Shown: one piece after another, positions 1 through 64,000 of the stretch | How the letters are laid out: every line of letters begins with the position of its first letter | Numbering within the stretch: the stretch's first letter is position 1 | The notes under the pieces: generated by a model | Seen by the model: only the letters and a program-made list of their open reading frames with translations | The model's database searches: none | Told to the model about the DNA's origin: nothing | NCBI GenBank assembly: GCA_902727985.1 | Contig: CACVAY010000112.1 | Coordinates: 1-64,000 of the forward strand | DNA from: an uncultured Thiotrichaceae bacterium | GTDB lineage: Bacteria; Pseudomonadota; Gammaproteobacteria; Thiotrichales; Thiotrichaceae | Length of the DNA stretch: 64,000 bases | Direction: 5' to 3' | Position numbers and translations under genes: made by a program

Positions 1-2
1 TT

Positions 3-116
3 TGGTTTGCAGGGAAAGGTTTCCCGAATGGTGAACTTGGGCGAATGCTGGCGATCACGCATGAAATCAAAATCAATGGTCTGGAATATCTTTTCAAGCC
101 ACTCAAAAGCCTTTAA
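3..116 (+). CDS. C-terminal end of an unidentified protein (partial)
   Basis: An open frame enters from the left edge and ends at a TAA after 37 codons; it reads WFAGKGFPNGELGRMLAITH... and closes with ...FKPLKSL. The other forward frames either stop early or look non-coding, and the amino acid mix is protein-like. I do not recognise the family from this short tail. The start lies outside the window. Confidence 0.5.
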   Translation, partial: WFAGKGFPNGELGRMLAITHEIKINGLEYLFKPLKSL

Positions 117-130
117 GTATTATCTTTTTT

Positions 131-262
131 AAGGAACCTCTGATCAAGTCCAAACAATATTGGAACCGAGGCTTTAGCCTCGCCTAACGTATTGAAAATA
201 AACTACGAAGGGCGGGACTGAAGTCCCGATTCCAGAAAAATAGACTTAATCAGAGCTTCCTT
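131..262. repeat. MITE-like element with about 20-bp terminal inverted repeats
   Basis: The left end AAGGAACCTCTGATCAAGTC (131-150) and the right end GACTTAATCAGAGCTTCCTT (243-262) are inverted repeats matching at 17 of 20 positions. Inside lie two compact palindromes, CGAGGC-ttta-GCCTCG (167-182) and CGGGACT-ga-AGTCCCG (213-228). No open frame fits inside, so it would be a non-autonomous element or an extragenic palindromic repeat. A diverged third copy of the end sequence occurs at 399-422. Confidence 0.5.
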
Positions 263-448
263 AACCTTATCCCCTCCCGCGTCCTTCGATTGACGCTCAG
301 CGACCTAAGTGGTTATTAAAACCTTATAAATAATCTCTTCTCAAGTCAAAGATCTGTCCACATGGACGGGACTCCATGCGCGTGAGTGACGATCTATAAG
401 GCTTAATCAGCGTCTCCTTAAATGCGGATTAGGCTATTCTGCTCTGTA
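263..448. other. Non-coding gap downstream of SulP
   Basis: No convincing gene. It holds a degenerate copy of the repeat end at 399-422 (GGCTTAATCAGCGTCTCCTT), suggesting that this gap has collected more than one copy or fragment of the element at 131-262. Confidence 0.4.
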
Positions 449-2494
449 TTATGGTTCATAGCTGGCTTTCAGAGTTTCAACCGCTGTTCTGGTTGAGGCG
501 AACATATTCTCTTGGCCGATGATGTTGTCCAGTCCTGATTCTTCCAGGGAGTGAGTAAACTCTTTCTTCAAGCCAGCCAGGTAAAGCGATATGTTTTCCT
601 GTTTCAGTTCATCGATAAGGGTTCGTAGTTTGGCTTCACCAGATGCATCAATACGGTTGATACCATTACAGATAATCAAAATACCTTTGGTATTAGGATA
701 GTAGCTTATTGCATCCATGATAGCGTATTCGAAATGTGCCACATTGACAAACACTAGCGATGCGTCAAAGCGTACGGTGACGAAATGTTTGCTAACAGGC
801 GGTAGATCATGTGTGGCAGCGCCACCAAGGGAGCCATTAGGCTTGAGGCCCATGATTTCACTCCTCGGATTCATGTTGCCAATCAGATAGAGCAGGATAG
901 TGAGCCCTATGCCGATCAGTACACCATCTGCAAGCTGTGGGGCTAGCAGTAATGTGGCTATGAAAGTGACTGCTCCCGCTATCCCATCCGCGTGATTGAC
1001 CTTCCAAGCCTGAATCATCGGTTTAATATCTATCAGTCCAAACACTGCGGTCATGACAATGGCGGCAAGTATCGCTTTCGGTAAATGATAAAGATATTCA
1101 GTCAAAAAAAGTATAACCAGTACCACGCCCAAGGCGCTAATGATGGCATACATGCCGGTTTGGGCACCGACTTTGGCGGCAACCGCTGAGCGGGAGAAGG
1201 AACCGCTGACGACATAGGACTGGAAGAAGCTACCTACGATATTAGCCAGCCCTTGACCAATAAGCTCCTGGTTTGGATTAAGTTTTTCACGAGATTTTGT
1301 GGCTAACACCCGCGAAATGGAAGTAGCTTCCATAAAGCCAATCAGTGCAATGACAAAAGCAGAGAAAAAGAGGGTAGACATTAGCCCAAGATCAAACTGG
1401 GGTATCGACATACTGGGCAGTCCACTGGGAATTTCACCGACTACACTGCCGCCACCTGACAAGATGTATTGTCCATCACGAAAACCATCCAGGCGATAGA
1501 CATGTTGGAGCATTGAATTACCTTCAGCGGCGGTGTAAACGATCTTACCATCCCGCTCTGTTTGGATGAGGGCTTTTTTGTGCGCCTGAATTTTGAATTG
1601 ATAAATCTCATATTTTGCCCGTTTCTCCTCACCTTCAAGCAGTAAAGAATTGGCTTTTAGCGTCATGGCCTCTGGTGAGTCGCCAGTCAGGTTTTCTTGC
1701 TGACTACGCAGGGTCTGTTGTTTGCTTTTGATGGCTAGCAAATTCTGCTGTGCAGCATGTAATTTCGCATATACCCCGGTTGCTTGCTCATCGACGATTT
1801 GTTCTGGAGCTGCCTGTATCTTGTCCTCAAAGCCTGTCAGGTAGCTGATGGAAATACCTAAAGTGACGGCCAGCAGAACGGCGGGTAATTTCTGAAAATA
1901 CTTCGAGAATACCAGTAAAAAGATCACGGTGCCGACGGCAAATAACAGTGTCGGTATATGGGCATGAGGGGTTAATTGTACAACTTGGGATAAATCCTGA
2001 AGGAAGTTATCGGAGCGGGGCATTGGCACGCCGAGAAAGCTGTTAAGAAGTGACAGGCCAATAATAAGTGCTGCTGCGTTGGTGAAGCCCACAATGACCG
2101 GACTGGATGTCAGGTTCATGATTACTCCCAGACGAAACACACCGAGTATCAGACGTAAACAACCGACCATAAATGCTAATAGGAATGCTATCTGCATAAA
2201 CTCATCGCTCCCCCGGGTTGCCAGAGGCTCGATAGCCGCCGCGGACATCAGTGACAGCATGGCCACAGGGCCAGTATGCAGAAATTTCGACGCACCCCAC
2301 ATGCTTGCGATAATGACTGGGAGAAAAGATGCGTAAAGTCCATAAACGACGGGCAGACCAGCGAGATTGGCGTAAGCCATGCTTTGTGGCACGAGAATCA
2401 TTGCCACGGTAATGCCGGCAATAATATCGGATTTGAGTAGATCGGGTTTGACAGGAAACCAACGAAGAAAGGGGAAAAATTTAGTCAATCGCAT
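449..2494 (-). CDS. SulP-family anion transporter with STAS domain and coiled-coil insertion
   Basis: Inner-membrane SLC26/SulP carrier, a family that moves sulfate, bicarbonate or related anions. The N-terminal SulP signature is clear (DIIAGITVAMILVPQSMAYA, residues about 23-42), followed by many hydrophobic helices and a C-terminal cytoplasmic STAS domain (about 570-675). Unusual is a hydrophilic, helix-rich insertion at about residues 222-349, just before VVGEIPSGLPS, that most SulP proteins lack; at 681 aa the protein is longer than the usual 500-600. It lies downstream of and in the same direction as the UspA-like gene, separated by a strong hairpin at 2548-2594. In an autotroph a bicarbonate role is possible, but the substrate cannot be read from the sequence. 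Confidence 0.92.
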   Translation of the reverse strand: MRLTKFFPFLRWFPVKPDLLKSDIIAGITVAMILVPQSMAYANLAGLPVVYGLYASFLPVIIASMWGASKFLHTGPVAMLSLMSAAAIEPLATRGSDEFMQIAFLLAFMVGCLRLILGVFRLGVIMNLTSSPVIVGFTNAAALIIGLSLLNSFLGVPMPRSDNFLQDLSQVVQLTPHAHIPTLLFAVGTVIFLLVFSKYFQKLPAVLLAVTLGISISYLTGFEDKIQAAPEQIVDEQATGVYAKLHAAQQNLLAIKSKQQTLRSQQENLTGDSPEAMTLKANSLLLEGEEKRAKYEIYQFKIQAHKKALIQTERDGKIVYTAAEGNSMLQHVYRLDGFRDGQYILSGGGSVVGEIPSGLPSMSIPQFDLGLMSTLFFSAFVIALIGFMEATSISRVLATKSREKLNPNQELIGQGLANIVGSFFQSYVVSGSFSRSAVAAKVGAQTGMYAIISALGVVLVILFLTEYLYHLPKAILAAIVMTAVFGLIDIKPMIQAWKVNHADGIAGAVTFIATLLLAPQLADGVLIGIGLTILLYLIGNMNPRSEIMGLKPNGSLGGAATHDLPPVSKHFVTVRFDASLVFVNVAHFEYAIMDAISYYPNTKGILIICNGINRIDASGEAKLRTLIDELKQENISLYLAGLKKEFTHSLEESGLDNIIGQENMFASTRTAVETLKASYEP

Positions 2495-2547
2495 GTTAAT
2501 AGCCCATTGGGTAAGCGAAAAAAGAACGCAATTTTGGTATAAGAAAA

Positions 2548-2594
2548 AAAAATACCACTTCTATAAATTTAGAATGAATAGAAGTGGTATTTTT
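2548..2594. terminator. Strong bidirectional hairpin terminator
   Basis: A perfect 17-bp inverted repeat (AAAAATACCACTTCTAT / ATAGAAGTGGTATTTTT) with a 13-nt loop and A/T-rich ends. It lies between the UspA-like gene and the SulP gene and would end or attenuate transcription of the former. Confidence 0.8.
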
Positions 2595-2660
2595 GGGTGC
2601 TCAAGGTAGAGTGGATTCAAACGAGCATCAAAATAGTCTTAATCAGATGCAAGAGTTTCC

Positions 2661-3257
2661 TTATGCCGCGTTAATCGCTTTTACGTTATCTTCTTTCTTG
2701 TCTGTGCTCGCGTTGGCCGATTGCTCAGCAGTAACAACCACAACAGGAACAGGTAGTTTGAATTTTACAGGGTTTCCTGACAGGTAAATCCGTCCTAAAA
2801 AGCCGTTTTCTTTGCAAGCTAGGAAGGCAATTTCGGGATGACCTTTCAGGTAGCTGTTTAGCTCTTCCATTGGGCTGCCCGATAGTCTCACTTTTTCGAA
2901 TTGTATATTGTTATCTTCAAGTGCTTGCTGGTAAGGGCCAACAAGTGACTCTGTCATGGCTTTAGATTCAAACGACACAATCTTCAGGTCGTGGTCAAGA
3001 CTTTGACAGGTTTCAATGATGTAATTCATTAATGGTTTTGGTAGTTCACTGCCGAGGTACATGACGATGCTCTGACGGTTACCGCGTTTTATGGCTGCTT
3101 CCTGTTTACTCTGAGCCGTCAAATTGTGCTCCGCTCGATCTGTGGCGTTGACATCTCTAATATGTTTTAGTTTGTCAGAACCTGATAAATAATCAGCGGC
3201 ATGTGAGTGAGCAAGTCCGTTTTTCATCGTTTCTAGTGCTTCAGTTAAGAATTTCAT
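2661..3257 (-). CDS. UspA-like (universal stress family) cytoplasmic protein
   Basis: 198 aa, soluble, no signal peptide. The central part (about residues 60-175) has alternating strand/helix character typical of the Usp/HUP alpha-beta fold: SIVMYLGSELPKPLMNYIIETC, then DHDLKIVSFES, then a closing strand KLPVPVVVVTAEQ. The ATP-binding glycine signature of UspA is not obvious, so nucleotide binding is uncertain. The start is backed by AAGGA seven bases upstream. Its promoter is a perfect sigma-54 site at 3299-3314 with an IHF site and repeated motifs behind it, next to an NtrC-type regulator, so I infer it is the target of that two-component system. Confidence 0.7.
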   Translation of the reverse strand: MKFLTEALETMKNGLAHSHAADYLSGSDKLKHIRDVNATDRAEHNLTAQSKQEAAIKRGNRQSIVMYLGSELPKPLMNYIIETCQSLDHDLKIVSFESKAMTESLVGPYQQALEDNNIQFEKVRLSGSPMEELNSYLKGHPEIAFLACKENGFLGRIYLSGNPVKFKLPVPVVVVTAEQSANASTDKKEDNVKAINAA

Positions 3258-3298
3258 GGTGTGTTCCTTGCAGAAAATTTAATAGATGCAAATCTCTT

Positions 3299-3314
3299 AG
3301 CAAAAAACGTGCCA
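3299..3314 (-). promoter_or_regulatory. Sigma-54 (-24/-12) promoter of the UspA-like gene
   Basis: Read on the minus strand: TGGCAC-GTTTT-TTGCT, an exact match to the TGGCACRNNNNTTGCW consensus, with the GG/GC dinucleotides at the required spacing and the start codon about 40 bases downstream. Confidence 0.88.
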
Positions 3315-3331
3315 GTTTTTATTTTAATTTA

Positions 3332-3344
3332 AATCAATGGTTTA
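3332..3344 (+). promoter_or_regulatory. IHF binding site
   Basis: AATCAATGGTTTA matches the IHF consensus WATCAANNNNTTR exactly and lies between the sigma-54 promoter and the upstream repeats, where IHF bends DNA to bring an activator to the polymerase. Confidence 0.65.
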
Positions 3345-3350
3345 CGTTTT

Positions 3351-3434
3351 TATGCAACCTAGGTGAGTGTTTCACTATGCAACGTTTGCGTCTTTGATCG
3401 TTTACAATATTGCAACACTGTTGCATAATGCAAC
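3351..3434. promoter_or_regulatory. Upstream activator repeats (TGCAAC motif cluster)
   Basis: TGCAAC occurs at 3353-3358, 3378-3383, 3411-3416 and 3429-3434. The first two are within longer TATGCAAC direct repeats 25 bp apart, and TTGCA-taa-TGCAA (3421-3433) is an inverted repeat. They lie roughly 40-120 bp behind the sigma-54 promoter, the normal place for enhancer-binding-protein sites. They also abut the histidine kinase start, so the system may control itself. Confidence 0.6.
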
Positions 3435-3435
3435 G

Positions 3436-4899
3436 ATGGCTAGTAGCATAAAAAAGCAACTCTATATTTCTCACAGTGCCTCGATACTCATGTTTGTGGT
3501 CATGATTATTTTTTTGCTCGTTGATCTAAGCTATCTGCGAACACAGGTGCCTAAAATTGATGCTGTAAGAACCTTGACTTCAACGGCACAGCAACTCACA
3601 TTTCTCGAAGAAAAACTCTTGCTGAATGGCAAAGAATCTACGCTGGTTCTTCTTGGTGAGGCAATCGGAAAGTTACAGGCACTGCTGCAAAATGATAGAG
3701 AATTATTAAAAGGTTTTATTGATAATAGTGAAGCTGGTACGTTGAAAAGTCATGTCAGTGAATATCAAACCCTACTCAAGGGTATGAAAGAACCTGCACC
3801 AGACAGGACGGTGCTGTTAGCATTTACGAGGGAACTCAACCAGCATAATACTGCGATTAGATCCATTATTAACCAGCTTGAATTAAGGCATCATGAACTC
3901 TTGTTAGGGGCAGTTGATAATGTCACCAAAGCGATGATATTTGGTTTGATTGTTGTTTCACTGATTGCGTTAATTAGTGCACTGTTTGTGACAGGCTTGA
4001 TTGTCAGACCGCTACGTGATCTTGAGCGCCAGCTTCATGATGTTGCAGATAAAAAAATAGATAAGCTATCAACGACCAGTCGAACCAGAGAACTCAATTC
4101 TTTCGTGAGTCAGTTTAATAATATGCTGGATCAGCGTCGTCGTAAGGATCGTCAGCTAAGACACAATGAAAAAGCGGCTGCGTTGGGGATACTGGTGTCA
4201 GGTGTTGCACACGAACTCAACAATCCTTTATCGAATATTTCCACTTCTGCGCAGTTGTTACAGGAAGAAGACACAAATTCTGAACTCAGTCGTCAATGGC
4301 TGAACCATATCGATCATGAAATTGAGCGCGCACGTAGGATTGTGTTACGTCTGCTGGATAGTGTTCGCCATCAGAAGCAACCCATGACAAAGGTTGATGC
4401 GGCCATATTAGTCCAAAAGTCACTGACACTCATTCATCGCCAATTAGATCCTAATATTAATATCTATATCGAAGACATTGCTGAAATACCATTACACGTT
4501 AATTATGAGCGATTCCAGCAGGTATTCATCAATCTCATTAATAATGCTGCGGACGCTGGTGCTAAAAATATCTGGGTATTTGGCGATTATATCCAGCAGG
4601 CTGATTCTCGAACCAATAATTTTGTCTGCTCCAGAAAAAAACCTCCGTTTGCCAAAGATATTCAGACATTTTTTCTTTTCACGGTTGCTGATGATGGCGT
4701 GGGTATTCCTGAGGAAAATGTTTCGAAATTATTTGTACCTTTCTTTACCACCAAAACAGGCGGTGATGGAACCGGGCTTGGTCTGTATCTGGTGAATGAA
4801 ATTGTAACCGAGCATGATGGGTGTATTTCAGCGAGAAACAGAGAGCATCAAGGTTTCGAGTTTCTTATACTGTTACCAATTAGCGAGGATGACTCATGA
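3436..4899 (+). CDS. Membrane-bound NtrB-type sensor histidine kinase
   Basis: Inner-membrane kinase partnered with the NtrC-like regulator it overlaps by 4 bp. From the chosen ATG: TM1 at about residues 14-32, a periplasmic sensor segment of about 130 residues, TM2, a HAMP linker, a HisKA box with the phospho-acceptor histidine in GVAHELNNPLSNI, and an HATPase_c domain with N box (INNAADAG), G1 box (DDGVGIPEE) and G2 box (TGLGLYLV). An in-frame start at 3367 would add 23 residues but would place the TGCAAC operator repeats inside the gene, so I prefer 3436 although its ribosome site is weak. The input signal is unknown. Confidence 0.9.
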   Translation: MASSIKKQLYISHSASILMFVVMIIFLLVDLSYLRTQVPKIDAVRTLTSTAQQLTFLEEKLLLNGKESTLVLLGEAIGKLQALLQNDRELLKGFIDNSEAGTLKSHVSEYQTLLKGMKEPAPDRTVLLAFTRELNQHNTAIRSIINQLELRHHELLLGAVDNVTKAMIFGLIVVSLIALISALFVTGLIVRPLRDLERQLHDVADKKIDKLSTTSRTRELNSFVSQFNNMLDQRRRKDRQLRHNEKAAALGILVSGVAHELNNPLSNISTSAQLLQEEDTNSELSRQWLNHIDHEIERARRIVLRLLDSVRHQKQPMTKVDAAILVQKSLTLIHRQLDPNINIYIEDIAEIPLHVNYERFQQVFINLINNAADAGAKNIWVFGDYIQQADSRTNNFVCSRKKPPFAKDIQTFFLFTVADDGVGIPEENVSKLFVPFFTTKTGGDGTGLGLYLVNEIVTEHDGCISARNREHQGFEFLILLPISEDDS

Positions 4900-6278
4900 T
4901 GGATATGAACACCAGCGGCCAAGCCAATATTCTTCTGATAGATGATGAACCGATCGCACTTTCGAATATGCAGCATATTCTTGAGAAATCAGGCTATCAG
5001 GTTGCTGCTTGTAAGGATGGTGAGTCAGGCTTGAATGAATTGCAGCGTCAGTCTTTTGATCTTGTTTTGACTGATCTGAAGATGCCAGGTATTGATGGGA
5101 TGGATGTGCTGGCTCATATTCGGGAGAACCTCCCTGATGTTCCCGTTATTATGATAACGGGGCACGCGTCATTAGATTCAGCTGTAGAAGCCATGAAACT
5201 GGGAGCCTACCACTACATATCAAAACCATTTCGCCTTAACGAAATGCGTGAAATGATAAAAGGCGCATTAGAGTTACGGCGTGTCAAAGTCGAAAATCAG
5301 GAGTTGAAAGAAAAGATTAGTAGCCTTTCGGATCAAACAACCATCATCACTCAAGACATTGCCATGCAACGAGTGCTGGAAACTGCTCGCAAGATTGCCG
5401 CAACCGATACCAGCGTGATTATTCATGGGGAATCAGGCACGGGTAAGGAGCTAATGGCGCGCTTCCTTCACGACAACAGCACTCGGATTGACAAGCCATT
5501 CGTGGCGTTCAATTGTGGGGCGCTGCATGAAGAAATCGCTGCCAGTGAACTCTTTGGTCATGAGAAAGGCGCGTTCACGGGGGCGACATCCCGTAAGCTT
5601 GGTCTGTTTGAAGCCGCTGAGGGGGGGACTCTGTTTCTTGATGAGGTTGCCGAAATGCCCTTGCTGATGCAGGTTAAGTTGCTTCGAGTGCTTCAGGAAC
5701 GAGAATTAATGCGAGTCGGTTCGACCGTGCCAGTTCCTATTAATGTCAGGGTGGTTGCGGCAAGCAACCGAGATCTCAAACAGGCCGTTGATGAGGGAGA
5801 AATGCGTAATGATTTGTATTTTCGGCTGAATGTCGTGACTCTCACATTGCCACCCCTGCGTGATCGTCGGGAAGATATTCCCTTTCTTGCTTACTACTTC
5901 CTTAGAAAATTTTCTACGTTAATGAAGCTGGATGTACTGGAAATTTCAACAGAAGCCATGAAGCGGCTGGTTGAATATAATTATCCCGGTAATATTCGGG
6001 AATTATCCAACTTTATCGAGCGCGGCGTGGTGCTTTCACAAAGTGAAGTGTTGGATATAGAGCACCTACCACAAAGCTTAGGCTCGTTGACTGTACGTGT
6101 TTTTGCACCAGAAAAGGCGGCAACACCTGCAACGCTTGAGGATCAGCAAAAAGAGCATATTTTGAATGTATTGGAGATGACGGATGGCAATCGTACCGAA
6201 GCCGCTAAAATGCTGGGGATTGATCGCGTATCACTCTGGCGCAAACTCAAGAAGCTCGGCATCGATGGCAATCGTTAG
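4896..6278 (+). CDS. NtrC-family sigma-54-dependent response regulator
   Basis: 460 aa in the usual three-domain order. The receiver domain (about 8-125) has acidic DDE and phospho-acceptor Asp in [11 protein letters not shown]. The AAA+ domain has Walker A GESGTGKE, the sigma-54 contact loop GAFTGA and Walker [13 protein letters not shown]-terminal Fis-type helix-turn-helix ([25 protein letters not shown]) ends the protein. Start overlaps the kinase stop (ATGA). The nearest sigma-54 promoter is that of the UspA-like gene at 3299-3314, preceded by candidate enhancer sites, which makes that gene its likely target. Confidence 0.95.
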
Positions 6279-6495
6279 AAAGCAGGTATACAAATGTTGG
6301 CGGCTTGAGGGCTAATGAGTATTTGTGGTTAGCGATGAGTAGCAATTGCTTTGGAAGTTTGCTTTCAATCCTGATTTATCACCCAATAGAAGGAATCGAC
6401 ATTATCAGTAACGTCATATTAGAATAGGCATCAAATAGATGCTGATTAGATGAGTTCTACTATTGATTTTCACTGCTTTTCCCGGAACCCTATGT

Positions 6496-6978
6496 ATGAA
6501 TAATGAGAAAGACTTCGATAAGAGCCCGGCGTTGCCTATTCGTGCTGAGCTTTTAATGAAGTTGCTAGATGAAACTGACCATGGAATCACGCTTGCTGAG
6601 AGAGAAGGAGATGACACTATTCTGCTGTATGTAAACCATGCATTCGAGCAAATGACAGGCTATACGGCTGATGAATGCTTATACAGCGATTGCCGATTTT
6701 TGCAAAATGGTGATCGTGATCAGGATGCTGTTAATAAAATTAACGCTGCGATTTCCAACAAAGAAGCCGTTCGCGTGAAACTGAGGAATTATCGTAAGGA
6801 TGGCAGTCTGTTTTGGAATGACCTGAGCATCACGCCTTATTTTGATAAAGTAGAAGGCGTGATGTATTACATCGGCATTCAACGTGATGTCACCGAACGA
6901 ACCGACCTCAAGCAACAGCTCCGCGATGCACGCGCGCAAATTGAAGAGTTAGAACGGCAGTTGAAGGCTTTGGGGTAA
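6496..6978 (+). CDS. Short LOV (PAS) blue-light photoreceptor protein
   Basis: 160 aa consisting of one PAS/LOV domain and a C-terminal helix. The core YVNHAFEQMTGYTADECL is followed by SDCRFLQNGDRDQ, the counterpart of the flavin-binding GxNCRFLQG motif, with the adduct-forming cysteine, arginine and glutamine kept. The later NYRKDGSLFWNDLSITPY and YYIGIQRDVTER strands match LOV domains, and the tail (about 130-158) is a heptad-like coiled coil. There is no output domain, so it is a short LOV protein that signals by dimer change or to a partner. An upstream in-frame ATG at 6463 would add 11 residues of unlikely composition. It follows the two-component genes but has its own spacing of about 200 bp. 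Confidence 0.82.
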   Translation: MNNEKDFDKSPALPIRAELLMKLLDETDHGITLAEREGDDTILLYVNHAFEQMTGYTADECLYSDCRFLQNGDRDQDAVNKINAAISNKEAVRVKLRNYRKDGSLFWNDLSITPYFDKVEGVMYYIGIQRDVTERTDLKQQLRDARAQIEELERQLKALG

Positions 6979-6985
6979 GTGCTAT

Positions 6986-7564
6986 CTAAGCCTCGGGTTT
7001 GTCTTCAATCAAGCCCACTTGTAACACGGCTCGCTTATATGTCTGCATCACATCAGGAAGCAATACTTGCGATACATAATCTAGCGCCCATTTTTGATCA
7101 CGTTCACCTAGTGCGTTTGTTACATGGTTGCCAAAAACACGTCCCATATTAAAGCCTGGTAAGTTACGTTCGTCATCCCACATGCAGTCTGCATAATCAT
7201 CCATCCGCAGGTTTAGCTTTTCAATGAATGGTGTTCGGTAATCACCTGGGCCACTAAAGTCTCGTGCATTATCTTGCACGTGATCCGCAATCTTTTTCGC
7301 ATACTCGGTGATGATGCTCGCGCGGCCTTCATCATCAATCGTATCGAAAACCATGCGGTCGATAATGTGGATAAGGTATGACATAACTTCTTCAATAATC
7401 GCAACACGTTGTTGTTGGGTATCGACTTGAAAATTTTCGTTCTCGATTTCTAGCAAGGTCTGCATGCCGATTTTCCATGCATTAAAAGCGAGTACGCTAA
7501 CAGCGTCTTCAACGGAAACATCGCGTTCTTGCTTACTCCATTTGGTTTTGATGCGAATGCGCAA
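6986..7564 (-). CDS. Conserved hypothetical protein, 192 aa
   Basis: I do not recognise the family. It is a soluble, mainly helical protein with many acidic residues and no signal peptide or membrane segment. The start is a TTG (MRIRIKTKW...) backed by AGGAG seven bases upstream, which decides it. It is convergent with the LOV gene (7 bp gap) and divergent from the gene at 7667, so it forms its own unit. Confidence 0.7.
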   Translation of the reverse strand: MRIRIKTKWSKQERDVSVEDAVSVLAFNAWKIGMQTLLEIENENFQVDTQQQRVAIIEEVMSYLIHIIDRMVFDTIDDEGRASIITEYAKKIADHVQDNARDFSGPGDYRTPFIEKLNLRMDDYADCMWDDERNLPGFNMGRVFGNHVTNALGERDQKWALDYVSQVLLPDVMQTYKRAVLQVGLIEDKPEA

Positions 7565-7666
7565 GGCTTACTCCTGAGAAAATCATTGATGTTAGGGAAT
7601 GGCGCATAATGCAGTTATCATTACAGTAATTCAAGTTTACTGGTTTTTGAACGGGGATCTAAGCAC

Positions 7667-8713
7667 ATGGAATTAGACATTCGCACATTAGCGGAAACCG
7701 TACAGCACAACTGTCATATTGCCGATGCTCGCCATGCAGGTGATTACACCTTGTGCGTGTATTTATTGAAGATGCGCGAGATGTATCGCTGGGAGCAGGG
7801 TGAAAGCTTCAAAACGGCGCTGACCACCGATGATGTGGGCGATTGGCTGACCGAGCGCGAAGGTGCTTGGGATGATGTGGAAGAGCAAGATTACAAATCA
7901 CTAGATATTGATGGAAAATCTTACGATCCTTTTGATAATGATGCGATTAATGTCTTGTTAGAAAGCAAAGGTCTCGTTTACAACGCGGGTTTGGGTATTC
8001 GTTGTCGACCGCATTTTTTTCTTGGGCAACTTGAAGAAGAGCAGCAAGCTGATAGCCATACCATTCTAATTTCAGGCAAAGAATATGCGCGCGATATGGC
8101 TGCGCCTCCGGCAATGATACAGGGCGATAAAGTCTTTGTGCGCATGGAGTCATTACGTCGTGTGTTGTGGGAAAAGTTCGAAGAATGGCGCATGACAGGT
8201 TTGGATAATCCTATCGGGCGTGCTGCGAGTTTTTACAATTTTGAGACTGATGTGGAAGCTGCTTTGGATGAAATATCTGACGTTGAGTCCAGAATGGTGA
8301 TTGCCCATGAAGTGGGTGAGATCATGGCGGGGCAGGAATATGGTGATGCATGGTTAGCTATGCTCAATGCGATTCCTCGGTCGCATGCTGAAATTATGTT
8401 GCGCGCTGTACGAGATCACTATGCAGACGCCTTGCATACATTGCCATTATTAGTAGAGAATGCGAATCCTGCATCGATACATTTCTACTTTGGGAATCTA
8501 ACGGCGATGCGTAAGAAGTTAGCTCCTGCCTTGTATTCTGCGTATGAAACATGGCATAAGACGGATGATTTACAGGCTTTGGAGCAATTGATTCCTGCTA
8601 TGGCAGAACATTGGCAGCGAACAGGAAAAGAAGCCTTGGGACTGTATCAGAAGTCCGGTGATCAAGCTGTTGAAGATATAGAAGCATTAGTTTTGGAGAA
8701 TATATTATCGTGA
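7667..8713 (+). CDS. Conserved hypothetical protein, possibly the Sfum_1244 family
   Basis: 348 aa, soluble, no signal or membrane segment. The N-terminal quarter (DARHAGDYTLCVYLLKMREMYRWEQG) and the repeated acidic helical stretches recall a conserved bacterial family annotated after Sfum_1244, but I am working from memory. No catalytic motif is evident. Its stop overlaps the start of the following 2OG-Fe(II) oxygenase by 4 bp, so the two are co-transcribed and probably translationally coupled. Confidence 0.65.
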   Translation: MELDIRTLAETVQHNCHIADARHAGDYTLCVYLLKMREMYRWEQGESFKTALTTDDVGDWLTEREGAWDDVEEQDYKSLDIDGKSYDPFDNDAINVLLESKGLVYNAGLGIRCRPHFFLGQLEEEQQADSHTILISGKEYARDMAAPPAMIQGDKVFVRMESLRRVLWEKFEEWRMTGLDNPIGRAASFYNFETDVEAALDEISDVESRMVIAHEVGEIMAGQEYGDAWLAMLNAIPRSHAEIMLRAVRDHYADALHTLPLLVENANPASIHFYFGNLTAMRKKLAPALYSAYETWHKTDDLQALEQLIPAMAEHWQRTGKEALGLYQKSGDQAVEDIEALVLENILS

Positions 8714-9294
8714 GTGGAATTAGAGAAGTTTCCCCTGGAAGTTTTATTTTTGAGAAAAAGGATGCCTTGCCTGATTTTCTGTGTGATGACATGGTGAAGC
8801 GTTTTGAGGCACAACCTGAAGATCAAAACCGTGGGCGTGTAGGTTCTGATGTTGGTGAAAATACCCAGCTAAAAAAGACGACGGATATTTTTGTAAGCAA
8901 CAAGTCGCATTGGAAAGATGTCGATAACAATCTGTTTCGATCACTTGCCTTGGCACTCCAGGAGTTTAAGGAAGCGTATCCATTCTTCGCAGACATGTCG
9001 CGCTTCAAAGACATGGGTTATAACCTGCAACGTTATCAACCAGGGGAATTTTATCATTGGCATATTGATGGTGATAATCAGGAATTGGCAACGCGCCAAT
9101 TAGTTGCCTTGTGGTATCTCAACGATGTACCAGCACCTGGTGGAGCTACCGAGTTTTATTACCAGAATGTGAGTGTACAGCCAGAAAAAGGCAAGTTAAT
9201 GTTGTTCCCGCCATTTTGGACGCATCAGCATCGTGCGCAGGAAATACTGAGCGGATCTAAGTATATCGCCACGACATGGCTACATTTTCGGTAA
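8710..9294 (+). CDS. 2OG-Fe(II) oxygenase (prolyl 4-hydroxylase-like)
   Basis: 194 aa single-domain dioxygenase. The iron ligands are visible: H-x-D in YHWHIDGD and a distal His in FWTHQHRAQEI, followed by the 2-oxoglutarate-binding basic residue near SGSKYIATTWLHFR. NLQRYQPGEFYHWHIDG and LWYLNDVPAPGGATEFYY are the typical double-stranded beta-helix signatures of P4Hc proteins. It starts at GTG, overlapping the upstream gene, with GGAG about 12 bases before it. The substrate may be a protein side chain; the upstream partner is a candidate. Confidence 0.88.
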   Translation: MSGIREVSPGSFIFEKKDALPDFLCDDMVKRFEAQPEDQNRGRVGSDVGENTQLKKTTDIFVSNKSHWKDVDNNLFRSLALALQEFKEAYPFFADMSRFKDMGYNLQRYQPGEFYHWHIDGDNQELATRQLVALWYLNDVPAPGGATEFYYQNVSVQPEKGKLMLFPPFWTHQHRAQEILSGSKYIATTWLHFR

Positions 9295-9439
9295 AACTCA
9301 GCTTACACGAGAAGCATGTTGATTAAGCTGTAGTTGCTTGAAACTTGATCATGTATATTGATAATCATGCTTGCTACTGTCTTAACATGCTAGCAAGGCA
9401 GGGTTCGCGAGGGGGGTTCTACTATAACTGATTTTTTAT

Positions 9440-9793
9440 ATGGCTGATTTATTTACGGTGACTGCACCATTAGCCATTCGTTATCCGAATGGTGACAGGC
9501 ATTATTTGCCAAGAGTCTACAAGCATCCAAAAGGGGTGTTGTGTTTTGATATGTACTGGCATCAAAAAGGGCCAGATGAAGGCACGCAACTTATTAAAGG
9601 TTGGTTGGAGGGTGATGGGCCATGGAAAATTGGTGGCTATGTCATCTCGGTATTAGCCTGCCACAACACCATTGCTTGCCCTGCCGAAGAATTTAGTGAG
9701 TGGCAAGCTTATCTGCAAAACCACCCTGGTGAATACCCGCCTGAACCCCTCATCGACGCCATAGCAAAACGTCTTGGAGCTGATGTTGGCTAG
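9440..9793 (+). CDS. Conserved hypothetical protein, 117 aa
   Basis: Small soluble protein (MADLFTVTAPLAIRYPNGD...) rich in aromatic residues and lacking signal or membrane segments. I do not recognise it. It overlaps the next gene (acetyltransferase) by 11 bp in another frame, implying an operon of this gene, the GNAT protein and the MATE transporter. Confidence 0.65.
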   Translation: MADLFTVTAPLAIRYPNGDRHYLPRVYKHPKGVLCFDMYWHQKGPDEGTQLIKGWLEGDGPWKIGGYVISVLACHNTIACPAEEFSEWQAYLQNHPGEYPPEPLIDAIAKRLGADVG

Positions 9794-10223
9794 TTTTCAC
9801 GTCATTGAGCCGGCAACAGAAGCACAATGGCAAGCCTACTACGATTTACGCTGGCAAGTATTGCGTGAGCCTTGGGGGCAACCGCGAGGTAGTGAGCGTG
9901 ATGAGCTAGAAGCTGAAGCTGTACATCGTGCCGTTGTACATAATCAACACATTATTGCAGTAGGGCGATTGCATTATATTGACGAAACCACAGGGCAAAT
10001 TCGCTATATGGCAGTTGCCCCGAAGTATCATAGAAAAGGTGTTGCAAGCCTACTGCTAAGGTCACTCGAAGAAGCTTCGCTGTGTAAAACCATCACCCTA
10101 AATAGCCGTGAATCTGCCTGCGGTTTTTATCAAAATAATGGTTATACATTAGGTTCCGAAACGCATACCTTATACGGTGAAATACGCCATTTCGAGATGC
10201 ATAAAGAACTCATTCATGGCTGA
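9783..10223 (+). CDS. GNAT-family N-acetyltransferase (ElaA-like)
   Basis: Cytoplasmic acetyl-CoA-dependent acyltransferase of about 146 aa. The acetyl-CoA pyrophosphate loop is seen in MAVAPKYHRKGVASLLLRSLEE, and the C-terminal FYQNNGYTLGSET motif is typical of the fold. I chose the ATG at 9783, preceded by GGAG, rather than the TTG nine bases upstream. The substrate cannot be told. It overlaps genes on both sides. Confidence 0.85.
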   Translation: MLASFHVIEPATEAQWQAYYDLRWQVLREPWGQPRGSERDELEAEAVHRAVVHNQHIIAVGRLHYIDETTGQIRYMAVAPKYHRKGVASLLLRSLEEASLCKTITLNSRESACGFYQNNGYTLGSETHTLYGEIRHFEMHKELIHG

Positions 10224-11544
10224 GCAAGAACGTCTCCCCACAACCAAGAAAGAATGGCATCAACGAGTGCTATTTTTGGCTTGGCCAATCATTCTTTCCA
10301 ATCTTTCGATTCCCTTAGTTGGTGCGGTTGATACCGCTGTTGTGGGGCAGCTTTCCCATCCACGTTTTATGGCTGCGGTCGCCATTGGTGCGATTATCTT
10401 TAGCAGCACATTCTGGATCTTCGGATTCTTGCGCATGGGGACGACAGGATTTGTGTCCCAAGCTTATGGACGAGATGATGATCGACAAGTCAGTTTAGCT
10501 TTCTTCCGCGCAGGATTGATTGCTTTGGTATTGGGTGGCTTGTTTATTCTGCTGCAAAAGCCGATAGCGTGGTTAGCTTTTCACTTTATAGGTGCTGAGC
10601 CGGATGTGCTGCTTCTTGCTGAAGAATACTATGCGATTCGCGTATGGAGTGCGCCTGCAACCTTCCTGAATTATTGCATTCTTGGTGTATTGATTGGTAT
10701 GCAGCGTATGCGCTTGGTGTTGTTGACGCAGTTAGTGTTGAATGGCTGCAATATTGCTTTAGATATCGCTTTCGTCAACGGCTTGGGCATGGATGTTGAT
10801 GGTGTGGCGTTATCGTCGTTATTGAGTGAATATATCGCGGTGTTGTTTGGGCTGTGGTTGTTGCGTAAACAGTTGTTTTATCTTCGTGAAATAGTTCTCA
10901 GTGATATTGTCCAGCTAGATGCCTTGAAGGCCTTGTTTGTGGTAAATGGCAATCTCTTCCTTCGCACTTTGTTGTTAATGAGTGCCTTTTATTTCTTCAC
11001 GGCACAAGGGGCGCGTTTTGGCACAGTGGTTTTAGCGGCCAACGCCGTATTGATTAATATGCTGCATTTCTTGGCATATGGATTGGATGGGTTTGCGCAA
11101 GCAGCGGAAGCTTTAGTCGGCGGGGCTTATGGTAAAAAGCAGCGGCAAACATTTCATACCGCTGTCAAAGTCAGCAGCCTTTGGGCGTTCATTATGGCAG
11201 TGCTGATTGCTTTGCTTTATGCCGCTTTTGGTGAGAACTTTATTCGCACATTGACGAGTATTGAAGAGGTGATCAATATCGCGAATGAATATCGCTATTG
11301 GTTAGTGCTGGCGCCTATCGTGGCAGTGTGGAGTTATCAGTTTGATGGCATTTATATTGGTGCAACGCAAACCAAAGTCATGCGCGATACCATGGCGATC
11401 TCACTGATTATCTACATCATTAGTGCGTATGTATTGATGCATTATTTTGACAACCACGGTTTGTGGGCTGCACTAATGATTTTTCTGCTCATGCGCGGAA
11501 TTACCATGGCAATGCATTATCCTCGTTTGCTAAACAGGCTTTAG
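10216..11544 (+). CDS. MATE-family efflux transporter (DinF type)
   Basis: About 442 aa, twelve hydrophobic helices in two MATE repeats. The first helix carries WPIILSNLSIPLVGAVDTAVVGQLSHP, the DinF/NorM signature with the acidic residue in the membrane, and the second half has GLDGFAQAAEALVGGAYGKK. These proteins export organic cations or other small molecules with a Na+ or H+ gradient. The chosen ATG overlaps the GNAT stop by 8 bp; a GTG at 10177 is possible but adds 13 residues of unlikely sequence. Confidence 0.92.
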   Translation: MAEQERLPTTKKEWHQRVLFLAWPIILSNLSIPLVGAVDTAVVGQLSHPRFMAAVAIGAIIFSSTFWIFGFLRMGTTGFVSQAYGRDDDRQVSLAFFRAGLIALVLGGLFILLQKPIAWLAFHFIGAEPDVLLLAEEYYAIRVWSAPATFLNYCILGVLIGMQRMRLVLLTQLVLNGCNIALDIAFVNGLGMDVDGVALSSLLSEYIAVLFGLWLLRKQLFYLREIVLSDIVQLDALKALFVVNGNLFLRTLLLMSAFYFFTAQGARFGTVVLAANAVLINMLHFLAYGLDGFAQAAEALVGGAYGKKQRQTFHTAVKVSSLWAFIMAVLIALLYAAFGENFIRTLTSIEEVINIANEYRYWLVLAPIVAVWSYQFDGIYIGATQTKVMRDTMAISLIIYIISAYVLMHYFDNHGLWAALMIFLLMRGITMAMHYPRLLNRL

Positions 11545-11988
11545 AATATATTGATGATAGTGCCCGTCGTCATGTCTCACACGGAAGATGTGTTTAGAGA
11601 GTGTTTAGAGAGTGTGTAGGTTTTATGGGGATAGGAGAAGAGCTTTAAAAAGAAAGCCATGGAGCCGAAGCTCCATGTCAATCAAAGGAGGAGATGGTAA
11701 ACCTATGTTGCGATGCTAGTAACAGGCAACATAGTAGAGTGTTCATTTTTGACAGATTCTTTTTGAACGCTCTTGTTGTTTGGTATAAGAATTCCTCCTG
11801 TACATTCTAAGGAAGTCTTTTATCGCTTTGTTTCATACTGCGTTTTCATATTGTTGTGCAGTGCAATAAATATAGGGTGATTGGCTTGTATTGACAAGCG
11901 ACAAAAAATCAACATATGGGTTAGAAATGCTAACCAGTCGTGTTTTGCCAAAGAATAGTGGGAGTTTTTGGAGGAGGTGTGCTCTATG
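11545..11988. other. Non-coding gap with tandem repeat and hairpins
   Basis: About 440 bases with no convincing gene. It holds 2.7 tandem copies of GTGTTTAGAGA (11590-11619), a compact hairpin CATGGAGC-cgaa-GCTCCATG (11658-11677) and an inverted repeat ATGTTGC/GCAACAT at about 11703-11731. The hairpins probably mark the 3' end of the MATE operon. Confidence 0.5.
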
Positions 11989-12942
11989 CTATGCGTCCAG
12001 AGTATCGAGTCTGGCTTCTTCAATTAACCATTCAACAAACAGGTCAATAGCATGACGGTTTGAATCTACCGCCTCAGGTTGAATAATATAATACGTTGCA
12101 TCTAGGGGGATGCTCATATTGAAAGGGATGCAGAGCCTTTTAGATTTGATGTCATATTTAGCAAGAGCCTTTATGCTGAGCAAAACGCCTTGAGCATCAA
12201 TGGCAGCTTCCATGGCGAGGGAAACATGGTTGAAATGCAGGCCACGTTGCGTATCGACACCTGCCACATTCGCTTTCTTTAACCATTTTTCCCAGCTGGG
12301 GTGTCCTTCATAGTCCGTATCATCATGCAACAGGGTATGAAATTGTAAGTCTTCAGGCTTATCTAAAGGGTATTCTGAATCGACTAATAATTTAGGACTG
12401 CAAAGGGGGACGGCTTCAACAGAGAATAGTTTAGTGACTTTACACCCTGGGTGATTGCCTCTACCAAAACGGATGATTAAATCGACATCGCTTGAACGGA
12501 ACAAATCTTCCATAGAGCGTCGCTCTTCCTGAACGGTATCGACAAGCTTCGCATCTCCGCTGATGCGCATATCAATACCAGGATAGAGCTTGGAAAATTT
12601 ATTAAGCCTTGGTACCAGCCATTTTGATGCAAAAGAAGGTGCCATCCAGACGTTAATGTTCTCAAAGCTGCCCTGTGTTTGCATTAAATGCACAGCATCA
12701 GAAAGATTGTTAAAGCCTTCGCGTAATTTTGGTAAAGCAACTTCAGCTGCATTGGTTAAAGAGATAGAGCGACTGTGGCGTTCGATCAATGTAAATCCAA
12801 GGTACTCTTCCAGATTTTTGATTTGATGGCTAACCGCAGCGCGGGTGACGTGAAGTTCATCAGCAGCTCTAGTAAAGCTATTAAGCCTTGCCACTGCTTC
12901 AAAGGTGCGAAGTGCATTTAATGGAGGCAGGCGCTGGGACAT
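11989..12942 (-). CDS. LysR-family transcriptional regulator (GcvA type)
   Basis: 317 aa. The N-terminal winged HTH (PPLNALRTFEAVARLNSFTRAADELHVTRAAVSHQIKNLEEYLG) matches the GcvA subgroup, which starts with LPPLNALR and carries an RAAVSHQIK recognition helix. The C-terminal periplasmic-binding-like effector domain begins about residue 90. It is divergent from the DUF2520 protein at 13073 (130 bp gap), so by the usual LysR rule it may control that gene. The ligand is unknown. Confidence 0.88.
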   Translation of the reverse strand: MSQRLPPLNALRTFEAVARLNSFTRAADELHVTRAAVSHQIKNLEEYLGFTLIERHSRSISLTNAAEVALPKLREGFNNLSDAVHLMQTQGSFENINVWMAPSFASKWLVPRLNKFSKLYPGIDMRISGDAKLVDTVQEERRSMEDLFRSSDVDLIIRFGRGNHPGCKVTKLFSVEAVPLCSPKLLVDSEYPLDKPEDLQFHTLLHDDTDYEGHPSWEKWLKKANVAGVDTQRGLHFNHVSLAMEAAIDAQGVLLSIKALAKYDIKSKRLCIPFNMSIPLDATYYIIQPEAVDSNRHAIDLFVEWLIEEARLDTLDA

Positions 12943-13072
12943 AATAAAAACGTCTTTTGGTGGAATGTAGGATTATTCAATCCTACTATACTGACGAAGT
13001 CTTGGATATATGATGTCTGTATGGAGATTGCTTTAATCGAGTAACGGTAACGTGTTGTAGGTAAAGGTTTCT

Positions 13073-13942
13073 ATGAAAACAATGAATATTATTGGTGCAG
13101 GACATGTAGGGCAGACCTTAGGAAGACTTTGGACTAAGGAAAGGGCGCTAGAACTTGGTGATGTAGTCAATAGCTCGGTCGAAAGTGCTCAAGTAGCTGT
13201 CGACTTCATGCAGGCCGGTCGGGCTCTTTCGGATGTCAGGGAAATGCAATATGCAGACCTCTTTCTTGTCGGTTGCCCAGATTCGTATATTGAAGAGTGC
13301 TGTCAGGCTTTGGTTGAAAGCGAGGTGTTGAAGAGGGGAGATATTGTTTTTCATTGCAGTGGTGCGCTTAGTTCTGAATTATTGAAATCAGCGCAAGAGC
13401 AGGGAGCTTATACGGCGAGTTTACATCCAGTGAAGAGCTTCTCGGAGCCTGCAAGGGCGGTTCAGCAATTTGCGGGTACCTATTGTGGTGTAGAGGGTGA
13501 TGAAGAGGCCGTTCGTGTTTTACATCAGCTGATAGAAAACATTGGTGGTTTGCCTTTTAGTATTGACCCACAGCATAAAGCCATTTATCACTCGGCGAGC
13601 GTGATGGCATGTAATTATCTGGTTGCTTTGCAAGAAGTGAGTTTGCAAGCACTAATCAAGTCTGGTGTTCAGCGGGGTCAAGCTATGCAGATCTTACACC
13701 CTTTGGTTGCAGGAACTGTTAGCAATATTTTTGAACAAGGAACGGCGGATGCATTAACAGGCCCGATTGCACGTGGGGATCATGAGGTGGTGAAGGTTCA
13801 GTTGGAGGCATTGCAGGATTGGCAGCCAGATATAGCGAAGCTCTATAAGCAGTTGGGGGCAGAAACGGTCAAATTATCACAGCAGCAAGGTAAAGCGCTT
13901 GCTGCGGATTTAGGTGATATTGAAAGGCTGTTGAAGAACTAG
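13073..13942 (+). CDS. Rossmann-like / DUF2520 oxidoreductase-like protein
   Basis: 289 aa. The N-terminal nucleotide-binding fold has GAGHVGQTLGRLW and a later FHCSGALSSELL, and the C-terminal helical DUF2520 domain begins about residue 125 (ASLHPVKSFSEP, HSASVMACNYLVALQEVSL). The arrangement resembles ketopantoate/pyrroline-carboxylate reductases, so NAD(P)-dependent reduction is likely, but the substrate is unknown. It diverges from a GcvA-type LysR gene and is convergent with a phasin gene. Confidence 0.85.
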   Translation: MKTMNIIGAGHVGQTLGRLWTKERALELGDVVNSSVESAQVAVDFMQAGRALSDVREMQYADLFLVGCPDSYIEECCQALVESEVLKRGDIVFHCSGALSSELLKSAQEQGAYTASLHPVKSFSEPARAVQQFAGTYCGVEGDEEAVRVLHQLIENIGGLPFSIDPQHKAIYHSASVMACNYLVALQEVSLQALIKSGVQRGQAMQILHPLVAGTVSNIFEQGTADALTGPIARGDHEVVKVQLEALQDWQPDIAKLYKQLGAETVKLSQQQGKALAADLGDIERLLKN

Positions 13943-13948
13943 ATTCGC

Positions 13949-14338
13949 TTAGATGCTTTTTAGACGTTCTGCATTAGAGACTGCCGTATCACGAATAGGG
14001 GCAACACCCTTGTTAAGTGCTCTCAGGCTTTCTCGCTGATAATCAAGTGCAGAAATAGTATCAGATGGTTGCTTTGCCCAAGGTGTCCAGAAGCTGCTTA
14101 GCATTGAATTTATATAACGTTGATTAAGAGTGGTGATCTCTGTGGACATAGCTAACCAAGACTGCTGGGTGGCAAGTACCTTTTCAGTGGTCATGGTGTA
14201 GATTTCCTGCATAGCTACGGGTGACAATGTAAAGGGCGCTAGAGCCATTTGATTGATACGATGTGTAATAACCTGAGGACTAGCAACAATTAAGTCAGCA
14301 GTTTGTTTCATTAACTTTTTGGATTGGTGCAATGGCAT
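13949..14338 (-). CDS. Phasin-family polyhydroxyalkanoate granule protein
   Basis: 129 aa, all-helical with no cysteine or signal peptide. The sequence (SPQVITHRINQMALAPFTLSP..., AMSTEITTLNQRYINSMLSSFWTPW) resembles small phasins that coat PHA granules. I chose the ATG at 14338, preceded by AGGA eight bases upstream, over one 30 bases earlier. It is the only PHA gene in the window, so a storage role is inferred. Confidence 0.72.
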   Translation of the reverse strand: MPLHQSKKLMKQTADLIVASPQVITHRINQMALAPFTLSPVAMQEIYTMTTEKVLATQQSWLAMSTEITTLNQRYINSMLSSFWTPWAKQPSDTISALDYQRESLRALNKGVAPIRDTAVSNAERLKSI

Positions 14339-14494
14339 TGTATTTTTCCTAAGTATGACCATATGCACTAGAAAGCCCCTAGGTTTTGGCCGAATGAGTC
14401 AGTATCGGGGTTTGTTCAGCTATTAGCAAGCTAAGTTTTTGTATTAGCTTTTAGATAATTTTCAGAAGCTTCGTTGTGGTAGGTGAGAATTGTG

Positions 14495-14806
14495 ATGAAC
14501 GAGAACAATAAGCGGAAATTTGGTGAATGTTTGTTCTGTAAGCGTGAGTGCCGTTTGACATTCCATCATTTGATTCCACGTAAGGTGCATCGTCGGGCTC
14601 ATTTCAAAAAGCATTTTAGCAAAGAGGCGCTAAATCAGGGGATTGCTATTTGTCGACAATGTCATAATGGTGTTCATAAGCAATATGATGAGATGCAGCT
14701 TGCCAAAATATTCAATACTGTCGAGGCATTAATCGGAGATGAAAGCTTGCAGAGACATTTTGAGTGGGTGGCTAAGCAGAAAGTCAAAGCATTTACTAAA
14801 AGCTAA
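14495..14806 (+). CDS. HNH-type small zinc-binding nuclease-like protein
   Basis: About 103 aa. It shows CLFCKRE, THHLIPRK-type motif (FHHLIPRKVHRRAHF), ICRQCHNGVHK: two CxxC pairs and an HH...N...H core typical of HNH endonucleases. The length and lack of other domains suggest a stand-alone nuclease or a nucleic-acid-binding relative. The ATG follows AGGTGAG at good distance; a GTG 12 bases earlier is less likely. No mobile element or restriction genes are adjacent. Confidence 0.8.
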   Translation: MNENNKRKFGECLFCKRECRLTFHHLIPRKVHRRAHFKKHFSKEALNQGIAICRQCHNGVHKQYDEMQLAKIFNTVEALIGDESLQRHFEWVAKQKVKAFTKS

Positions 14807-14955
14807 TGCTATTTTACTTTTTAAGTTGAGAGCGGTAGGTCTGCCGTCCCCGCTGCTTTGTATTTTCTCCATGGATAATACGAGCTTTAGGCAGTAGATC
14901 GTATCGTATGTGTCTTGTTCCTAAAACAGAAGAGCTTCTAAAGATGCAATACTTA

Positions 14956-15882
14956 CTATTGGTAGCCTAAAGGTTTAGACACAGCCTTCAGGTCGGACAC
15001 GGTGAGTTGAAATAGCTCGATAAAACGCTGTTGATGTATACGTAAATACTTATCCTTCTGATAAGCAATTTTTGTGGTTTCCCAAGGGAATAAATGGCTC
15101 AAATCACGAAAAACAAGGTCACTATCGTGCTGTTTTTTATATGCCATACTGGCGATAATGCCTATTCCCATGCCATTTCTAACATAAGTTTTAATAACGT
15201 CGGTGTCTGCAGCGCTGAGTACAATTTTCGGTTTTAATAGTGCTTGTTTGAAGGCATCGCTGAAAACTTCTCGTCCGGTAAAACCATAAACATACGTAAC
15301 GATTGGATGCTTACAAAGTTGCTCTAAAGTGATTAAACTGAGGTTTAGGATGGGGTGGTCGGGCCGGGCGATTAACACGCGGTTCCAGCGATAACTTGAT
15401 ATACTTACCAAGTCGGGATGTTCACCTAATGCCTCGGTACAAATTGATAAATCTACCTCATCATGGATAGCTTTATTAACGAGTTGTTTCGGCGAACCCT
15501 GATGGATTTGTAGTTCAATGTTAGGATATTCCTGACTGAATGCTTTGATCACAGGAGGAAGGATATATTGTGCTTGGGTATGCGTTGCACCAATACGTAG
15601 TTTGCCCTCAACTTGGTTAATCTGGTCACGGCCGATTTCCAGTATACTATTGGTATTAGCGATAGCACGATAGGCATAGTGGACAATTTCTTCACCAGCC
15701 GGAGAAAGGCCAGAAAGCCGTTTACCCTTGCGGATGAAGATTTGAGTACCAATTTCTTCTTCGAGCCGGCTAATTTGTTGAGAGACGGCAGATTGCACCA
15801 TATGCAGTTGTTCAGCAGCATGACTGATACTGAAATTGTTTTCGGCAACTGCGATCAACGAGGTGAGTTGTTTGAGGTTCAT
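14956..15882 (-). CDS. LysR-family regulator, CysB/Cbl type
   Basis: 308 aa. The HTH (MNLKQLTSLIAVAENNFSISHAAEQLHMVQSAVSQQISRLEEEIGTQIF) and the effector domain motif GATHTQAQYILPPVIKAF match CysB/Cbl, regulators of sulfur assimilation that sense O-acetylserine, sulfate or APS. The gene diverges from the DsrC/TusE-like gene at 15979 with a 96-bp gap, so control of that sulfur-relay homologue is likely by the usual LysR arrangement. Confidence 0.88.
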   Translation of the reverse strand: MNLKQLTSLIAVAENNFSISHAAEQLHMVQSAVSQQISRLEEEIGTQIFIRKGKRLSGLSPAGEEIVHYAYRAIANTNSILEIGRDQINQVEGKLRIGATHTQAQYILPPVIKAFSQEYPNIELQIHQGSPKQLVNKAIHDEVDLSICTEALGEHPDLVSISSYRWNRVLIARPDHPILNLSLITLEQLCKHPIVTYVYGFTGREVFSDAFKQALLKPKIVLSAADTDVIKTYVRNGMGIGIIASMAYKKQHDSDLVFRDLSHLFPWETTKIAYQKDKYLRIHQQRFIELFQLTVSDLKAVSKPLGYQ

Positions 15883-15978
15883 ATCAATAAATGTGATATA
15901 GAATCATAAAAGATTATTTTACATGATTTAGAGCTTGAGTGAGAATGATTTTCGTTTCTCACCCACCGGAAGTTAATT

Positions 15979-16323
15979 ATGTTGAACTTAACCTCACCCG
16001 CAGAACTCCAGGATCCAACATTGCTGAGTTTATTTGATGAAGATGGTTTTATTATTAATCCCGATCTTTGGACAAAGGAAATGGCTCAGCAACTTGCTGA
16101 CGATGCAGATGTTGGAGAACTAAAGAAACCGCATTGGGACATTATTGTGTTTTTGAGAGATCGTTACTTACGTCTCGGCGCAATTCCACCCACGCGACGA
16201 ATTTGCCGAGAATTCGGTTATGAAAAAGATGCGGTCAGAGGGTTGTTTGGCGGGTGCTTACAACTTTGGCAAATCGCAGGTCTTCCATATCCGGGAGAAG
16301 AAGCTAAGTCCTATATGGATTAG
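15979..16323 (+). CDS. DsrC/TusE-family protein lacking both redox cysteines
   Basis: 114 aa. The fold is clear from DEDGFIINPDLWTKEMAQQLADD, HWDIIVFLRDRYLRLGAIPPTRRICREFGY and the end LWQIAGLPYPGEEAKSYMD. In DsrC the tail reads ...C-K-I-A-G-L-P-K-P-T-G-C-V; here the first cysteine position is Trp and the terminal one Glu, so no persulfide or trisulfide can form there. Other cysteines (in RRICREF and GGCLQLW) are not in the carrier positions. Such cysteine-less homologues have been proposed to be regulatory (RspA type). Its divergence from a CysB-like regulator supports a sulfur-linked role. Confidence 0.85.
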   Translation: MLNLTSPAELQDPTLLSLFDEDGFIINPDLWTKEMAQQLADDADVGELKKPHWDIIVFLRDRYLRLGAIPPTRRICREFGYEKDAVRGLFGGCLQLWQIAGLPYPGEEAKSYMD

Positions 16324-16600
16324 CGAAAGGTTTAGACAGAAGGTGACTAGATGGTATGTTCATCTTCTTAGTAGTAAGAATTTAATACCAGAAGCGAACT
16401 GTGACGCTTTTGCATTAATATACTAATAATTCTAAGTAGTACATCAGATAAGGGAGCCTCTAAAAGCTCACGTTTTTGTTGGATGCAAATGAAATTTTAT
16501 TGATAACCAGATGGCATGCTAGCGTATGAGGTTGTTAAAGAGTATTAATTTTGCAGTGGGACCAACAGAAGCACTTTTTAATGTTCCCTATAGGCATTGT
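16324..16600 (+). other. Non-coding stretch leading to a terminator; possible sRNA or long 3' UTR
   Basis: About 280 bases with no credible protein gene that end in the terminator at 16601-16657. A short frame over 16526-16735 crosses the hairpin and is not coding-like. Either a long 3' UTR of the DsrC-like gene or a small RNA could end here. Confidence 0.35.
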
Positions 16601-16657
16601 GGCAGGATTGGTGGATATAATCTCTCTAGGTTTACACCAATTCTGCCCTCTTTTTTT
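16601..16657 (+). terminator. Rho-independent terminator with no gene directly upstream
   Basis: GGCAGGATTGGTG (16601-16613) pairs with CACCAATTCTGCC (16635-16647) with one mismatch, followed by CTCTTTTTTT. The nearest plus-strand stop is about 280 bases upstream. Confidence 0.75.
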
Positions 16658-16806
16658 CACGTCAAAACTCCCTTGATCGTAGGCAACAATCGTAGAGAGC
16701 GGAAGAGTATATCATTTCTTAATGCTTCCTATTGAGTTATCTTCATTCTGTATTGCATAGCTGGCAAACATGATAGTTTCAAGATTCTGTCTTTTTGGTA
16801 CACCCA

Positions 16807-17979
16807 ATGCCTTCCATGTCCTCCCCTCATCCACTTAAAGTTATGATTGCTGGGCTTTTTAGTCTTGTTTTGACGATTGGTGTGGCACGATTTTCCTACA
16901 CGCCATTACTGCCAGTGATGATGGATGGAACCTTCCTGAGTGATGCTTCAGGTGGTTGGTTAGCCACCATAAATTATATGGGTTATATGCTTGGGGCATT
17001 CATTGCAGCATCAATAAGTGACCTTCAACTTAAAGATAAACTTTATCGAATTGGCTTGGTAGTCGCGGTGCTGTCGACGATTGGCATGGCATTAGCGGAT
17101 AACTATATTTTGTGGGCCACCATGCGTTTTTTTGCAGGTCTGAGTAGTGCTGCAGGGCTGTTGATTGGTTCGGGGTTAATCCTGAATTGGATGCTACGCC
17201 AGGGGCATCGTGCCGAGCTGGGTGTTCACTTTGGAGGTTTGGGCTTAGGTATTGCGCTCAGTGCCGCAGTTGCCATGCTGATGTCTGGAAAGTTGGATTG
17301 GGCTCAACAATGGCAGGTCTTTACGGTTGTTGGTATCGCTTTAGCCATTCCAGCCTGGTTATGGTTGCCAAAGCCAGATTCATCTCCAGTCACCAAGTCA
17401 GGTGAAAAGCTGGTTGATAACGAACCAGAAAAGAGCTGGATGTGGATCTTGTTTGCCGCATATTTTTGCGCGGGGTTTGGTTATGTTATTACAGCAACGT
17501 TTCTGGTGGCGATTGTTGATAATCAGCCAGCCTTGAATGGTAATGGTAGCCTTGTTTGGTTATTAACAGGTCTTGCTGCTGCCCCAGCTTGCATATTTTG
17601 GGATAGAGTAGCGAGAAAAGTGGGTGAGCTAAAAGCGTTGTTTATTGCGTATGGTGTGAATATCGTCGGTATTATTATTCCCGTGTTAGATAACAGCCTC
17701 ACAGGCGTTATTATTAGTGGTATTTTATTTGGCGCAACCTTTATTGGTATTGTGAGTTTGATGCTGACGATGGTTGGCAAATTCTTCCCCACCAAGCCTG
17801 CCAAGCCCATGGGGAAATTGACCTTGAGTTATGGGGTAGCGCAGATCGTTGCGCCTGCTATGTCAGGTATGATGGCCGAAGCATCGGGTAATTATAATAT
17901 GCCGCTGGTTATGGCGGCGATTATCATGGCAGCTGGCATGGGTTTGATTGTTGTGCTTCAAATTCGTAAACAGCACTGA
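16807..17979 (+). CDS. YbfB/YjiJ-family MFS transporter
   Basis: About 390 aa, twelve hydrophobic helices. The opening helix GVARFSYTPLLPVMMDGTFLSDASGGWLATINYMGY is diagnostic of the YbfB/YjiJ subgroup of the major facilitator superfamily, whose substrates are mostly unknown. I prefer the ATG at 16807 over a TTG 12 bases upstream. It is convergent with the lipocalin gene. Confidence 0.88.
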   Translation: MPSMSSPHPLKVMIAGLFSLVLTIGVARFSYTPLLPVMMDGTFLSDASGGWLATINYMGYMLGAFIAASISDLQLKDKLYRIGLVVAVLSTIGMALADNYILWATMRFFAGLSSAAGLLIGSGLILNWMLRQGHRAELGVHFGGLGLGIALSAAVAMLMSGKLDWAQQWQVFTVVGIALAIPAWLWLPKPDSSPVTKSGEKLVDNEPEKSWMWILFAAYFCAGFGYVITATFLVAIVDNQPALNGNGSLVWLLTGLAAAPACIFWDRVARKVGELKALFIAYGVNIVGIIIPVLDNSLTGVIISGILFGATFIGIVSLMLTMVGKFFPTKPAKPMGKLTLSYGVAQIVAPAMSGMMAEASGNYNMPLVMAAIIMAAGMGLIVVLQIRKQH

Positions 17980-17986
17980 GTTTAGT

Positions 17987-18526
17987 TTATTGCTTAGCCT
18001 TATCATGTTTAACGATAATGAGTTCGTTAGTGGGAAATCCAAGTTCAGAAGCTTTACTGATCAGACGTTCCTGAATCATAGGGTCAAGAATCGGGCTGCG
18101 GGATAGTATCCATAGATATTTCATGTTGTTGCCAACAATGAGTGCATATTGATAATTTTCCTTATCAAGCTCTATAATATTGTATCCACCGTAGAATGGG
18201 CCAAAAAACGAAACTCGCAACGCTCCAACATCCTTTGCATCAGTAAACTTTGCTTTCCCTTCTGCCTCACTCCATTCTTGTGCAGAGTCTTTGAAGCCTC
18301 TATTGAGTACTCGAATACTGCCGTCATCTTTAATAGAGTATTCAGCCGTTATATTGCTCAAGCCGCGCTCGAAGGAATGATCAAGGCGGGCAATTTCATA
18401 CCATTTTCCCAAATAGCGTTGAACGTCAAATCCTTCAACAGGTTTTATGCCATCGGGTAAGCTTGCACAAGCTGTCATAACAAAAACTACAAACAGAGAT
18501 AGCAGCACGCGCTTAATGATTATCAT
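17987..18526 (-). CDS. blc: Outer-membrane lipocalin lipoprotein (Blc-like)
   Basis: 179 aa. A lipoprotein signal ends at VMTAC-ASLP (lipobox), sending it to the outer membrane. The lipocalin motif 1 VEGFDVQRYLGKWYEIARLDHSFERGL and later SFFGPFYGGYNIIELDKENYQYALIVG and LWILSRSP match bacterial lipocalin Blc, which binds lipids or fatty acids. It is followed by, and in the same direction as, a DUF3429 membrane gene 11 bp upstream, so both likely share a transcript. Confidence 0.92.
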   Translation of the reverse strand: MIIIKRVLLSLFVVFVMTACASLPDGIKPVEGFDVQRYLGKWYEIARLDHSFERGLSNITAEYSIKDDGSIRVLNRGFKDSAQEWSEAEGKAKFTDAKDVGALRVSFFGPFYGGYNIIELDKENYQYALIVGNNMKYLWILSRSPILDPMIQERLISKASELGFPTNELIIVKHDKAKQ

Positions 18527-18537
18527 AGCGATTTTCC

Positions 18538-19017
18538 TTAGTGTGTTCCAAAAACGCCCGCTAGTGCTAATGCGGAGCTTACGATGAAGGTTAGATGTAA
18601 ACGAAACGTGCCGTAGTTAACGTTTAGGCGTTCAAACAAAAGTGCGTGATCAACCCAAAAAGCTAGCCAGAATAAAACGCTGATCACGATGAGTCCGACT
18701 TGCGTGGGGAGTAGCAATGAAACCCATGCGCAAATGGCAGGAAGGACGCTATAACCATAAAAGCGATGCAGCAATGATGTTGGCATGGAATCATGGTGAG
18801 CCAAGGCGACTCCCCAATGGACTGCGCCGATAAAACTGAGAATAATCGCGGCGTAACTCATAAGGAGTTGCCCGGTTCGAGCTAAGTCGAAGCCGACAAT
18901 TCCAATACCTGCCACGAGACAAAGTGACAAAATAACGAATGGAATCAAGCCGCCATAGCCCATGATCAAGGCAGCGACAGGCATTGGGAGAGTTGATTTT
19001 TTTCCATCAGTATTCAT
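18538..19017 (-). CDS. DUF3429 inner-membrane protein
   Basis: 159 aa with about five hydrophobic helices. The motif AAIILSFIGAVHWGVAL and the closing YGTFRLHLTFIVSSALALAG are typical of DUF3429 proteins, which are of unknown function. It lies 11 bp upstream of the lipocalin gene on the same strand. Confidence 0.85.
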   Translation of the reverse strand: MNTDGKKSTLPMPVAALIMGYGGLIPFVILSLCLVAGIGIVGFDLARTGQLLMSYAAIILSFIGAVHWGVALAHHDSMPTSLLHRFYGYSVLPAICAWVSLLLPTQVGLIVISVLFWLAFWVDHALLFERLNVNYGTFRLHLTFIVSSALALAGVFGTH

Positions 19018-19189
19018 GTGGGAATTATAAGGGGTGTGGGTAAAAAAAGCCTAATGACTGGAGTAAAAGTGTAGCCATTGAGAGGTGTTTACCTTGCTTG
19101 GTGAGATTTGATCTTTCACGCTGATTGCTCTGGTATTTTTCTGAGGGACAGCGACGATAGAGTGGATGAATTAATGGGTTAAGCATAGT

Positions 19190-20077
19190 TTACTCAAAGA
19201 AATGTAAAGCATTGGTATGCATAATCTTCTTCGCGACTTCTGGTGGAAGCTGTTTAAGCCAACTGCGATGAAAGTCCCAAAACTTTCCTAGCTCTTGCCA
19301 GCCTGTATCTGCTACATCCCAAGCGTCCAGTTGTTCCACAGGCCAAACGGTATCTGAGCCAACCATAAAGCGGTTTGGATATTTAATAAATAAGGCTTTC
19401 CAGTCTTCTAATAATTTGCCTTCTGAATCGGTGTGTTGATTATCGACATAGCGCCAAGGGTCTCGAGCTGCCATGCCACTCCAAACGTTTTTACATTGGG
19501 TCATGACCGTATCGATGTGAGTGGGTTTTAGAATGGCGCCAGCGTGTGCCCAGATAATGCGTGTTTTAGGGTAACTCTCACAAATCTTTAGCATGAAGTC
19601 TGGGTTGGAGAATTCGGTGTGTAGCATGATGGGAGTATCATATGCTTCGGAGAGCTTCATGAGTCCATCTAGTACATTTTTGGATTTCTGTTTAGGGGCG
19701 AAGCCGCCAATAATATGGAGTTCTCCAATGCCGCTGTATTCTCCAGATTTTAAGGCTTCAGCTGCTCGGGTCACGACAGTTTTGTCGTGTTGCCAGCGAA
19801 ACCAGCCGAGTGATTCTCGATACGGGCTGTAGAAGGCGATAATCCTTTCAGGGGCTAGTTTTTTTAAGCTGAGTGCAAGTTTGGCGGGCTTGCCGATGAC
19901 GACAGCGTGGCTGATATCGTGTTCGTCGAGGAACTGTATCGCTGCTTCGGGGGAGGTGACTTCTTTTTGGCTCCACTTATAGTGCATGTGCATGTCAAAA
20001 ACAGTTTGCTCACTGTAGGCGAATTGGCTAGAGCCAATACTTAAGCTAATACTAATGAATAGGAATATAATCTTCAT
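19190..20077 (-). CDS. Secreted amidohydrolase-family (TIM-barrel) metal-dependent hydrolase
   Basis: 295 aa with an N-terminal signal peptide (MKIIFLFISISLSIGSSQFAYSE), so probably periplasmic. The metal-binding start FDMHMHYKW (HxH), a mid-chain PIMLHTEF histidine, IIWAHAGA and the late MVGSDTVWPVEQ aspartate follow the amidohydrolase_2 pattern. Substrate unknown. It diverges from the LysR gene at 20347, with a repeated TGTACA motif in the gap. Confidence 0.82.
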   Translation of the reverse strand: MKIIFLFISISLSIGSSQFAYSEQTVFDMHMHYKWSQKEVTSPEAAIQFLDEHDISHAVVIGKPAKLALSLKKLAPERIIAFYSPYRESLGWFRWQHDKTVVTRAAEALKSGEYSGIGELHIIGGFAPKQKSKNVLDGLMKLSEAYDTPIMLHTEFSNPDFMLKICESYPKTRIIWAHAGAILKPTHIDTVMTQCKNVWSGMAARDPWRYVDNQHTDSEGKLLEDWKALFIKYPNRFMVGSDTVWPVEQLDAWDVADTGWQELGKFWDFHRSWLKQLPPEVAKKIMHTNALHFFE

Positions 20078-20299
20078 GGTGATTTTATTGTGTAAATACG
20101 CGTTTTCAGGTAAAAAAACGTCTAAAATAGTACCATTATTAGCATATATTCACGGTTAAAGTATATGTTTACTATTTGATTTATTAATATTGTATACAAG
20201 AGTCTTCCATATGAACTACTCTTAAGTTTCTACGGCAATACGGCATCTAGTCGACGAGTGATTTTTTAGGGCAAATATGACGTAGTATTTTTATATGTG

Positions 20300-20320
20300 T
20301 ACATCAGAGTTGTACAAAAT
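20300..20320. promoter_or_regulatory. TGTACA direct/palindromic repeat in divergent gap
   Basis: TGTACA-tcagagt-TGTACA lies just upstream of the LysR gene at 20347. Each half is itself a palindrome and the pair is separated by one helical turn or so, as expected of a regulator site. Assignment to this LysR is inference. Confidence 0.35.
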
Positions 20321-20346
20321 TTTCATTGGTTGACTGGCGAAATATC

Positions 20347-21279
20347 ATGAAATTCATCAAAACCTGTAATTTTCTAAAAGAACTCAGAGCATTCTGTATT
20401 ACTTATCAAGAAGGTAATATGAGCAAGGCATCTGAAATTTTATTTGCAAGTCAGCCTACGATCTCTTTACAGATTAAAAAGCTGGAGTCTGAGCTTGGCG
20501 TTAAGTTATTTGAGCGTCGAGGGCCGAAGCTGAAAATCACAACAGAAGGGGAGATTCTCTACAATATTGCGATTCCGTTGGTGCAGGGGATTGACCATAT
20601 TAAAGATGAGTTTCAATCACGGCATACCGATTTGGCAGCGGGTGAATTAACTATCGCTGCTGAAGAATCCACCTTACTCTACACCTTGCCTGGGCCGATT
20701 CGTGAGTTTGTTCAGCAGTATCCAGGGATTCGTGTAAAATTGTCAAATGTAACTGGGCGTAATGGTCGCGAATTAGTGCTGGCAGATGAGGTTGATCTTG
20801 CAGTTAGCTCTATGTTGGATACGCCTGCTAATATGAATTACTCTCCGTTTGTTTCTTACCCGCCAATCCTGATTACACCCAAAGGACATCCTTTATCTAA
20901 GGTCGATAATATTACCATGCAGGATATTGGTAAGTATGGTTTGATTTTACCGCCCTCGCATTTTAGTAGTTGGCGTTTAATTAAGATGGTGTTCGCACTG
21001 AATGGTGTGAGTTTCAACGTAGCGTTGGAGGCCGGTGGTTGGGAAGTTGTTAAATCTTATGTCGCTTTGGGTCTTGGCATCTCAATCGTAACGAGTATTT
21101 GTATCGGTGATGATGAAGATAGAGAAAAGTTTGAGATTATTCCGCTTGAGAAGTATTTCCCAAGTCGTAAATATGGTGTTGTGACCAGAAAAAACAAAGT
21201 GCTCTCATCCCCTGCACAGCGTTTTATTGATATTTTGCATGCGCATTATTCGAAAAATGCTAAGCAGTTGGTTGCTTAG
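20347..21279 (+). CDS. LysR-family regulator (CysB/CbbR-like)
   Basis: About 310 aa. HTH: LKELRAFCITYQEGNMSKASEILFASQPTISLQIKKLESELGVKLFERRGPKLKITTEG. The effector domain (GELTIAAEESTLLYTLPGPIREFVQQYPGIRVKLSNV) resembles the CysB/CbbR branch. The ATG at 20347 is preferred over a TTG 21 bases upstream. It is followed by a strong terminator, then malate synthase and isocitrate lyase, so it may regulate those or the divergent amidohydrolase. Confidence 0.85.
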   Translation: MKFIKTCNFLKELRAFCITYQEGNMSKASEILFASQPTISLQIKKLESELGVKLFERRGPKLKITTEGEILYNIAIPLVQGIDHIKDEFQSRHTDLAAGELTIAAEESTLLYTLPGPIREFVQQYPGIRVKLSNVTGRNGRELVLADEVDLAVSSMLDTPANMNYSPFVSYPPILITPKGHPLSKVDNITMQDIGKYGLILPPSHFSSWRLIKMVFALNGVSFNVALEAGGWEVVKSYVALGLGISIVTSICIGDDEDREKFEIIPLEKYFPSRKYGVVTRKNKVLSSPAQRFIDILHAHYSKNAKQLVA

Positions 21280-21312
21280 TATTCAATATACCAATGCTTA
21301 ATACGGTGTAGC

Positions 21313-21343
21313 AAAAAAGCCGCTCAAATGGAGCGGCTTTTTT
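21313..21343 (+). terminator. Rho-independent terminator after LysR gene
   Basis: AAAAAAGCCGCTC-aaatg-GAGCGGCTTTTTT, a 13-bp stem with flanking A and T runs, working in both directions. Confidence 0.92.
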
Positions 21344-21691
21344 GTTTGTGTGAAAGATGACATGAGTCCTGTGTGGTTTTGCTTTGAATAACGTGAGTTA
21401 CGTGGGTGTGTTCCGTCACTAAAAACCGAAATGCAGAGAAATACACTTCGCAATTCCAGCCCTGTTAAATCAACAATCACTGTATAGCTATTAACTTTTC
21501 AAATAGTAACAATAGTGTGGAGGGGATAGTTAAACAGCCATATCCAACATATTGTGACCTGACTGAACATCTATTCAGCTAGTCGGGCCTTAGAACATCA
21601 ATTAGCCCCAGATTAAAGCATAATAGATCTCTGAAACACCTTTCTACTATAGGTGTTTTTTAATACTTAAAATTAGTCGAGCAATTTGGAA
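21344..21691 (+). other. Leader region of malate synthase with a terminator-like hairpin
   Basis: About 350 bases without a gene. It ends with AAACACCT-(9 nt)-AGGTGTTT plus a T run at 21634-21662, only 30 bases before the malate synthase start. I saw no match to the glycine riboswitch core. It may hold a small RNA or a conditional leader terminator. Confidence 0.45.
21634..21662 (+). terminator. Candidate attenuator just before malate synthase
   Basis: AAACACCT pairs with AGGTGTTT across a 9-nt loop and is followed by T residues. Its place directly before a start codon with no other gene in between suggests attenuation or the end of a leader RNA. Confidence 0.55.
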
Positions 21692-23875
21692 ATGGATAAG
21701 CGAATCACAGCTGGAGGCTTACAGGTCTCCGAGTCTTTATATGAGTTAGTATCAGAAACCATTATGCCTGGTCTTGAAGGGGTTGACGCAGAGGCTTTTT
21801 GGAATGGTTTTGGTGAGATGGTTCGCGAATTAGCACCAGTGAACGCAGCGCTACTAGAAAAACGTGAAGATATTCAGCGCCAGCTCAATGCTTGGCATAA
21901 AGATCAAGATGGTGCAAATTTTGATTTCGAAGCTTATAAAGCATTCTTACTTGAAATTGGCTACTTGCTTCCAGAAGGTGATGATTTCCACGTCTCGACA
22001 GAGAATGTAGATGCAGAAATCGCTTCTATCGCAGGCCCTCAACTGGTTGTTCCAGTTAACAATGCTCGCTATGCGTTGAATGCAGCCAATGCCCGCTGGG
22101 GCAGTCTTTATGATGCACTTTATGGTACAGACGCTATCTCTGAAGAGAATGGTTGTGAGAAAGGTGCTGAGTTCAATGAAGCCCGTGGACGTGCTGTTAT
22201 TGAGAAAGGCTTTGAAGTCCTTGATCAAGCAATTCCTCTTAATGATGGTGTCTCTCATAAGGACGTTACCGCTTATGTGTTGGCAAATGCGAATGGTGAT
22301 AAGCACGTAGCGGCGAAGCTAAAGCACGGTAAGCAAGTTGCTTTACAAAATATGGATCAGTTGGTGGGGTATAAGCGCGATGGCGACAACCTTACTTTGT
22401 TGTTTGTTAACAATGGTTTGCACCTTGAACTACAGATTGACCCAGATAGCCCCGTTGGAAAACTTAATACCGCAGGAATTAAGGATATCGTTCTTGAGTC
22501 TGCTTTAACGACGATTCAGGACTGTGAAGATTCAGTTGCGGCTGTTGACGCAGAAGATAAAGCGCTCGTTTATAGCAACTGGCTAGGGCTAATGCGTGGT
22601 GATTTACAAGAAACGCTTTTGAAAAACGGCAAAGAAATCACTCGTTCACTGAACGCAGATAGAGAATATAAGAGTGTTGATGGTTCGCCATTAGTACTCT
22701 CAGGTCGTAGCTTAATGTTGGTTCGTAACGTTGGTCATTTGATGACGAATGATGCGATCTTGACAGAAGAAGGTGACGAAATTCCGGAAGGTATGATGGA
22801 TGCAATGATCACGGGTTTGATCTCCATGCATGACCTTCAAGGCACTGGCCCTTACAAGAACAGTAAAGCGGGCAGTATTTATATCGTAAAACCCAAAATG
22901 CATGGCCCTGAAGAAGTGGCATTTGCATCTAAGATTTTCAACAAGGTTGAAGATGTTTTGGGTTTTGCACGTAATACCATGAAAATTGGCATTATGGATG
23001 AAGAACGTCGTACCACAGTTAACTTGAAAGAGTGTATCCGTGCGGTTCAAGAGCGCGTGATCTTCATCAATACAGGTTTCCTTGATCGTACGGGTGATGA
23101 GATTCATACCAGTATGGAAGCAGGTGTATTCCTTCCTAAAGCAGAAATCAAAGGTCAGCCCTGGATTGCCGCTTATGAGGATTGGAATGTTGATACTGGC
23201 TTACTTTGTGGGCTACAAGGTAAAGCACAGATCGGTAAAGGCATGTGGGCTATGCCTGATCTCATGGGGCAAATGCTTAAGGAAAAAATCGGACATCCAA
23301 ACATGGGGGCTAACTGTGCATGGGTGCCATCTCCAACAGCTGCAACATTACATGCTACGCATTATCATCAAGTGAATGTTGGTGATGTACAGGAACAATT
23401 GAAGTCTCGTCCACGCGCTAACCTTGATGACATTCTAACGATCCCACTTATGAAGGGTGATCGTACGTTGAGTGCAGAAGAAATCCAGCAGGAACTTGAT
23501 AACAACGCGCAAGGCATTTTGGGCTACGTTGTTCGCTGGATCGACCAAGGTGTTGGTTGTTCAAAAGTACCTGATATCAAGCATGTTGGTTTGATGGAAG
23601 ATCGTGCGACCTTACGTATTTCTAGTCAGCATATGGCGAACTGGTTACACCATGGTGTGTGTACTGAGGAGCAAGTTGTTGAGACGTTTAAGCGCATGGC
23701 TATCGTCGTTGATAAGCAAAATGAAAATGATCCTACTTACGCAGCAATGGCTCCAGAGTGTTCTGGAACGGCCTTTGAAGCGGCATTGGATCTTGTACTG
23801 AAAGGTTACGAGCAACCAAGTGGTTATACTGAGCCGTTACTTCATGCTTATCGCTACAAATTAAAGAATTCATAG
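21692..23875 (+). CDS. glcB: Malate synthase G
   Basis: About 727 aa, the usual G-isoform length. Condenses glyoxylate and acetyl-CoA to malate in the glyoxylate shunt. Family motifs are visible: [71 protein letters not shown] (catalytic region) and [23 protein letters not shown]. The ATG at 21692 is preferred over a TTG six bases upstream. Isocitrate lyase follows 52 bp downstream, giving a complete shunt in one unit. Confidence 0.97.
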
Positions 23876-23927
23876 CAATAAAAATAAGCTATACCACTAT
23901 TCAATTCAATCTAGAGAGGATATAAAT

Positions 23928-25526
23928 ATGTCTCAATATCAAGACGACATTCAAGCCGCAGCTGCGTTAAAAGATGCAAACGGTTCATCATGGGATGGCA
24001 TTAACGCTGAATCTGTTGCGCGTATGCGTGCACAGAATCAATTCAAGAACGGTTTAGATATCGCTCAATATACTGCTGATATCATGCGTGCAGATATGGA
24101 TGCGTACGACAATGATAGCTCCATGTACACGCAGTCTTTGGGGTGCTGGCACGGTTTTATCGGTCAACAGAAAATGATTTCTATTAAGAAACATTTCGAA
24201 GGCAAAACTGATCGTCGCTACCTATACCTTTCAGGCTGGATGGTTGCTGCACTACGTTCTGAGTTCGGACCACTTCCTGACCAATCAATGCACGAGAAGA
24301 CTTCTGTTGCAGCATTGATCGAAGAGCTTTACACATTCCTACGTCAAGCAGACGCGCGTGAACTAGGCGGTTTGTTCCGTGATCTAGATGCAGCTCGTGA
24401 CGCTGGTGATGACGCGAAAGCAGCTGAAGTACAAGATGCTATCGATAACCACGTCACTCACGTAGTGCCCATTATTGCTGATATCGATGCTGGTTTTGGT
24501 AACGCTGAAGCGACTTACCTAATGGCTAAGCAGATGATCGAAGCGGGTGCTTGTTGTATCCAGATCGAAAATCAGGTTTCTGATGAAAAGCAATGTGGTC
24601 ACCAGGACGGTAAAGTAACCGTTCCTCACGAAGACTTCCTAGCGAAGATCCGTGCTGTACGTTACGCATTCCTTGAGTTGGGTATCGACAACGGTGTCAT
24701 CGTTGCACGTACTGACTCACTAGGTGCTGGCCTTACTAAGCAAATCGCTGTAACTAAAGAGCCTGGCGATCTTGGCGATCAATACAATGCATTCCTGGAT
24801 TGTGAAGAAGTTACTGCTGACGACATGCTTAACGGCGATGTTGTAATCAACCAAGGTGGCAAGCTTGTACGTCCTAAGCGTCTTGCTAGCAACTTGTTCC
24901 AATTCAAAGCAGGTACAGGTGAAGCACGTTGTGTTCTTGATTGTGTTACTTCTCTACAGAACGGCGCAGACATGATCTGGATCGAAACTGAAAAGCCACA
25001 CGTTGCTCAAATCGGCGGAATGGTTAATGCAGTTCGTGAAGTTGTTCCTAATGCTAAGCTTGTTTATAACAACAGCCCATCATTCAACTGGACGCTAAAC
25101 TTCCGTCAGCAAGTATTCGATGCAATGACAGAAGCTGGAGAAGATGTATCTGCATACAACCGTGATGAGCTAATGGATGTTAAATATGACGGAACTGAGT
25201 TAGCGACTACTGCTGACGAGAAGATCCGTACTTTCCAGGCTGATGGCGCTCGTGAAGCAGGTATCTTCCATCACCTAATCACTCTTCCTACTTACCACAC
25301 TGCTGCATTATCTACTGACAACCTGGCGAAAGAATACTTCGGTGATCAAGGTATGCTTGGCTATGTATTGGGTGTTCAGCGTAAAGAGATCCGTGAAGGA
25401 ATCGCCTGCGTTAAACATCAGAACATGTCTGGATCAGATATGGGTGATGATCACAAAGAATACTTCGCTGGTGATGCTGCATTGAAAGCGGCTGGTGAAG
25501 ATAACACGATGAACCAGTTCTCATAA
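23928..25526 (+). CDS. aceA: Isocitrate lyase (long form)
   Basis: 532 aa; splits isocitrate to succinate and glyoxylate. The length matches the long Pseudomonas-type isoform rather than the 430-aa E. coli type. The active-site loop reads KQCGHQDGKV, the form seen in this subgroup in place of KKCGH, and IADIDAGFGNAEATYLMAKQMIEAGA is the metal-binding region. GAGAGGA lies well placed before the ATG. Codon use is strongly biased toward a few codons, suggesting high expression. Confidence 0.97.
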   Translation: MSQYQDDIQAAAALKDANGSSWDGINAESVARMRAQNQFKNGLDIAQYTADIMRADMDAYDNDSSMYTQSLGCWHGFIGQQKMISIKKHFEGKTDRRYLYLSGWMVAALRSEFGPLPDQSMHEKTSVAALIEELYTFLRQADARELGGLFRDLDAARDAGDDAKAAEVQDAIDNHVTHVVPIIADIDAGFGNAEATYLMAKQMIEAGACCIQIENQVSDEKQCGHQDGKVTVPHEDFLAKIRAVRYAFLELGIDNGVIVARTDSLGAGLTKQIAVTKEPGDLGDQYNAFLDCEEVTADDMLNGDVVINQGGKLVRPKRLASNLFQFKAGTGEARCVLDCVTSLQNGADMIWIETEKPHVAQIGGMVNAVREVVPNAKLVYNNSPSFNWTLNFRQQVFDAMTEAGEDVSAYNRDELMDVKYDGTELATTADEKIRTFQADGAREAGIFHHLITLPTYHTAALSTDNLAKEYFGDQGMLGYVLGVQRKEIREGIACVKHQNMSGSDMGDDHKEYFAGDAALKAAGEDNTMNQFS

Positions 25527-25987
25527 GTGTTGGAATGAATTATTGCCTGGTTTGATTGTAGGCGTAGGTAGTGGGGTGGATTGTTTTACTAGTTACATAA
25601 AACCCCACTAATTCGTTTATTAGCGTAGGCGCTAATTCTTAGTAATGTGAAGTTTATTTAACTTCATTGCAGTTCCTAAGTGCTGATTAGTTACATAGAT
25701 GTTACTGAATTGAGGGTCTACGCAAAACTCCTTTGGTTATCCTGGTTTTGTAACAGTAATTAGACAGCTTTGAGGCGTTCGCGGCGTTGTACCTAATAGG
25801 CAAAATGGTACATATAGCTGCAACGCCTCTTTTTTTGGGCGTGATTTATGCAATGATAAGCGTTCTATTTGTCACTCAATGCAAAACGTTTCCACGCTTT
25901 TTCTCAACGTTCCTTCTCGTATTTACCCAATAGTGCGTGTGTTGTTGAGTAAGGTTAATTGCTTAAGCCGTGCTCTAATTGTAGAGA
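25527..25987 (+). other. Non-coding 3' region of the glyoxylate unit
   Basis: About 460 bases with no gene apart from the terminator at 25772-25836. The long distance from the aceA stop to that terminator leaves room for a long 3' UTR or a small RNA, but I see no specific RNA family. Confidence 0.45.
25772..25836 (+). terminator. Rho-independent terminator
   Basis: GAGGCGTT (25772-25779) pairs with AACGCCTC (25822-25829), followed by seven T. An inner GTACC/GGTAC pair closes the rest into a long imperfect hairpin. Confidence 0.75.
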
Positions 25988-26194
25988 TTATTCTTTGGCT
26001 CGTTCACGAAGCAAAGTGACTTGCTCTCCAGCAATTCCCCAGTTATCTGTTTCAACTTCATCAATGACTACAAAAGTCGTTGCTGGATTTTTGTTTAATA
26101 CTTTCTCTAGCAAATCTGTTACACCAGCAATTAACTCTGCTTTTTGCTCAGAGGTAACGCCTTCATTCGTGACTTTGATATTTACGTAGGGCAT
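25988..26194 (-). CDS. 4-oxalocrotonate tautomerase-family protein
   Basis: 68 aa, the standard size. After start-methionine removal the N-terminus is the catalytic proline (MPYVNIKVTNEG), and the conserved helix EQKAELIAGVTDLLEKVLNK and FVVIDEVETDNWGIAGE follow the family pattern. The physiological substrate of these small tautomerases is usually unknown. It is downstream of the fumarase on the same strand with a 65-bp gap. Confidence 0.9.
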   Translation of the reverse strand: MPYVNIKVTNEGVTSEQKAELIAGVTDLLEKVLNKNPATTFVVIDEVETDNWGIAGEQVTLLRERAKE

Positions 26195-26259
26195 TGCTTG
26201 TTCCTTTTTTAAGAATGGATCAAGCCTCTCAGTACCTTATTGAGAGGCTGTTAGCTGCA

Positions 26260-27762
26260 TTATTTCTGCATAATGATCTTCTGCCATTCAGCAGGGCCAG
26301 TGTTATGCACCGAAATACCTTGGCTATCCACTGCGACGGTTACTGGCATGTCTTTCACTTCAAACTCGTAAATCGCTTCCATGCCCATTTCTGGGAAGGC
26401 GAGAACTTGTGAGCCAATAATGGCTTTTGAGACGAGGTAGGCTGAACCGCCGACTGCCATCAGATAGGCTGACTCATGTTTCTTGATGCTTTCAATTGCA
26501 ATTGGGCCACGCTCAGCTTTGCCGATCATGCCAAACAAGCCTGTTTCTTCAAGTACCTGATCCGTAAACTTATCCATACGAGTAGCAGTTGTTGGGCCAG
26601 CTGGACCAACGACTTCATCTCTAACCGGATCAACAGGTCCAACGTAGTAGATAAAGCGGCCTTTAAGATCTACCGGTAACTCTTCACCTTTATCGAGTAG
26701 CTCAACAATGCGTTTGTGAGCAGCATCACGACCAGTAAGGATTTTTCCTGAAAGTAATAAAACTTCACCGGGTTTCCAGCTCTTCACTTCATCTTTGGTG
26801 ATGCTATCCATATTCACGCGGCGTGCACTTTCATCTGGCGTATATTCTAGGTCAGGCCATGCAGAAAGGTCAGGAGCTGTCTGTAGAGCAGGGCCAGAAC
26901 CATCAAGTGTGAAATGTGTGTGACGCGTTGCCGCACAGTTTGGAATCATACAAACCGGTAAGGATGCCGCATGTGTTGGGTAATCTTTGATTTTGATATC
27001 AAGAACGGTTGTTAGGCCGCCCAGACCTTGTGCACCAATACCAAGATCATTGACTTTATCCATGATTTCAAGGCGTAGCTCTTCTGCACGGTTTTGTGGG
27101 CCACGTTCACGCAGTTCGTGAATATCAATCGGCTCCATTAGAGACTCTTTAGCCAGTACCGCTGCTTTTTCTGCCGTACCCCCAATACCAATGCCCAACA
27201 TGCCCGGAGGACACCAGCCAGCACCCATCGTTGGCACTGTTTTGAGTACCCAATCAACAATGCTGTCGCTAGGGTTGAGCATCACCATCTTGGCTTTGTT
27301 TTCAGAGCCGCCGCCTTTTGCTGCGACTTCAACTTCAACCGTATCACCCGGAACAACCGTCATGTGGATAACAGCTGGTGTATTGTCACCGGTATTTTTT
27401 CGAGCACCAGCAGGGTCTGCAAGAATTGATGCGCGAAGTACGTTGTCAGGGTGTTGATAGGCGCGTCTTACACCTTCGTTAACCATATCCTCAACGCTTA
27501 GCTCGCTATCCCATGTGACATTCATACCAATCTTCATAAAGACCGTCACAATGCCTGTATCCTGACAAATCGGACGACGACCTTCGGCACACATGCGAGA
27601 ATTTACCAGAATTTGTAGCATGGCATCTTTTGCTGCCGGAGATTCTTCTTTCTTCCATGCTTCATGCATAGCTTCAATAAAATCAGTGGGGTGAAAGTAG
27701 GAAATGAATTGTAAGGCATCGGCTACACTGTCGATGACATCGGCTTGCTTAATGACTGGCAT
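26260..27762 (-). CDS. Class I (iron-sulfur) fumarate hydratase
   Basis: About 500 aa; interconverts fumarate and malate in the TCA cycle with a labile [4Fe-4S] cluster. N-terminal domain: RRPICQDTGIVTVFMKIG and GGGSENKAKMVMLNPSDS, GIGGTAEKAAVLAKESL; the second cysteine region is PVCMIPNCAATRHTHF; the C-terminal beta domain contains LLLSGKILTGRDAAHKRI and YYVGPVDPVRDEVVGPAGPTTATRMD. I set the start at MPVIKQADVIDS; 25 extra upstream residues in the longest frame are not typical of the family. It supplies malate/fumarate flux next to the glyoxylate genes. Confidence 0.95.
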   Translation of the reverse strand: MPVIKQADVIDSVADALQFISYFHPTDFIEAMHEAWKKEESPAAKDAMLQILVNSRMCAEGRRPICQDTGIVTVFMKIGMNVTWDSELSVEDMVNEGVRRAYQHPDNVLRASILADPAGARKNTGDNTPAVIHMTVVPGDTVEVEVAAKGGGSENKAKMVMLNPSDSIVDWVLKTVPTMGAGWCPPGMLGIGIGGTAEKAAVLAKESLMEPIDIHELRERGPQNRAEELRLEIMDKVNDLGIGAQGLGGLTTVLDIKIKDYPTHAASLPVCMIPNCAATRHTHFTLDGSGPALQTAPDLSAWPDLEYTPDESARRVNMDSITKDEVKSWKPGEVLLLSGKILTGRDAAHKRIVELLDKGEELPVDLKGRFIYYVGPVDPVRDEVVGPAGPTTATRMDKFTDQVLEETGLFGMIGKAERGPIAIESIKKHESAYLMAVGGSAYLVSKAIIGSQVLAFPEMGMEAIYEFEVKDMPVTVAVDSQGISVHNTGPAEWQKIIMQK

Positions 27763-27926
27763 AGATATTCTCGCTGTTTGCGTTATTGGAGCGCTGGCTA
27801 CGCAACGTCTTGCCTCTAGTTTTAAGATGATTCTCACTTAAAAGCAATGGCTAAGCCCTAGTATCGAATAATACAATTATCTGCATTAGGTCATGCAATG
27901 TGTCTTTTGATAGTTAAAAGTTTAGT

Positions 27927-29078
27927 CTACAAGTTCAGGTCAATAGGCTCTGCTTGACTCATGTGTTCAATAACGAGGTCGAGTTGTACTTGAGTTTCGT
28001 TTTCAAGGCTGTAGCTTTTTAGTTTGTCGAATAGTTCCTGTTGCTCAAGGATATAGCGTTCCCCAGAACTAAGTTGGACATAAGCAGCCCAAGGAATGAA
28101 TTTGGTGAGGACGTAGTCTTGATCTTCCTCTGGGGAAATATCAATATTTAAGCCCGAAATATAAACCAAATTGCGCCCCGCATAAGCAGGGTCTTGAGAG
28201 ACGCTTCGGAAGGCTCGATCAAACTCAGCTTCTGTATTTACCTGTGCAGATGTTAGCATTGGGTTTGATGAGGTAACAATCCATGGCATGGCGCGCATAA
28301 GATTTTTCTCAATCTGCTGCATGCTGTCGAATCCTCCCACTAAATCTGTTTGATAGGTATAGCTAAAATACTCGGGGAGTAAAGAGTCTCCTATCGCTTG
28401 TGGGCCAGAATTTATGTCAAAGAACCAATTCATGTGATCAAAAAAATCTTGCGTGGCTTGAAAGGTTCTGGATGTGCTTTGGATGGAGATGGGGATGTAT
28501 TCACCTTCGCTATGCATTTCTATCATTTTTTCGAGATTCAGCATTAAACTCAGTTCTCGAGTGCGAGATAAAAACTGATTGTCAATGGTGATTAGACAAC
28601 GTTTAGCGTGCATATCAACAAAAATATGATTTTTTGCGAATTCGTATTCTTTTAAATACCAATCAAGTACACCATGAATTTTTCCGCAGTTACTTGAGCA
28701 TTGCGAATGTTCGCTTTGGATACGACGGTACGTACCGTAGACTTTGGTTATAGGGTCATAGCCAACATGGCTGGCATGTAATATGAATAAATCCTTACCA
28801 TGATGTGCGTGCGGCCCGTGTCGTTCGCAGGCCATAATGCCGCCAACTTGTCCGTGATTGAAAGGAAACACACCAAAATGTTTAGCCAGTAAAATGATGG
28901 GGTAGCCTTGGCTCTCATCAGAACAGAAAGCACGTGAAGGCATGATTTTTCCAGTTTCAAAGCCTAAATCTAACAGCCAGTTGTGGAGTCTGGGAATGAA
29001 ATTACTATACCAAAACCAGTAGTGATCCATACGAAAATTACCGATTCTCGCCTGAATATTTTCACGAACATTATACAT
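27927..29078 (-). CDS. Probable LCIB/LCIC-type beta-carbonic anhydrase
   Basis: 383 aa, soluble, no signal peptide. Residues about 70-145 carry FNHGQVGGIMACERHGPH, LFILHASHVGYDP, YGTYRR and CSSNCGKIHGVLDWYL, which match in order and spacing the metal-binding pattern of the LCIB (limiting-CO2-inducible) family: Cys84, His104 and Cys127 or Cys131 are candidate zinc ligands, with the G-G before and the H-V-G strand. That assignment is from memory of the family. The C-terminal half (about 200-380) is unfamiliar. It diverges from csoS1D, sharing a gap with a CbbR-type operator, so a role in inorganic-carbon supply fits. It could also be an uncharacterised metal protein. Confidence 0.58.
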   Translation of the reverse strand: MYNVRENIQARIGNFRMDHYWFWYSNFIPRLHNWLLDLGFETGKIMPSRAFCSDESQGYPIILLAKHFGVFPFNHGQVGGIMACERHGPHAHHGKDLFILHASHVGYDPITKVYGTYRRIQSEHSQCSSNCGKIHGVLDWYLKEYEFAKNHIFVDMHAKRCLITIDNQFLSRTRELSLMLNLEKMIEMHSEGEYIPISIQSTSRTFQATQDFFDHMNWFFDINSGPQAIGDSLLPEYFSYTYQTDLVGGFDSMQQIEKNLMRAMPWIVTSSNPMLTSAQVNTEAEFDRAFRSVSQDPAYAGRNLVYISGLNIDISPEEDQDYVLTKFIPWAAYVQLSSGERYILEQQELFDKLKSYSLENETQVQLDLVIEHMSQAEPIDLNL

Positions 29079-29493
29079 AATTGTTTGTTTTATTTATGAG
29101 TGGTTTGAAGGGAAAAATTCTTCAGATAATTGTACCAAAATCTACGTTGCCTTGATTTCTACTTTATTAATACATTGTATTGTGATTAGGAAGTGCAACG
29201 AGATTAATGTATTCAATTGGTTAGGCTGTATAGGGGGCTGTTTTTGGTGTTTTGCATCAGGTAATAGTCATCTGCGATAAAGCATGTGGTTCTCTTATGT
29301 TTCTTTGAAGGTTTAAACGCTACTTGGAAAAACCAGATAATTTCTAGAAAGTTAAGTGAAAGGCTGTGCACTATTAACAATTGTTAATGGCTAACTTGAT
29401 AAATCGATATGCTATTGAGCGACACCTTTAATGATCATCTCAGGAAAAGCCGATACAATGCCGCATATCTTAATGGCGACCTTCTGAATCTAT
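29079..29493. other. Divergent promoter region between LCIB-like gene and csoS1D
   Basis: About 415 bases without a gene, A/T-rich. It contains the perfect palindrome at 29373-29388 that recurs before cbbL. Both flanking genes could be controlled from here. Confidence 0.6.
29373..29388. promoter_or_regulatory. Candidate CbbR operator upstream of csoS1D
   Basis: ATTAACAATTGTTAAT, a perfect 16-bp palindrome of the T-N11-A LysR type, about 105 bp before csoS1D. The same arms ATTAAC/GTTAAT with 4-bp centre occur at 31175-31190 between cbbR and cbbL. Confidence 0.65.
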
Positions 29494-30126
29494 ATGGATA
29501 ATGTCAATCTACGAGTCTATTCCTTTATTGATTCGTTACAACCACAGCTTGCTTCTTATTTAGCAACGTCTTCACAGGGTTTTTTGCCGATTCCGGGTGA
29601 TGCGTGTTTGTGGGTTGAGGTTTCTCCGAGTATGTCTGTCCATAAGCTTAGTGATCTTGCTTTAAAGCAGACCAATGTTCGTCTTGGTCAGCAAGTGGTG
29701 GAACGTGCCTTTGGTACAATGGAGGTGCACTATCGCAATCAGAGTGAAGTTCAAGCGGCGGGTGATGCGATTCTAAACGAGATTCATCATGATATCTCTC
29801 ACCGTGAACCTTGCCGTATTGCCTGGAAGGAAATTATTCGCGCAGTCGCACCTGACCATGCAACATTGATCAACCGCCAACTACGTCAAGGTTCGATGCT
29901 GCTTCCTGGTAAGAGTATGTTTATTCTTGAGACCGAGCCAGCAGGATATATCGTATATGCGGCCAATGAAGCAGAAAAGGGGGCGCATGTAACTTTAGTT
30001 GATGTCAAAGCTTTTGGTCCGTTTGGTCGCTTGATTATGATGGGAACAGAAGCTGAGGCCGAACAGGCTATGTTTGCTGCTGAGCGTGCAATTGATAGAC
30101 TAAATCAGAATGCGGGTCAGCGTTAG
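29494..30126 (+). CDS. csoS1D: Carboxysome shell protein CsoS1D (tandem BMC, trimer)
   Basis: 210 aa with two BMC domains (about 8-98 and 105-205), the second with [42 protein letters not shown]. Size and double-domain layout match CsoS1D, the stacking BMC-T trimer thought to provide a gated pore for large metabolites such as RuBP and 3-PGA in the alpha-carboxysome shell. It is separated from the main cso operon by cbbR on the other strand and has its own operator-containing promoter. Confidence 0.88.
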
Positions 30127-30181
30127 TTTGTTTTATCCTTGTCGGTGGTGTTCAAGGTGAGTGTTTACAGCTCTTGATTAA

Positions 30182-31135
30182 TTACTGATGCAATCCTCTG
30201 TATATTTCAATCTGCTTATGTGTTTCTTCACGTATGGTTTTTGTCCCATCATCAATTAAAAATTCTAGAAATTTTTGTGCTGTGCAAGAAAGTCGTTTGT
30301 TCTTAAGGTGAACGGCATACCATTTTCGTGTAATAGGAAAGTGTTGTACATCAAGCACTGTTAATAACCCTGCCTCTAGTTCCAGCTTTAGATTATGTAG
30401 GGATAAGACTGAAATCCCCAAGCCTGCCATAACAGCCTGTTTAATGGCTTCGGCGCTACCTAATTCCATATAAGTATTGGCTCTTAAATTGTTTTCTTGA
30501 AAGAGTCGTGCTCTACAGGCTCTAGTTCCAGAGCCCTGTTCTCTAGATATAAAGCGCTCATTAGCAATTGTAGATAAAGGGATATTTTTTTCATTTGCAA
30601 AAGGGTGATCCTTAGGGGCAACAACCACTAAAGGGTTGTCTAGAAAATAATAAGCTTCCAGCGAAATGTTTTGGGGGAGGGTGCCCATGATAAAAATATC
30701 ATCAAGGTTCTCAGCTAATCTATCGCCTACCTTGGACTGATTGGTGATTGTCAAAGCAGGTTCGACTTCGGGGTGGTCTTTTAAGAAACGCCCTAGCAAA
30801 TGAGGCATGAAGTATTTAGAGGTGGTGATTGCAGAAAGGCGCAAGGGGCCTTTGATGGTTTTACCCATATCTTGAATGTCTGAATTGAGTAGCTCAAGTC
30901 TGTTAAGTACATCGTCTGTAGCTTCAAATAACTCTTTTCCGGCCTCAGTTAAGAAGATTTTTTTGCCGACTTTCTCTACAAGGGGGATTCCCACACTCTC
31001 GGCAAGGCGTTTTATCTGAATCGATACACCGGATTGAGAAAGATGCAATTCCTTTGCAACAGCAGTAAATGATAAGTGTGTAGCAAGACTGTGAAATAAA
31101 CGCATCTGGTGAATGGTTATATGCTTTAAATTCAT
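30182..31135 (-). CDS. cbbR: LysR-family RuBisCO operon regulator CbbR
   Basis: 317 aa. HTH: ITIHQMRLFHSLATHLSFTAVAKELHLSQSGVSIQIKRLAESVGIPLVEKVGKKIFLTEAG; the effector domain follows from about residue 90, with SREQGSGTRACRARLFQENN typical of CbbR ligand sites. It is divergent from cbbL with a 175-bp gap holding a palindromic LysR-type site. CbbR proteins activate the Calvin-cycle operon in response to metabolites such as RuBP, PEP or NADPH. Confidence 0.93.
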   Translation of the reverse strand: MNLKHITIHQMRLFHSLATHLSFTAVAKELHLSQSGVSIQIKRLAESVGIPLVEKVGKKIFLTEAGKELFEATDDVLNRLELLNSDIQDMGKTIKGPLRLSAITTSKYFMPHLLGRFLKDHPEVEPALTITNQSKVGDRLAENLDDIFIMGTLPQNISLEAYYFLDNPLVVVAPKDHPFANEKNIPLSTIANERFISREQGSGTRACRARLFQENNLRANTYMELGSAEAIKQAVMAGLGISVLSLHNLKLELEAGLLTVLDVQHFPITRKWYAVHLKNKRLSCTAQKFLEFLIDDGTKTIREETHKQIEIYRGLHQ

Positions 31136-31174
31136 GCTGTTGTATTCTCTATAAAGATATTAGTCTTTTCTAAT

Positions 31175-31190
31175 ATTAACTATGGTTAAT
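31175..31190. promoter_or_regulatory. Candidate CbbR operator in the cbbR-cbbL gap
   Basis: ATTAAC-TATG-GTTAAT, inverted repeat with 6-bp arms, 120 bp before cbbL. It matches the arms of the palindrome upstream of csoS1D exactly. Confidence 0.7.
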
Positions 31191-31310
31191 GGTGTCCATG
31201 AGAACTATTTACTGTTAGTAGTCTAGGACATTTTCTATCATCCTCCCAGCTGAAGACGAGCCTCGTCGAGGCACTAAATTCCCAACTGCGTTTATAGGAA
31301 GGAGAAAATA

Positions 31311-32729
31311 ATGGCGAAGAAATACGAAGCTGGTGTTAAGGAATATCGGCAAACTTATTGGCAGCCAGAATATGTCCCGTTGGACTCTGATATTCTGGCA
31401 TGTTTTAAGATCAGCCCGCAACCTGGTGTTGACCGTGAAGAAGCTGCAGCCGCTGTGGCAGCAGAATCTTCAACAGGTACATGGACTACGGTATGGACTG
31501 ACCTTTTGACCGATATGGATTATTACCGTGGACGTGCGTACTCAATCGAAGACGTACCAGGTGATGATTCTTGCTTCTATGCATTTATCGCATACCCAAT
31601 CGATCTTTTTGAAGAAGGTTCGGTTGTAAACGTATTTACCTCTTTGGTAGGTAACGTATTCGGATTTAAAGCGGTACGTGCTCTACGTCTGGAAGACGTA
31701 AGATTCTCGCTACACTACATCAAGACATGTAATGGACCACCGCATGGTATCCAGGTTGAGCGTGATCATATGACTAAATATGGTCGTCCAATGCTGGGTT
31801 GTACTATCAAGCCTAAGCTTGGTCTATCGGCTAAAAACTACGGTCGTGCGGTATATGAAGTACTACGTGGTGGACTTGATTTCTCGAAAGATGATGAAAA
31901 CATCAACTCACAGCCATTCATGCGTTGGAGAGATCGCTTCTTGTTTGTTCAAGATGCAATCGAAACTGCTGAGGCTCAAACAGGTGAGCGTAAAGGTCAC
32001 TACCTTAACGTTACTGCTCCTTCTCCAGAAGAAATGTACGAGCGTGCTGAATTTGCTAAAGAGATTGGTTCTCCGATCATCATGCATGACTTCCTAACAG
32101 GTGGTTTGACTGCAAACACAGGTCTGGCTCGCTGGTGTCGTAAGAATGGTGTGTTACTTCACATTCACCGTGCAATGCACGCTGTACTAGATCGTAACCC
32201 ACATCACGGTATTCACTTCCGTGTTCTAACTAAAGCACTTCGTTTGTCAGGTGGTGATCATCTCCATACGGGTACGGTTGTTGGTAAGTTGGAAGGTGAC
32301 AGAGCGTCAACATTAGGTTGGATCGATTTACTACGTGAATCATTCGTTCCTGAAGATCGTTCACGCGGTATCTTCTTCGATCAGGACTGGGGTTCAATGC
32401 CTGGTGTATTCGCTGTTGCTTCGGGTGGTATCCACGTATGGCACATGCCTGCGCTAGTTAGCATCTTTGGTGATGACTCAGTACTCCAGTTTGGTGGTGG
32501 TACTCTTGGTCACCCTTGGGGTAACGCTGCTGGTGCTGCTGCTAACCGTGTCGCTTTGGAAGCGTGTGTAGAAGCTCGTAACCGTGGTGTTGAATTAGAA
32601 CGTGAAGGTAAGGAAATCCTTACTAAAGCTGCTAACTCAAGCCCAGAACTTAAGATCGCTATGGAAACATGGAAAGAAATTAAGTTTGAGTTCGACACAG
32701 TCGATAAGCTTGATACACAGAACCGTTAA
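31311..32729 (+). CDS. cbbL: RuBisCO large subunit, form IA (carboxysomal)
   Basis: 472 aa, standard length. Catalyses carboxylation of RuBP. Active-site motifs: [17 protein letters not shown] (catalytic lysine), [24 protein letters not shown] with the carbamylated lysine and Mg ligands, [14 protein letters not shown], and [35 protein letters not shown] strong GGAAGGAG site precedes the ATG. First gene of the alpha-carboxysome operon, with a short leader containing GCCTC-gtc-GAGGC (31260-31272). Confidence 0.99.
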
Positions 32730-32747
32730 TCTTAAGGAGTAAATAAT

Positions 32748-33077
32748 ATGTCTAATGTTGCAGACTTCAAACAGTCAATTAAATTTGAAACATTTTCTTA
32801 TTTACCTGCTTTAACATCTGAAGAAACTCGTGCTCAGATTCAATACATCGTTTCACAAGGTTGGAACCCTGCGATTGAGCATGTTGAGCCAGCACGTGCA
32901 GCTGATATTTACTGGTTCATGTGGAAGCTTCCCATGTTCGGTGAGCAGAGTGTTGATGAAATTCTTACAGAGCTAGAAGCGTGTAAGCGTGAATATCCGA
33001 ATCATCACATTCGTTTGATCGGCTATGACAACTATACGCAGAGTCAAGGGACAGCATTCGTTGTATATCGCGGCTAA
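32748..33077 (+). CDS. cbbS: RuBisCO small subunit, form IA
   Basis: 109 aa. Caps the L8S8 holoenzyme. Motifs: [33 protein letters not shown] and [41 protein letters not shown]. Good AAGGAG before the start; 18 bp after cbbL. Confidence 0.99.
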
Positions 33078-33104
33078 TTAATCCACAGACTTGAGGATAT
33101 AAAC

Positions 33105-35456
33105 ATGCCACAAAATGTGACAAGCGCCGACAAAAAACGTATGGCGCAAGAGGCCCGGACACGGGCCGCACTAAAAAAGCAGAGCGGAGGTGGCAGGTCT
33201 CGTACAAGACCTGCAAGACCAAATGGTAGCGCGGCAGCGAGTGCCAGTTCTGATGTAACGATGACAGCCAATGCTCCTGCGAATGGCGCACCTTCTCAAG
33301 ATATCTCAGCAGCTAATACGTTAAGTGCTGAGATGTTGAAGGGGGCCGTTGATCAATTTGAGACTGCTGATGAAAACGTAGCAGACGAATTGTGTGAAAT
33401 GGTTGTTACCAACCCTGCAGCGTTAGGGTCGTTAACACCTGCTATTCGTAGGCTCTGTCGTAATCGCCGCAAAGTCATTTCCTCGAGAGGGAAAGTCGGT
33501 GTGATGAAAACGCGTAATGCATCGGGTACTTCTAGTAACGCGATGCTAGCGAATGCATTACTTGATGATGATGCGGGTTCGAGAGATTTTGCAAAGAGCC
33601 GACGTTCTGCTATCAGCAGGATGGGGCGAGGCAATAAGCCGAAAAGTCGGCCAAGTCGGCCTCAGCGTCCAAAAGTAGCGCCGCCTAAAGTTGAGGTTGG
33701 AACAACGCTATCCGGTGGTTCTGTTACAGGGACGCAGGTTGAACGTATTGAGAACGTTACAGGTAACGAGCAAGGAATATGTCGTTCGGTAACGGGTACT
33801 GAGTACATTGGTACTGAACAATTCTCCAACTTTTGTGATACCACTCCAGAGAAACCAACGCCGAAGGTTGGCGCAAGTCTTACGGTTTCAGGTGGGGCAG
33901 TTTCTGGCACAGAAATCGGACGTTCTGTAAAGATGACAGGTGATGAGCAAGGTTCATGTCAGGCGGTTACTGGTTCTGAATACCTTGGCGCTGAACGGTT
34001 TGCTGATTTTTGTGACAACAAGGGCTTAACTCAGCCAGCTAATAAAGTTGTTGCAGGAACTAGCCAGAAGCAAGGTATCTCGATTACTGGTGCTGACGAA
34101 GCCAGGCAGAATGCTACAACGGGGATGGAAATTGGTGCTGATAGACCTATTACAGGTTCTCAGTACACAGAAGTCTCTAAGGATTTGTCGAGTTACTCAT
34201 CTGGTCGTTCTAATTTGCCAAGCAAAATGGAGCGCCCTGAAGCACCTGGTGGATCAGGTGTTACTGGTGATGAATACAGTTCCTATGATGAGATTACTGG
34301 CTCAGATTATTCGTTCAATTCTCCGTCATTTTCTTATAGCAGAGCATCAAGTGAAGCTGCGCAAGTGCCGAGCAAAGTAGGTGTTGATGCCTCATGTTCG
34401 GGACAACGTATTACAGGCAACTTGGTCGATCGTTCTGAGAAAGTTACGGGTAATGAACATGGTTCTGATCGACATTTGACAGGTTCTCAGTACGGCCGTA
34501 ATAGCTGTGCACAGCCTTCAAAGGTTTCATCGACCCATGCTTTCGCGGGTGGTCGGTTGACTGGTAACAGGGTAGAACATGACCCAAAAATCAACGGTGA
34601 TGGGATCAGCGGGTGTCAACCTGTCACCGGAACGGAGCTACATGGTTTAGAGCAATTAGCTGACCATTGTTCCAGCACCCAAGTGCCTGTTTCAGCAGGG
34701 TTCGATAATACGCCACCGATGGTGCCGCCACAACCAGCAGTAGAGCCTCATGCGCATGATTTTGCACAGGCGATACCGCAACAGTTTGTGCAGCCAACAG
34801 TGGCGCATGTCCAGCCCCAGAACGCAGTGCCAGCAGCTGCTCCTCAGGGTGCATGCTGCAACCAATGTGCAGCGAGACAGTTAGCGGAACAGGCCGGTTT
34901 GTTACATGGTCACCAGCATCCGCAAGCTCAACCAGCCATGATGCAAGAGCCGCAAGCTCAGCATTATGTGCAACAAAATGTGGGGATGGTCACAGGCCCA
35001 AATAACATGGGCTTGGGAGTGGTTTCAGGTGTGCCTGAAGCACATTATCCACAACACGCTGTACAAACCACGGCAAATGTTCCTGTCTATCAGACGCAGA
35101 CAGCGCAATTTGCACAACAGCATGCATATCCTAACCCTAACGGGCAGGTGCAGCCTGTTGAACAAGCCCATGATCCCTTTTCTCATCGAGTTACAGGAGA
35201 AGGTCGTGATGATGGTTTGCCCATAACAGGTGATAACTGGGCGCGTGGTGATCAGGTAACTGGCACAGAAGGGCGTTGGTCGCAAGGCCGCAACCCTACG
35301 CTACAAGTGGACTCCAGAATGAATGTTCCGGGAGCGCATTTAAACAAAGGGATGGATCGTCCTCAAGCAGTAGAGCCTATTGCTCCAATAACCGGGAGTA
35401 GCGGTAATACTGAGTCAGGTGCACAGGTGACGGTATCGGGCGGAGCCCGAGGATAG
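33105..35456 (+). CDS. csoS2: Carboxysome scaffold protein CsoS2
   Basis: 783 aa, intrinsically disordered linker between RuBisCO and shell. The basic N-terminal region (to about residue 190) contains the helical RuBisCO-binding segments (e.g. KKRMAQEARTRAALKKQ, RRLCRNRRKVISSRGK). The middle has repeats of the SGxxVTG...VTGNEQG...VTGTEY type, several with the paired cysteines (SNFC, ADFC). The C-terminus carries ITGDNWARGDQVTGTEGRW and the typical closing VTVSGGARG. Unusual is a Q/P/H-rich stretch (about residues 527-686) with a CCNQC motif between repeats and C-terminal peptide. I could not identify a definite slippery site for the -1 frameshift known in some species. Confidence 0.96.
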   Translation: MPQNVTSADKKRMAQEARTRAALKKQSGGGRSRTRPARPNGSAAASASSDVTMTANAPANGAPSQDISAANTLSAEMLKGAVDQFETADENVADELCEMVVTNPAALGSLTPAIRRLCRNRRKVISSRGKVGVMKTRNASGTSSNAMLANALLDDDAGSRDFAKSRRSAISRMGRGNKPKSRPSRPQRPKVAPPKVEVGTTLSGGSVTGTQVERIENVTGNEQGICRSVTGTEYIGTEQFSNFCDTTPEKPTPKVGASLTVSGGAVSGTEIGRSVKMTGDEQGSCQAVTGSEYLGAERFADFCDNKGLTQPANKVVAGTSQKQGISITGADEARQNATTGMEIGADRPITGSQYTEVSKDLSSYSSGRSNLPSKMERPEAPGGSGVTGDEYSSYDEITGSDYSFNSPSFSYSRASSEAAQVPSKVGVDASCSGQRITGNLVDRSEKVTGNEHGSDRHLTGSQYGRNSCAQPSKVSSTHAFAGGRLTGNRVEHDPKINGDGISGCQPVTGTELHGLEQLADHCSSTQVPVSAGFDNTPPMVPPQPAVEPHAHDFAQAIPQQFVQPTVAHVQPQNAVPAAAPQGACCNQCAARQLAEQAGLLHGHQHPQAQPAMMQEPQAQHYVQQNVGMVTGPNNMGLGVVSGVPEAHYPQHAVQTTANVPVYQTQTAQFAQQHAYPNPNGQVQPVEQAHDPFSHRVTGEGRDDGLPITGDNWARGDQVTGTEGRWSQGRNPTLQVDSRMNVPGAHLNKGMDRPQAVEPIAPITGSSGNTESGAQVTVSGGARG

Positions 35457-35476
35457 AAGGTTAAGAGGATTAGTTT

Positions 35477-37069
35477 ATGAATACACGAAATGCATACGCT
35501 ATTCGAGCGGCAAAAATGCAAAACAGTCGAACGACGAGAAGTCGTAGGGTTGCTACTGCATCGGCGCCAGCTGGATTAGCGCTTGCAAACGCAGATTCTA
35601 CTCCTGTTCCTCTAGAAGAGGCTGCTGCAGCATTGTCTACTCAATCTTGTAGCAGTCTTCCTCCTCGTCATACCAGGCATCCGTTAACGGATGGATACAT
35701 GAATGCGCGCTTGGCGCATTGTGAAGAGTCAGTGAATGGCCGCTTCGACGCGATCATTCCTGCATTAAGAGCCATAGCAGATCGTCCCTATGGTAGTGGC
35801 TACGACAATGACGTGCAGAAAATTGCAAGTCAGTATCTTGGCTATAAATTACCTCAATCCAGTCTGGAGTACGCTTGGATTGAAGGCCCCAATATGAAGA
35901 AGCTGTATGGGCATTGTGCCTTTACAGCACTACAAAAGTCGGTGGAGCAATTCACTGATGATTTGAAAAATCAAGTAGAGACTGTTCAGGATACCCGTAA
36001 TTTCTTTTTAGATTGTGGTTATCACGCGGTTGACATCAGTCCTTGTTCCGATGGTCGCTTGAAAGGACTCATGCGCTACATCTTGAGGCTGCCCTTATCA
36101 TCATTTACGCGTCGAAAAGCATACGCAGGTGCATTATTTGATGTTGAAACCGATGTGAAACATTGGGCAGATACCGAATTAAAACGTTTTCGTGAGGGTG
36201 TACCTTCAACAGTTGATTCAGGAACACGCTACCTGAAAATAGCGGTATATCATTTCAGTACCAGTATGCCAACGCATGAAGGATGTGCAGCTCACGGAAG
36301 TAATGATAAACAAGCGATTGGTGCGGCAATAGAACGCCTTGAGCAGTTTAAAGAAGCTATCGAAAACTCCTTTTGCTGTGGGGCAACGACCGATATTTTA
36401 CTAATTGGCGTTGATACCGATAACGATTCGATTCGTGTTCATACCCCTGACTCAACCGGCAAGATAAATGCTTATCGTTATGTTGATAATGCTGAATTAT
36501 ATGCCTCAACAGTTAGTCTTACAGAAGATGATGGTCGCATTAGTGTTCACGAAACCATTAGAAACTCTTGCATGCAGGATGGGTGGGCGAAAGCAGACGG
36601 TGAGCCTCATGAGGGCATGCGTCGTCTTATAGCAAACTTATTAATAAACAATCTTTCGCAGATTGATTATGTTTCAGACCTCTACGGTGGTGTCTATTCC
36701 GATATTGGCCATGGCGAAAAATATATCAGCGTGGGGGACGGCATTGAAGAAGTACAGATGCGCAACCTCGCTTATTACGCTCACCTCCACACATTGGAAG
36801 AAGGTGTGGCTGACATGGATGTTGGTATTAAGATCTTGACTGGCTTGAATGTGAAACACGGTTTGCCGATTCCTATCGCCATTCATTATCGCTATGACGC
36901 CAAAGTACCTAGCGCACGTGAACGTGTGATTGAAAAAGCGCAGCGTGTAAAAGCGGCTATCCAGAAGCGTTATGCGGACTTGGATAAAGAAGATTTCCTA
37001 GCTTTTCAGTTAACCATACAAGATCGTCCAACAGGTAGTGAGTTCGAGCTTGTGGAGAGCGCGTTATGA
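35477..37069 (+). CDS. csoSCA: Carboxysomal carbonic anhydrase CsoSCA
   Basis: 530 aa, divergent beta-class carbonic anhydrase on the inner face of the shell, converting bicarbonate to CO2 for RuBisCO. Candidate zinc ligands are Cys190, His259 and Cys270, with the Asp192-Arg194 dyad in PCSDGR; the spacings (69 and 11 residues) equal those of the characterised Halothiobacillus enzyme (C173, H242, C253). The basic, disordered N-terminus (about 1-60) is where CsoSCA binds RuBisCO. It overlaps csoS4A by 4 bp. Confidence 0.96.
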   Translation: MNTRNAYAIRAAKMQNSRTTRSRRVATASAPAGLALANADSTPVPLEEAAAALSTQSCSSLPPRHTRHPLTDGYMNARLAHCEESVNGRFDAIIPALRAIADRPYGSGYDNDVQKIASQYLGYKLPQSSLEYAWIEGPNMKKLYGHCAFTALQKSVEQFTDDLKNQVETVQDTRNFFLDCGYHAVDISPCSDGRLKGLMRYILRLPLSSFTRRKAYAGALFDVETDVKHWADTELKRFREGVPSTVDSGTRYLKIAVYHFSTSMPTHEGCAAHGSNDKQAIGAAIERLEQFKEAIENSFCCGATTDILLIGVDTDNDSIRVHTPDSTGKINAYRYVDNAELYASTVSLTEDDGRISVHETIRNSCMQDGWAKADGEPHEGMRRLIANLLINNLSQIDYVSDLYGGVYSDIGHGEKYISVGDGIEEVQMRNLAYYAHLHTLEEGVADMDVGIKILTGLNVKHGLPIPIAIHYRYDAKVPSARERVIEKAQRVKAAIQKRYADLDKEDFLAFQLTIQDRPTGSEFELVESAL

Positions 37070-37317
37070 GAATTATGAAAGTCGAAAAGACGCTTGTTTC
37101 TACCAACCGCGTCGCTGAACTAGGGCATAGACCACTTTTAGTGGTTAAAGATAAAGAAGATGGTACGCCATTAGTCGCTGTTGATTCTATTGGCTGTGTT
37201 GTAGGTGATTGGGTTATTTGCGTAGGTTCTTCGGCAGCGCGTGAAGCGGCAGGGTCGAAGTCTTACCCATCTGATTTAACGATTATCGGCATCATTGATC
37301 ACTGGGAAAAAGTTTAA
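37066..37317 (+). CDS. csoS4A: Carboxysome pentameric vertex protein CsoS4A
   Basis: 83 aa bacterial microcompartment vertex (BMV/EutN-CcmL) protein. MRIMKVEKTLVSTNRVAELGHRPLLVV and GDWVICVGSSAARE...DLTIIGIIDHWE are typical. Pentamers cap the twelve icosahedral vertices. Its start overlaps the csoSCA stop (ATGA) and csoS4B follows after 2 bp. Confidence 0.97.
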   Translation: MRIMKVEKTLVSTNRVAELGHRPLLVVKDKEDGTPLVAVDSIGCVVGDWVICVGSSAAREAAGSKSYPSDLTIIGIIDHWEKV

Positions 37318-37319
37318 GC

Positions 37320-37574
37320 ATGGAAATCATGCGTGTTCAGTCTGATTTAGTGACGACCAGAAGAGTTCCTGGACTCAAACAGATGTCTTTGAGAGTCCTT
37401 GTTGATTTAAAAGGAAATCTCAGCGTTGGATGTGACCCAGTTGGCGTCCCTGTAGGGAAGTGGGTATTTACAGCAAGTGGTTCTGCTGCAAGATTTGCAT
37501 GCGGTGACCCTGATGTACAAACAGATCTGACGATCGCGGGAATCATTGATCATTGGGATCCGTCAGAGTCGTAG
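37320..37574 (+). CDS. csoS4B: Carboxysome pentameric vertex protein CsoS4B
   Basis: 84 aa paralogue of CsoS4A: MEIMRVQSDLVTTRRVPGLKQMSLRVLVD ... GKWVFTASGSAARFACGD...DLTIAGIIDHWD. Translationally tied to csoS4A by a 2-bp gap. Confidence 0.97.
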   Translation: MEIMRVQSDLVTTRRVPGLKQMSLRVLVDLKGNLSVGCDPVGVPVGKWVFTASGSAARFACGDPDVQTDLTIAGIIDHWDPSES

Positions 37575-37660
37575 TTAAAAGAATTATTTTATCGGTTGCT
37601 AACGTAATAAGAACGAAGCAGCCACTGTTTTAAAACGTATTAATAGTAAGGAGAAATACA

Positions 37661-37954
37661 ATGGCAGAAGTAACAGGTATTGCCTTGGGAATGATTGAAA
37701 CACGTGGGCTAGTTCCTGCGATCGAAGCTGCTGATGCCATGACTAAGGCCGCAGAAGTTAAGCTAATTGGACGTCAGTTCGTTGGTGGTGGTTACGTAAC
37801 AGTTTTAGTACGTGGTGAGACAGGTGCAGTCAACGCAGCAGTTCGTGCTGGTGCAGATGCATGTGAGCGTGTTGGTGACGGTATTGTTGCTGCGCATATT
37901 ATCGCTCGCGTACATTCGGAAGTTGAATCTATTTTGCCAGCTGGCATTGAATAG
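37661..37954 (+). CDS. csoS1: Carboxysome hexameric shell protein CsoS1 (copy 1)
   Basis: 97 aa single BMC domain (GIALGMIETRGLVPAIEAADAMTKAAEVKLIGRQFVGGGYVTVLVRGETGAVNAAV). Hexamers tile the shell facets. AAGGAG precedes the ATG. One of three nearly identical tandem copies. Confidence 0.98.
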   Translation: MAEVTGIALGMIETRGLVPAIEAADAMTKAAEVKLIGRQFVGGGYVTVLVRGETGAVNAAVRAGADACERVGDGIVAAHIIARVHSEVESILPAGIE

Positions 37955-37985
37955 TATTTTTTAAAGTTGAAATGAGGATTTAAAA

Positions 37986-38303
37986 ATGGCTGAAGCTACA
38001 GGAATAGCCCTAGGAATGATTGAAACACGCGGTCTGGTACCTGCTATAGAAGCAGCTGATGCCATGACAAAAGCTGCTGAGGTTCGTCTAGTTGGTCGCC
38101 AGTTTGTTGGTGGTGGTTATGTAACGATTTTGGTTCGTGGTGAGACAGGTGCGGTAAACGCAGCGGTACGTGCAGGCGCAGATGCATGTGAACGTGTTGG
38201 AGATGGTATTGTTGCTGCACACATTATCGCTCGTGTTCACTCAGAAGTGGAAAGTATTCTACCGAAGGCTGGTGAAGCTGCTGAACAAGCAACTATTGGT
38301 TAA
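37986..38303 (+). CDS. csoS1: Carboxysome hexameric shell protein CsoS1 (copy 2, with C-terminal extension)
   Basis: 105 aa, identical to its neighbours at most positions (R and V for K and I at the KLIG position; I for V in TILV). It has a longer tail PKAGEAAEQATIG than the other two. The nucleotide sequence differs at many silent sites, so the copies are not a fresh duplication. Confidence 0.98.
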   Translation: MAEATGIALGMIETRGLVPAIEAADAMTKAAEVRLVGRQFVGGGYVTILVRGETGAVNAAVRAGADACERVGDGIVAAHIIARVHSEVESILPKAGEAAEQATIG

Positions 38304-38331
38304 TTAATAAATATTTTAAGGAGATAAAACA

Positions 38332-38628
38332 ATGGCAAACGTATCAGGTATTGCATTGGGAATGATCGAAACACGCGGCTTGGTCCCTGCGATTGAAGCT
38401 GCAGACGCAATGACTAAGGCAGCAGAAGTAAAGCTGATTGGTCGTCAATTTGTAGGCGGCGGTTATGTCACTGTCTTGGTACGTGGTGAAACAGGTGCGG
38501 TAAATGCTGCTGTTCGCGCCGGTGCTGATGCGTGTGAACGTGTAGGTGACGGTATCGTTGCTGCTCACATTATCGCTCGTGTACATTCTGAGGTTGAAAG
38601 CATTCTGCCTACTTCAATAGAAGATTAA
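38332..38628 (+). CDS. csoS1: Carboxysome hexameric shell protein CsoS1 (copy 3)
   Basis: 98 aa, nearly the same protein as copy 1, starting MANVSGIALG. AAGGAG lies before the ATG. It is the last shell gene; a hairpin CTACCCA/TGGGTAG (38631-38651) directly after the stop may protect or partly terminate the shell-gene transcript. Confidence 0.98.
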   Translation: MANVSGIALGMIETRGLVPAIEAADAMTKAAEVKLIGRQFVGGGYVTVLVRGETGAVNAAVRAGADACERVGDGIVAAHIIARVHSEVESILPTSIED

Positions 38629-38630
38629 TT

Positions 38631-38651
38631 CTACCCAGTGCTTTTGGGTAG
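38631..38651 (+). terminator. Hairpin after the csoS1 genes
   Basis: CTACCCA-gtgcttt-TGGGTAG followed by a weakly T-rich run. It fits transcript-end stabilisation or partial termination, allowing high shell-protein expression and lower downstream expression. Confidence 0.5.
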
Positions 38652-38748
38652 TGTTCTTGCTTATTAATACACCAGCTTTTCAAATGCTTTGCCATAGTGA
38701 TTGATATTTGGGCGTATAAATTACAAGGTAACGACATTGCCTTAAAAC

Positions 38749-38782
38749 GGGAGTCTATGTGACGTAGGCTCCCATCTTATTT
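38749..38782 (+). terminator. Second hairpin between csoS1 and the acRAF-like gene
   Basis: GGGAGTCTA (38749-38757) pairs with TAGGCTCCC (38765-38773) with one G-U, followed by ATCTTATTT. A partial terminator or processing site. Confidence 0.5.
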
Positions 38783-38843
38783 ACCATCCTGCTGAGTTTA
38801 GGATGGATTTCTAAGACTGGCAGAAATCCTAAAGGAGATTGAT

Positions 38844-39134
38844 ATGGCTGATTCAAGTGATTTGACAGATTGGAGGATTGATAACAAACCTCCAGTGATG
38901 ACAAAACGGTATGAATTTGAGTCTTACGATAAGACGCGTCTTTTCGTCAATGCGCTCGCAGACTTATCAGAAAATACCGGGTATTTTCCAAATCTGACTT
39001 TTAGCCAGACCCAAGCTACTGTAACTATTTTTACAGATGAGCCAAAGCTCGGAGATAAAGAATTTGATTTTGCTTTAGATACAGACAAGATTGGTTCGCA
39101 ATACAGCAAGATCTCTGTAAGTAATTATGACTAA
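38844..39134 (+). CDS. acRAF / pterin-carbinolamine-dehydratase-like RuBisCO assembly factor
   Basis: 96 aa PCD-like fold. LTDWRIDNKPPVMTKRYEFESYDKTRLFVNALADLSENTGYFPNLTFSQTQATVTIFT follows the dehydratase fold, but the catalytic histidine motif (usually [E/D]-x3-H-[H/N]-P) is replaced around GYFPNLTF. That loss is typical of the alpha-carboxysome RuBisCO assembly chaperone rather than an enzyme. AAAGGAGA precedes the ATG. It follows the shell genes after two hairpins. Confidence 0.85.
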   Translation: MADSSDLTDWRIDNKPPVMTKRYEFESYDKTRLFVNALADLSENTGYFPNLTFSQTQATVTIFTDEPKLGDKEFDFALDTDKIGSQYSKISVSNYD

Positions 39135-39205
39135 TTCGAATTTCAGAGGCGCAAAGTTTATGCTTTATAAGGCGTCTTATTAGCACTTTTGGGACTTTAA
39201 GTAAT

Positions 39206-39631
39206 ATGAAAAAAACTACAACGACTAAGACAGAGAAAAAAGCTGTCGCCAGTAAAGCCTCTGTTGAAAAAAAAGAAACAGCGACAACTGTCAGCGCCAA
39301 AAGTGCACCTAAATCTACTGCTGCAAAGCCGAAAGCAGAAAAGGCAAAACCTGCTGCTAAGGCTAAGCCAAAAGTAGCTGCAACGAAAAAGAAAGAATCG
39401 GCAGCTAAAGCAAAGCCAGCTGCAACTAAAGCGAAGCCAAAGGTTACCGCTAGCAAAACAAAACCCACTGCAAAAAAAGCTACACCTAAAAAGAAGCTGC
39501 CAACCAAACCTGCAAAATCACAGAAGCAGAAAGTCATTGATATGGCGGCAAACCAAACTGGACAAGATGTACCAGATTTGAATTCAGATAGTAATTATCC
39601 AGTACATCCAAGCCGTATTTGGCCTGATTGA
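39206..39631 (+). CDS. Lys/Ala-rich disordered protein with WPD tail, candidate McdB-like carboxysome positioning factor
   Basis: 141 aa. Residues 1-110 contain 36 Lys and 25 Ala in PAAKAKPK-type repeats like bacterial histone H1 (HctB/AlgP) tails, giving a highly basic disordered region likely to bind DNA. The last about 30 residues change abruptly to an acidic/polar segment ending SNYPVHPSRIWPD. In alpha-carboxysome operons this slot is often held by McdB, a disordered protein with a tryptophan near its C-terminus, as I recall. No McdA ATPase is adjacent. The ribosome site is weak. A 10-bp hairpin (39630-39659) overlaps the stop. Function is inference. Confidence 0.6.
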   Translation: MKKTTTTKTEKKAVASKASVEKKETATTVSAKSAPKSTAAKPKAEKAKPAAKAKPKVAATKKKESAAKAKPAATKAKPKVTASKTKPTAKKATPKKKLPTKPAKSQKQKVIDMAANQTGQDVPDLNSDSNYPVHPSRIWPD

Positions 39632-39659
39632 TATCGGTTACCTCACAGAAACCGATATC
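39630..39659 (+). promoter_or_regulatory. mRNA hairpin between the K/A-rich gene and cbbO
   Basis: GATATCGGTT-(10 nt)-AACCGATATC, perfect 10-bp stem with no T run, so more likely a processing or stability element than a terminator. Confidence 0.5.
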
Positions 39660-39691
39660 ACCCAAACTGCTCTGCGAACTAAGGATGAATA

Positions 39692-42034
39692 ATGGCTATT
39701 CAGTTAAGTGATTACCAAGAAGAATTAGATGCACTTAGTGAGAATGCTCACGATGTGCTTGAAGCTAATTGGCAAGATGCTGCGCGTGTTTTTTCTCCGC
39801 GTGGCCTAGATCATTATCTGAAAGCTGCTGCGGCTTTGAGTCACTTAGGACGTGGTGAAGACCTTGTGTTTTCATTTCTTGAAAGTGCGCCGATGGTGGC
39901 AAGAGAAATAGGTGAGGATGCTGTTTCTGAGCTATTTTCGTTTGCCATTCAAATGTATTCGCGTACGAATTCTGAAGTACTGGTTTTACTCTTCACAACT
40001 GCTCCAACGGCTGCACAACGTTTAAACGAGATTGGCCTGTTTAACGGTTATATCTCGTTGCTCAACACGCTGCTTGCTCAAGCCCCACGTGCTTTACGCC
40101 CGATGTTTGAGAAGCTTGACCTCTTATTAAAATACTTAACACTAGGTGGTTTACGACGTTGGGTCATGTGGGGTGCATCGGCTTACAAAAACGATTTCGA
40201 AGCTCAGGCTGAATATTTCAGTCTCGCTAGCGATGAATCAAAAGCGATTATGAATAAAGAGCAGCGTGGCGTTCTATTTGTGGATGTGCAGCGTCGGCTC
40301 ATCATGTATTTGCGCGCGCTATGGGGGCAAGACTTCTTTTTGCGTCCAACCTCGGGTGATTTTGAGACACGAGAAGGTTATAAACCTTTCATTGAATATA
40401 ACTTTATCAATCTTCCCGATGCTTTTGATAACGTGATGGAAGATAAAGAAGTGAAAGTGCAAGGTTTGGAAATATACCGAGCTGCAGCTGCACACGCCTC
40501 TGCGCATATCAAATATTCTAAGTACGATCCTGACTTTGAGAGCTATTCCGCGATCCAACGTGCTCTGATTGGTTTAATCGAGGATGCCCGAGTAGAGAAG
40601 CTTGCTATAGAGGAGTTTCCGGGCTTAAAGCAATTATGGGCAAGTCTCTCCGAAATTGGTGAAAATAGCACTGACATTGGCATGTTGCTTGATAAAACGG
40701 CGATTGCACTCGCGAATCCTGATTTTTATTGTGATGATGCTTTTGTAGCGACAGCTCGACAGCTATTTAATGCTTCTGCTGATCGTATGGAAGATCAAGA
40801 GCTTGCCAAAGACTTAGGCTTACAATTGGCTGAAAAGTTTGGCGAGCTTGGCTATGTGTTTAATACCCGTCTCGATCAGTCATCCATTGTTTATCGTGAT
40901 GACAACCGTTATCTCTGGCAGGATCCTGAAGAAGAGGATCCAACTATTCTTCCTGGTAAAACACGACAGGTAAGACGGTATGCCAGTGTCATGGAGATGT
41001 TAAATAATCTCGATGTACAGGAAGCGACGGATGACGCAGAAGAGATTTGGGTGTTAGCAACAGAATTCTTCCATGATGATGGAACCAGTTTAAATGACTT
41101 AGAAGGAAAAGAGCCTACTGCTTCACCCGTGCATTATCCGGAATGGGATTATCAAACACAGCTAGAACGACCGAATTGGGTTACCGTGTTAGAAAAGCGC
41201 CCTAAAGTGGGTGAGCTTGAAGATATTGAAGAAACGATTGAAAAACATAAGCCGATTATTTCACGTTTAAAGCATATGATTGAGGCTGTACAGCCGCAAG
41301 GCTTGGTTCGTGAGCGCAAGATGGAAGATGGCGACACTATCGACATTGATGCGGCGGTTGCTTCAATGGTTGATATCCGTATGGGTATGCAGCCTGACCC
41401 AAGGATAAATATCCGAACGCATCTTCAGGTTCGTGATTTATCCGTGTTATTACTCATCGATTTATCTGAATCAACGAATGACCCAGTGAAAGGCGCTTTT
41501 ACTGAAGGCGAAGAGGAAGTCTCTGTCCTTGACCTTGCCCGTGAAGCCTCTGTATTGCTTGCTGAAGCGCTTGCGAAAATAGGCGACCCATTTGCGATTC
41601 ATGGCTTTGATTCAGATGGTCGACATGATGTTGAATATTATCGCTACAAAGATTTTGATGCGCCGTATAATGATATAGTAAAGGGTCGATTGTCAGGTAT
41701 GACAGGGCAATTATCGACACGTATGGGAGCAGCCTTGCGTCATGCAGGCTCAGTATTAGCTGAAAAGGCCAGCCAAAAGAAGTTAGTGATTGTGCTTACA
41801 GATGGTGAACCTTCTGATAATGATGTTCGTGATCCGCAATATCTGCGTCATGATACCAAACATGCAGTCGATGATCTGGCTAAGCAAGGTGTTCGTACAT
41901 TTTGCTTAAGTCTGGATCCTTATGCCGATGATTATGTCTCAAGTATTTTTGGTCAAAAGAATTATCTCGTGCTTGATAATGTATTGCGTCTACCGGAAAA
42001 GCTACCCGCTCTTTACTTGGGTATGACTCGCTAA
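39692..42034 (+). CDS. cbbO: RuBisCO activase subunit CbbO (VWA domain)
   Basis: 780 aa. The C-terminal von Willebrand A domain has a MIDAS motif in LLLIDLSESTND (DxSxS), a later threonine/aspartate site and VIVLTDGEPSDND. The large helical N-terminal part is typical of CbbO. With the AAA+ ring CbbQ it removes inhibitory sugar phosphates from RuBisCO. cbbQ, which normally lies directly before cbbO, is not here. The ATG follows CTAAGGATGA. Confidence 0.93.
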   Translation: MAIQLSDYQEELDALSENAHDVLEANWQDAARVFSPRGLDHYLKAAAALSHLGRGEDLVFSFLESAPMVAREIGEDAVSELFSFAIQMYSRTNSEVLVLLFTTAPTAAQRLNEIGLFNGYISLLNTLLAQAPRALRPMFEKLDLLLKYLTLGGLRRWVMWGASAYKNDFEAQAEYFSLASDESKAIMNKEQRGVLFVDVQRRLIMYLRALWGQDFFLRPTSGDFETREGYKPFIEYNFINLPDAFDNVMEDKEVKVQGLEIYRAAAAHASAHIKYSKYDPDFESYSAIQRALIGLIEDARVEKLAIEEFPGLKQLWASLSEIGENSTDIGMLLDKTAIALANPDFYCDDAFVATARQLFNASADRMEDQELAKDLGLQLAEKFGELGYVFNTRLDQSSIVYRDDNRYLWQDPEEEDPTILPGKTRQVRRYASVMEMLNNLDVQEATDDAEEIWVLATEFFHDDGTSLNDLEGKEPTASPVHYPEWDYQTQLERPNWVTVLEKRPKVGELEDIEETIEKHKPIISRLKHMIEAVQPQGLVRERKMEDGDTIDIDAAVASMVDIRMGMQPDPRINIRTHLQVRDLSVLLLIDLSESTNDPVKGAFTEGEEEVSVLDLAREASVLLAEALAKIGDPFAIHGFDSDGRHDVEYYRYKDFDAPYNDIVKGRLSGMTGQLSTRMGAALRHAGSVLAEKASQKKLVIVLTDGEPSDNDVRDPQYLRHDTKHAVDDLAKQGVRTFCLSLDPYADDYVSSIFGQKNYLVLDNVLRLPEKLPALYLGMTR

Positions 42035-42084
42035 ATCAATGGTTTTGTGTTTCTGATCCGTTCTAAGCTTTAAAGAATGGATTC

Positions 42085-43086
42085 TTATTCAAAGATCATA
42101 TTCCACAGCGTTTTCAAAGCTGCTCTAGAGTCTCCCCGTTCTGAGGAAAATGCCACATAATCGGTTGGTGTAACGTCTTTTGATAATGTTATTCCCCAAA
42201 GCGGCTTAATTTCATTAGGTAATAACGAGTATCGCATATCAATAACACGCAATGGATTTACCGGATCAATTGCTATGTAAGCTTGGGAAAACCAGCTGAA
42301 ACGCTCGATATCATTGGCCTGTTGTGAGTTGGGATCTAACCAGGGAAGATCGCGTGTTATATCGAGTTTTGCAATAGATGTGCCTTGCCAAATCCTCGGT
42401 GATGTAAGGCCAGGTTTTATCGCATCAACATAGAAAACACCATCGGCTTCATAGATTAATTTCCACACCACAAGATTTCCAAAACTGGGTTTGGCTTCTA
42501 GCCTGTCAGGATTGTGGCCGCGAGACTCAGCAAGTTCTTTTCCAAGGTCGATAGCACGGTTGTGTTGAACAAAACCTAGTGATAGATAAAAAACACACCA
42601 AATGATAGCTGACACGACATAAGCGCGCTTTTTTCGTCTCGCCGCAAAGATAACGAATGTGATAAGGGGCAGGGTGAACAAAGGGTCAATAATGGAAATG
42701 GTGTCCCACGAAAAACGATGATCACTCAAAGGCCAGAGCAAGAGTGTTCCGTAGCTCGTGCATCCGTCGAGAAGACCGTGAGTGGCAAAACCAACCATGC
42801 ACCAAAGCAATGTCTGAGTAAAAGAAAAACCCCAGCGTTTTCCTAACAGTGGAAAAAGTATCAAGCTACACAGAAGACCGCCAATGGGGATAAAAAATAA
42901 TGAATGAGTGAATTGGCGATGAAACTCCAGATTGAGTAGCGGATCGGCGGAAGAGCGAATCAACACATCAAGATCGGGTGTCATAGCAGCAATAGCGCCA
43001 ATAAAGGCTGCTTTTGCGAGGTTTTTTGTGGCGGACGTACCTTGTGCGGCAATAGCGCCCAAAACGCCTTGAGTGACTGGATCCAT
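42085..43086 (-). CDS. Membrane-bound metal-dependent hydrolase (YdjM/YbcI type)
   Basis: 333 aa. MDPVTQGVLGAIAAQG, MTPDLDVL, FHRQFTHSLFFIP and HGLLDGCTSYGT are the conserved polar motifs (H/D residues within hydrophobic helices) of the YdjM family of inner-membrane putative hydrolases. Several transmembrane segments in the first 190 residues, then a soluble C-terminal domain. Substrate unknown. It is convergent with cbbO and closes the carboxysome region. Confidence 0.88.
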   Translation of the reverse strand: MDPVTQGVLGAIAAQGTSATKNLAKAAFIGAIAAMTPDLDVLIRSSADPLLNLEFHRQFTHSLFFIPIGGLLCSLILFPLLGKRWGFSFTQTLLWCMVGFATHGLLDGCTSYGTLLLWPLSDHRFSWDTISIIDPLFTLPLITFVIFAARRKKRAYVVSAIIWCVFYLSLGFVQHNRAIDLGKELAESRGHNPDRLEAKPSFGNLVVWKLIYEADGVFYVDAIKPGLTSPRIWQGTSIAKLDITRDLPWLDPNSQQANDIERFSWFSQAYIAIDPVNPLRVIDMRYSLLPNEIKPLWGITLSKDVTPTDYVAFSSERGDSRAALKTLWNMIFE

Positions 43087-43197
43087 GCTGTCTGATGTGC
43101 TCTGAATGAAGATAGAGATACAACTTAATTCAGTAGCGCTACATCGTCAAATAGTGCCTTAGAATTTGCAATGTAGTACAGAATCTTCTGTATAACA

Positions 43198-43890
43198 CTA
43201 AAAACGCATCAGTAGTGGTTGATAGGCAAAAATCGCATTAATGTGGTGGAAAAAGGCATGTTTGCCCTGCTTTTGCCAAAGTGTGGTGAGTTCTTTTTGG
43301 GTGTTTTCATAGCGCTCAAGCGTTGGAAGGTCAGACTTTTGTGTAGACGCTAGGTCGACCACAAGGCCTAGCCAGGTCTCACTCACACCCATAATGAAAG
43401 CAGGCCATGTCTTCTGGAGATTTTCTGACCAGATAGGGTCGCTGGTGTCTTCAATATTGGTTTTACTTTTCTTCTGAAAATCTGGTTTACCCAGCCACTT
43501 GATGGCGTGTTTTTCTAGCAATGAAAAGGTGGCCTGATTTTCAATGGTCAGATAGATTTTTTTTGCTGAGGTCGTATCGGTATAGAAGATAAAGCTGAAA
43601 ACATGCCCATGTTTATCCGCGCCAGCCCGACGATGGAAGCGCCAGAGTTGAATATCATGGCGATGCTTTTTTAGCGCGGGATGAATAATCTCTCCTGCAA
43701 TCATCGCACCTATTTCCCACTTAGGGCTTTCTTCTTTTGCCCTGGGTATACGGAATTGTGCGTAATACCAACTGGGAGTTGATGTATCGTTGATACGCTT
43801 TTCTGGCATTTCAATAGCCTGCTTTGGCAAGCTTGAACAAGCGCTGAGAGTAAATAGTATTGCGATGAGGAATAGTGTGCGCTTGAGCAT
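43198..43890 (-). CDS. Hypothetical lipoprotein
   Basis: About 230 aa. I chose the start MLKRTLFLIAILFTLSAC-SS, which gives a clean lipoprotein signal; the longer frame adds 15 residues that would spoil it. The mature protein (WYYAQFRIPRAKEES..., HGHVFSFIFYTDTTSAKKIY) has no motif I recognise. No close neighbours in the same operon. Confidence 0.7.
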   Translation of the reverse strand: MLKRTLFLIAILFTLSACSSLPKQAIEMPEKRINDTSTPSWYYAQFRIPRAKEESPKWEIGAMIAGEIIHPALKKHRHDIQLWRFHRRAGADKHGHVFSFIFYTDTTSAKKIYLTIENQATFSLLEKHAIKWLGKPDFQKKSKTNIEDTSDPIWSENLQKTWPAFIMGVSETWLGLVVDLASTQKSDLPTLERYENTQKELTTLWQKQGKHAFFHHINAIFAYQPLLMRF

Positions 43891-44306
43891 GGCTGGCGTT
43901 TTTCTATGACATTGAGCAAAGTGTAACAACTTCATAGGATTGCTTATAAAGAGGAAGGATTAACGGTGCTCTATGTGGTTTTATGACGCCAAAATTTATT
44001 AACCCTGTATACATTAATAATCACTTATAGTGATTATGTAATAGTCATGTTAATGAGTATTTCTGCGTCAGAATAACAGTGGACGGGTATTGCTTTATAC
44101 ATGAAGGGCTTGTGAAAATAATACAAGAAAATAAAAAATAAGAAATCTTCACATTTAAGTAAAACGAGTATAAGAAGTTGCTTTTTCCCAAGGCCTTCAA
44201 ATATTTGAGTACGAGCTATTGCCCCATTCATTGGGCGTTATATAAAAACTATGCTCATTTTTTATTATCTCGTGGTGTAAGACTCTTTATACAAGAAAAA
44301 TAAAAA
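43891..44306. other. A/T-rich gap upstream of the large secreted protein
   Basis: About 415 bases with no gene. It contains the perfect palindrome at 44017-44037; otherwise I see only A/T-rich promoter-like sequence. Confidence 0.5.
44017..44037. promoter_or_regulatory. Operator-like palindrome
   Basis: ATAATCACT-tat-AGTGATTAT, perfect 9-bp arms. Lies in the divergent gap between the lipoprotein gene and the 1261-aa secreted protein; the binding factor is unknown. Confidence 0.5.
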
Positions 44307-47300
44307 ATGATTTTGTTATCTGTGCTTATATTAGCATGTCAGAGATTCTTTCTTTCGAGCGTAATAAATAGATCTTCCTTGCTGGCGTATGATGGTTTTT
44401 ATGTGTCTTTTCTTCTACGAATCTTCAAAAAATCACCTTCTTTTAGGGCAAAAACTGTCCCTATATATGGCGTGATAGTGAATGTTTTACTGATTACATC
44501 TGTCCATGCAGGAACGACGGTTACTGTTTCTGATGAGGCGTTCGGTAATAATGCAACAGGACGTTCACAAGCAGCTACCTTGGATGATGCTTGGGTTAGT
44601 TCGCTCCCGAGTGGTATTTTTAGTCCTGATCTATTTAGTGGGGGAGCAGGATATACAGGGACAAAAACATTTGTTGATACAACCGGTGCGGCTTACACCG
44701 TCGATTGGCGACTCGGATATGTGCAGGATACAGGGCCAGGCACACCCACATCTACAAGTTTTCATTTAGCGACTGGAGGCACTCCTACTTATGGTGTATC
44801 TACTCAAATTCAATCAAATGCGCCTAACCCTTTAAGTAGTGAAACCCGATTATCTGTCAAGGTTAGCGGTAGCACCGTTTTATCTGCAATGGAGCTCAGT
44901 TTTGTTAATAGTGCGACAACGGTGTATGAATTCGGGATATTTATTGGTGACTTGGAGTCACGTCCGGTACATGGAACGACAGGTCGTGCGATTGTTTATG
45001 ATACCTTGGGAGGGCTGTTAACGGATACGCCTATCGTTTATACGGGAGCCGTATTGAACGGCACGAATTACACCGTGACAGAGCTCACTCCCTCTGGTGC
45101 AGCAGGAAACAATAGTGGGGATTGGGGGAATGAAACCACGGCCTTTTTGACGATTAAATCTGATCAGCCAATCGGAAAAGTTATTTTTCATGTGGGTGAT
45201 GATGACCATACCACTGGTAATACGGGCATCAGTGAGCAATTAGGTTTTGTTGGTTTCCAGTTGCCTGAAGTTCCCTATGTGCCACCAACAATAACTGGCA
45301 ACCCATCTCCCGATACCGATGGTGACGGTGTACTGGATGGTGAAGATATTGATGATGATAACGATGGCATTCTGGATGTCTCGGAGAAGGTGTGTAGTAC
45401 GATTCCGTTAGATCTGTCAGGCGTGACAAATACCAGTCCTGCACTGAGTAATCGCGCTTTATCAGCAATGGTTGGTGCGGGGACTTTCACCTCGAATATA
45501 ACGACGAACTATAGTAGTTCTGATTCAGTCAAACCTGAAGGATTGGCTGATGGGGATTTGCGTTTGGGTAACACGGATCAAACAGAGATTTCCGAGTATG
45601 AAGTCACTTTTGCGTACCCCACGGATATCAAATTGTCACAGGCTAATGTGTACGGTGCATTCGAAGAGCAAGAAACATGGACGATTACAACAGATGGCGG
45701 GGCTATGATAGTGAATAATCCGGTTATCAATGCCACAACATCAAACGCAAACAACTTTAACGATACCGAATTACGCAATGTGACAGGTAATAATAGCCAG
45801 CAGGTCAGTTTTGTACCCAATCAGCTCAATAGTACGGGGCAAATAATGCCAGCAGATTCACAATGGCATATTGTTGCTAAAGATGTCACTCGGTTAGTCG
45901 TTCGCTTGGAAACAACTACATTAGGTAACAATTGGGCGCGTATAAGACTAGCTGTTGATTGTGTGCCATTGGATAGTGATGGAGACGGTTTTGCCAACCA
46001 CCTTGATTTGGATAGTGATAATGATGGTATTCCAGACAATATAGAAGCGCAAAAAACAGAAACCTATATAGTGCCAGACCAGACCTACAACGTGGACGGT
46101 TTAGATACTGCGTATGTGGCTAGCAATGGATTAAGCCCGGTTAATACCGATGATACAGATATACCCGATTATCTGGATACCGATGCAGACAATGATGGTG
46201 AATTTGATATTGTTGAATCAGGGCTTGGGAATAATGATAGTGATGGAGATGGCAGAACAAATAATACTGTCGGCAACAATGGTCTGGATAATGCGGCAAC
46301 GATCGAAAGTGCGGATAATTATAGCGATGTGAATGGGCTTGCACATGATGGCAGTATTTTTACCCTCCTTGATAGCGATGATGATACGGATCCAACAGGT
46401 GTGAATGCCTCTCCCGTGGTTACAGATGTAGATTACAGAGATATTCCTGTTGATTATAGTGATGCTCCTGTGAGTGGAGTAGCTCCTGATGGCAGTAGTC
46501 TCAATGCTTATGGGGCAGCCAGCCATATTATTGTGGATGGTTTGTATCTGGGGGCGGGCATACCTGATGAGGATGGTGCGAATCAGCCCTCCACCAATGC
46601 AGATGGCGATGACAATGATGGTATCGATGATGAAGATGGTATTGGTTTACCTTCCCTCGTAGCAGGTGATACAGCGTATACCATTGCGACTGCTGATATA
46701 GCGGCGAACGGTAGTGGCACTTTGCACGCCTGGATCGACTTTGATGGCAACGGTGTTTTTGATGCTGATGAGCATACAAGTACGGCAGTGAATAACGGAA
46801 CGGTCGTTGCAACATTGAGCTGGACAATCGATGGGGTAGGTGGAAACCCTGATTTCACAGTGATAGGTGGGAAGACTACCTTTGCTCGTTTTCGCCTAAG
46901 TTCCGATACTTCTATTACTGCGAGTACACCTGCTTCTCTTGCCACTGATGGGGAGGTTGAAGATTATGCCCTAACCATTGAGCATATGCGTTTATCTGTC
47001 AGCGGGCGTGTTTTCAACGATGCCAATGTTGATCGTGTGAATGATTCAGGAGAGAAGGGGGTGAGTGGCTTGCCTGTCGTACTCTTCGATGGAACTCACT
47101 GTGTGAGTACTCGTACTGGAAGTGATGGTAACTATATCTTCACAGACGTAGCGCCGGGTAACTACCAGGTTTACGAGGCCTCACGAGAGGCAGTACCCGT
47201 GCCAATAAATTGTGGTATTGGGAATGCCAAGGACTCCAACAATTATCATTCAAGCACCTTGAATGCTACAGCCTTATTTGTGGTGAATAATGTTGATGTA

Positions 47301-48092
47301 ACAGGTGTTGACTTTGGTGATGTGAAAAAGCCGACGTTCAAACCTGATAATAGTGGAACAATCCTACCTGGAAATGTGCTCTTGTATCGCCATGAGTTTG
47401 TTCCACTAAGCACAGGTAGCGTCAGTTTCAGCAGTGCGAACGCCATACCAGCAACTTCAGGTTGGTCGCAGGTGCTTTATCAAGATGCGGACTGTAATGG
47501 CGAGTTAAATGGTCATGAAACCGCTGCTCCAGTTGGCGCGGATCTTGTGACAACCGCAGGTACGGCCATTTGTTTGATCAATAAGGTGTATGCGCCAAGT
47601 AATGTGGGTGGGGGCGAAGATTACAGCAATGTGATTACTGCTGATTTCACGTTTGGCAACCCGGCGAATACAACCGCAGGAACGATATCGCTAAGCGTGA
47701 CAGATCTGACTAAAGCGGCGGCAAATAATGTACAAGGCGTATCTCGTTTAGCGCTTAAGAAGACTGTGCAGACCTATCGAGGGACACCTTTAGCAGCTGT
47801 TTCGGCAGAATCAGAAACACAAAATCAGGCTCAGCCTGGTGATGTTCTCAAGTATCGCATCTATTACAGCAATACTGGAGATGCCCCGTTGAGTGATCTA
47901 AACATCAAAGATGTTGTGCCTGAGTTTACGAGTTTGAATGGTTCGCCATTGTGCGAAGTCCCATTGCCAGCCAGTTTGACGAGCTGTACAGCACTGGTCA
48001 GTGGCAGTGATATTGAATGGAGCTTCCCTGTTAGTGATAAGCTAAATGGGGGGAGTAGTGGGATGGTGAGTTATGAGGTGAAAATTGACTAA
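44307..48092 (+). CDS. Large secreted multidomain protein (TSP3, GEVED, SdrD-B-like, DUF11 domains)
   Basis: 1261 aa. After an N-terminal hydrophobic signal ([18 protein letters not shown], about residues 51-68) comes an unassigned beta-rich domain. Thrombospondin type 3-like calcium repeats follow ([22 protein letters not shown]; a second set near [22 protein letters not shown]), then a GEVED domain ([13 protein letters not shown]...[14 protein letters not shown]...[11 protein letters not shown]), an SdrD-B-like beta-sandwich ([32 protein letters not shown]...[15 protein letters not shown]), and a DUF11-like repeat at the end ([29 protein letters not shown]). Probably exported and surface-bound or released, with a role in adhesion. 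The N-terminus is unusually long before the signal; a GTG near 44403 would give a more normal one. No C-terminal anchor or autotransporter domain is seen. Confidence 0.85.
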
Positions 48093-48239
48093 CATTTTGA
48101 TTGTATGAGTTAATGATGTTTCTGGGCAGTTGGCATGATAGTGAGTGTTTGGAATAGAGTACGTTATAAGCCTTATGAGGATTGCAATTTACAGAGCATT
48201 CTTGTACAAAGCGCATCATCTAACACACAGGACATTATT

Positions 48240-48515
48240 ATGACTGAATCACGACATGCATTGATCAGCCATTTACAAGATCGCGTACGTGATGGACAGC
48301 CACCTTCGGCATTGTTAAATCACATGGCCCTTGATTTAGACATCAAGGATCAGGTGGAATTGATGAAGTATTTTGTTGAGGCTTTCGATCTGACCTTGGG
48401 TGAGGTAACAGCAATCGGAGCTTGGTGGTATGAGGATGAGCGCGAAATGAATGACACTGATATTGACTTCTATATCTCACCTTTACTCAAGGGTTGGTTG
48501 GAAAATAACGCCTGA
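48240..48515 (+). CDS. Hypothetical small protein, 91 aa
   Basis: MTESRHALISHLQDRVRDGQPPSALLNHMALDLDIKDQVELMKYFVEAFDLTLGEVTAIGAWWYEDER..., soluble, acidic. The family is not one I can name. The start at 48240 is chosen because the 35 residues before it in the longest frame look non-coding. Confidence 0.65.
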   Translation: MTESRHALISHLQDRVRDGQPPSALLNHMALDLDIKDQVELMKYFVEAFDLTLGEVTAIGAWWYEDEREMNDTDIDFYISPLLKGWLENNA

Positions 48516-48612
48516 TTTCAATTTATTTGGAATAAATACCTAAGCTGCTTCGTCTAGACTTAAGAGTGACGTAATACTTTGCGTCACTAATATGGTTTAG
48601 TGTGGAGTGGCA

Positions 48613-49137
48613 ATGATTTTTCCCCGCAAGCGTCGGTTTCGTCAGCAGTTAGAAGTGTTGCAACCGGTGTTGTTCAAATTAGCTTGGTCATGGTGTCATG
48701 ATCAAGAGCTAGCGAATGACTTGGTGCAAGACACCTGTCAGGTTGCATTAAAGAAGTATCAGCACCTCCAAGACCTTTCAAAAGCCAAGCCTTGGCTGGT
48801 TCGCATTCTTGCGAATCTTCATATTGACCACTGTCGTCGACAAAAAGATATTATCCCATTTAATGATGAATACCCCACGCAGGGTAATGATCCGGCTGAA
48901 CTCAATGGACGGCTTGATGATATTGAGTGTGTACGACGTGCTATTGCCAACTTGCATCATGATCATCGTAAAATCATCACGCTGGTTGATCTTGCAGAAT
49001 GCTCCTATGCCGAAGTAGCCGATATTCTGGATATTCCAGTAGGTACAGTGATGAGCCGATTGAGTCGGGCGCGAACACAACTACGTAGCACTCTGGAATC
49101 ATCTCATTACAAACCCATGCTGCGGAGCGTCAAATAA
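48613..49137 (+). CDS. ECF RNA polymerase sigma factor
   Basis: About 174 aa with region 2 (LVQDTCQVALKKYQHLQDLSKAKPWLVRILANLHIDHCRR) and region 4 (HRKIITLVDLAECSYAEVADILDIPVGTVMSRLSRARTQLR). GGAG sits before the ATG at 48613. Its stop overlaps the anti-sigma start (ATGA-type overlap), making a classic ECF/anti-sigma pair. Confidence 0.93.
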   Translation: MIFPRKRRFRQQLEVLQPVLFKLAWSWCHDQELANDLVQDTCQVALKKYQHLQDLSKAKPWLVRILANLHIDHCRRQKDIIPFNDEYPTQGNDPAELNGRLDDIECVRRAIANLHHDHRKIITLVDLAECSYAEVADILDIPVGTVMSRLSRARTQLRSTLESSHYKPMLRSVK

Positions 49138-49859
49138 TGAAGCGATATCCCCGTTCAGATGAGTGGTTGAACGCTTTTGTTGATAATGAGTTTCCTGCAA
49201 AAGAGCGCGCTAAAATTCTCAAACAGATACACATGGATGCGGAGAAAAAATCAACTGCGTGCGCGTTGAGTCACCTCAAAGATCAAGTCAAAACAGCTTA
49301 CCAGGATATTCCTCCGCACCAATCGTTTCAGCCGCGCAAGAAATTTCATATATGGCAGGCTGTGGCTGCCAGTGTGCTTATGCTGTTTGTTCTCGGTGGT
49401 GCGTATTTAGGTGTCGATTCTATTACTCAGCAACGTATGGTGATTTTGGACCCAACAGGTAGTGGGCAACAGCTCGCAACTCAAAATGAAAATGAGATGC
49501 GCATTGTCTTCCATGTGAGTCAGACATCGCGTTTAAAAGGGACGGAGTTACTAGATGATATTGAGCATTTGTTGCTGCAGTACCAACAGGGAGGGAAACG
49601 TATTCGTGTTGAAGTTGTGGCTCATGCACAAGGTCTGGATTTACTCCGACAGAGTTTGTCTGTCGATAAAGAGCGCATTACCGCTATGTCGATCAAATAC
49701 CCCGATCTTACTTTTGTTGCATGCTTGAATACGATCGAACGATTGAAGCGCGAACAGGGCATTGATGTAGTGCTCATTGATGAAGTGTTATCAGCAAGAT
49801 CCGGCGTGGCACATGTGGTGAAACGTCAGCAACAGGGATGGATATATATACAAGTATAA
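49137..49859 (+). CDS. Anti-sigma factor with a periplasmic DsrE-like sensor domain
   Basis: 240 aa. The cytoplasmic part (1-70; SDEWLNAFVDNEFPAKERAKIL) resembles zinc-free anti-sigma N-domains. One transmembrane helix (about 74-94, AVAASVLMLFVLGGAYLGV) follows. The periplasmic part (about 115-240) is homologous to the secreted DsrE-like protein encoded next: RIVFHVSQ / KVVYHVNY, RIRVEVVAHAQGLDLL / DIKVVLHGNGLAMLL, LTFVACLNTI / VAFNVCNNTV, and the ends GWIYIQV / GYVYIKP. The shared cysteine is in the DsrE position. I infer that a sulfur species or partner protein is sensed outside the membrane and frees the sigma factor. Confidence 0.82.
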   Translation: MKRYPRSDEWLNAFVDNEFPAKERAKILKQIHMDAEKKSTACALSHLKDQVKTAYQDIPPHQSFQPRKKFHIWQAVAASVLMLFVLGGAYLGVDSITQQRMVILDPTGSGQQLATQNENEMRIVFHVSQTSRLKGTELLDDIEHLLLQYQQGGKRIRVEVVAHAQGLDLLRQSLSVDKERITAMSIKYPDLTFVACLNTIERLKREQGIDVVLIDEVLSARSGVAHVVKRQQQGWIYIQV

Positions 49860-49963
49860 GGTCATTTTCAGCGTATTAGCTGAGCAGAGACCGATTGACA
49901 GGTAGCAGCAGCGAAAGCATTTTCACGGCTGACTACTATTTTTAACTAAAAGGAGAGAGTACG

Positions 49964-50449
49964 ATGAAAAAAATCTTATCATTAATGGCTACGGCAGCAT
50001 TGTTGGTCGCTTCGGTGATGAATACAGCCGTTGCTGAAGATACGGGTTACGGTAAACAAAAAGTGGTATATCACGTCAATTACGACGACCCAAAGAAGCA
50101 GACGGGCGCATTACGTAATATCCAAAACCATATCAATGCGGTCGGTGCAGAAAATATGGATATTAAAGTGGTATTACATGGCAATGGTTTAGCGATGTTG
50201 TTGACCCCTGATTCTTTAGATAAATTAAAGAAATTCAAACATGCCAATGCTGATGATAAAATGTCGGCGAAAATTGATGGCTTGAAAGATCAAGGTGTTG
50301 CATTTAATGTCTGCAACAATACTGTGAAAGGTCGTGAAGTTAGCTTAAAAGATGATCTCTACAATGTGGATGAGAAAGATATTGTCCCTAGTGGCGTTGC
50401 CGAACTCGCAAAATTACAGCAAGAAGGCTATGTGTATATCAAACCTTAG
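49964..50449 (+). CDS. Periplasmic DsrE-family protein
   Basis: 161 aa with a signal peptide (MKKILSLMATAALLVASVMNTAVA-ED) and a DsrE-like alpha/beta domain (KVVYHVNYDDPKKQTGALRNIQNHINAVGAENMDIKVVLHGNGLAML) with one conserved cysteine (FNVCNNTV). DsrE relatives bind or transfer sulfane sulfur. AAAGGAGAG lies ahead of the start. It follows the ECF/anti-sigma pair and resembles the anti-sigma sensor domain, so it may be a partner, competitor or target of that system. Confidence 0.88.
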   Translation: MKKILSLMATAALLVASVMNTAVAEDTGYGKQKVVYHVNYDDPKKQTGALRNIQNHINAVGAENMDIKVVLHGNGLAMLLTPDSLDKLKKFKHANADDKMSAKIDGLKDQGVAFNVCNNTVKGREVSLKDDLYNVDEKDIVPSGVAELAKLQQEGYVYIKP

Positions 50450-50480
50450 ATAAACACACCTATATACCTTGTTTCTCATG

Positions 50481-50510
50481 AAAACGCAGAGCCATGGCTC
50501 TGCGTTTTTT
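50481..50510. terminator. Rho-independent terminator
   Basis: AAAACGCAGAGCC-AT-GGCTCTGCGTTTT, near-perfect stem with following T residues, after the DsrE-like gene. Confidence 0.92.
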
Positions 50511-50616
50511 CGTTTAGAGACTAAGCCCAGTAATCCCATTAGCATCTACCCACCAGTGCAGGCGAATATCAGCGATGGGGTCAATGATAAGTTGATTGTG
50601 CTTGAAGAGGATTTTT

Positions 50617-51132
50617 TTAGTCGTTGAAGTTGATATCCACCATCAACTGATCTGACATGCTTTCCAGTGTATCGATAACCGTATCAGTGGATACATCGGC
50701 AGGTAGAGATAGTTGCAAGTTGGCCTCAAACAGATTCTCGGTAGACATGCTGGCTGGGCGAACCTGGCTTTCTAGCGATTCGATATTCACAGAGAGCTTT
50801 GCCAATTCAGACGTGATGTCATGCACAATGCCACGACGATCTTGCCCCAAGACACTCACACTGAGTGTTTGTGAGTGTTGAGCTTCATCGGCATTGGTTT
50901 TTTCGATAAGTAGTTTGAACTCATCATTTTCAAGGGCATTCAATGCTGTCATTAAGGCATCAAGGTTCTCGTCAGCGACGTCTAAGCTTAGTATGCCTGC
51001 GAATTTACCTGCCAAGCGTGACATACGACTATCATTCCAGCTTGAATGATGGGCATTCAAGACTTTAGAGAGTGATTCGACAAGTCCAGGTTTATCTTCT
51101 GCAAGGATGCTGATGATGAGATGGTTTTGCAT
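50617..51132 (-). CDS. gcvR: GcvR-type double-ACT regulatory protein
   Basis: 171 aa with two ACT domains (about 3-80: LIISILAEDKPGLVESLSKVLNAHHSSWNDSRMSRLAGKFAGIL; and about 88-165: LSVSVLGQDRRGIVHDITSELAKLSVNIESLESQV). This is the layout of GcvR, which binds glycine and represses the glycine cleavage system through GcvA. The GcvA-type LysR at 11989 could be its partner, though it is far away. No gcv genes are in the window. Confidence 0.82.
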   Translation of the reverse strand: MQNHLIISILAEDKPGLVESLSKVLNAHHSSWNDSRMSRLAGKFAGILSLDVADENLDALMTALNALENDEFKLLIEKTNADEAQHSQTLSVSVLGQDRRGIVHDITSELAKLSVNIESLESQVRPASMSTENLFEANLQLSLPADVSTDTVIDTLESMSDQLMVDINFND

Positions 51133-51251
51133 GGTGTAGTTCCTTTTTAGTTATATCCGAATTGTAACGATTTCTTACTATATGTGCTAAAAATGCGCTT
51201 CTTTGGAATATTCGGATATACTCACGTTTTATTTTTACGATTGAAAGTATT

Positions 51252-51572
51252 ATGAGCACACCTGTTGATGACCAAGCACTCCGTGAGATTGCGGATAAAT
51301 TTATTTCCCTAGCGAATGAGCAGACTGAAACTACAACGCCAGATATGATAGGGCTTGGTTTTATGTTTGGTGCATCGCGCTATGCTGCGTTTGTGGTCGC
51401 GAGTCAGTGTGAAGATTTGGACGTTTATAATCTGAACATAGATGAGGCGCTTGATTTTTATACCAAGCAGTTTAGAAGTATGATGAGCCAGAATCTTGAT
51501 CAGTATAAATCACAGTTTGTTGAGAAGCCTCGTTATGAACATTTGGTGAAAGATGTGACGAAAAAGACGTAA
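51252..51572 (+). CDS. DUF3144-family protein
   Basis: 106 aa, soluble. IADKFISLANEQTE...IGLGFMFGASRYAAFVVAS matches the conserved core of DUF3144, a small family of unknown function. It is the last gene before the island of unusual composition. Confidence 0.8.
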   Translation: MSTPVDDQALREIADKFISLANEQTETTTPDMIGLGFMFGASRYAAFVVASQCEDLDVYNLNIDEALDFYTKQFRSMMSQNLDQYKSQFVEKPRYEHLVKDVTKKT

Positions 51573-51994
51573 GAGATTTATACTATACTGCCTCCACACT
51601 CCCAAACGCTGACCGACTGGAGCTAGTGGTTGACCTGCTTGATCACTGAGTAGCAAGTTAAAATCATCTAACCAGTCTGCATTTTTTTCAATAAGCTGTG
51701 TAAATACTTATGCCGTTACAGACAACCAGCATCACTGCCAAGGTATGTTATGTGGTGGGTGAGATTTTTTGTTACCTGAAGTTGATTGAGGAGGCCATAT
51801 AAGAGTCGTTTAGCTCTGGCGCTTAATGTTAAGAAATGTTAAGGAAACAATAAAATGTGTGCTTTTAAAACCATGAACATGATACTTTAGATATTGATTT
51901 TGATATTTATCTTCTCTTCAATGTATTTTTATTTTGCTGCTACATATTTTAACAAGATAACATTCTCTCTTTGTAGAGCTAAGGTATTGCCGTT
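51573..51994. other. Gap at the left edge of the acquired island
   Basis: About 420 bases without a gene; A/T-rich, and I see no tRNA, direct repeat or integrase. It is the transition from ordinary chromosome to the higher-GC P-type ATPase gene. Confidence 0.4.
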
Positions 51995-54091
51995 GTGTTA
52001 ATCGAACTAACTGTTCTGTTCGGTAGTACTTACTGGTTGCGGAAAAAACGTGGGAAACGTAAACAGCAGCACCCCAGTTATCCGCTAGCTAAAACCCGCA
52101 CAGATGCTGGTGCAAACAAACCATCCCTGCCAGCGAAGCAACTCCTCCAGCAATTGAAACAAGCAGTTACCTCCAGTGGTCGTGAACAGTTGCAGCTTAG
52201 TATCGACCCTGAATTACCCAAGGCTATGGCGCAGGCAAGACAACGCTTCAGGAAAAATATATATTGGTCTATGGGTGCCATTAGTCTGGCGTTGCTTAGT
52301 AATGTCTATCCAGTACTTTATCCACTCGGTGTCGTCGCTGTGCTGTATATCTACCGTGTTCTGTTTGTCAAGATAGCTAAAGACTTACAACAGGGGCGTT
52401 ATTTGACCACCTACGTGGTCACAACCCTTATGTTATTTGGCATGATCGCCACGGGTAATCTGTTTCTGGCAGCGCTGATTGCATTCGTTGCCGGTCTTTT
52501 CGCCAAGTTTGTTGACCGCGTTGAAGGCTATTCACAACAGTCTCTCACCAATGTCTTTCAGGCCTGTCCAGCCCAGGTTTGGGTGCTGCGAGATGGTGTT
52601 GAAATACAAGTCGATCTACAGACGGTAACGACCGATGACAAAGTAGTGGTTAATTCCGGTGAAGTCATTCCGGTAGATGGCCGGATCGAATCCGGTATCG
52701 GTTACATTGACGAACGATTGCTGACCGGTGAAGGGCAACCAGTGGAGAAATCAACTGGTGAACCTGTGTTCGCTGCCACATTATTATTGTCAGGGCGTAT
52801 CTGTATTTGTGTTGAAAGAACTGGTGAGGCAACGACTGCCGCCAAGATCGGTCATGTGTTGGAACAGACACAAAATTATAAAGACACGCTAATAACACGC
52901 GGACGGCAGACAGCGAATCGCTTGTTGCCCGTTACTTTTGGTATCAGTGCACTGACACTGCCTTTGCTCGGCCCCGTACCAGCCGTTGCAGTACTCTCAG
53001 CAGGGATGGGTTCATCACTGACTTTCCTGGGGCCGATGAGCATACTCAGTTATTTGCAAATATTGTCACGTCGGGGCATTTTGGTAAAAGACGGCCGTAT
53101 CTTCGAAGCCTTGCGTGAAGTCGATACAGTAGTCTTTGACAAGACCGGTACGCTGACACTGGAACAACCTACTGTTGGCGAGATCCATGTGTTGGGTGAG
53201 CTATCAGAGAGCCTGTTACTACGCTATGCCGCCATTGCCGAATATCGTCAACCACATCCTATTGCCCGTGCCATCCTGAAACATGCCGAAGCAGCGGGAA
53301 TCAACTTATCTGAACCGGATGAGGCTTACTACGCCGCCGGTTTTGGTATCAGGGTCAAGGTTGACGGGCTAACCATTCGGGTAGGTAGCAAGCGTTTTAT
53401 GCAAGATGAAAGCATTACTCTGTCAGCCACAGCACAGACCATTGATGAAGCTACGGAAAAAACAGGTCATTCGCTGTTATATATCAGCACCGATTCAGAG
53501 CTTGCCGGTATCCTGGAATTGCAACCAACCCTGCGGCCAGAGGCGCAAGCAACGGTTGATTATCTGAAAAAGCGCGGTGTAAAACTCTGTATTATCTCTG
53601 GTGATCATGAGGAGCCAACCCGCCACATCGCCGAGACATTGGGTATTGAACAATATTTTGCCGGGGTGCTGCCCGAGGACAAGGCCGAATTAGTACACCA
53701 ATTACGCGAGCAAGGTGGTTTTGTCTGTTTCGTCGGCGACGGCATCAATGATGCCATTGCGCTGAAAACCGCCCAGGTTTCGGTGTCTCTCAAGGGTGCC
53801 TCAAGCGCCGCTACCGACACGGCGCAGGTGGTTTTTATGGATGGCACAATAGCTTCATTACCATCCCTATTCCGCTTAGTGGACGAATTTGAAGGTACTA
53901 TGAAAACCAATGTCGCCACTAGCCTGATACCTGGCGCGGTGACGATTGGTGGTATCTATCTGCTGCATTTTGGTATTGCGACAGGTATTGGCTTATTTTA
54001 TCTGGGCTTGATAGCTGGCCTGGGTAATACCCTGAAACCGTTACTCAAACACCAAAAAACCGGGACATCAGAGGAAACATCACAACAATGA
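51995..54091 (+). CDS. P1B-like P-type ATPase lacking the CPC metal motif
   Basis: 698 aa. It has the phosphorylation site DKTGTLT, actuator-loop LLTGEGQPVEKSTG, the P1B-typical HP motif (QPHPIARAIL) and hinge GDGINDAIALKTAQVSVSLKG. The transmembrane segment before the phosphorylation site, where metal pumps carry CPC/SPC/CPH, reads GPVPAVAVLSAGMGSSLTFLGP with no cysteine, and no N-terminal metal-binding domain exists. The substrate is therefore uncertain. The start is a GTG. Base composition is richer in G+C than neighbouring genes. It leads towards the methyltransferase and sulfotransferase genes. Confidence 0.88.
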   Translation: MLIELTVLFGSTYWLRKKRGKRKQQHPSYPLAKTRTDAGANKPSLPAKQLLQQLKQAVTSSGREQLQLSIDPELPKAMAQARQRFRKNIYWSMGAISLALLSNVYPVLYPLGVVAVLYIYRVLFVKIAKDLQQGRYLTTYVVTTLMLFGMIATGNLFLAALIAFVAGLFAKFVDRVEGYSQQSLTNVFQACPAQVWVLRDGVEIQVDLQTVTTDDKVVVNSGEVIPVDGRIESGIGYIDERLLTGEGQPVEKSTGEPVFAATLLLSGRICICVERTGEATTAAKIGHVLEQTQNYKDTLITRGRQTANRLLPVTFGISALTLPLLGPVPAVAVLSAGMGSSLTFLGPMSILSYLQILSRRGILVKDGRIFEALREVDTVVFDKTGTLTLEQPTVGEIHVLGELSESLLLRYAAIAEYRQPHPIARAILKHAEAAGINLSEPDEAYYAAGFGIRVKVDGLTIRVGSKRFMQDESITLSATAQTIDEATEKTGHSLLYISTDSELAGILELQPTLRPEAQATVDYLKKRGVKLCIISGDHEEPTRHIAETLGIEQYFAGVLPEDKAELVHQLREQGGFVCFVGDGINDAIALKTAQVSVSLKGASSAATDTAQVVFMDGTIASLPSLFRLVDEFEGTMKTNVATSLIPGAVTIGGIYLLHFGIATGIGLFYLGLIAGLGNTLKPLLKHQKTGTSEETSQQ

Positions 54092-54187
54092 AACTGGATT
54101 TGCTAGTAGCGCAAAGACCAACGATTCACACGTTTGGAGAATCAAAAGATACCAATTCACCACTCACAAACTCGAGAAAACCTGTTC

Positions 54188-54955
54188 ATGATCAAATATA
54201 CATCTACTGTTGCAAAGAAACACGCATCAACTGAGCATAGATATATCGCGAAAAATGCCCAAACGGAGGCTACGCTTCCCGATGGCTACGATTGGGAATC
54301 TTATCGGGCTTATGTTGGCCCACCGGAGGAATATGATGTGTTTTCCGCCATGGTATTCAACCTGCTGACCAGTCTTGGGCTACGGCAGCATCACCGGATA
54401 CTGGATATTGGCTGTGGTTCCCTGCGCCTTGGTCGGTTGTTTATGCCCTATCTCAATCCGGGCAATTATTATGGCGTAGAACCCAATCAATGGCTGGTAG
54501 AAGCGGGCATTCAACATGAAACTGGTCAAGACTTGATACAAATAAAAAAGCCAGTTTTTTGTTTTGCTGATTCAATGGCCGAATTCACCCAACCGCTGGC
54601 ATTGAATTACGCCGTGGCGCAATCCATCTTCAGTCATTGTGGCAATGACCTGCTCGAAAATTGGTTATCAGAAATCGCATTTCATTTGCAAGACGATGGT
54701 GCCTTATTAGCGACCTTTTTGCTGGGTGACAGAGACTATTCAGGTGATGGCTGGATATACCCTGAATGTGTTTGCTATCGGCCTGAAACCATGGCGACAA
54801 TAGCCAGCAAGTACGGTTTGGGATTTGATATCTTGGACTGGGCGCATCCACGTCAAACTTGGGCACTTTTTTCCAAACCGGGCTATGACAAAAGGCTGAT
54901 TCAGGGTGGGCCGATCGGTTGGAATCGACTGATGCGTAATGGGGATGATGAATAA
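54188..54955 (+). CDS. SAM-dependent class I methyltransferase
   Basis: About 255 aa. The SAM site ILDIGCGSLRLGRLFMPYLNPGNYYGVEPNQWLVEAG (motif I and acidic loop) is clear, followed by motif IV-like region LNYAVAQSIFSHCG. The target is unknown; similar enzymes act on sugars or small metabolites. An upstream TTG (54134) could add 18 residues. Its stop overlaps the next gene's start (TAATG), so it is coupled to the sulfotransferase. Confidence 0.85.
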   Translation: MIKYTSTVAKKHASTEHRYIAKNAQTEATLPDGYDWESYRAYVGPPEEYDVFSAMVFNLLTSLGLRQHHRILDIGCGSLRLGRLFMPYLNPGNYYGVEPNQWLVEAGIQHETGQDLIQIKKPVFCFADSMAEFTQPLALNYAVAQSIFSHCGNDLLENWLSEIAFHLQDDGALLATFLLGDRDYSGDGWIYPECVCYRPETMATIASKYGLGFDILDWAHPRQTWALFSKPGYDKRLIQGGPIGWNRLMRNGDDE

Positions 54956-55779
54956 TGTTGGAGCCAACCAAAACCAGCACACCTATCGTTAAAGCAACTT
55001 TGCTCTCATTTCCTAAATCGGGCCGTACCTGGCTGATACAGCAAATAATAAGCTATCTCAAATATTATTTTAACCCTACTAAGCTCCAGGTTGAAAAATT
55101 CAATCTCCACAGGCTCGATTCATGGAATGCTTTCCAACCCATTGTGCCTCTTTTTAACATCACTCATGATGACAATCCGCATCTGAAAACCCGGCAAGCG
55201 CTATCCGAAGATAAAAGTGAATTTAACGATGATACCGTTGTTTTATTGGTTCGCGACCCTCGTGATGTCATTGTGTCATTATATTTTGAAATGACCCGGC
55301 GCAGCCAATTTTATGAGGTATGGGGTTTTGACACCTCGAATTTTCCTTCTAAATACACACCAATCAGTGCTTTTATTCGAGGTGAACAGGGTGGGATAGA
55401 TTCTATTATCAGGTATTTTGAGATATGGGATAAAGCAAGCCAAGCACTTGAAAATTTTATTTGCATCCACTACGAAGACATGAAAACAAATACAGAGAAC
55501 ATACTAGTCAAGGCTCTCCAGCATTGGAATCTACCTATTGAGCCAGATTGTATTGCTGAGGCGATTAAAGCGTGTGAATTTGAACGCATGCAACACAAGG
55601 AAGCCAAAGGTGATTACCAAAGTTTATCACTCACCCCGGCTGATCAAGAAGACCCGGAGTCATTCAAGGTCAGGCGAGGGAAGGTAGGAGGATATATAGA
55701 TTACTTATCAACAAATGACATTGCTTACCTGAATTCACGTTGCTCAACGCTTCCGGGATATTTTGCCAGATATAGATAA
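54955..55779 (+). CDS. PAPS-dependent sulfotransferase
   Basis: 274 aa. The 5'-phosphosulfate loop LLSFPKSGRTWLIQQIISYL and the 3'-phosphate site VVLLVRDPRDVIVSLYFE match the sulfotransferase_1 family, and the C-terminal RRGKVGGYIDYL matches the conserved RxGxxG motif. It would move a sulfate group from PAPS onto a hydroxyl or amine acceptor. It is convergent with the RiPP-like operon on the minus strand and may decorate its product (inference). Confidence 0.9.
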   Translation: MLEPTKTSTPIVKATLLSFPKSGRTWLIQQIISYLKYYFNPTKLQVEKFNLHRLDSWNAFQPIVPLFNITHDDNPHLKTRQALSEDKSEFNDDTVVLLVRDPRDVIVSLYFEMTRRSQFYEVWGFDTSNFPSKYTPISAFIRGEQGGIDSIIRYFEIWDKASQALENFICIHYEDMKTNTENILVKALQHWNLPIEPDCIAEAIKACEFERMQHKEAKGDYQSLSLTPADQEDPESFKVRRGKVGGYIDYLSTNDIAYLNSRCSTLPGYFARYR

Positions 55780-55816
55780 TTGCTAATGACGTTTCGGAAT
55801 GAACGCTTAACCTTTG

Positions 55817-56605
55817 TTATGTGAATCTTTTGAAAAACTCTACTATATCTTCTACTTCACTCGTATTTATCAATGAAAATTTCGAGCCGTATTGTTTATT
55901 GCAAACTTCATTTAACGTAGAAAAGTCGTCAAGTTTGAAATACTCATTATCAATTTGCATATATTTATAGTTTTGACTGTTCTCAAAAACAAATACTATG
56001 TGTTTTGCCGTGTTGCAAACCTCTACCATTCTCGAAATTCGATTATTTAAAATATTATTTGTTATCTGTAAATTCTCACGAGGATCTGCAATACCTTTTG
56101 ATTTGTCGGGGGATGAGTGCAAACTGTAATTTGTGTTATCAGCAGCTGAATGCCAGTTTCGAGCTAATTTATTAGAGAATCGATGCCAGTTGTAATGAGC
56201 CAATACAAATTTATGAAACTTGTCTAATGTATAGTATCCAAAAGTAGAGTCCAAATACATATTAATATTTTCAATATTTCTATCAACTACTATTTTATTA
56301 ATTTCATCGTATGTAGATGTATTAAATTTAATGCCTAGTCCATACTTAGGGTCAATATTTGATTCATTCATGGTACAAACTGCATGACTTTGACCATTAT
56401 CATCAAATTCTAGGTTTATTTTGGGGCGTGTTAATACACTTGCAACGGCATGTGGTGGAAAGAAACCTAGGTCAAATGGTAAACGAGCCTGATCTATACC
56501 CAATTTATCCTTTAACATAGAAAAAGTATGGCAGCGAAATCCTATTGGAATAATGGCTATCTCACCACTGTTAACTAAAGCACTTAATTCCAGTGTATGT
56601 TCCAT
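55817..56605 (-). CDS. DUF1796-like (papain-like cysteine peptidase fold) protein
   Basis: 262 aa. IAIIPIGFRCHTFSMLKDKLGIDQARLPFDLGFFPPHAV resembles the conserved N-terminal Cys motif of DUF1796 proteins, described as putative cysteine peptidases; histidines occur at FVLAHYNWHRF. It is much more A/T-rich than the other genes of the operon, a sign of separate origin. It starts 12 bases after the PhyH stop on the same strand, so it is the last gene of the seven-gene operon. A role in removing the leader of the YW peptide is a guess. Confidence 0.6.
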   Translation of the reverse strand: MEHTLELSALVNSGEIAIIPIGFRCHTFSMLKDKLGIDQARLPFDLGFFPPHAVASVLTRPKINLEFDDNGQSHAVCTMNESNIDPKYGLGIKFNTSTYDEINKIVVDRNIENINMYLDSTFGYYTLDKFHKFVLAHYNWHRFSNKLARNWHSAADNTNYSLHSSPDKSKGIADPRENLQITNNILNNRISRMVEVCNTAKHIVFVFENSQNYKYMQIDNEYFKLDDFSTLNEVCNKQYGSKFSLINTSEVEDIVEFFKRFT

Positions 56606-56617
56606 ATTCTAAGAGCC

Positions 56618-57451
56618 TCAATCAACAACGTGTTCGGGATGGGCTTCATCAAACCACTGCTGCTCATAATGGCTACACGGCCAGCGTTTTTCCAGGGCAT
56701 AAGGGTGGGAAAAGTTACCATAGCGCAATTGCAGAGTCCAACGGGGGTGTGGTGTCAGATTAGGGTAACTCTTGTGCAGTAACAAGCTGTTGAAAATAAT
56801 CGCGTCTCCCTCATTGATTGGCAAGCGAATATGGGGATAGCTATCTACGACGGTCTTATCCGCCAACTGTAAATTGTTTACCTCATCCATTTTGACCGGA
56901 ATAATGCCAGCGCGGTGCGAACCGGGCGCTACCATCATGCAACCGTTTTCTTCGTTGACATCGTGCAATGGCATCCAGTAAATCAGCGCGTCAGGCGAAT
57001 CCTGCACATAGGGATAATCCTGATGCCAGGGCAGCAGATAATTTTCTCTCTGCTGATAGTCCATGCGAATGGTTTTATAGGGCGAGGTCATCACCAACTG
57101 AGTTTGCATCAACTGTTTTGAACAATGCAGTATTTTTTCAGCCACCGAGAGTTGGTGCACACTGGTAAGACGACGGCTGGCATTAAAGAGCACCGAGGCG
57201 TATTCAGGTTGTCGCTCGATCAGCTCAGCAAAACCTTGATCAAAACGATGTCCGCTGGTTTTTGCTGGAGGCAGGCCTGCTTCTTTGCGCAGCAAATCAA
57301 TCAAATCAATCAATTCCTGCTGAACCGGTTCCAGTTCCTGTTTCTGCAAGAAATCGCGCACAACACAACAGCCCCATTGGTCGAGGTTCTGCGCCATTTT
57401 TTGCAGGCTACCCGCAATAGCATAGTCAACGCTCAGTGTTTGGATATTCAT
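56618..57451 (-). CDS. PhyH-family (phytanoyl-CoA dioxygenase-like) Fe(II)/2OG dioxygenase
   Basis: 277 aa. Iron ligands are visible in LLPWHQDYPYVQ (HxD) and LLLHKSYPN (distal His), with the 2-oxoglutarate arginine near HPRWTLQLRYG and the PhyH signature YWMPLHDVNEENGCMMVAPGSHRAG. Such enzymes hydroxylate or oxidatively cyclise small molecules or peptides. In the crocagin pathway an iron dioxygenase-type step is part of core formation, so this is a candidate for oxidising the Tyr or Trp of the peptide. It starts 2 bases from the glycosyltransferase stop. Confidence 0.88.
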   Translation of the reverse strand: MNIQTLSVDYAIAGSLQKMAQNLDQWGCCVVRDFLQKQELEPVQQELIDLIDLLRKEAGLPPAKTSGHRFDQGFAELIERQPEYASVLFNASRRLTSVHQLSVAEKILHCSKQLMQTQLVMTSPYKTIRMDYQQRENYLLPWHQDYPYVQDSPDALIYWMPLHDVNEENGCMMVAPGSHRAGIIPVKMDEVNNLQLADKTVVDSYPHIRLPINEGDAIIFNSLLLHKSYPNLTPHPRWTLQLRYGNFSHPYALEKRWPCSHYEQQWFDEAHPEHVVD

Positions 57452-57452
57452 G

Positions 57453-58658
57453 TCATGCCGTCTCGTGCTGCTGTAAAAAATTTCTGATGGTGGTAATGGC
57501 CTTATCCGTTCCCCCGGCTTGATGAAATGCCTTGCTCATTTGTTGTAAACTTTTTCTGGCATTTGGGTTGTGCATGGTTTTCTCGGCCAATTTGCGCAGG
57601 TTTGTTGCGGAAATATCCGGTTTAACCCATTGGCCCAAATTCAGAGTTTGTATTCGATTGGCTACCAGATGCTGGTCACCGCCCTGGGGGAATAGCAACA
57701 TAGGCACCTGTTCCAGCAAGGCTTCCCACACGCTGTTGGTACCGCCGTGAGTAATAAACAGGCTGGCTTGTTTTAGCATATCCAACTGTGGAACATAGTC
57801 CAGTACAGATACATTCTCCGGGATGTTTCCTAACGTGGTGCGATCCAGACCACGCCCAACGGACATCACAACCTGATAAGGCGCACTGGCAAACGCTTCA
57901 ATGCATTTGCGATAAAAATCGGCATTCTTATTGTAAGTTTTGATAGAACCCAAGGAGATATAAATACTAGCTGGTGGCACGGGTGTATCGTCGAACGGGC
58001 GTTCACCATAGCAAGGGCCGATAAAATGGTAGCTATCATCAAAATCAGGTAGGTTATCCTGAAATTCTCGTGCTGGATAAACCAAATTCAGGTCGCCGCG
58101 CAAATTGATACAGTTCGGCTGCCACTTAAACAGGTCGGCTTTGTGTATTTTGTGCAAATGATATTGTTGTTGCAGCGCCTGCCAGAGTTTTAAATCACGG
58201 CGATACCATTGCCATTGCGTAAAACGCCTACCGGATGGAAATCCTGCAGTCAGCACGGCAAAGGGAGGAAAATAATGGCGCGGCAGCAGATAATTAGTAT
58301 GTATGCATACCGAAGGTATGTCGAGACATTCGGCTAACACAGCAGCCCAAAGGCATTTGCCAGTAAAAATAATCAACGCTGGTGGGCTTGCCTGTAGCTG
58401 GCCGACTAAGGTTGCAACATTATCGAGCGTATATTCAAGCACCCGGTATTGCAGGGTTTCACCATTGATTTTGGCTTTGAATGATGGCAGGCAGCAAAAA
58501 TTGGCACCGACTGATTCCACCAGGAGTTTTGAATCTTCCAGGCAATAATAATCCAGTGGGTGGCCTTGCTGAGCCAACCCCTCAGCAACCGCCAAAGTGG
58601 TCGTAATACGGGTGTTATCCGGCAAGTCAAAAAAAGCGATGGGCTGGACAGTTGGCAT
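57453..58658 (-). CDS. UGT/MGT-type (GT1) glycosyltransferase
   Basis: About 401 aa GT-B fold. The C-terminal donor site VLDYVPQLDMLKQASLFITHGGTNSVWEALLEQVPMLLFPQGGDQHLVANRI is the MGT/UGT signature (THGGxxS, PxxxDQ). These enzymes glycosylate macrolides, polyketides and other secondary metabolites with UDP- or dTDP-sugars. Start taken at MPTVQPIAF; a TTG 12 bases upstream is possible. It suggests a glycosylated final product. Confidence 0.92.
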   Translation of the reverse strand: MPTVQPIAFFDLPDNTRITTTLAVAEGLAQQGHPLDYYCLEDSKLLVESVGANFCCLPSFKAKINGETLQYRVLEYTLDNVATLVGQLQASPPALIIFTGKCLWAAVLAECLDIPSVCIHTNYLLPRHYFPPFAVLTAGFPSGRRFTQWQWYRRDLKLWQALQQQYHLHKIHKADLFKWQPNCINLRGDLNLVYPAREFQDNLPDFDDSYHFIGPCYGERPFDDTPVPPASIYISLGSIKTYNKNADFYRKCIEAFASAPYQVVMSVGRGLDRTTLGNIPENVSVLDYVPQLDMLKQASLFITHGGTNSVWEALLEQVPMLLFPQGGDQHLVANRIQTLNLGQWVKPDISATNLRKLAEKTMHNPNARKSLQQMSKAFHQAGGTDKAITTIRNFLQQHETA

Positions 58659-58672
58659 ATGGTGGTGCAACC

Positions 58673-59425
58673 TTATTCTTTTTGTGCAACAGTAATCAGG
58701 CGTTTCGAATCAAAGCCGTAGGGGTCACCAGCAAAACTCCCATAAAAGGCAATGCGGGAAAACCCAACTTGCTGTAATAATGCCTTCAATTCACAGGCCG
58801 AATAAAGCCAATACTGCATTGTAAAGAAAGCAGGCTTCTTTTCACCACGGATTAAAATATGTTCTACGGTGAGTTTGTTCCAATCACACTCAACGCTTGC
58901 TTTTTTGATCATGATGTCTCCGTTTGGCAGGGTTCTCGAGTTGGTGGGTTGGAGTAAGCGGGCAAAATTCTCTCTGGAAACGATATCAAGAACAAAAACT
59001 CCCTTGGCTTTCAAATTTTGAAAAGCATTTTCCAAAACTCTCTGGTTGTCGGCCGGATCATCAAAATACCCAAATGAATGGTACATATTGATAACCAAGT
59101 CGAAAGTGTCGGGTTGTTTGAATGTTTTTACATCTTCAAGAATCCAGTTGACGTTGGTGTCCTCTTGGACAGCATAGTCGCGAGCTTTGCTAAGCAAAAA
59201 TGCACTCAGGTCAACCCCGGTAACGGAATACCCCTGTTTGGCAAGTGGTACGCTATAACGACCGGGACCACAACACTGATCTAACACCGCAGAACCGGAA
59301 AAATCACAAAAATTTATAATTGAGCTTATTCTCTCCCAGCCAGAAAAAAAGTCCTCCTGAGGAAACATGGATGGATAAGATGCAGTCCAGAACTCTTCGT
59401 CAGCAAACCAACTATTTGTAGTCAT
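58673..59425 (-). CDS. SAM-dependent methyltransferase
   Basis: 250 aa. SAM motif I SAVLDQCCGPGRYSVPLAKQGYSVTGVDLSAFLL and motif LVINMYHSFGYFDDPADNQRVL are typical of class I small-molecule methyltransferases. In crocagin biosynthesis an N-methyl group is added to the tricyclic core, which makes this a candidate for the same or a related step. It lies between the glycosyltransferase and the paired peptide-binding proteins. Confidence 0.9.
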   Translation of the reverse strand: MTTNSWFADEEFWTASYPSMFPQEDFFSGWERISSIINFCDFSGSAVLDQCCGPGRYSVPLAKQGYSVTGVDLSAFLLSKARDYAVQEDTNVNWILEDVKTFKQPDTFDLVINMYHSFGYFDDPADNQRVLENAFQNLKAKGVFVLDIVSRENFARLLQPTNSRTLPNGDIMIKKASVECDWNKLTVEHILIRGEKKPAFFTMQYWLYSACELKALLQQVGFSRIAFYGSFAGDPYGFDSKRLITVAQKE

Positions 59426-59442
59426 AATTTTTCTCTATGGGG

Positions 59443-60354
59443 CTAATTAGGAAAATGCAGATTTGGTTTTTTTGCCCAAAAATCGAGGAAAGGGATTTGC
59501 TCACCCATACCCATACCGATATGCACGCCGTTATTGCTCTGATGCAGCAGGGTGTTAAATGCATAGTCAGGGTTGATGTCCAGCAAGCCCAAAGCCAGTT
59601 CGGTAACATTGGTTTGCCACTCCCTGCCATCACAAAGCTCAACCAGCTCACCAGTCATATCTTTACCACCAAGCACCAAACCAGTAATCGCATTATTTTC
59701 GATCTGCAGACGGTTATTCCCTTGCCGGGATAAATCGCGCATTTCCTGCATCAATGGCAGGCTTTGTTGCCATAGTTCTTGATAGTTGGCTTGATACAAT
59801 AAGCCATCAATCGTGATTTCACCGACCAGGCTAAAGGTAGAAGTGGGTGCTTCCAGGTTCAGGATTGAAGCTTTAAGGAATTCAGTGAGGGAGTACAGGT
59901 AGCCGGATTCCAGTTCCTTCTCATAACTGGCGATTTCGACTTCTTCCGAAATATGGCAATGTAAGGACGCACCAGGGGTTTGTATGTTGATTTGATCGTA
60001 GGATAGCAATTGTTCATAGGCCGCATCGCGCTGCGCCAACAGGGCTGCATAATCTATCGTCAGTAATGTCTCTAGCGTATAGCGGAGTGGGTCAATACCA
60101 CCTCCAGCCTTGGATTGCGTCATTTGTACGACTGTGCCACCCGCTGTATCCCAAAGCGGTTCCATGCCGTATTGACTCGTGTAATCTGAGATTAGCCACA
60201 AGACAGCTTCAGTATTGGCAGCAAAGTCAAATCTGGCAGTAAGCGCAACCTGCTGAAAGCCTAGTTGGCGTACTGCGGCTTCAGTTTGCTCATTATCCAC
60301 CACCACATGCAAATCGCGCGCCTGTAAGTGGGTTAAAAATTCAAGATCTCGCAT
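59443..60354 (-). CDS. M29-aminopeptidase-like protein, CgnB/CgnE type (copy 2)
   Basis: About 303 aa, homologous along its length to the next gene. Shared motifs: YSLTEFLKASILNLEAPTSTFSLVGEITIDGLLYQ / YSIAEFFETSIVNLADNKSSFCVDG; AITGLVLGGKDMTGEL / SITKMVLGGQDFTAKM; and the end TELALGLL...GVHIGMGMGEQIPFLDFW. M29 aminopeptidases bind two metals through E/H/D in TE-hGxN, ExGTxHhAxG and SxxHxD. Here the last H-x-D reads IPFLDF, so a ligand is lost, suggesting an inactive, peptide-binding protein like CgnB/CgnE of crocagin biosynthesis. An upstream TTG (60363) is possible. Confidence 0.7.
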   Translation of the reverse strand: MRDLEFLTHLQARDLHVVVDNEQTEAAVRQLGFQQVALTARFDFAANTEAVLWLISDYTSQYGMEPLWDTAGGTVVQMTQSKAGGGIDPLRYTLETLLTIDYAALLAQRDAAYEQLLSYDQINIQTPGASLHCHISEEVEIASYEKELESGYLYSLTEFLKASILNLEAPTSTFSLVGEITIDGLLYQANYQELWQQSLPLMQEMRDLSRQGNNRLQIENNAITGLVLGGKDMTGELVELCDGREWQTNVTELALGLLDINPDYAFNTLLHQSNNGVHIGMGMGEQIPFLDFWAKKPNLHFPN

Positions 60355-60372
60355 TGGTATCAAAAGCCGGGG

Positions 60373-61299
60373 TTAATGGACAAATTCAAGCCGTGCCCCC
60401 GCCGAGATAAAATCAACATGCGAGGTATCTACCGCAATACCAATACCAACATGCATACCAACAATGCCTTCATTCATAATGGAATTAATGCGCCAGTCCG
60501 GCATCTTGGGATGGTTAACTACGCCAAAAGCGAATTCAGTTAAGGAAAGTCCACGTATCGAGTCTGCAAAGGCTTCATTCATTTTGGCAGTGAAATCTTG
60601 GCCACCCAGAACCATTTTAGTAATGCTGTTGTCCTGACATTCGAGCCAGTTATCACCTTTGACTGATAGGTTTACCATCTCGGTTAGTAGAGGGGCAAAC
60701 TCTGTTTTCAATTCCGGTGAATTTTCTAGGTAACTCAGTCCGTTAAAAACTAGCTTGCCATCAACACAGAAAGAAGATTTATTATCTGCAAGATTAACAA
60801 TGGAGGTTTCAAAAAACTCGGCAATAGAATACAGCCAGCCTTCCTCCAGTTCAGCATCATAATTGGCGACTTCCACCTCTTCCGCCAAAACCCCAGTCAG
60901 AACACTATTTTCACCGCTGTGAATGTTAATAAGCTTAGCAGACAGCGCTTTTTCATAAAGCACGTCTCTATGTGCGAGCGTTGCCGCATAATCGGGTATA
61001 TCCAATATTTTTTGGATTGAGTAATCCACTGCTTGCAATGAGCCATCAAATTTAGCAGCAGCAAGATGTACAAATATTCCACCGCAATTATCCCAAAGTT
61101 CTTTGTTCATTCGATACTGAGAAGGATAAGTACTCAACAAGACAAATACCGGATCAGTATTAGCAGCAAAATCAAAATCAGCAAAATCAGCAAAGTCGGT
61201 AAACCCATGTTTGCGAAATAGATCTGTTATCGCATTATCATCAGTAATAACCAATAGCTTTCTTTCCCGAAACATATTCAGAAATTCATGGGTTTTCAT
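60373..61299 (-). CDS. M29-aminopeptidase-like protein, CgnB/CgnE type (copy 1)
   Basis: 308 aa paralogue of the downstream gene, 9 bp to 18 bp apart. Near the C-terminus it keeps more of the metal-site pattern than its sister: SLTEFAFGVV, GMHVGIGIAVDTSHVDFISAGARLEF, with the H-V-G and S-H-x-D histidines in place. It could therefore still bind metal, or simply be less decayed. Paired homologous proteins of this size directly after a tiny peptide gene ending in YW match the crocagin cluster layout, where CgnB and CgnE bind the precursor peptide and guide its cyclisation (recalled, not looked up). Confidence 0.72.
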   Translation of the reverse strand: MKTHEFLNMFRERKLLVITDDNAITDLFRKHGFTDFADFADFDFAANTDPVFVLLSTYPSQYRMNKELWDNCGGIFVHLAAAKFDGSLQAVDYSIQKILDIPDYAATLAHRDVLYEKALSAKLINIHSGENSVLTGVLAEEVEVANYDAELEEGWLYSIAEFFETSIVNLADNKSSFCVDGKLVFNGLSYLENSPELKTEFAPLLTEMVNLSVKGDNWLECQDNSITKMVLGGQDFTAKMNEAFADSIRGLSLTEFAFGVVNHPKMPDWRINSIMNEGIVGMHVGIGIAVDTSHVDFISAGARLEFVH

Positions 61300-61350
61300 T
61301 AGCTCAGGACTCTTTAATTTACAGATGGGTTTACAATCTGTCGACTATAG

Positions 61351-61387
61351 AAAAATCTCCGCCTCTCGAAAGTGACAGAGATTTTTT
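61351..61387 (-). terminator. Hairpin between the precursor gene and the operon (attenuator-like)
   Basis: AAAAATCTC (61351-61359) and GAGATTTTT (61378-61386) form a perfect 9-bp inverted repeat; read on the minus strand the stem ends in T residues. It would let most transcripts stop after the tiny precursor gene, a common way for RiPP operons to make far more precursor than enzymes. Confidence 0.6.
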
Positions 61388-61388
61388 G

Positions 61389-61414
61389 TCTCTACCTTAA
61401 ATTTAAGGCAGAGA
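61389..61414. promoter_or_regulatory. Second hairpin directly after the precursor stop
   Basis: TCTCT-a-CCTTAAATTTAAGG-c-AGAGA, a 14-bp palindrome extended by 5-bp arms across one mismatch. No T run, so probably an RNA-stabilising structure at the 3' end of the precursor message. Confidence 0.5.
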
Positions 61415-61425
61415 TCAGTTATGGC

Positions 61426-61488
61426 TTACCAATAAGCGTTTTGACGTGCTTTACGGTTTGCTTTGCTTACTTGCTTTGCTTTTTTCAT
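61426..61488 (-). CDS. Tiny RiPP precursor peptide ending in AYW (CgnA-like), 20 aa
   Basis: Encodes MKKAKQVSKANRKARQNAYW, then TAA. GGAG lies exactly six bases before the ATG, as good a ribosome site as any in the window; an in-frame ATG 12 bases upstream would overlap that site, so the 20-codon form is chosen. The leader (1-17) has five Lys and two Arg and should be helical; the C-terminal Ala-Tyr-Trp matches the Ile-Tyr-Trp core of crocagin. It is the first gene of a minus-strand operon with two CgnB/E-like proteins, a methyltransferase, glycosyltransferase and dioxygenase, and is followed by two hairpins. Too short for standard gene callers. Confidence 0.72.
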   Translation of the reverse strand: MKKAKQVSKANRKARQNAYW

Positions 61489-61517
61489 AACATACTCCAT
61501 TAGTTTAAGTTGATATT

Positions 61518-61550
61518 CGTTGCTATACCCCGTAAACGACGGGAGCAACG
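61518..61550 (-). promoter_or_regulatory. 5' leader hairpin of the precursor gene
   Basis: Read on the minus strand: CGTTGCT, then an inner CCCGT-cgttt-ACGGG stem, then AGCAACG, a two-part hairpin about 30 bases before the start codon. Likely an mRNA-stabilising or regulatory structure. Confidence 0.5.
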
Positions 61551-62019
61551 GTAGTAATTATGCGATAAAGTGTGCTGCAAATTCAACCTAGAACGCTTAT
61601 TCTTAACAAAACTTTACATTCGGGTGCTGTGCCACGGTTTTTGCAAATATCAGTAGAAATTATTTCTCATAGTGAAGATGTCTTGGTCATTGGACATGAG
61701 AATTCTGCTAGAAGCATCCATGTTGAATGGTGAACACGTCATCGAACAAGAATACAATAAGGTAGGCTCACTGCATCATTCACATAGAATCACCAAGCCG
61801 CTTGCGTATTGACAAAAGTGCTGATCTATCAGGCAAGGCTTCCAGCGCTGCACTGGTCTATGCGCTGCTATTTATTTGTTATTTGACACAACTTGTGTAG
61901 TAACAGATTAAATATCGACTCTACAATGCGTAAGTCCGATTAAAAGATGGCTTTCAATTTACCTGCTTTATAAAGGATGGCAGAATCCTATAAATTTCTC
62001 TAAGCAAGATAATTACCCA
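61551..62019. other. Divergent promoter region between the RiPP-like operon and an MFS gene
   Basis: About 470 bases, A/T-rich, no gene seen. It must hold the promoter of the minus-strand operon; no known operator is recognised. It also marks the right edge of the island. Confidence 0.45.
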
Positions 62020-63234
62020 ATGACTTCCTTATGGCGCAATACTCCATTATTTGCTATTTCACAAGGCTTGATGGTGAGCGCTATCTCCTTAATTGTGACG
62101 TGTTCGGCGTTGGTTGGCCAAGCGTTAGCAACGGATAAATCACTAGCGACTTTACCGATTGCGGTGATGTTTATCTCCACTATGTTAGTCAGTATACCTG
62201 CCTCTTTTTTGATGGCGAAGATTGGGCGCAAACGGGGTTTTATGCTGGCGACTTTGCTGGGGTTTAGCGGCGGAGCTTTATCGACTTACGCGATTATTCA
62301 TCAAAACTTCTGGTTTTTTGTGGTGGGGATTGGGTTGATTGGTATGTTTAATGGTTTTGGTAATTATTTTCGTTTCGCTGCTGCCGATTCCGTAGAGAAA
62401 AACCTAAAAAGCCAAGCGATTTCTTTTGTTTTGGTGGGTGGGTTAGCGGCTGCTTTTATAGGGCCAAATCTAGCGAACCTTGCAAAAGACGTGATTGCGA
62501 ATGCTGAATTTGCAGGTAGTTATGCGGCTACTATGGTGCTTTATATCTTGTTATTTTTGACGCTGAGTTTTCTAAAACTGCCAGATAAGAGTGAGGAGGC
62601 GTTAGAACATCTCGCTCCTGCGCGTCCCTTGAAGGAAATTATCAGTCAACCGATATTTATTGTTGCCGTCATCTGCGCGATGTTGGGTTATGGTGTTATG
62701 TCTTTGGTAATGACTGCGACGCCATTGGCAATGCATCATCATGCACATGCTTTTGCAGATACCTCATTTGTTATTCAATGGCATTTGCTTGGTATGTTTG
62801 CACCATCCTTTTTTACGGGGTCGTTGATTCGAGCACTGGGTGTAAAAACTATCTTATGGCTGGGCGTACTCATGGGGTTTGCTTGTGTGATCATTAATTT
62901 GGCGGGGCATAGTTTGTGGCACTATTGGGCTGCTTTAGTGCTGTTGGGTATTAGCTGGAACTTCCTATTTGTTGGAGGGACGACTCTGCTAACCGAAGTT
63001 TATCGACCCAATGAGCGAGCAAAAACCCAAGCGGTGAATGACTTTTTGATTTTCAGCATGGTCGCGATTGCTTCGCTATCTGCAGGGTATTTACAACACC
63101 AATTTGGCTGGCGCATGGTTAATATTGGCGTGTTGCCTGTTTTGGCTGTGATTATGTTAGCTTTGTTATGGCTTGGCTTTACACAGCGAAAACCTGAAAC
63201 GATTCGTCATGAAAATTCTTTATCGAACTCTTAA
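62020..63234 (+). CDS. MFS transporter
   Basis: 404 aa, twelve hydrophobic helices, with the MFS loop 2-3 motif MAKIGRKRGFMLATLLGF and a histidine-rich loop (AMHHHAHAF) in the middle. Family resemblance is to YfmI/YcaD-like general MFS carriers with no known substrate. It diverges from the YW-peptide operon and could export its product, but it has the base composition of the ordinary chromosome, so the link is weak. Confidence 0.9.
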   Translation: MTSLWRNTPLFAISQGLMVSAISLIVTCSALVGQALATDKSLATLPIAVMFISTMLVSIPASFLMAKIGRKRGFMLATLLGFSGGALSTYAIIHQNFWFFVVGIGLIGMFNGFGNYFRFAAADSVEKNLKSQAISFVLVGGLAAAFIGPNLANLAKDVIANAEFAGSYAATMVLYILLFLTLSFLKLPDKSEEALEHLAPARPLKEIISQPIFIVAVICAMLGYGVMSLVMTATPLAMHHHAHAFADTSFVIQWHLLGMFAPSFFTGSLIRALGVKTILWLGVLMGFACVIINLAGHSLWHYWAALVLLGISWNFLFVGGTTLLTEVYRPNERAKTQAVNDFLIFSMVAIASLSAGYLQHQFGWRMVNIGVLPVLAVIMLALLWLGFTQRKPETIRHENSLSNS

Positions 63235-63539
63235 TACCCTGTCGTTGTCGTAGTTTAAAAGGCGTGAAATAATTTATATTATTCGTTAGCTGGTATACAC
63301 TGAATTTTTGCAAGAAAAGTGGTGGCTTGGAGCAAACCAAGAGGTCTCTTCTTATTTTTAGGCCATTTTTCTGCAATTTTAATGTTATTTGGGCTTCATA
63401 TTTTATATGTTTCGTTCATCAGTCTTTCTACTTCTTTGTGAGTGGATTTATCATTAAGAAATTTCCCCCTGCTTTTGTATGTTTCTTATGTATATAGTTT
63501 TGGGTGTTTTTTAAAGCAGTTAATAATAGGGTGACTATC
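63235..63539. other. Gap before the trypsin-like gene
   Basis: About 300 A/T-rich bases with no gene or strong hairpin seen. Confidence 0.4.
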
Positions 63540-64000
63540 TTGAAATTACGAGTGTTACAAGCATTAACAGTGCTTTGTTGTTTATCTTTGTCGCAAGTGC
63601 ATGCGCAGACGAAAATAGTAGGTGGTGTAAAATCAGATCCAGGGGCTTGGCCATCTGCGGTTGCATTATTGAATAAACCATTAGCTGATGGTATTGAAGC
63701 AGGAACGATAGTGAGTTCCCTTACTGGCCTACCATTATTTCTGGTATCAGAGGCTAATTATCAGTCACAAAATTGTGGTGGAAGTTTAATCGATAGCAAG
63801 TGGGTATTAACGGCTGCGCATTGTGTTGTTGGTGAAGATAATACGGTGATTGCCCCTGAAACACTTTATGCATTAGTGGGTACTTCTGACTTAATGTCAG
63901 GTGGGAGTCGAATTACGGTGAAGTCGATTGTTGTGCATCATGCCTATAATTCCCAAACGGCTGATTCAGATATTGCTTTGTTAGAGCTTGAGAGTTCTGC
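63540..64000 (+). CDS. Secreted trypsin-like serine protease (S1), cut by the window edge
   Basis: 153 codons are present, the rest lies beyond the window. A signal peptide (MKLRVLQALTVLCCLSLSQVHA-QT) is followed by the activation-type N-terminus KIVGGVKSDPGAWPSAVAL, the catalytic-His motif WVLTAAHCVVG and the catalytic-Asp motif ADSDIALLELESS. The start is a TTG preceded by AGGGTG; an in-frame GTG nine bases upstream is possible. Such chymotrypsin-fold proteases are exported and may act on proteins in the surroundings. Confidence 0.9.
   Translation, partial: MKLRVLQALTVLCCLSLSQVHAQTKIVGGVKSDPGAWPSAVALLNKPLADGIEAGTIVSSLTGLPLFLVSEANYQSQNCGGSLIDSKWVLTAAHCVVGEDNTVIAPETLYALVGTSDLMSGGSRITVKSIVVHHAYNSQTADSDIALLELESS

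Follow-up and report, generated by a model that had tools for sequence, protein, structure and literature searches.

Results

A lysine-rich protein between acRAF and CbbO

The window analysed here is a stretch of 64,000 nt from the draft genome of an uncultured Thiotrichaceae bacterium (positions 1 to 64,000 of contig CACVAY010000112.1, assembly GCA_902727985.1; G000 below), and it carries a complete alpha-carboxysome gene set on the forward strand. The set comprises cbbL and cbbS for form IA Rubisco (31311..33077; assigned by a domain search for cbbL and by synteny), csoS2, csoSCA, csoS4A and csoS4B (33105..37574; Pfam/NCBIfam), three tandem, near-identical copies of the shell gene csoS1 (37661..38628; read as ORFs, the third of which gave a BMC domain match), the pterin-dehydratase-like Rubisco assembly factor acRAF (38844..39134), a small ‘slot’ gene, and cbbO, encoding a Rubisco activase subunit (39692..42034; a neighbour shared with relatives). 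The slot gene (39206..39631, forward strand, ATG start) encodes a protein of 141 aa; acRAF ends about 70 bp upstream of it and CbbO starts 60 bp downstream. Pfam matches on both flanks (PF01329, Pterin_4a, for acRAF and VWA for CbbO) bear out the position given in the first-pass annotation, which had seen in this gene a histone H1-like protein with an McdB-like end.

The composition of the protein is likewise as first described. Residues 1-110 hold exactly 36 Lys and 25 Ala, together with 10 Pro, five Glu and neither Asp nor Arg, and the protein then switches to an acidic tail, with five Asp and no Glu or Lys in the final 31 residues and SRIWPD as its C-terminus. At 25.5%, its Lys content is the highest among the window ORFs of at least 100 aa, the runner-up having 12%. 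The 141-aa sequence gave no Pfam or NCBIfam match at an E value of 0.1.

Several other genes of this genome deserve mention in their own right. Near the carboxysome locus, a 1261-aa ORF with SdrD_B and GEVED domains (44307-48092) is probably a surface protein. Long ORFs without a Pfam match at 1e-5 lie upstream of the locus (27927-29078) and near glycosyltransferase/sulfotransferase genes (59443-60363 and 60373-61299). A single CbbQ-type gene was found in the genome, on a contig other than that of this cbbO (contig C140; L172:940-1887). It is preceded, at a distance of about 450 bp, by a short remnant of the start of a cbbL gene (L172:424-500; 17 codons, 82% identical to the CbbL start in the window), which suggests that a second Rubisco operon was lost.

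The tail identifies the slot protein as an orphan alpha-McdB

McdB is the adaptor between carboxysomes, the carbon-fixing compartments of bacteria, and the machinery that positions them, in which McdA is the usual motor partner. The published C-terminal consensus of alpha-McdB proteins is R(V/I)WPD with an invariant Trp (PMC11321042). Association with carboxysomes requires this Trp, and in Halothiobacillus neapolitanus McdB the final 10 residues are enough for it (PMC11321042). The slot protein ends in SRIWPD, within a conserved tail, DLNSDSNYPVHPSRIWPD (39575..39628, forward strand), which the slot-protein alignment and the published consensus mark as a presumed carboxysome-docking motif. The slot proteins of relatives can be aligned only at this end, as DLN-x(4-5)-P-x-HP-x-R(I/V)WPD; in the tails of 11 aligned proteins D, L, N, P, H, P, R, W, P and D are invariant and the remainder varies freely. 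Searched for at the DNA level, R-[I/V/M]-W-P-D-stop has a single match in the 3.54-Mb genome, the slot gene itself. Since this match is unique in the genome and the tail is found at the corresponding slot of 12 other carboxysome genomes of the family, it is not a chance resemblance. The other features of the group are present too: a complete cso operon surrounds the gene, and the protein is predicted to be disordered (AlphaFold) and is biased in composition, with no coiled coil. We are thus confident that the slot protein is an orphan alpha-McdB (‘type 2’), and the McdB-like end is a stronger resemblance than originally claimed, as it matches the alpha-McdB consensus and its setting in the carboxysome operon is shared by several genera.

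A second McdB in the same genome was also sought; a loose WPD-stop pattern gave seven matches, with the R(I/V)WPD reading only in the slot gene. A longer tail pattern found no match in a phylum-wide sample besides the window itself, so that such orphans are either rare beyond the relatives already found or carry other tails.

No alpha-McdA was found in the genome

G000, a draft that is 99.4% complete, was searched with the ParA-family profile PF13614 and two McdA protein queries. No alpha-McdA was found: what matched was Soj, MinD, ATPases that are larger or Mrp-like, and an unrelated ParA locus shared by the whole family; the Cocleimonas McdA query gave no match at 1e-10. As a yardstick, the query used gives scores of about 130-450 bits for alpha-McdA proteins encoded beside a type 1 McdB. 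The best match to an McdA query was a ParA on contig 63 (29-31% identity), which was rejected as McdA on account of a locus conserved in carboxysome-less relatives. The chromosomal ParA was set aside for its Soj-ParB neighbourhood (L001) and MinD for lying in MinCDE (L002). The absence of McdA noted earlier is thus borne out in the window and, within the limits of the draft assembly, in the whole genome.

The contig-63 ParA-like gene (L083:769-1386; also L062 and L066) is conserved throughout the family, carboxysome-less members included. In its uncharacterised locus an A/P/E-rich protein is encoded upstream, and two membrane proteins, one TPR-like and one with a coiled coil, are encoded downstream. 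Upstream of this ParA locus in G004 (L066:1-468), near-perfect repeats of the KAAPKAKAEPKA type make up an open frame for another H1-like low-complexity protein.

The orphan is kept in McdA-free relatives

The family, which includes Leucothrix pacifica (G022), Cocleimonas (G014) and Thiothrix caldifontis (G006), is represented by 63 genomes, and CsoSCA was found in 14 of them. Thirteen of these 14 encode the slot protein, the exception being G082. McdA is present only in G014 and G074, whose McdA proteins, 69% identical to each other, both precede a type 1 McdB; the other 12 carboxysome genomes are McdA-free, and 11 of the 12 have kept the orphan, among them two single-contig assemblies (G029 and G076). 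In G082, acRAF is directly followed by cbbO (L115:11121-11164), with no slot gene, McdA or visible replacement, which makes this genome a natural knock-out for comparison. The T. caldifontis group (L112:11120-11620; L114, L117, L118 and L120) has an extra ORF of ~155-166 aa between the orphan mcdB and cbbO; it appears NTF2-like by eye, and its called frame can overlap the end of mcdB.

Beyond the family, orphan slot proteins are encoded by Lamprocystis purpurea, one Chromatiaceae MAG and three Proteobacteria MAGs. McdA is apparently, if less certainly, absent from these five carriers, their best ParA matches scoring at most 100 bits. One further MAG, MO_103.B15, combines a slot protein with a nearby mcdAB.

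The basic arm is variable, predicted to be disordered and not associated with McdA absence

Composition and AlphaFold delimit a disordered basic arm rich in Lys, Ala and Pro (residues 1-105; 39206..39520, forward strand), followed by a short predicted helix (residues 106-116, the SQKQKVIDMAA region; 39521..39553, forward strand). In the model of the 141-aa protein (mean pLDDT 61, pTM 0.17) there is no secondary structure before residue 106, and these 11 residues form the single helix; in the alignment a similar stretch is seen in G071, G005 and Leucothrix pacifica, and is absent in Thiothrix. Within residues 1-110 there are five AKP, three KPA and two KPAA units. Repeat expansion was considered as the origin of the arm and rejected, as there are no tandem repeats at the DNA level.

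Taken as the 124 residues ahead of the last 17, the arm has a net charge of +28. Among relatives, arm length ranges from 48 to 178 residues and net charge before the last 17 residues from -3 to +37: it is +37 in G005, +31 in L. pacifica, +18 in MO_103.B15 and +15 in Cocleimonas G014; two Thiothrix have values of +7 and +8, and the T. caldifontis group spans -3 to +1. The family's three longest and most charged arms (+28 to +37) all belong to McdA-free genomes. Across 19 slot carriers (16 without and three with McdA), however, arm charge showed no association with the absence of McdA (p = 0.82, relatedness being ignored). Basic arms occur together with McdA in Cocleimonas G014 and in MO_103.B15 (L125), and most McdA-free Thiothrix have neutral arms. 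These counterexamples, with the lack of association, led us to discard the H1-like arm as a special replacement for McdA. In addition, the McdA-partnered type 1 McdB of G014 (McdB1) is 29% Lys, and among the type 1 proteins examined its linker ranks second in charge density; a Lys/Ala/Pro-rich linker thus recurs in alpha-McdBs and is no mark of ParA-free positioning. Lower genomic GC may be a cause of the Lys in disordered arms.

Discussion

Synteny points to where the slot gene came from. In a survey of the class, McdA lies directly upstream of each of the 21 genuine McdB genes found outside the family, many of them in the order acRAF-mcdA-mcdB-cbbO, and the window order acRAF-mcdB-cbbO is the same slot minus mcdA. 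Because the gene occupies the mcdAB site of these genomes, descent from an McdA-partnered McdB, with loss of mcdA and of the N-terminal helix, is its most likely origin. In H. neapolitanus McdB this helix, which spans the first 20 residues and depends critically on K7, is both required for McdA binding and sufficient for it (PMC12204374). AlphaFold predicts no such N-terminal helix in the slot protein, whose N-terminus, MKKTTTTKTEKKAVASKASV, has T7 in place of K7 and, with no I, L, V, F or M between M1 and V14 and alanine as the sole hydrophobic residue there, lacks a hydrophobic face. McdA-bearing genomes fall in separate groups of the CsoSCA tree, a scatter that could reflect either repeated loss or transfer.

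Based on these observations we can outline how such a protein might act in a cell without McdA. By homology with the Halothiobacillus McdB tail, the DLN...HPxRIWPD end would dock the protein on the alpha-carboxysome surface, while the disordered Lys/Ala/Pro-rich arm may contact DNA non-specifically. Passive, ATPase-free tethering would then keep the carboxysomes spread over the nucleoid, much as has been described for storage granules: PhaF, PhaM and AlgP use H1-like Lys/Ala/Pro domains to tether granules to the nucleoid or space them there, with no ParA involved, and the disordered K/A/P-rich domains of PhaF and AlgP bind DNA (PMC9239181, PMC5658603, PMC13052382). We put the whole of this explanation (docking by the tail, descent from McdB and passive ATPase-free tethering by the arm) at somewhat short of an even chance, and hold its central step, passive contact between arm and nucleoid, with similar reserve. 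The stronger proposal, in which an H1-like DNA-binding arm replaced the McdA-binding helix and tethers carboxysomes directly, so that a microcompartment analogue of PhaF or AlgP arose from the partner of an ATPase, strikes us as less likely still. The first-pass annotation had raised carboxysome positioning that skips the ParA-type ATPase; the absence of McdA and the precedent of PhaF, PhaM and AlgP speak for that idea, but the basic arm turned out not to be tied to the loss of McdA. Nor can a DNA tether be the common function of all orphans, as most Thiothrix slot arms are neutral, also without McdA.

The main rival of the DNA-contact reading is that the protein forms a coat or condensate layer: the tail docks, and the disordered arm, whether basic or neutral, acts as a steric or electrostatic brush, or as part of a condensate, that prevents clumping without binding DNA. 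This would suit basic and neutral arms that all share one tail, as well as an arm for which AlphaFold predicts no fold, and McdB proteins are in fact known to form condensates, with carboxysomes aggregating when McdB is lost (PMC11321042, PMC8262871). It does not explain, however, the strong H1-like bias to Lys, Ala and Pro in one lineage group, where Arg and Asp are nearly missing from the arm, and an arm that is free and polylysine-like should encounter DNA or RNA; we judge it a serious candidate with perhaps one chance in four. A simpler view, that the protein is a residual McdB which kept its docking tail after the loss of McdA while the arm drifted in length and composition with little or no positioning function left, accords with the spread of arm length and charge among relatives, with the missing gene in G082 and with the Lys expected from mutational bias in lower-GC genomes. 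Yet neutral decay would not keep a tail strictly conserved over several genera and other families (Lamprocystis and others) in reading frames that are all intact, and we regard this view as improbable.

Two further readings keep the arm as a binding element and give it another partner. Positioning might still be ATP-driven if the arm bound a different ParA/MinD-type ATPase, such as Soj, MinD or the family-wide ParA of contig 63; G000 has such ATPases, and a basic N-terminus is what ParA partners usually use for binding (PMC12204374). The missing McdA-binding N-terminal helix makes this quite improbable, as does the fact that the contig-63 type of ParA has neighbours of its own and occurs in the carboxysome-less genomes G003 and G004. 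Alternatively, the arm could bind Rubisco, CsoS2 or RNA and serve carboxysome assembly instead of positioning. Basic disordered segments are able to bind acidic partners, and Rubisco is the target of the neighbouring acRAF and CbbO. Against such a role, the RIWPD tail is a positioning-adaptor motif and type 1 McdB shares the operon position together with McdA, and we find it the least probable of the readings considered.

Reviews have left open the role of orphan McdB proteins without an McdA partner (PMC8262871, PMC12918739). What is new here is a basic-armed orphan McdB in genomes that lack McdA, and around it a natural series without McdA, including Leucothrix pacifica and Thiothrix caldifontis, in which arms range from neutral to very basic. 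This series makes it testable whether McdB can act without its ATPase and whether arm charge decides attachment to the nucleoid. If the tethering proposal is true, an energy-dependent positioning system would have turned passive, in convergence with the tethers of storage granules.

Comparison with known systems

Among the closest counterparts of the slot protein is alpha-McdB type 2, which MacCready et al. (2021), as cited in PMC8262871, describe as an orphan in the cso operon that has no charged N-terminus and accompanies a distant mcdAB. The likeness to that description lies in a cso-operon gene without an mcdA neighbour and in a disordered protein with no coiled coil that ends in R(V/I)WPD with the invariant Trp. 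In contrast to it, the N-terminal arm of the window protein is strongly basic (+28 over 124 residues), and no mcdAB was found in the window genome, while the relatives G014 and G074 do have a distant mcdAB. The uncharged N-terminus of the cited description is seen in most Thiothrix slot homologues, but not in the window protein. With alpha-McdB type 1, as in H. neapolitanus and the acRAF-mcdA-mcdB-cbbO genomes, the slot protein shares the tail motif and, minus mcdA, the operon position, and some type 1 members also have Lys/Ala/Pro-rich linkers; unlike them, the window gene has acRAF instead of mcdA upstream, and its product has neither the McdA-binding helix nor K7.

In its supposed workings the slot protein resembles PhaF and PhaM of PHA and PHB granules and AlgP of polyphosphate granules, which likewise join a cargo-binding end to a disordered H1-like Lys/Ala/Pro domain. 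The comparison concerns workings, as the window protein is unrelated to these proteins by any matched domain: neither a phasin domain nor the AlgP N-terminal domain was found (Pfam/NCBIfam, E 0.1), and it has two perfect KPAA units against 25 in the repeat region of AlgP. The H1-like part is N-terminal in the window protein and C-terminal in the granule proteins, and the presumed cargo is a carboxysome.

Follow-up and report, generated by a model that had tools for sequence, protein, structure and literature searches.

Analysis of the window (the whole stretch of DNA examined, 64,000 nucleotides from an uncultured Thiotrichaceae bacterium) indicated the presence of a module of three genes, encoding an ECF sigma factor, an anti-sigma factor and an exported DsrE-family protein, all on the plus strand and located where the initial annotation had placed them. 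The genes and associated features were as follows:

48529 to 48556, plus strand: ECF promoter of the module, GGAATAAA-N14-CGTCTA (GGAAT, 17 nt, CGTC), the sole exact match in the genome to the motif found de novo 5' of 104 related sigma genes
48565 to 48588, no strand assigned: inverted repeat AGTGACG..CGTCACT, 10 pairs with a 4-nt loop, in the interval between promoter and start codon
48613 to 49137, plus strand: ECF sigma factor gene, with the ATG at 48613 preceded by GGAG; an alternative GTG start at 48607 is possible
49137 to 49859, plus strand: transmembrane anti-sigma factor gene, its start overlapping the sigma stop by 1 nt
49161 to 49301, plus strand: helical, cytoplasmic anti-sigma domain (residues 9-55), related to the N-terminus of the EcfR6-type anti-sigma factor of S. 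meliloti
49359 to 49415, plus strand: predicted membrane helix, residues 75-93 (hydropathy 2.14; AlphaFold2 helix 73-87)
49491 to 49856, plus strand: periplasmic DsrE-fold domain of the anti-sigma factor, residues 119-240 (BLASTP, PDB match, AlphaFold2 and Foldseek)
49722 to 49724, plus strand: codon of anti-sigma Cys196, invariant and the sole cysteine of the periplasmic domain in 104/104 copies
49964 to 50449, plus strand: gene for the exported DsrE-family protein, with a hydrophobic leader (Pfam DsrE, E 9.3e-13)
50312 to 50314, plus strand: codon of Cys117 of the exported protein, the equivalent single cysteine (74/76 secreted homologues)
50481 to 50510, plus strand: terminator-like stem-loop and T run ending the unit, read directly from the sequence and absent from the inverted-repeat scan output

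The sigma protein scored above the cut-offs of both the r2 and r4 Pfam models, and the exported DsrE gene started 104 nt after the anti-sigma gene. The inverted repeat at 48565 to 48588 is a possible operator or leader hairpin. A small ORF at 48240-48515, the family of which is not known, lies immediately 5' of the sigma gene. Scanning for sigma-70 promoters detected fewer sites than in shuffles. A scan of genome contigs returned two loci, with the module at only one of them.

The exported protein matched the Pfam DsrE family (PF02635) with 48.8 bits against a cut-off of 22.7. The anti-sigma protein had no Pfam match at an E value of 1 or below and no NCBIfam match; its C-terminal half aligned with the exported protein (BLASTP E 2e-12, 26% over 170 columns), confirming the proposed homology between the two. 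Cys196 and Cys117 were aligned, as were the endings GWIYIQV and GYVYIKP, both of which had been noticed by eye. A comparison with the PDB detected 1l1s (MTH1491, a DsrE-like protein) at E 6.8e-11, or 3.9e-18 when a profile of 15 relatives was utilized. In the AlphaFold2 model, residues 1-55 formed helices, another helix spanned 73-87 and the C-terminal domain was confident, with pLDDT values of 84-97 per ten-residue block over residues 121-240; the pTM of the whole model was 0.55, as expected with two domains on a flexible link. DsrE-like proteins occupied the top PDB ranks in Foldseek, where the closest structures were 1l1s (E 1.7e-9, TM 0.88 on the target) and 2pd2, and DsrEFH was matched weakly (2hy5_C, E 0.021). 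The initial annotation had staked its proposal on a DsrE fold for the anti-sigma domain, and this is the fold given by AlphaFold2 and Foldseek. Overall, the protein had the layout of a membrane-bound anti-sigma factor, with an N-terminal helical domain predicted to bind sigma, one membrane helix and an extracytoplasmic domain, encoded directly after the sigma gene. Both DsrE parts are predicted to be periplasmic, one following the membrane helix and the other a signal peptide, so that the suggested interaction across the membrane has to be abandoned in that form.

A survey of other genomes for this gene trio, as had been recommended, indicated that the module is widespread in Gammaproteobacteria. 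A profile search detected at least 94 copies of the full-length anti-sigma factor in at least 73 of 370 sampled gammaproteobacterial genomes, from 42 families. The profile was built from 15 full-length anti-sigma proteins, and the full-length matches were hand-picked (start at 12 or before, end at 238 or after), which makes the 73 genomes a lower bound. Among 57 related genomes the anti-sigma protein was matched in 27, in some through the DsrE domain alone. When 397 genomes drawn from the phylum were searched, full-length matches were obtained in only 4, all from the same class (Gammaproteobacteria), and the remaining matches were to the DsrE part, in some cases including the helix region as well. 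No module was found in viral contigs, and plasmids yielded DsrE-domain matches only. Gene neighbourhoods were read for 104 copies at 102 loci. The anti-sigma gene directly followed the sigma gene in 103/104, and a secreted DsrE gene was adjacent to 65 of these 103 pairs (39 divergent and 26 downstream) and further off in 6; 30 pairs had none nearby, and two lay at contig ends. The architecture is not due to chance, because it recurs in 104 copies. Variations on the layout included tandem double sigma/anti-sigma pairs with DsrE genes on either side (L102 and L109) and one pair surrounded by three DsrE genes (L171).

Exactly one cysteine was present in the anti-sigma periplasmic domain of all 104 copies, always aligned with Cys196, and in 74 of 76 secreted DsrE proteins, at the aligned position; two secreted proteins without any cysteine (L147 and L154) were kept in the counts. 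MTH1491 and ST0148 also carry the aligned cysteine. With a single cysteine in its periplasmic domain, the sensor cannot switch through an intramolecular disulfide, which leaves one-thiol chemistry: a persulfide, a thiosulfonate, a sulfonate or bonding with a partner, for example the secreted DsrE. The motif HxxxCxxC is that of the zinc-binding anti-sigma factors (ZAS); it occurred in 0/104 copies, and this class was rejected. A thiosulfonate on the cysteine of DsrE3A of Metallosphaera is reported in the accessible part of PMC4175335.

The DsrE domains of the 104 anti-sigma factors separated completely from the 76 secreted DsrE proteins in a tree (an unrooted split). Recent duplication of the neighbouring gene was ruled out by this separation, which indicates a single old split, after which both members of the pair have been retained. 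For 65 loci, distances among anti-sigma DsrE domains were compared with those among secreted DsrE proteins; after allowing for sigma distances, the partial r was 0.24, and 500 permutations gave a mean of 0.00, an sd of 0.05 and a maximum of 0.14. The cytoplasmic N-terminal half of the anti-sigma factor, treated in the same way, was hardly correlated with the secreted DsrE (0.06). This residual correlation provides a weak hint of contact between the two DsrE partners.

The sigma genes had a promoter in common, GGAATA-N16-CGTC. An unsupervised count of bipartite words 5' of the 104 sigma genes detected GGAAT-N17-CGTC in 46, while any word pair occurred at most 5 times in a base-shuffled control set, and the looser pattern GGAAT-N16/17-C[GA]TC was present 5' of 80/104. 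At 10 bits a matrix matched 94/104 sigma genes and 1/520 shuffles, a comparison that is circular for the 80 of the 104 upstream stretches from which the matrix was built; the unsupervised count and the dsrE and sox motif tests are free of that circularity. The shuffles preserve base content and not dinucleotide content. Divergent dsrE genes had their own copy of the motif in 32/39 cases and downstream dsrE genes in 2/26, the latter being readable from the sigma promoter. On this placement of the motif, sigma factor, anti-sigma factor and DsrE appear to form one regulon in both arrangements, with positive autoregulation and, putatively, feedback through DsrE. Of seven loose pattern matches in the window's own genome, only the module promoter stood out and the other six looked like chance, and in this organism the module may have no targets beyond itself, or it may act through weaker sites.

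Other genes were also associated with this motif. An exported protein starting ...NWLMLQGTE..., encoded divergently to sigma with its own strong ECF site (L051:7591-9036, and also L118, L125 and L103), is possibly an outer-membrane porin; the proteins of this kind that were tested had no Pfam, NCBIfam or PDB match. Two loci without DsrE (L123:2056-4230 on the minus strand and L124:4494-6626) had a SoxB-like/5'-nucleotidase paralogue under the same motif, and the one tested, from L123, scored below the SoxB cut-off. On a Gluconobacter plasmid (L267), an ECF pair without DsrE was divergent to a catalase-family peroxidase gene, with GGAATA/CGTC sites in both directions.

The module motif equals the ECF26 promoter consensus of alphaproteobacteria, as given in the available portions of PMC6527743 and PMC6180224. 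The former describes a GGAAT -35 and a CGTC -10 element for the ECF26 sigma factors of S. meliloti and S. novella, with sulfite as the signal, the sole measured one found for these nearest studied relatives; the latter, in the part seen, lists ECF26-type promoters, among them that of rpoE4, for which we counted the same 17-nt spacing. A sigma factor from an S. meliloti plasmid, taken as RpoE6 from its neighbours (an S8 peptidase and a VOC protein), was among the better plasmid matches to the module sigma profile (E 3e-44 in a search of 8 sequences). The EcfR6 anti-sigma factor, the one such protein tested, shared the N-terminus (E 5e-8) and was without a DsrE domain. From these sequence comparisons, the module looks like an ECF26-type switch in which, in Gammaproteobacteria, DsrE has replaced the periplasmic part. 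So far as the excerpts of PMC3511301, PMC6527743 and PMC6180224 extend, RpoE1, RpoE4 and RpoE6 of Sinorhizobium meliloti and SigE of Starkeya novella resemble the module in the GGAAT/CGTC promoter with 17-nt spacing, in a single-helix anti-sigma factor with a related N-terminus, in autoregulation (except for S. novella SigE) and in a response to sulfur compounds, which for the module is a predicted one. In those same excerpts the ECF26 targets are sulfite oxidases, unlike the candidate targets of the module, and the anti-sigma periplasmic domain is RsiW-like (PMC6180224), the one tested not being DsrE, whereas that of the module is DsrE. Furthermore, no secreted DsrE partner was seen at the one S. 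meliloti locus read, unlike at the module.

The association with sulfur oxidation was examined through soxB, which was present in 72/73 module genomes and 89/297 others (Fisher p 5e-30, the genomes not being independent); by family, the figures were 41/42 with the module and 35/~125 without, the ~125 being an estimate from the highest family label. The soxB list consisted of 161 genomes at E<1e-100, whereas 159 were counted above the cut-off. Within the family to which the window belongs, a SoxB-type gene was divergent to sigma at five loci (L045-L048 and L050), the motif lying 5' of its start or near it; L047 and L048 also had the motif at a SoxY-type gene. In separate sox loci the motif was detected at 15 bits or more in 17/40 module genomes and 3/40 others (p 5e-4). 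The counts were 14 and 1 of 40 at 19 bits, and 17 and 5 of 40 at 13 bits (p 0.005), a threshold at which 8/80 shuffled loci also matched. These 40 + 40 loci were chosen from 72 and 89 by approximate rank of SoxB score, not at random, and the sample omits module genomes with soxB adjoining the module and some contig-edge cases. The motifs were mostly 5' of soxB, soxX or a YeeE/TsuA-like transporter gene, with most identities assigned by eye and those of SoxB, SoxY, SoxX and the transporter checked on one example each: the SoxB of L048, the SoxY of L047 and one SoxX were above the NCBIfam cut-offs, and one transporter was above the Pfam cut-off and below that of TsuA. The sox stretch read was free of the motif at 13 bits in 23/40 module genomes. 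In the window's genome, soxB is present (C71:1404-3203), with no motif before it. An apparent dsrA-B-E-F-H-C-M-K-L run, the proteins of which were read by eye, was also observed in this genome (L056 4556-13089, G000:C146). The host of the window is likely to be a sulfur oxidizer. The proposed link to sulfur is thus upheld by the invariant single cysteine, the ECF26-type promoter and the association with soxB. In the first description of a stress-signalling design, 'stress' was probably the wrong word, as energy metabolism fits better.

These results suggested that the module is an ECF26-like transmembrane switch by which sulfur-oxidizing Gammaproteobacteria control sulfur oxidation in response to sulfur compounds, with DsrE as the sensor, a reading to which we assign a probability of about 0.7 because of the DsrE fold, the co-location, the single cysteine, the shared ECF26-like promoter, the soxB link and the residual co-variation. 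As read from sequence, the module has this fold, topology, single cysteine, co-conservation, shared promoter and sox link. In the resting state, the anti-sigma factor would hold the ECF26-like sigma factor at the membrane. Through its single cysteine, the periplasmic DsrE domain may sense a sulfur species in a reduced or intermediate state (sulfane sulfur, thiosulfate/tetrathionate or sulfite); in addition or instead, the secreted DsrE, loaded with sulfur on its own single cysteine, may dock on this domain. Inactivation of the anti-sigma factor, probably by regulated proteolysis, would release sigma to act at GGAATA-N16-CGTC promoters, from which its own operon and the gene of the secreted DsrE would be transcribed, joined in many genomes by soxB, soxX, soxY or the YeeE/TsuA-like transporter gene; the secreted DsrE would provide feedback. 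A more specific version is a periplasmic relay in which the secreted DsrE takes sulfane sulfur on its sole cysteine and either hands it over to the anti-sigma DsrE domain or forms an assembly with that domain, so that protein contact and not a diffusible ligand frees sigma; this version is tentative and rather doubtful. Counted against the switch were the lack of a motif before soxB in the window's genome, the 23/40 motif-free module genomes at 13 bits, the 30/103 pairs without a nearby DsrE and, as far as tested and as far as the sources go, the sensing of sulfite by ECF26 relatives without a DsrE domain.

Several other explanations were weighed against the switch. The secreted DsrE could be a mere metabolic sulfur carrier of the Sox pathway, in which case its gene would be a target and the protein would take no part in signalling. 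The separate promoter copies of 32/39 divergent dsrE genes would be expected of a target, and DsrE matches also occurred in genomes without a full-length anti-sigma match, but the tight co-location and the residual co-variation with the anti-sigma DsrE domain argue for a partner; the carrier role is a plausible reading at somewhat less than even odds.

Two further alternatives concern the signal. This could be sulfite, as in the alphaproteobacterial ECF26 systems, with sulfitolysis or S-sulfonation of the DsrE cysteine as the readout and the secreted DsrE serving as a sulfur acceptor for detoxification. The shared promoter consensus, the related sigma and the role of sulfite in S. meliloti and S. 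novella, as stated in the part of PMC6527743 seen, are consistent with this view; however, EcfR6 is without a DsrE domain, indicating that the sensing part differs, and the targets found at module and sox loci were sox genes, and we regard sulfite as an unlikely signal, albeit not strongly so. A general sensor of thiol, redox or metal stress, in which the lone cysteine responds to oxidants or metals and the sox link reflects only the lifestyle of the hosts, is quite improbable. Some plasmid-borne sigma relatives do adjoin a catalase-family peroxidase or serine protease gene, but the promoter lies directly before soxB, soxX, soxY and the sulfur transporter gene, far more commonly in module genomes, and the zinc motif was absent from all copies.

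The SoxR and sHdrR repressors are cytoplasmic proteins. As described in the available text, these ArsR-type repressors of Hyphomicrobium resemble the module in controlling sulfur oxidation and respond to sulfane sulfur; they belong to another family of regulators, and the sensor part of the module is periplasmic. SoxT1A/B act in sulfur import and signalling beside SoxR/sHdrR, according to the accessible part of PMC11582611. The DsrEFH/TusBCD sulfurtransferases share with the module the fold and a conserved cysteine (Cys78 of A. vinosum DsrE, in the portion of PMC13047784 consulted). These are cytoplasmic three-subunit carriers, whereas the module has one DsrE fused into an anti-sigma factor and another as an exported protein, and their layout of three adjacent dsrE-, dsrF- and dsrH-type genes with cytoplasmic products was not that of the module. 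The ECF sigma2 and sigma7 of Arcobacter butzleri affect sox genes, as the module would, and unlike the module have no DsrE reported in the part of PMC3445524 available. The design had been called one not seen described, and no account of a DsrE anti-sigma factor was found in the open-access library searched. Papers retrieved there for DsrE together with anti-sigma factors appeared unrelated; PMC2729926 matched only through DsRed, and PMC7451513 contained nothing of use. Control of sulfur metabolism by ECF factors is already known, and it is the DsrE sensor design that appears new.

In the accessible text of PMC11582611, extracellular sulfur sensing by regulators of sulfur oxidizers is called poorly understood, and sulfite sensing by anti-sigma factors is listed as an open question in that of PMC6527743. 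In the module, which belongs to a family found in many genomes, the fold is known, the promoter is defined, target genes can be named and just one cysteine is a candidate, so that a single point mutant and a single reporter could serve to test the question of sulfur sensing. Overall, the module looks like a so far undescribed way of sensing extracellular sulfur compounds in order to turn on the genes of sulfur oxidation.

Follow-up and report, generated by a model that had tools for sequence, protein, structure and literature searches.

A probable crocagin-type RiPP operon with a glycosyltransferase gene in a carboxysome-bearing gammaproteobacterium

A seven-gene operon on the minus strand of the window (the whole stretch of 64,000 nucleotides analysed here) very probably belongs to the glycosyltransferase-bearing branch of crocagin-type RiPP clusters, with a pathway as proposed below. 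A sequence-only reading had likened the operon to crocagin biosynthesis. This is supported by the match of two of its proteins to CgnB and CgnE, by a precursor ending in xYW, and by the PhyH dioxygenase, the methyltransferase, and the glycosyltransferase. The locus is not a new kind of cluster; such clusters were described in 2023, and their hosts include Gammaproteobacteria. Crocagin-like clusters come in five architectures and have paired CgnB/E, an xYW precursor, CgnC, and a methyltransferase, and CgnB/E homologues are found in Actinobacteria, Cyanobacteria, and Beta-, Gamma-, and Deltaproteobacteria (Adam et al. 2023, PMC10070186). All of these clusters except that of crocagin itself have a glycosyltransferase (PMC10070186). 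A crocagin detection rule is included in antiSMASH 7. According to published mining, most of the class is predicted to be glycosylated, and I came across no paper in which a glycosylated member was isolated. Being compact and having an intact core set, the operon is a practical candidate for the production of a glycosylated crocagin. Relatives of crocagin A are of interest as probes, since it inhibits CsrA, a global regulator, in vitro (PMC10070186).

Operon layout and the paired CgnB/CgnE homologues

The sequence-only reading described a seven-gene minus-strand operon with tight spacing. In an open reading frame check of positions 55817-61488, all seven frames were found and are open, running from 61488 to 55817. 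The features are as follows.

61426..61488, minus strand: precursor gene (CgnA-like), MKKAKQVSKANRKARQNAYW, 20 codons; leader of 17 aa and core Ala18-Tyr19-Trp20 predicted
61335..61430, minus strand: two tandem hairpins in the gap between the precursor gene and P1 (folding energy against shuffles)
60373..61299, minus strand: P1, CgnB homologue, 308 aa (phmmer, zinc ligand alignment)
59443..60363, minus strand: P2, CgnE-like second copy, 306 aa (phmmer, zinc ligand alignment)
58673..59425, minus strand: class I SAM methyltransferase, 250 aa (Pfam Methyltransf_25)
57453..58670, minus strand: macrolide/UGT-type glycosyltransferase, 405 aa (Pfam UDPGT and EryCIII-like_C; TIGR01426)
56618..57451, minus strand: PhyH-type Fe(II)/2-oxoglutarate dioxygenase, 277 aa (Pfam PhyH; HxD)
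55817..56605, minus strand: very distant DUF1796-like protein, 262 aa (weak similarity to a profile of ten DUF1796 proteins)
61892..61937, no strand assigned: 46-base end of a repeated element, the upstream border of the operon (copies on three other contigs)

The spacing is indeed tight from gene 2 to gene 7 (1-17 bases), but not between the precursor gene and P1, where the sole long gap of the operon (126 bases) is occupied by the two hairpins. The P1 and P2 genes are adjacent, with 9 bases between them, and thus lie within the 2.1 kb that defines a pair. The longest form of P2 starts with TTG; 3 codons further on there is an in-frame ATG.

P1 and P2 had been read as two homologous, M29-like proteins of about 300 residues, to be compared with CgnB/CgnE and with leucyl aminopeptidases. 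They are homologous to each other (~38-39% identity), and both matched CgnB/CgnE over the full length with E values of 1e-49 to 1e-68. In phmmer searches of solved structures, P1 matched CgnB (6zsv) with E = 5.5e-68 and CgnE (6zsu) with 2.4e-49, while P2 matched CgnE with E = 2.4e-52 and CgnB with 6e-51. In contrast, no M29 aminopeptidase was matched at E <= 10 among the solved structures or with a four-sequence profile, and Pfam gave no family for P1 or P2, hence no Peptidase_M29. The term M29-like is therefore apt by way of the CgnB/CgnE fold, but not by a Pfam match. According to the literature on CgnB, the M29 aminopeptidases AmpT, PepS, and AmpS are alike in fold and dizinc site, although they have no detectable sequence match to P1 or P2. 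Structure 6zsu is labelled as CgnE and 6zsv as 'uncharacterized protein'; I take the latter as CgnB because Glu161, Glu252, Glu274, His280, His291, and Asp293 of the published CgnB fit it at a single offset.

All six CgnB zinc ligands are retained in P1 (E164, E255, E277, H283, H294, and D296). The corresponding positions of P2 read Lys, Glu, Gln, His, Phe, and Asp, so that three of the six are lost (E161K, E274Q, and H291F in CgnB numbering; K164, Q275, and F292 in P2). One metal site is thus intact and the other broken, as in the crocagin pair; CgnE, however, has two losses, Glu274Lys and His280Tyr, and the combination in P2 differs. It has been reported that the second copy of every pair has broken metal ligands, different each time (Adam et al. 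2023, PMC10070186). By the alignment, P2 fits this rule with its own set of lost ligands. By analogy with crocagin, P1 is presumed to be the peptide-binding, catalytic partner in cyclisation and P2 the partner presenting the substrate. As an independent pair with other lost ligands, P1 and P2 can serve to test this catalytic/non-catalytic division of work. A tree of five sequences (P1, P2, CgnB, CgnE, and a Thermus protein described below) was compatible both with orthology of P2 and CgnE and with a separate duplication, and supports in the published tree are likewise low (PMC10070186). An AlphaFold2 model of P1 with P2 was too poor for use (mean pLDDT 35).

The precursor peptide and the hairpins behind it

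A 20-codon gene whose product ends in AYW had been proposed as the head of the operon, and this was borne out by the frame itself and a ribosome-binding site, GGAG, six bases upstream of the ATG. The leader starts with MKK, and seven of its residues are basic and none is acidic: Lys2, Lys3, and Lys5 are followed by Arg12, Lys13, Arg15, Gln16, and Asn17 and then by the core, so that Asn immediately precedes AYW with basic residues close by. CgnA of Chondromyces crocatus has 21 residues, with Lys2, Lys3, Lys6, Arg13, Lys15, Lys16, Gly17, Asn, and the core Ile19-Tyr20-Trp21 (PMC10070186). Judged by the aligned residues, the leader has the layout of CgnA, namely the MKK start, basic residues before the core, and Asn before xYW; the two peptides are alike in length (20 and 21 residues) and differ in the core, AYW here and IYW in crocagin. 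The first core position is variable, and Gly is well accepted there (PMC10070186). Loci with two copies have a nearby precursor with a conserved Tyr-Trp (PMC10070186). The operon resembles the crocagin-like clusters of Adam et al. (2023) in the close pair, the variable first core residue, and an xYW precursor within 1.5 kb, here with a basic leader and 126 bases upstream of P1.

Could the AYW frame be accidental? Among frames coding for 15-60 residues, the precursor is the only one ending in YW in the whole window, and a Markov-shuffled window yields about one such frame anywhere on either strand. Only 5 of the 6,456 stop codons in all frames of the window are preceded by Tyr-Trp. Since the frame is the sole one, YW before a stop is rare, and the frame lies on the correct strand directly before a CgnB homologue, a chance occurrence is unlikely. 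An accidental frame is part of one rival explanation, which takes P1 and P2 for metal-dependent aminopeptidases of the M29 type and the operon for an unrelated one with a tailoring or saccharide function. The M29 fold is common to CgnB and CgnE themselves according to the literature, and glycan clusters also contain a glycosyltransferase, an oxygenase, and a methyltransferase. However, the full-length match of P1 and P2 to CgnB/CgnE with no M29 match in Pfam or the solved structures, together with the position of the sole YW frame at the operon head behind a ribosome-binding site and with a CgnA-like leader, leaves this explanation effectively refuted.

The tandem hairpins have a folding energy of -32.4 kcal/mol (z = -5.2), and none of 200 dinucleotide shuffles was as stable. 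They were not flagged in a simple consensus terminator scan. Because the stem of the second hairpin runs into a U-rich sequence, the hairpins are likely to be a partial terminator or stabiliser that gives more precursor mRNA than enzyme mRNA. A search for Rfam families at 54-64 kb found none.

Tailoring enzymes, leader removal, and the predicted product

The three tailoring enzymes named from the sequence, a methyltransferase, a UGT-type glycosyltransferase, and a PhyH dioxygenase, were all recovered. The methyltransferase matched Methyltransf_25 (Pfam, E = 1.2e-17) and, among solved structures, the cypemycin N-terminal methyltransferase (E = 2.2e-10), while its score with the daptide MTase model was below the cut-off. 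These matches make this class I enzyme a candidate N-methyltransferase with the N-capping role of CgnL. The glycosyltransferase matched UDPGT, EryCIII-like_C, and TIGR01426, the last with 269.6 bits against a cut-off of 260. This macrolide-type enzyme holds the place of crocagin's carbamoyltransferase CgnI, and none of the seven genes is a carbamoyltransferase. The dioxygenase matched PhyH (Pfam, E = 1.7e-26) and keeps the HxD motif at H143-D145; none of its matches among solved structures is named CgnC, and its family suits the role of CgnC. The operon shares a 2OG dioxygenase and a class I methyltransferase with the crocagin genes (CgnA, B, C, D, E, I, and L), and a methyltransferase and a glycosyltransferase with the other crocagin-like clusters, whose CgnC homologue has a candidate counterpart here in the PhyH enzyme.

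The last gene sets the operon apart from the crocagin cluster. Its product had been called DUF1796-like. It has the N-terminal motif I-x-x-G-x-x-C ... P-F-D (IPIGxxC...PFD) and a later R-I-x-R helix as in DUF1796 proteins. Comparison proteins were gathered from other genomes, and against a profile built from ten of them the protein scored 16.1 bits, while the best of 2,000 shuffles scored 11.0. The likeness is weakly supported; the protein falls under the Pfam cut-off for DUF1796 (PF08795). Beyond this distant similarity, the searches found no relatives, and an AlphaFold2 model of the protein alone was too poor for use (mean pLDDT 37). DUF1796 is described in Pfam as a putative papain-like cysteine peptidase. 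I know of no activity for the family, and to my knowledge a DUF1796-like cysteine peptidase is not a known type of leader peptidase in RiPP pathways.

The crocagin leader peptidase CgnD is a slow enzyme of the SGNH/GDSL type (PMC10070186). No peptidase of this type is among the seven genes; five SGNH hydrolases are encoded elsewhere in the genome and none on the contig of the operon. The text of that paper does not name CgnD as a feature of every crocagin-like cluster (PMC10070186), so its absence marks the operon off from crocagin without excluding it from the class. The operon raises the question of how a leader is removed without CgnD. The DUF1796-like protein is a candidate that could replace CgnD, or it may be another tailoring protein. 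Another difference from the crocagin cluster is that no adjacent dedicated transporter was identified.

The following pathway takes its chemistry and step order from crocagin biochemistry in vitro. The basic leader of the 20-residue precursor would be bound by P1 and P2. P2, with its dead metal site, would pass on the core, Ala-Tyr-Trp, for hydroxylation of the Tyr and Trp beta carbons by the PhyH oxygenase. P1, with its intact dizinc site, would then bring about elimination and ring closure, giving a pyrroloindoline fused to a tetrahydropyrimidinone. A protease, either the DUF1796-like protein or a host enzyme, would release the three-residue core, the methyltransferase would cap its N-terminus, and the glycosyltransferase would attach a sugar, for which the Trp beta-hydroxyl is the simplest site. 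The leader-cutting protein and the position of the sugar are guesses. The masses were calculated by hand: two oxygens were added to the summed residue masses and water was subtracted, which for IYW reproduces the published value of 495.2238 (PMC10070186). The predicted [M+H]+ values are 453.177 for the AYW scaffold, 467.193 for the methylated form, and 629.245 for the methylated and hexosylated form.

Formation of a pyrroloindoline by the operon would follow by analogy with crocagin. The ring has been demonstrated for crocagin only, and according to the literature the products of CgnC by itself, or with CgnE as its sole partner, are mainly hydroxylated or oxidised but not cyclised. A crocagin-family cluster with another modification of YW, such as beta-hydroxylated and glycosylated Tyr/Trp with no tetracyclic ring, is nevertheless improbable: P1 has a complete dizinc site, the proposed driver of ring closure, and Tyr and Trp are both kept. 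The reading of the operon as a crocagin-type cluster stood; the novelty was overstated, since published crocagin-like clusters other than that of crocagin normally have both a glycosyltransferase and a first core residue that varies (PMC10070186). A narrower proposal, a glycosylated and N-methylated AYW crocagin whose leader is cut by a DUF1796-like cysteine peptidase in an autotrophic gammaproteobacterium, is conceivable but doubtful.

Distribution, host, and genomic surroundings

The host had been described as carboxysome-bearing. An alpha-carboxysome operon at 31311-37069 of the window, with genes for the RuBisCO large subunit, CsoS2, and CsoSCA, confirms this, and the host is therefore an autotrophic gammaproteobacterium, possibly a sulfur oxidiser of a Thiotrichales-like kind.

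Another 56 genomes, from the same genus, family, and class, yielded no relatives of P1, and with the family profile no further members appeared among 369 genomes drawn from the class or 398 from the phylum (overlapping sets). Genome and viral contigs were also scanned, with P1 and the four-sequence alignment as queries, and no matches were obtained; these are weak negatives, because Chondromyces crocatus itself was missed with patterns fitting CgnB. A plasmid search found one distant single-copy relative on pAA2-2c of Thermus thermophilus. It belongs to the same family (tblastn, 28% identity over 71%) and has the C-terminal E, H, H, and D ligands but, unlike the paired operon here, it is a single copy with no xYW frame seen. 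Annotated as 'hypothetical' and with no Pfam family, this gene (NZ_AP024931.1:95598-96578) lies directly before the genes of an ABC transporter ATPase and permease. It possibly belongs to a different peptide pathway.

The 46-base sequence at 61892-61937 has copies close to the ends of C68, C98, and C115, three other contigs of the same genome, and is the end of a repeated, probably mobile element. It sits between the operon and an MFS gene at 62020, which is conserved beside grpE/dnaK in a sister species of the same genus that lacks the operon. Import of the operon by horizontal transfer is the simplest reading, since the sampled genomes have no relatives, the sister has the MFS gene without the operon, and the end of a repeated element lies between the two. 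Is the import decaying or silent, and no longer producing? The absence of P1 relatives from the 56 genomes, the adjoining remnant of a mobile element, and the lack of an obvious dedicated transporter or protease would agree with this. However, the seven frames are open and tightly spaced, P1 retains all six zinc ligands, and the oxygenase has its HxD, making a dead operon very improbable.

The MFS gene was rejected as an exporter on the grounds of its conserved place beside grpE/dnaK in the same-genus relative without the operon. On the other side, a methyltransferase-like gene and a sulfotransferase gene (Sulfotransfer_1, E = 2e-17) overlap by one base at 54134-55779 and are convergent to the operon. 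The sulfotransferase at 54955 was left out of the tailoring enzymes for this orientation, though the two genes could add a methyl group or sulfate even if they are not co-directional. Farther away, positions 44307-48092 encode a protein of 1,261 aa that carries SdrD_B and GEVED domains; next comes a gene for a sigma-70 family factor (48607-49137).
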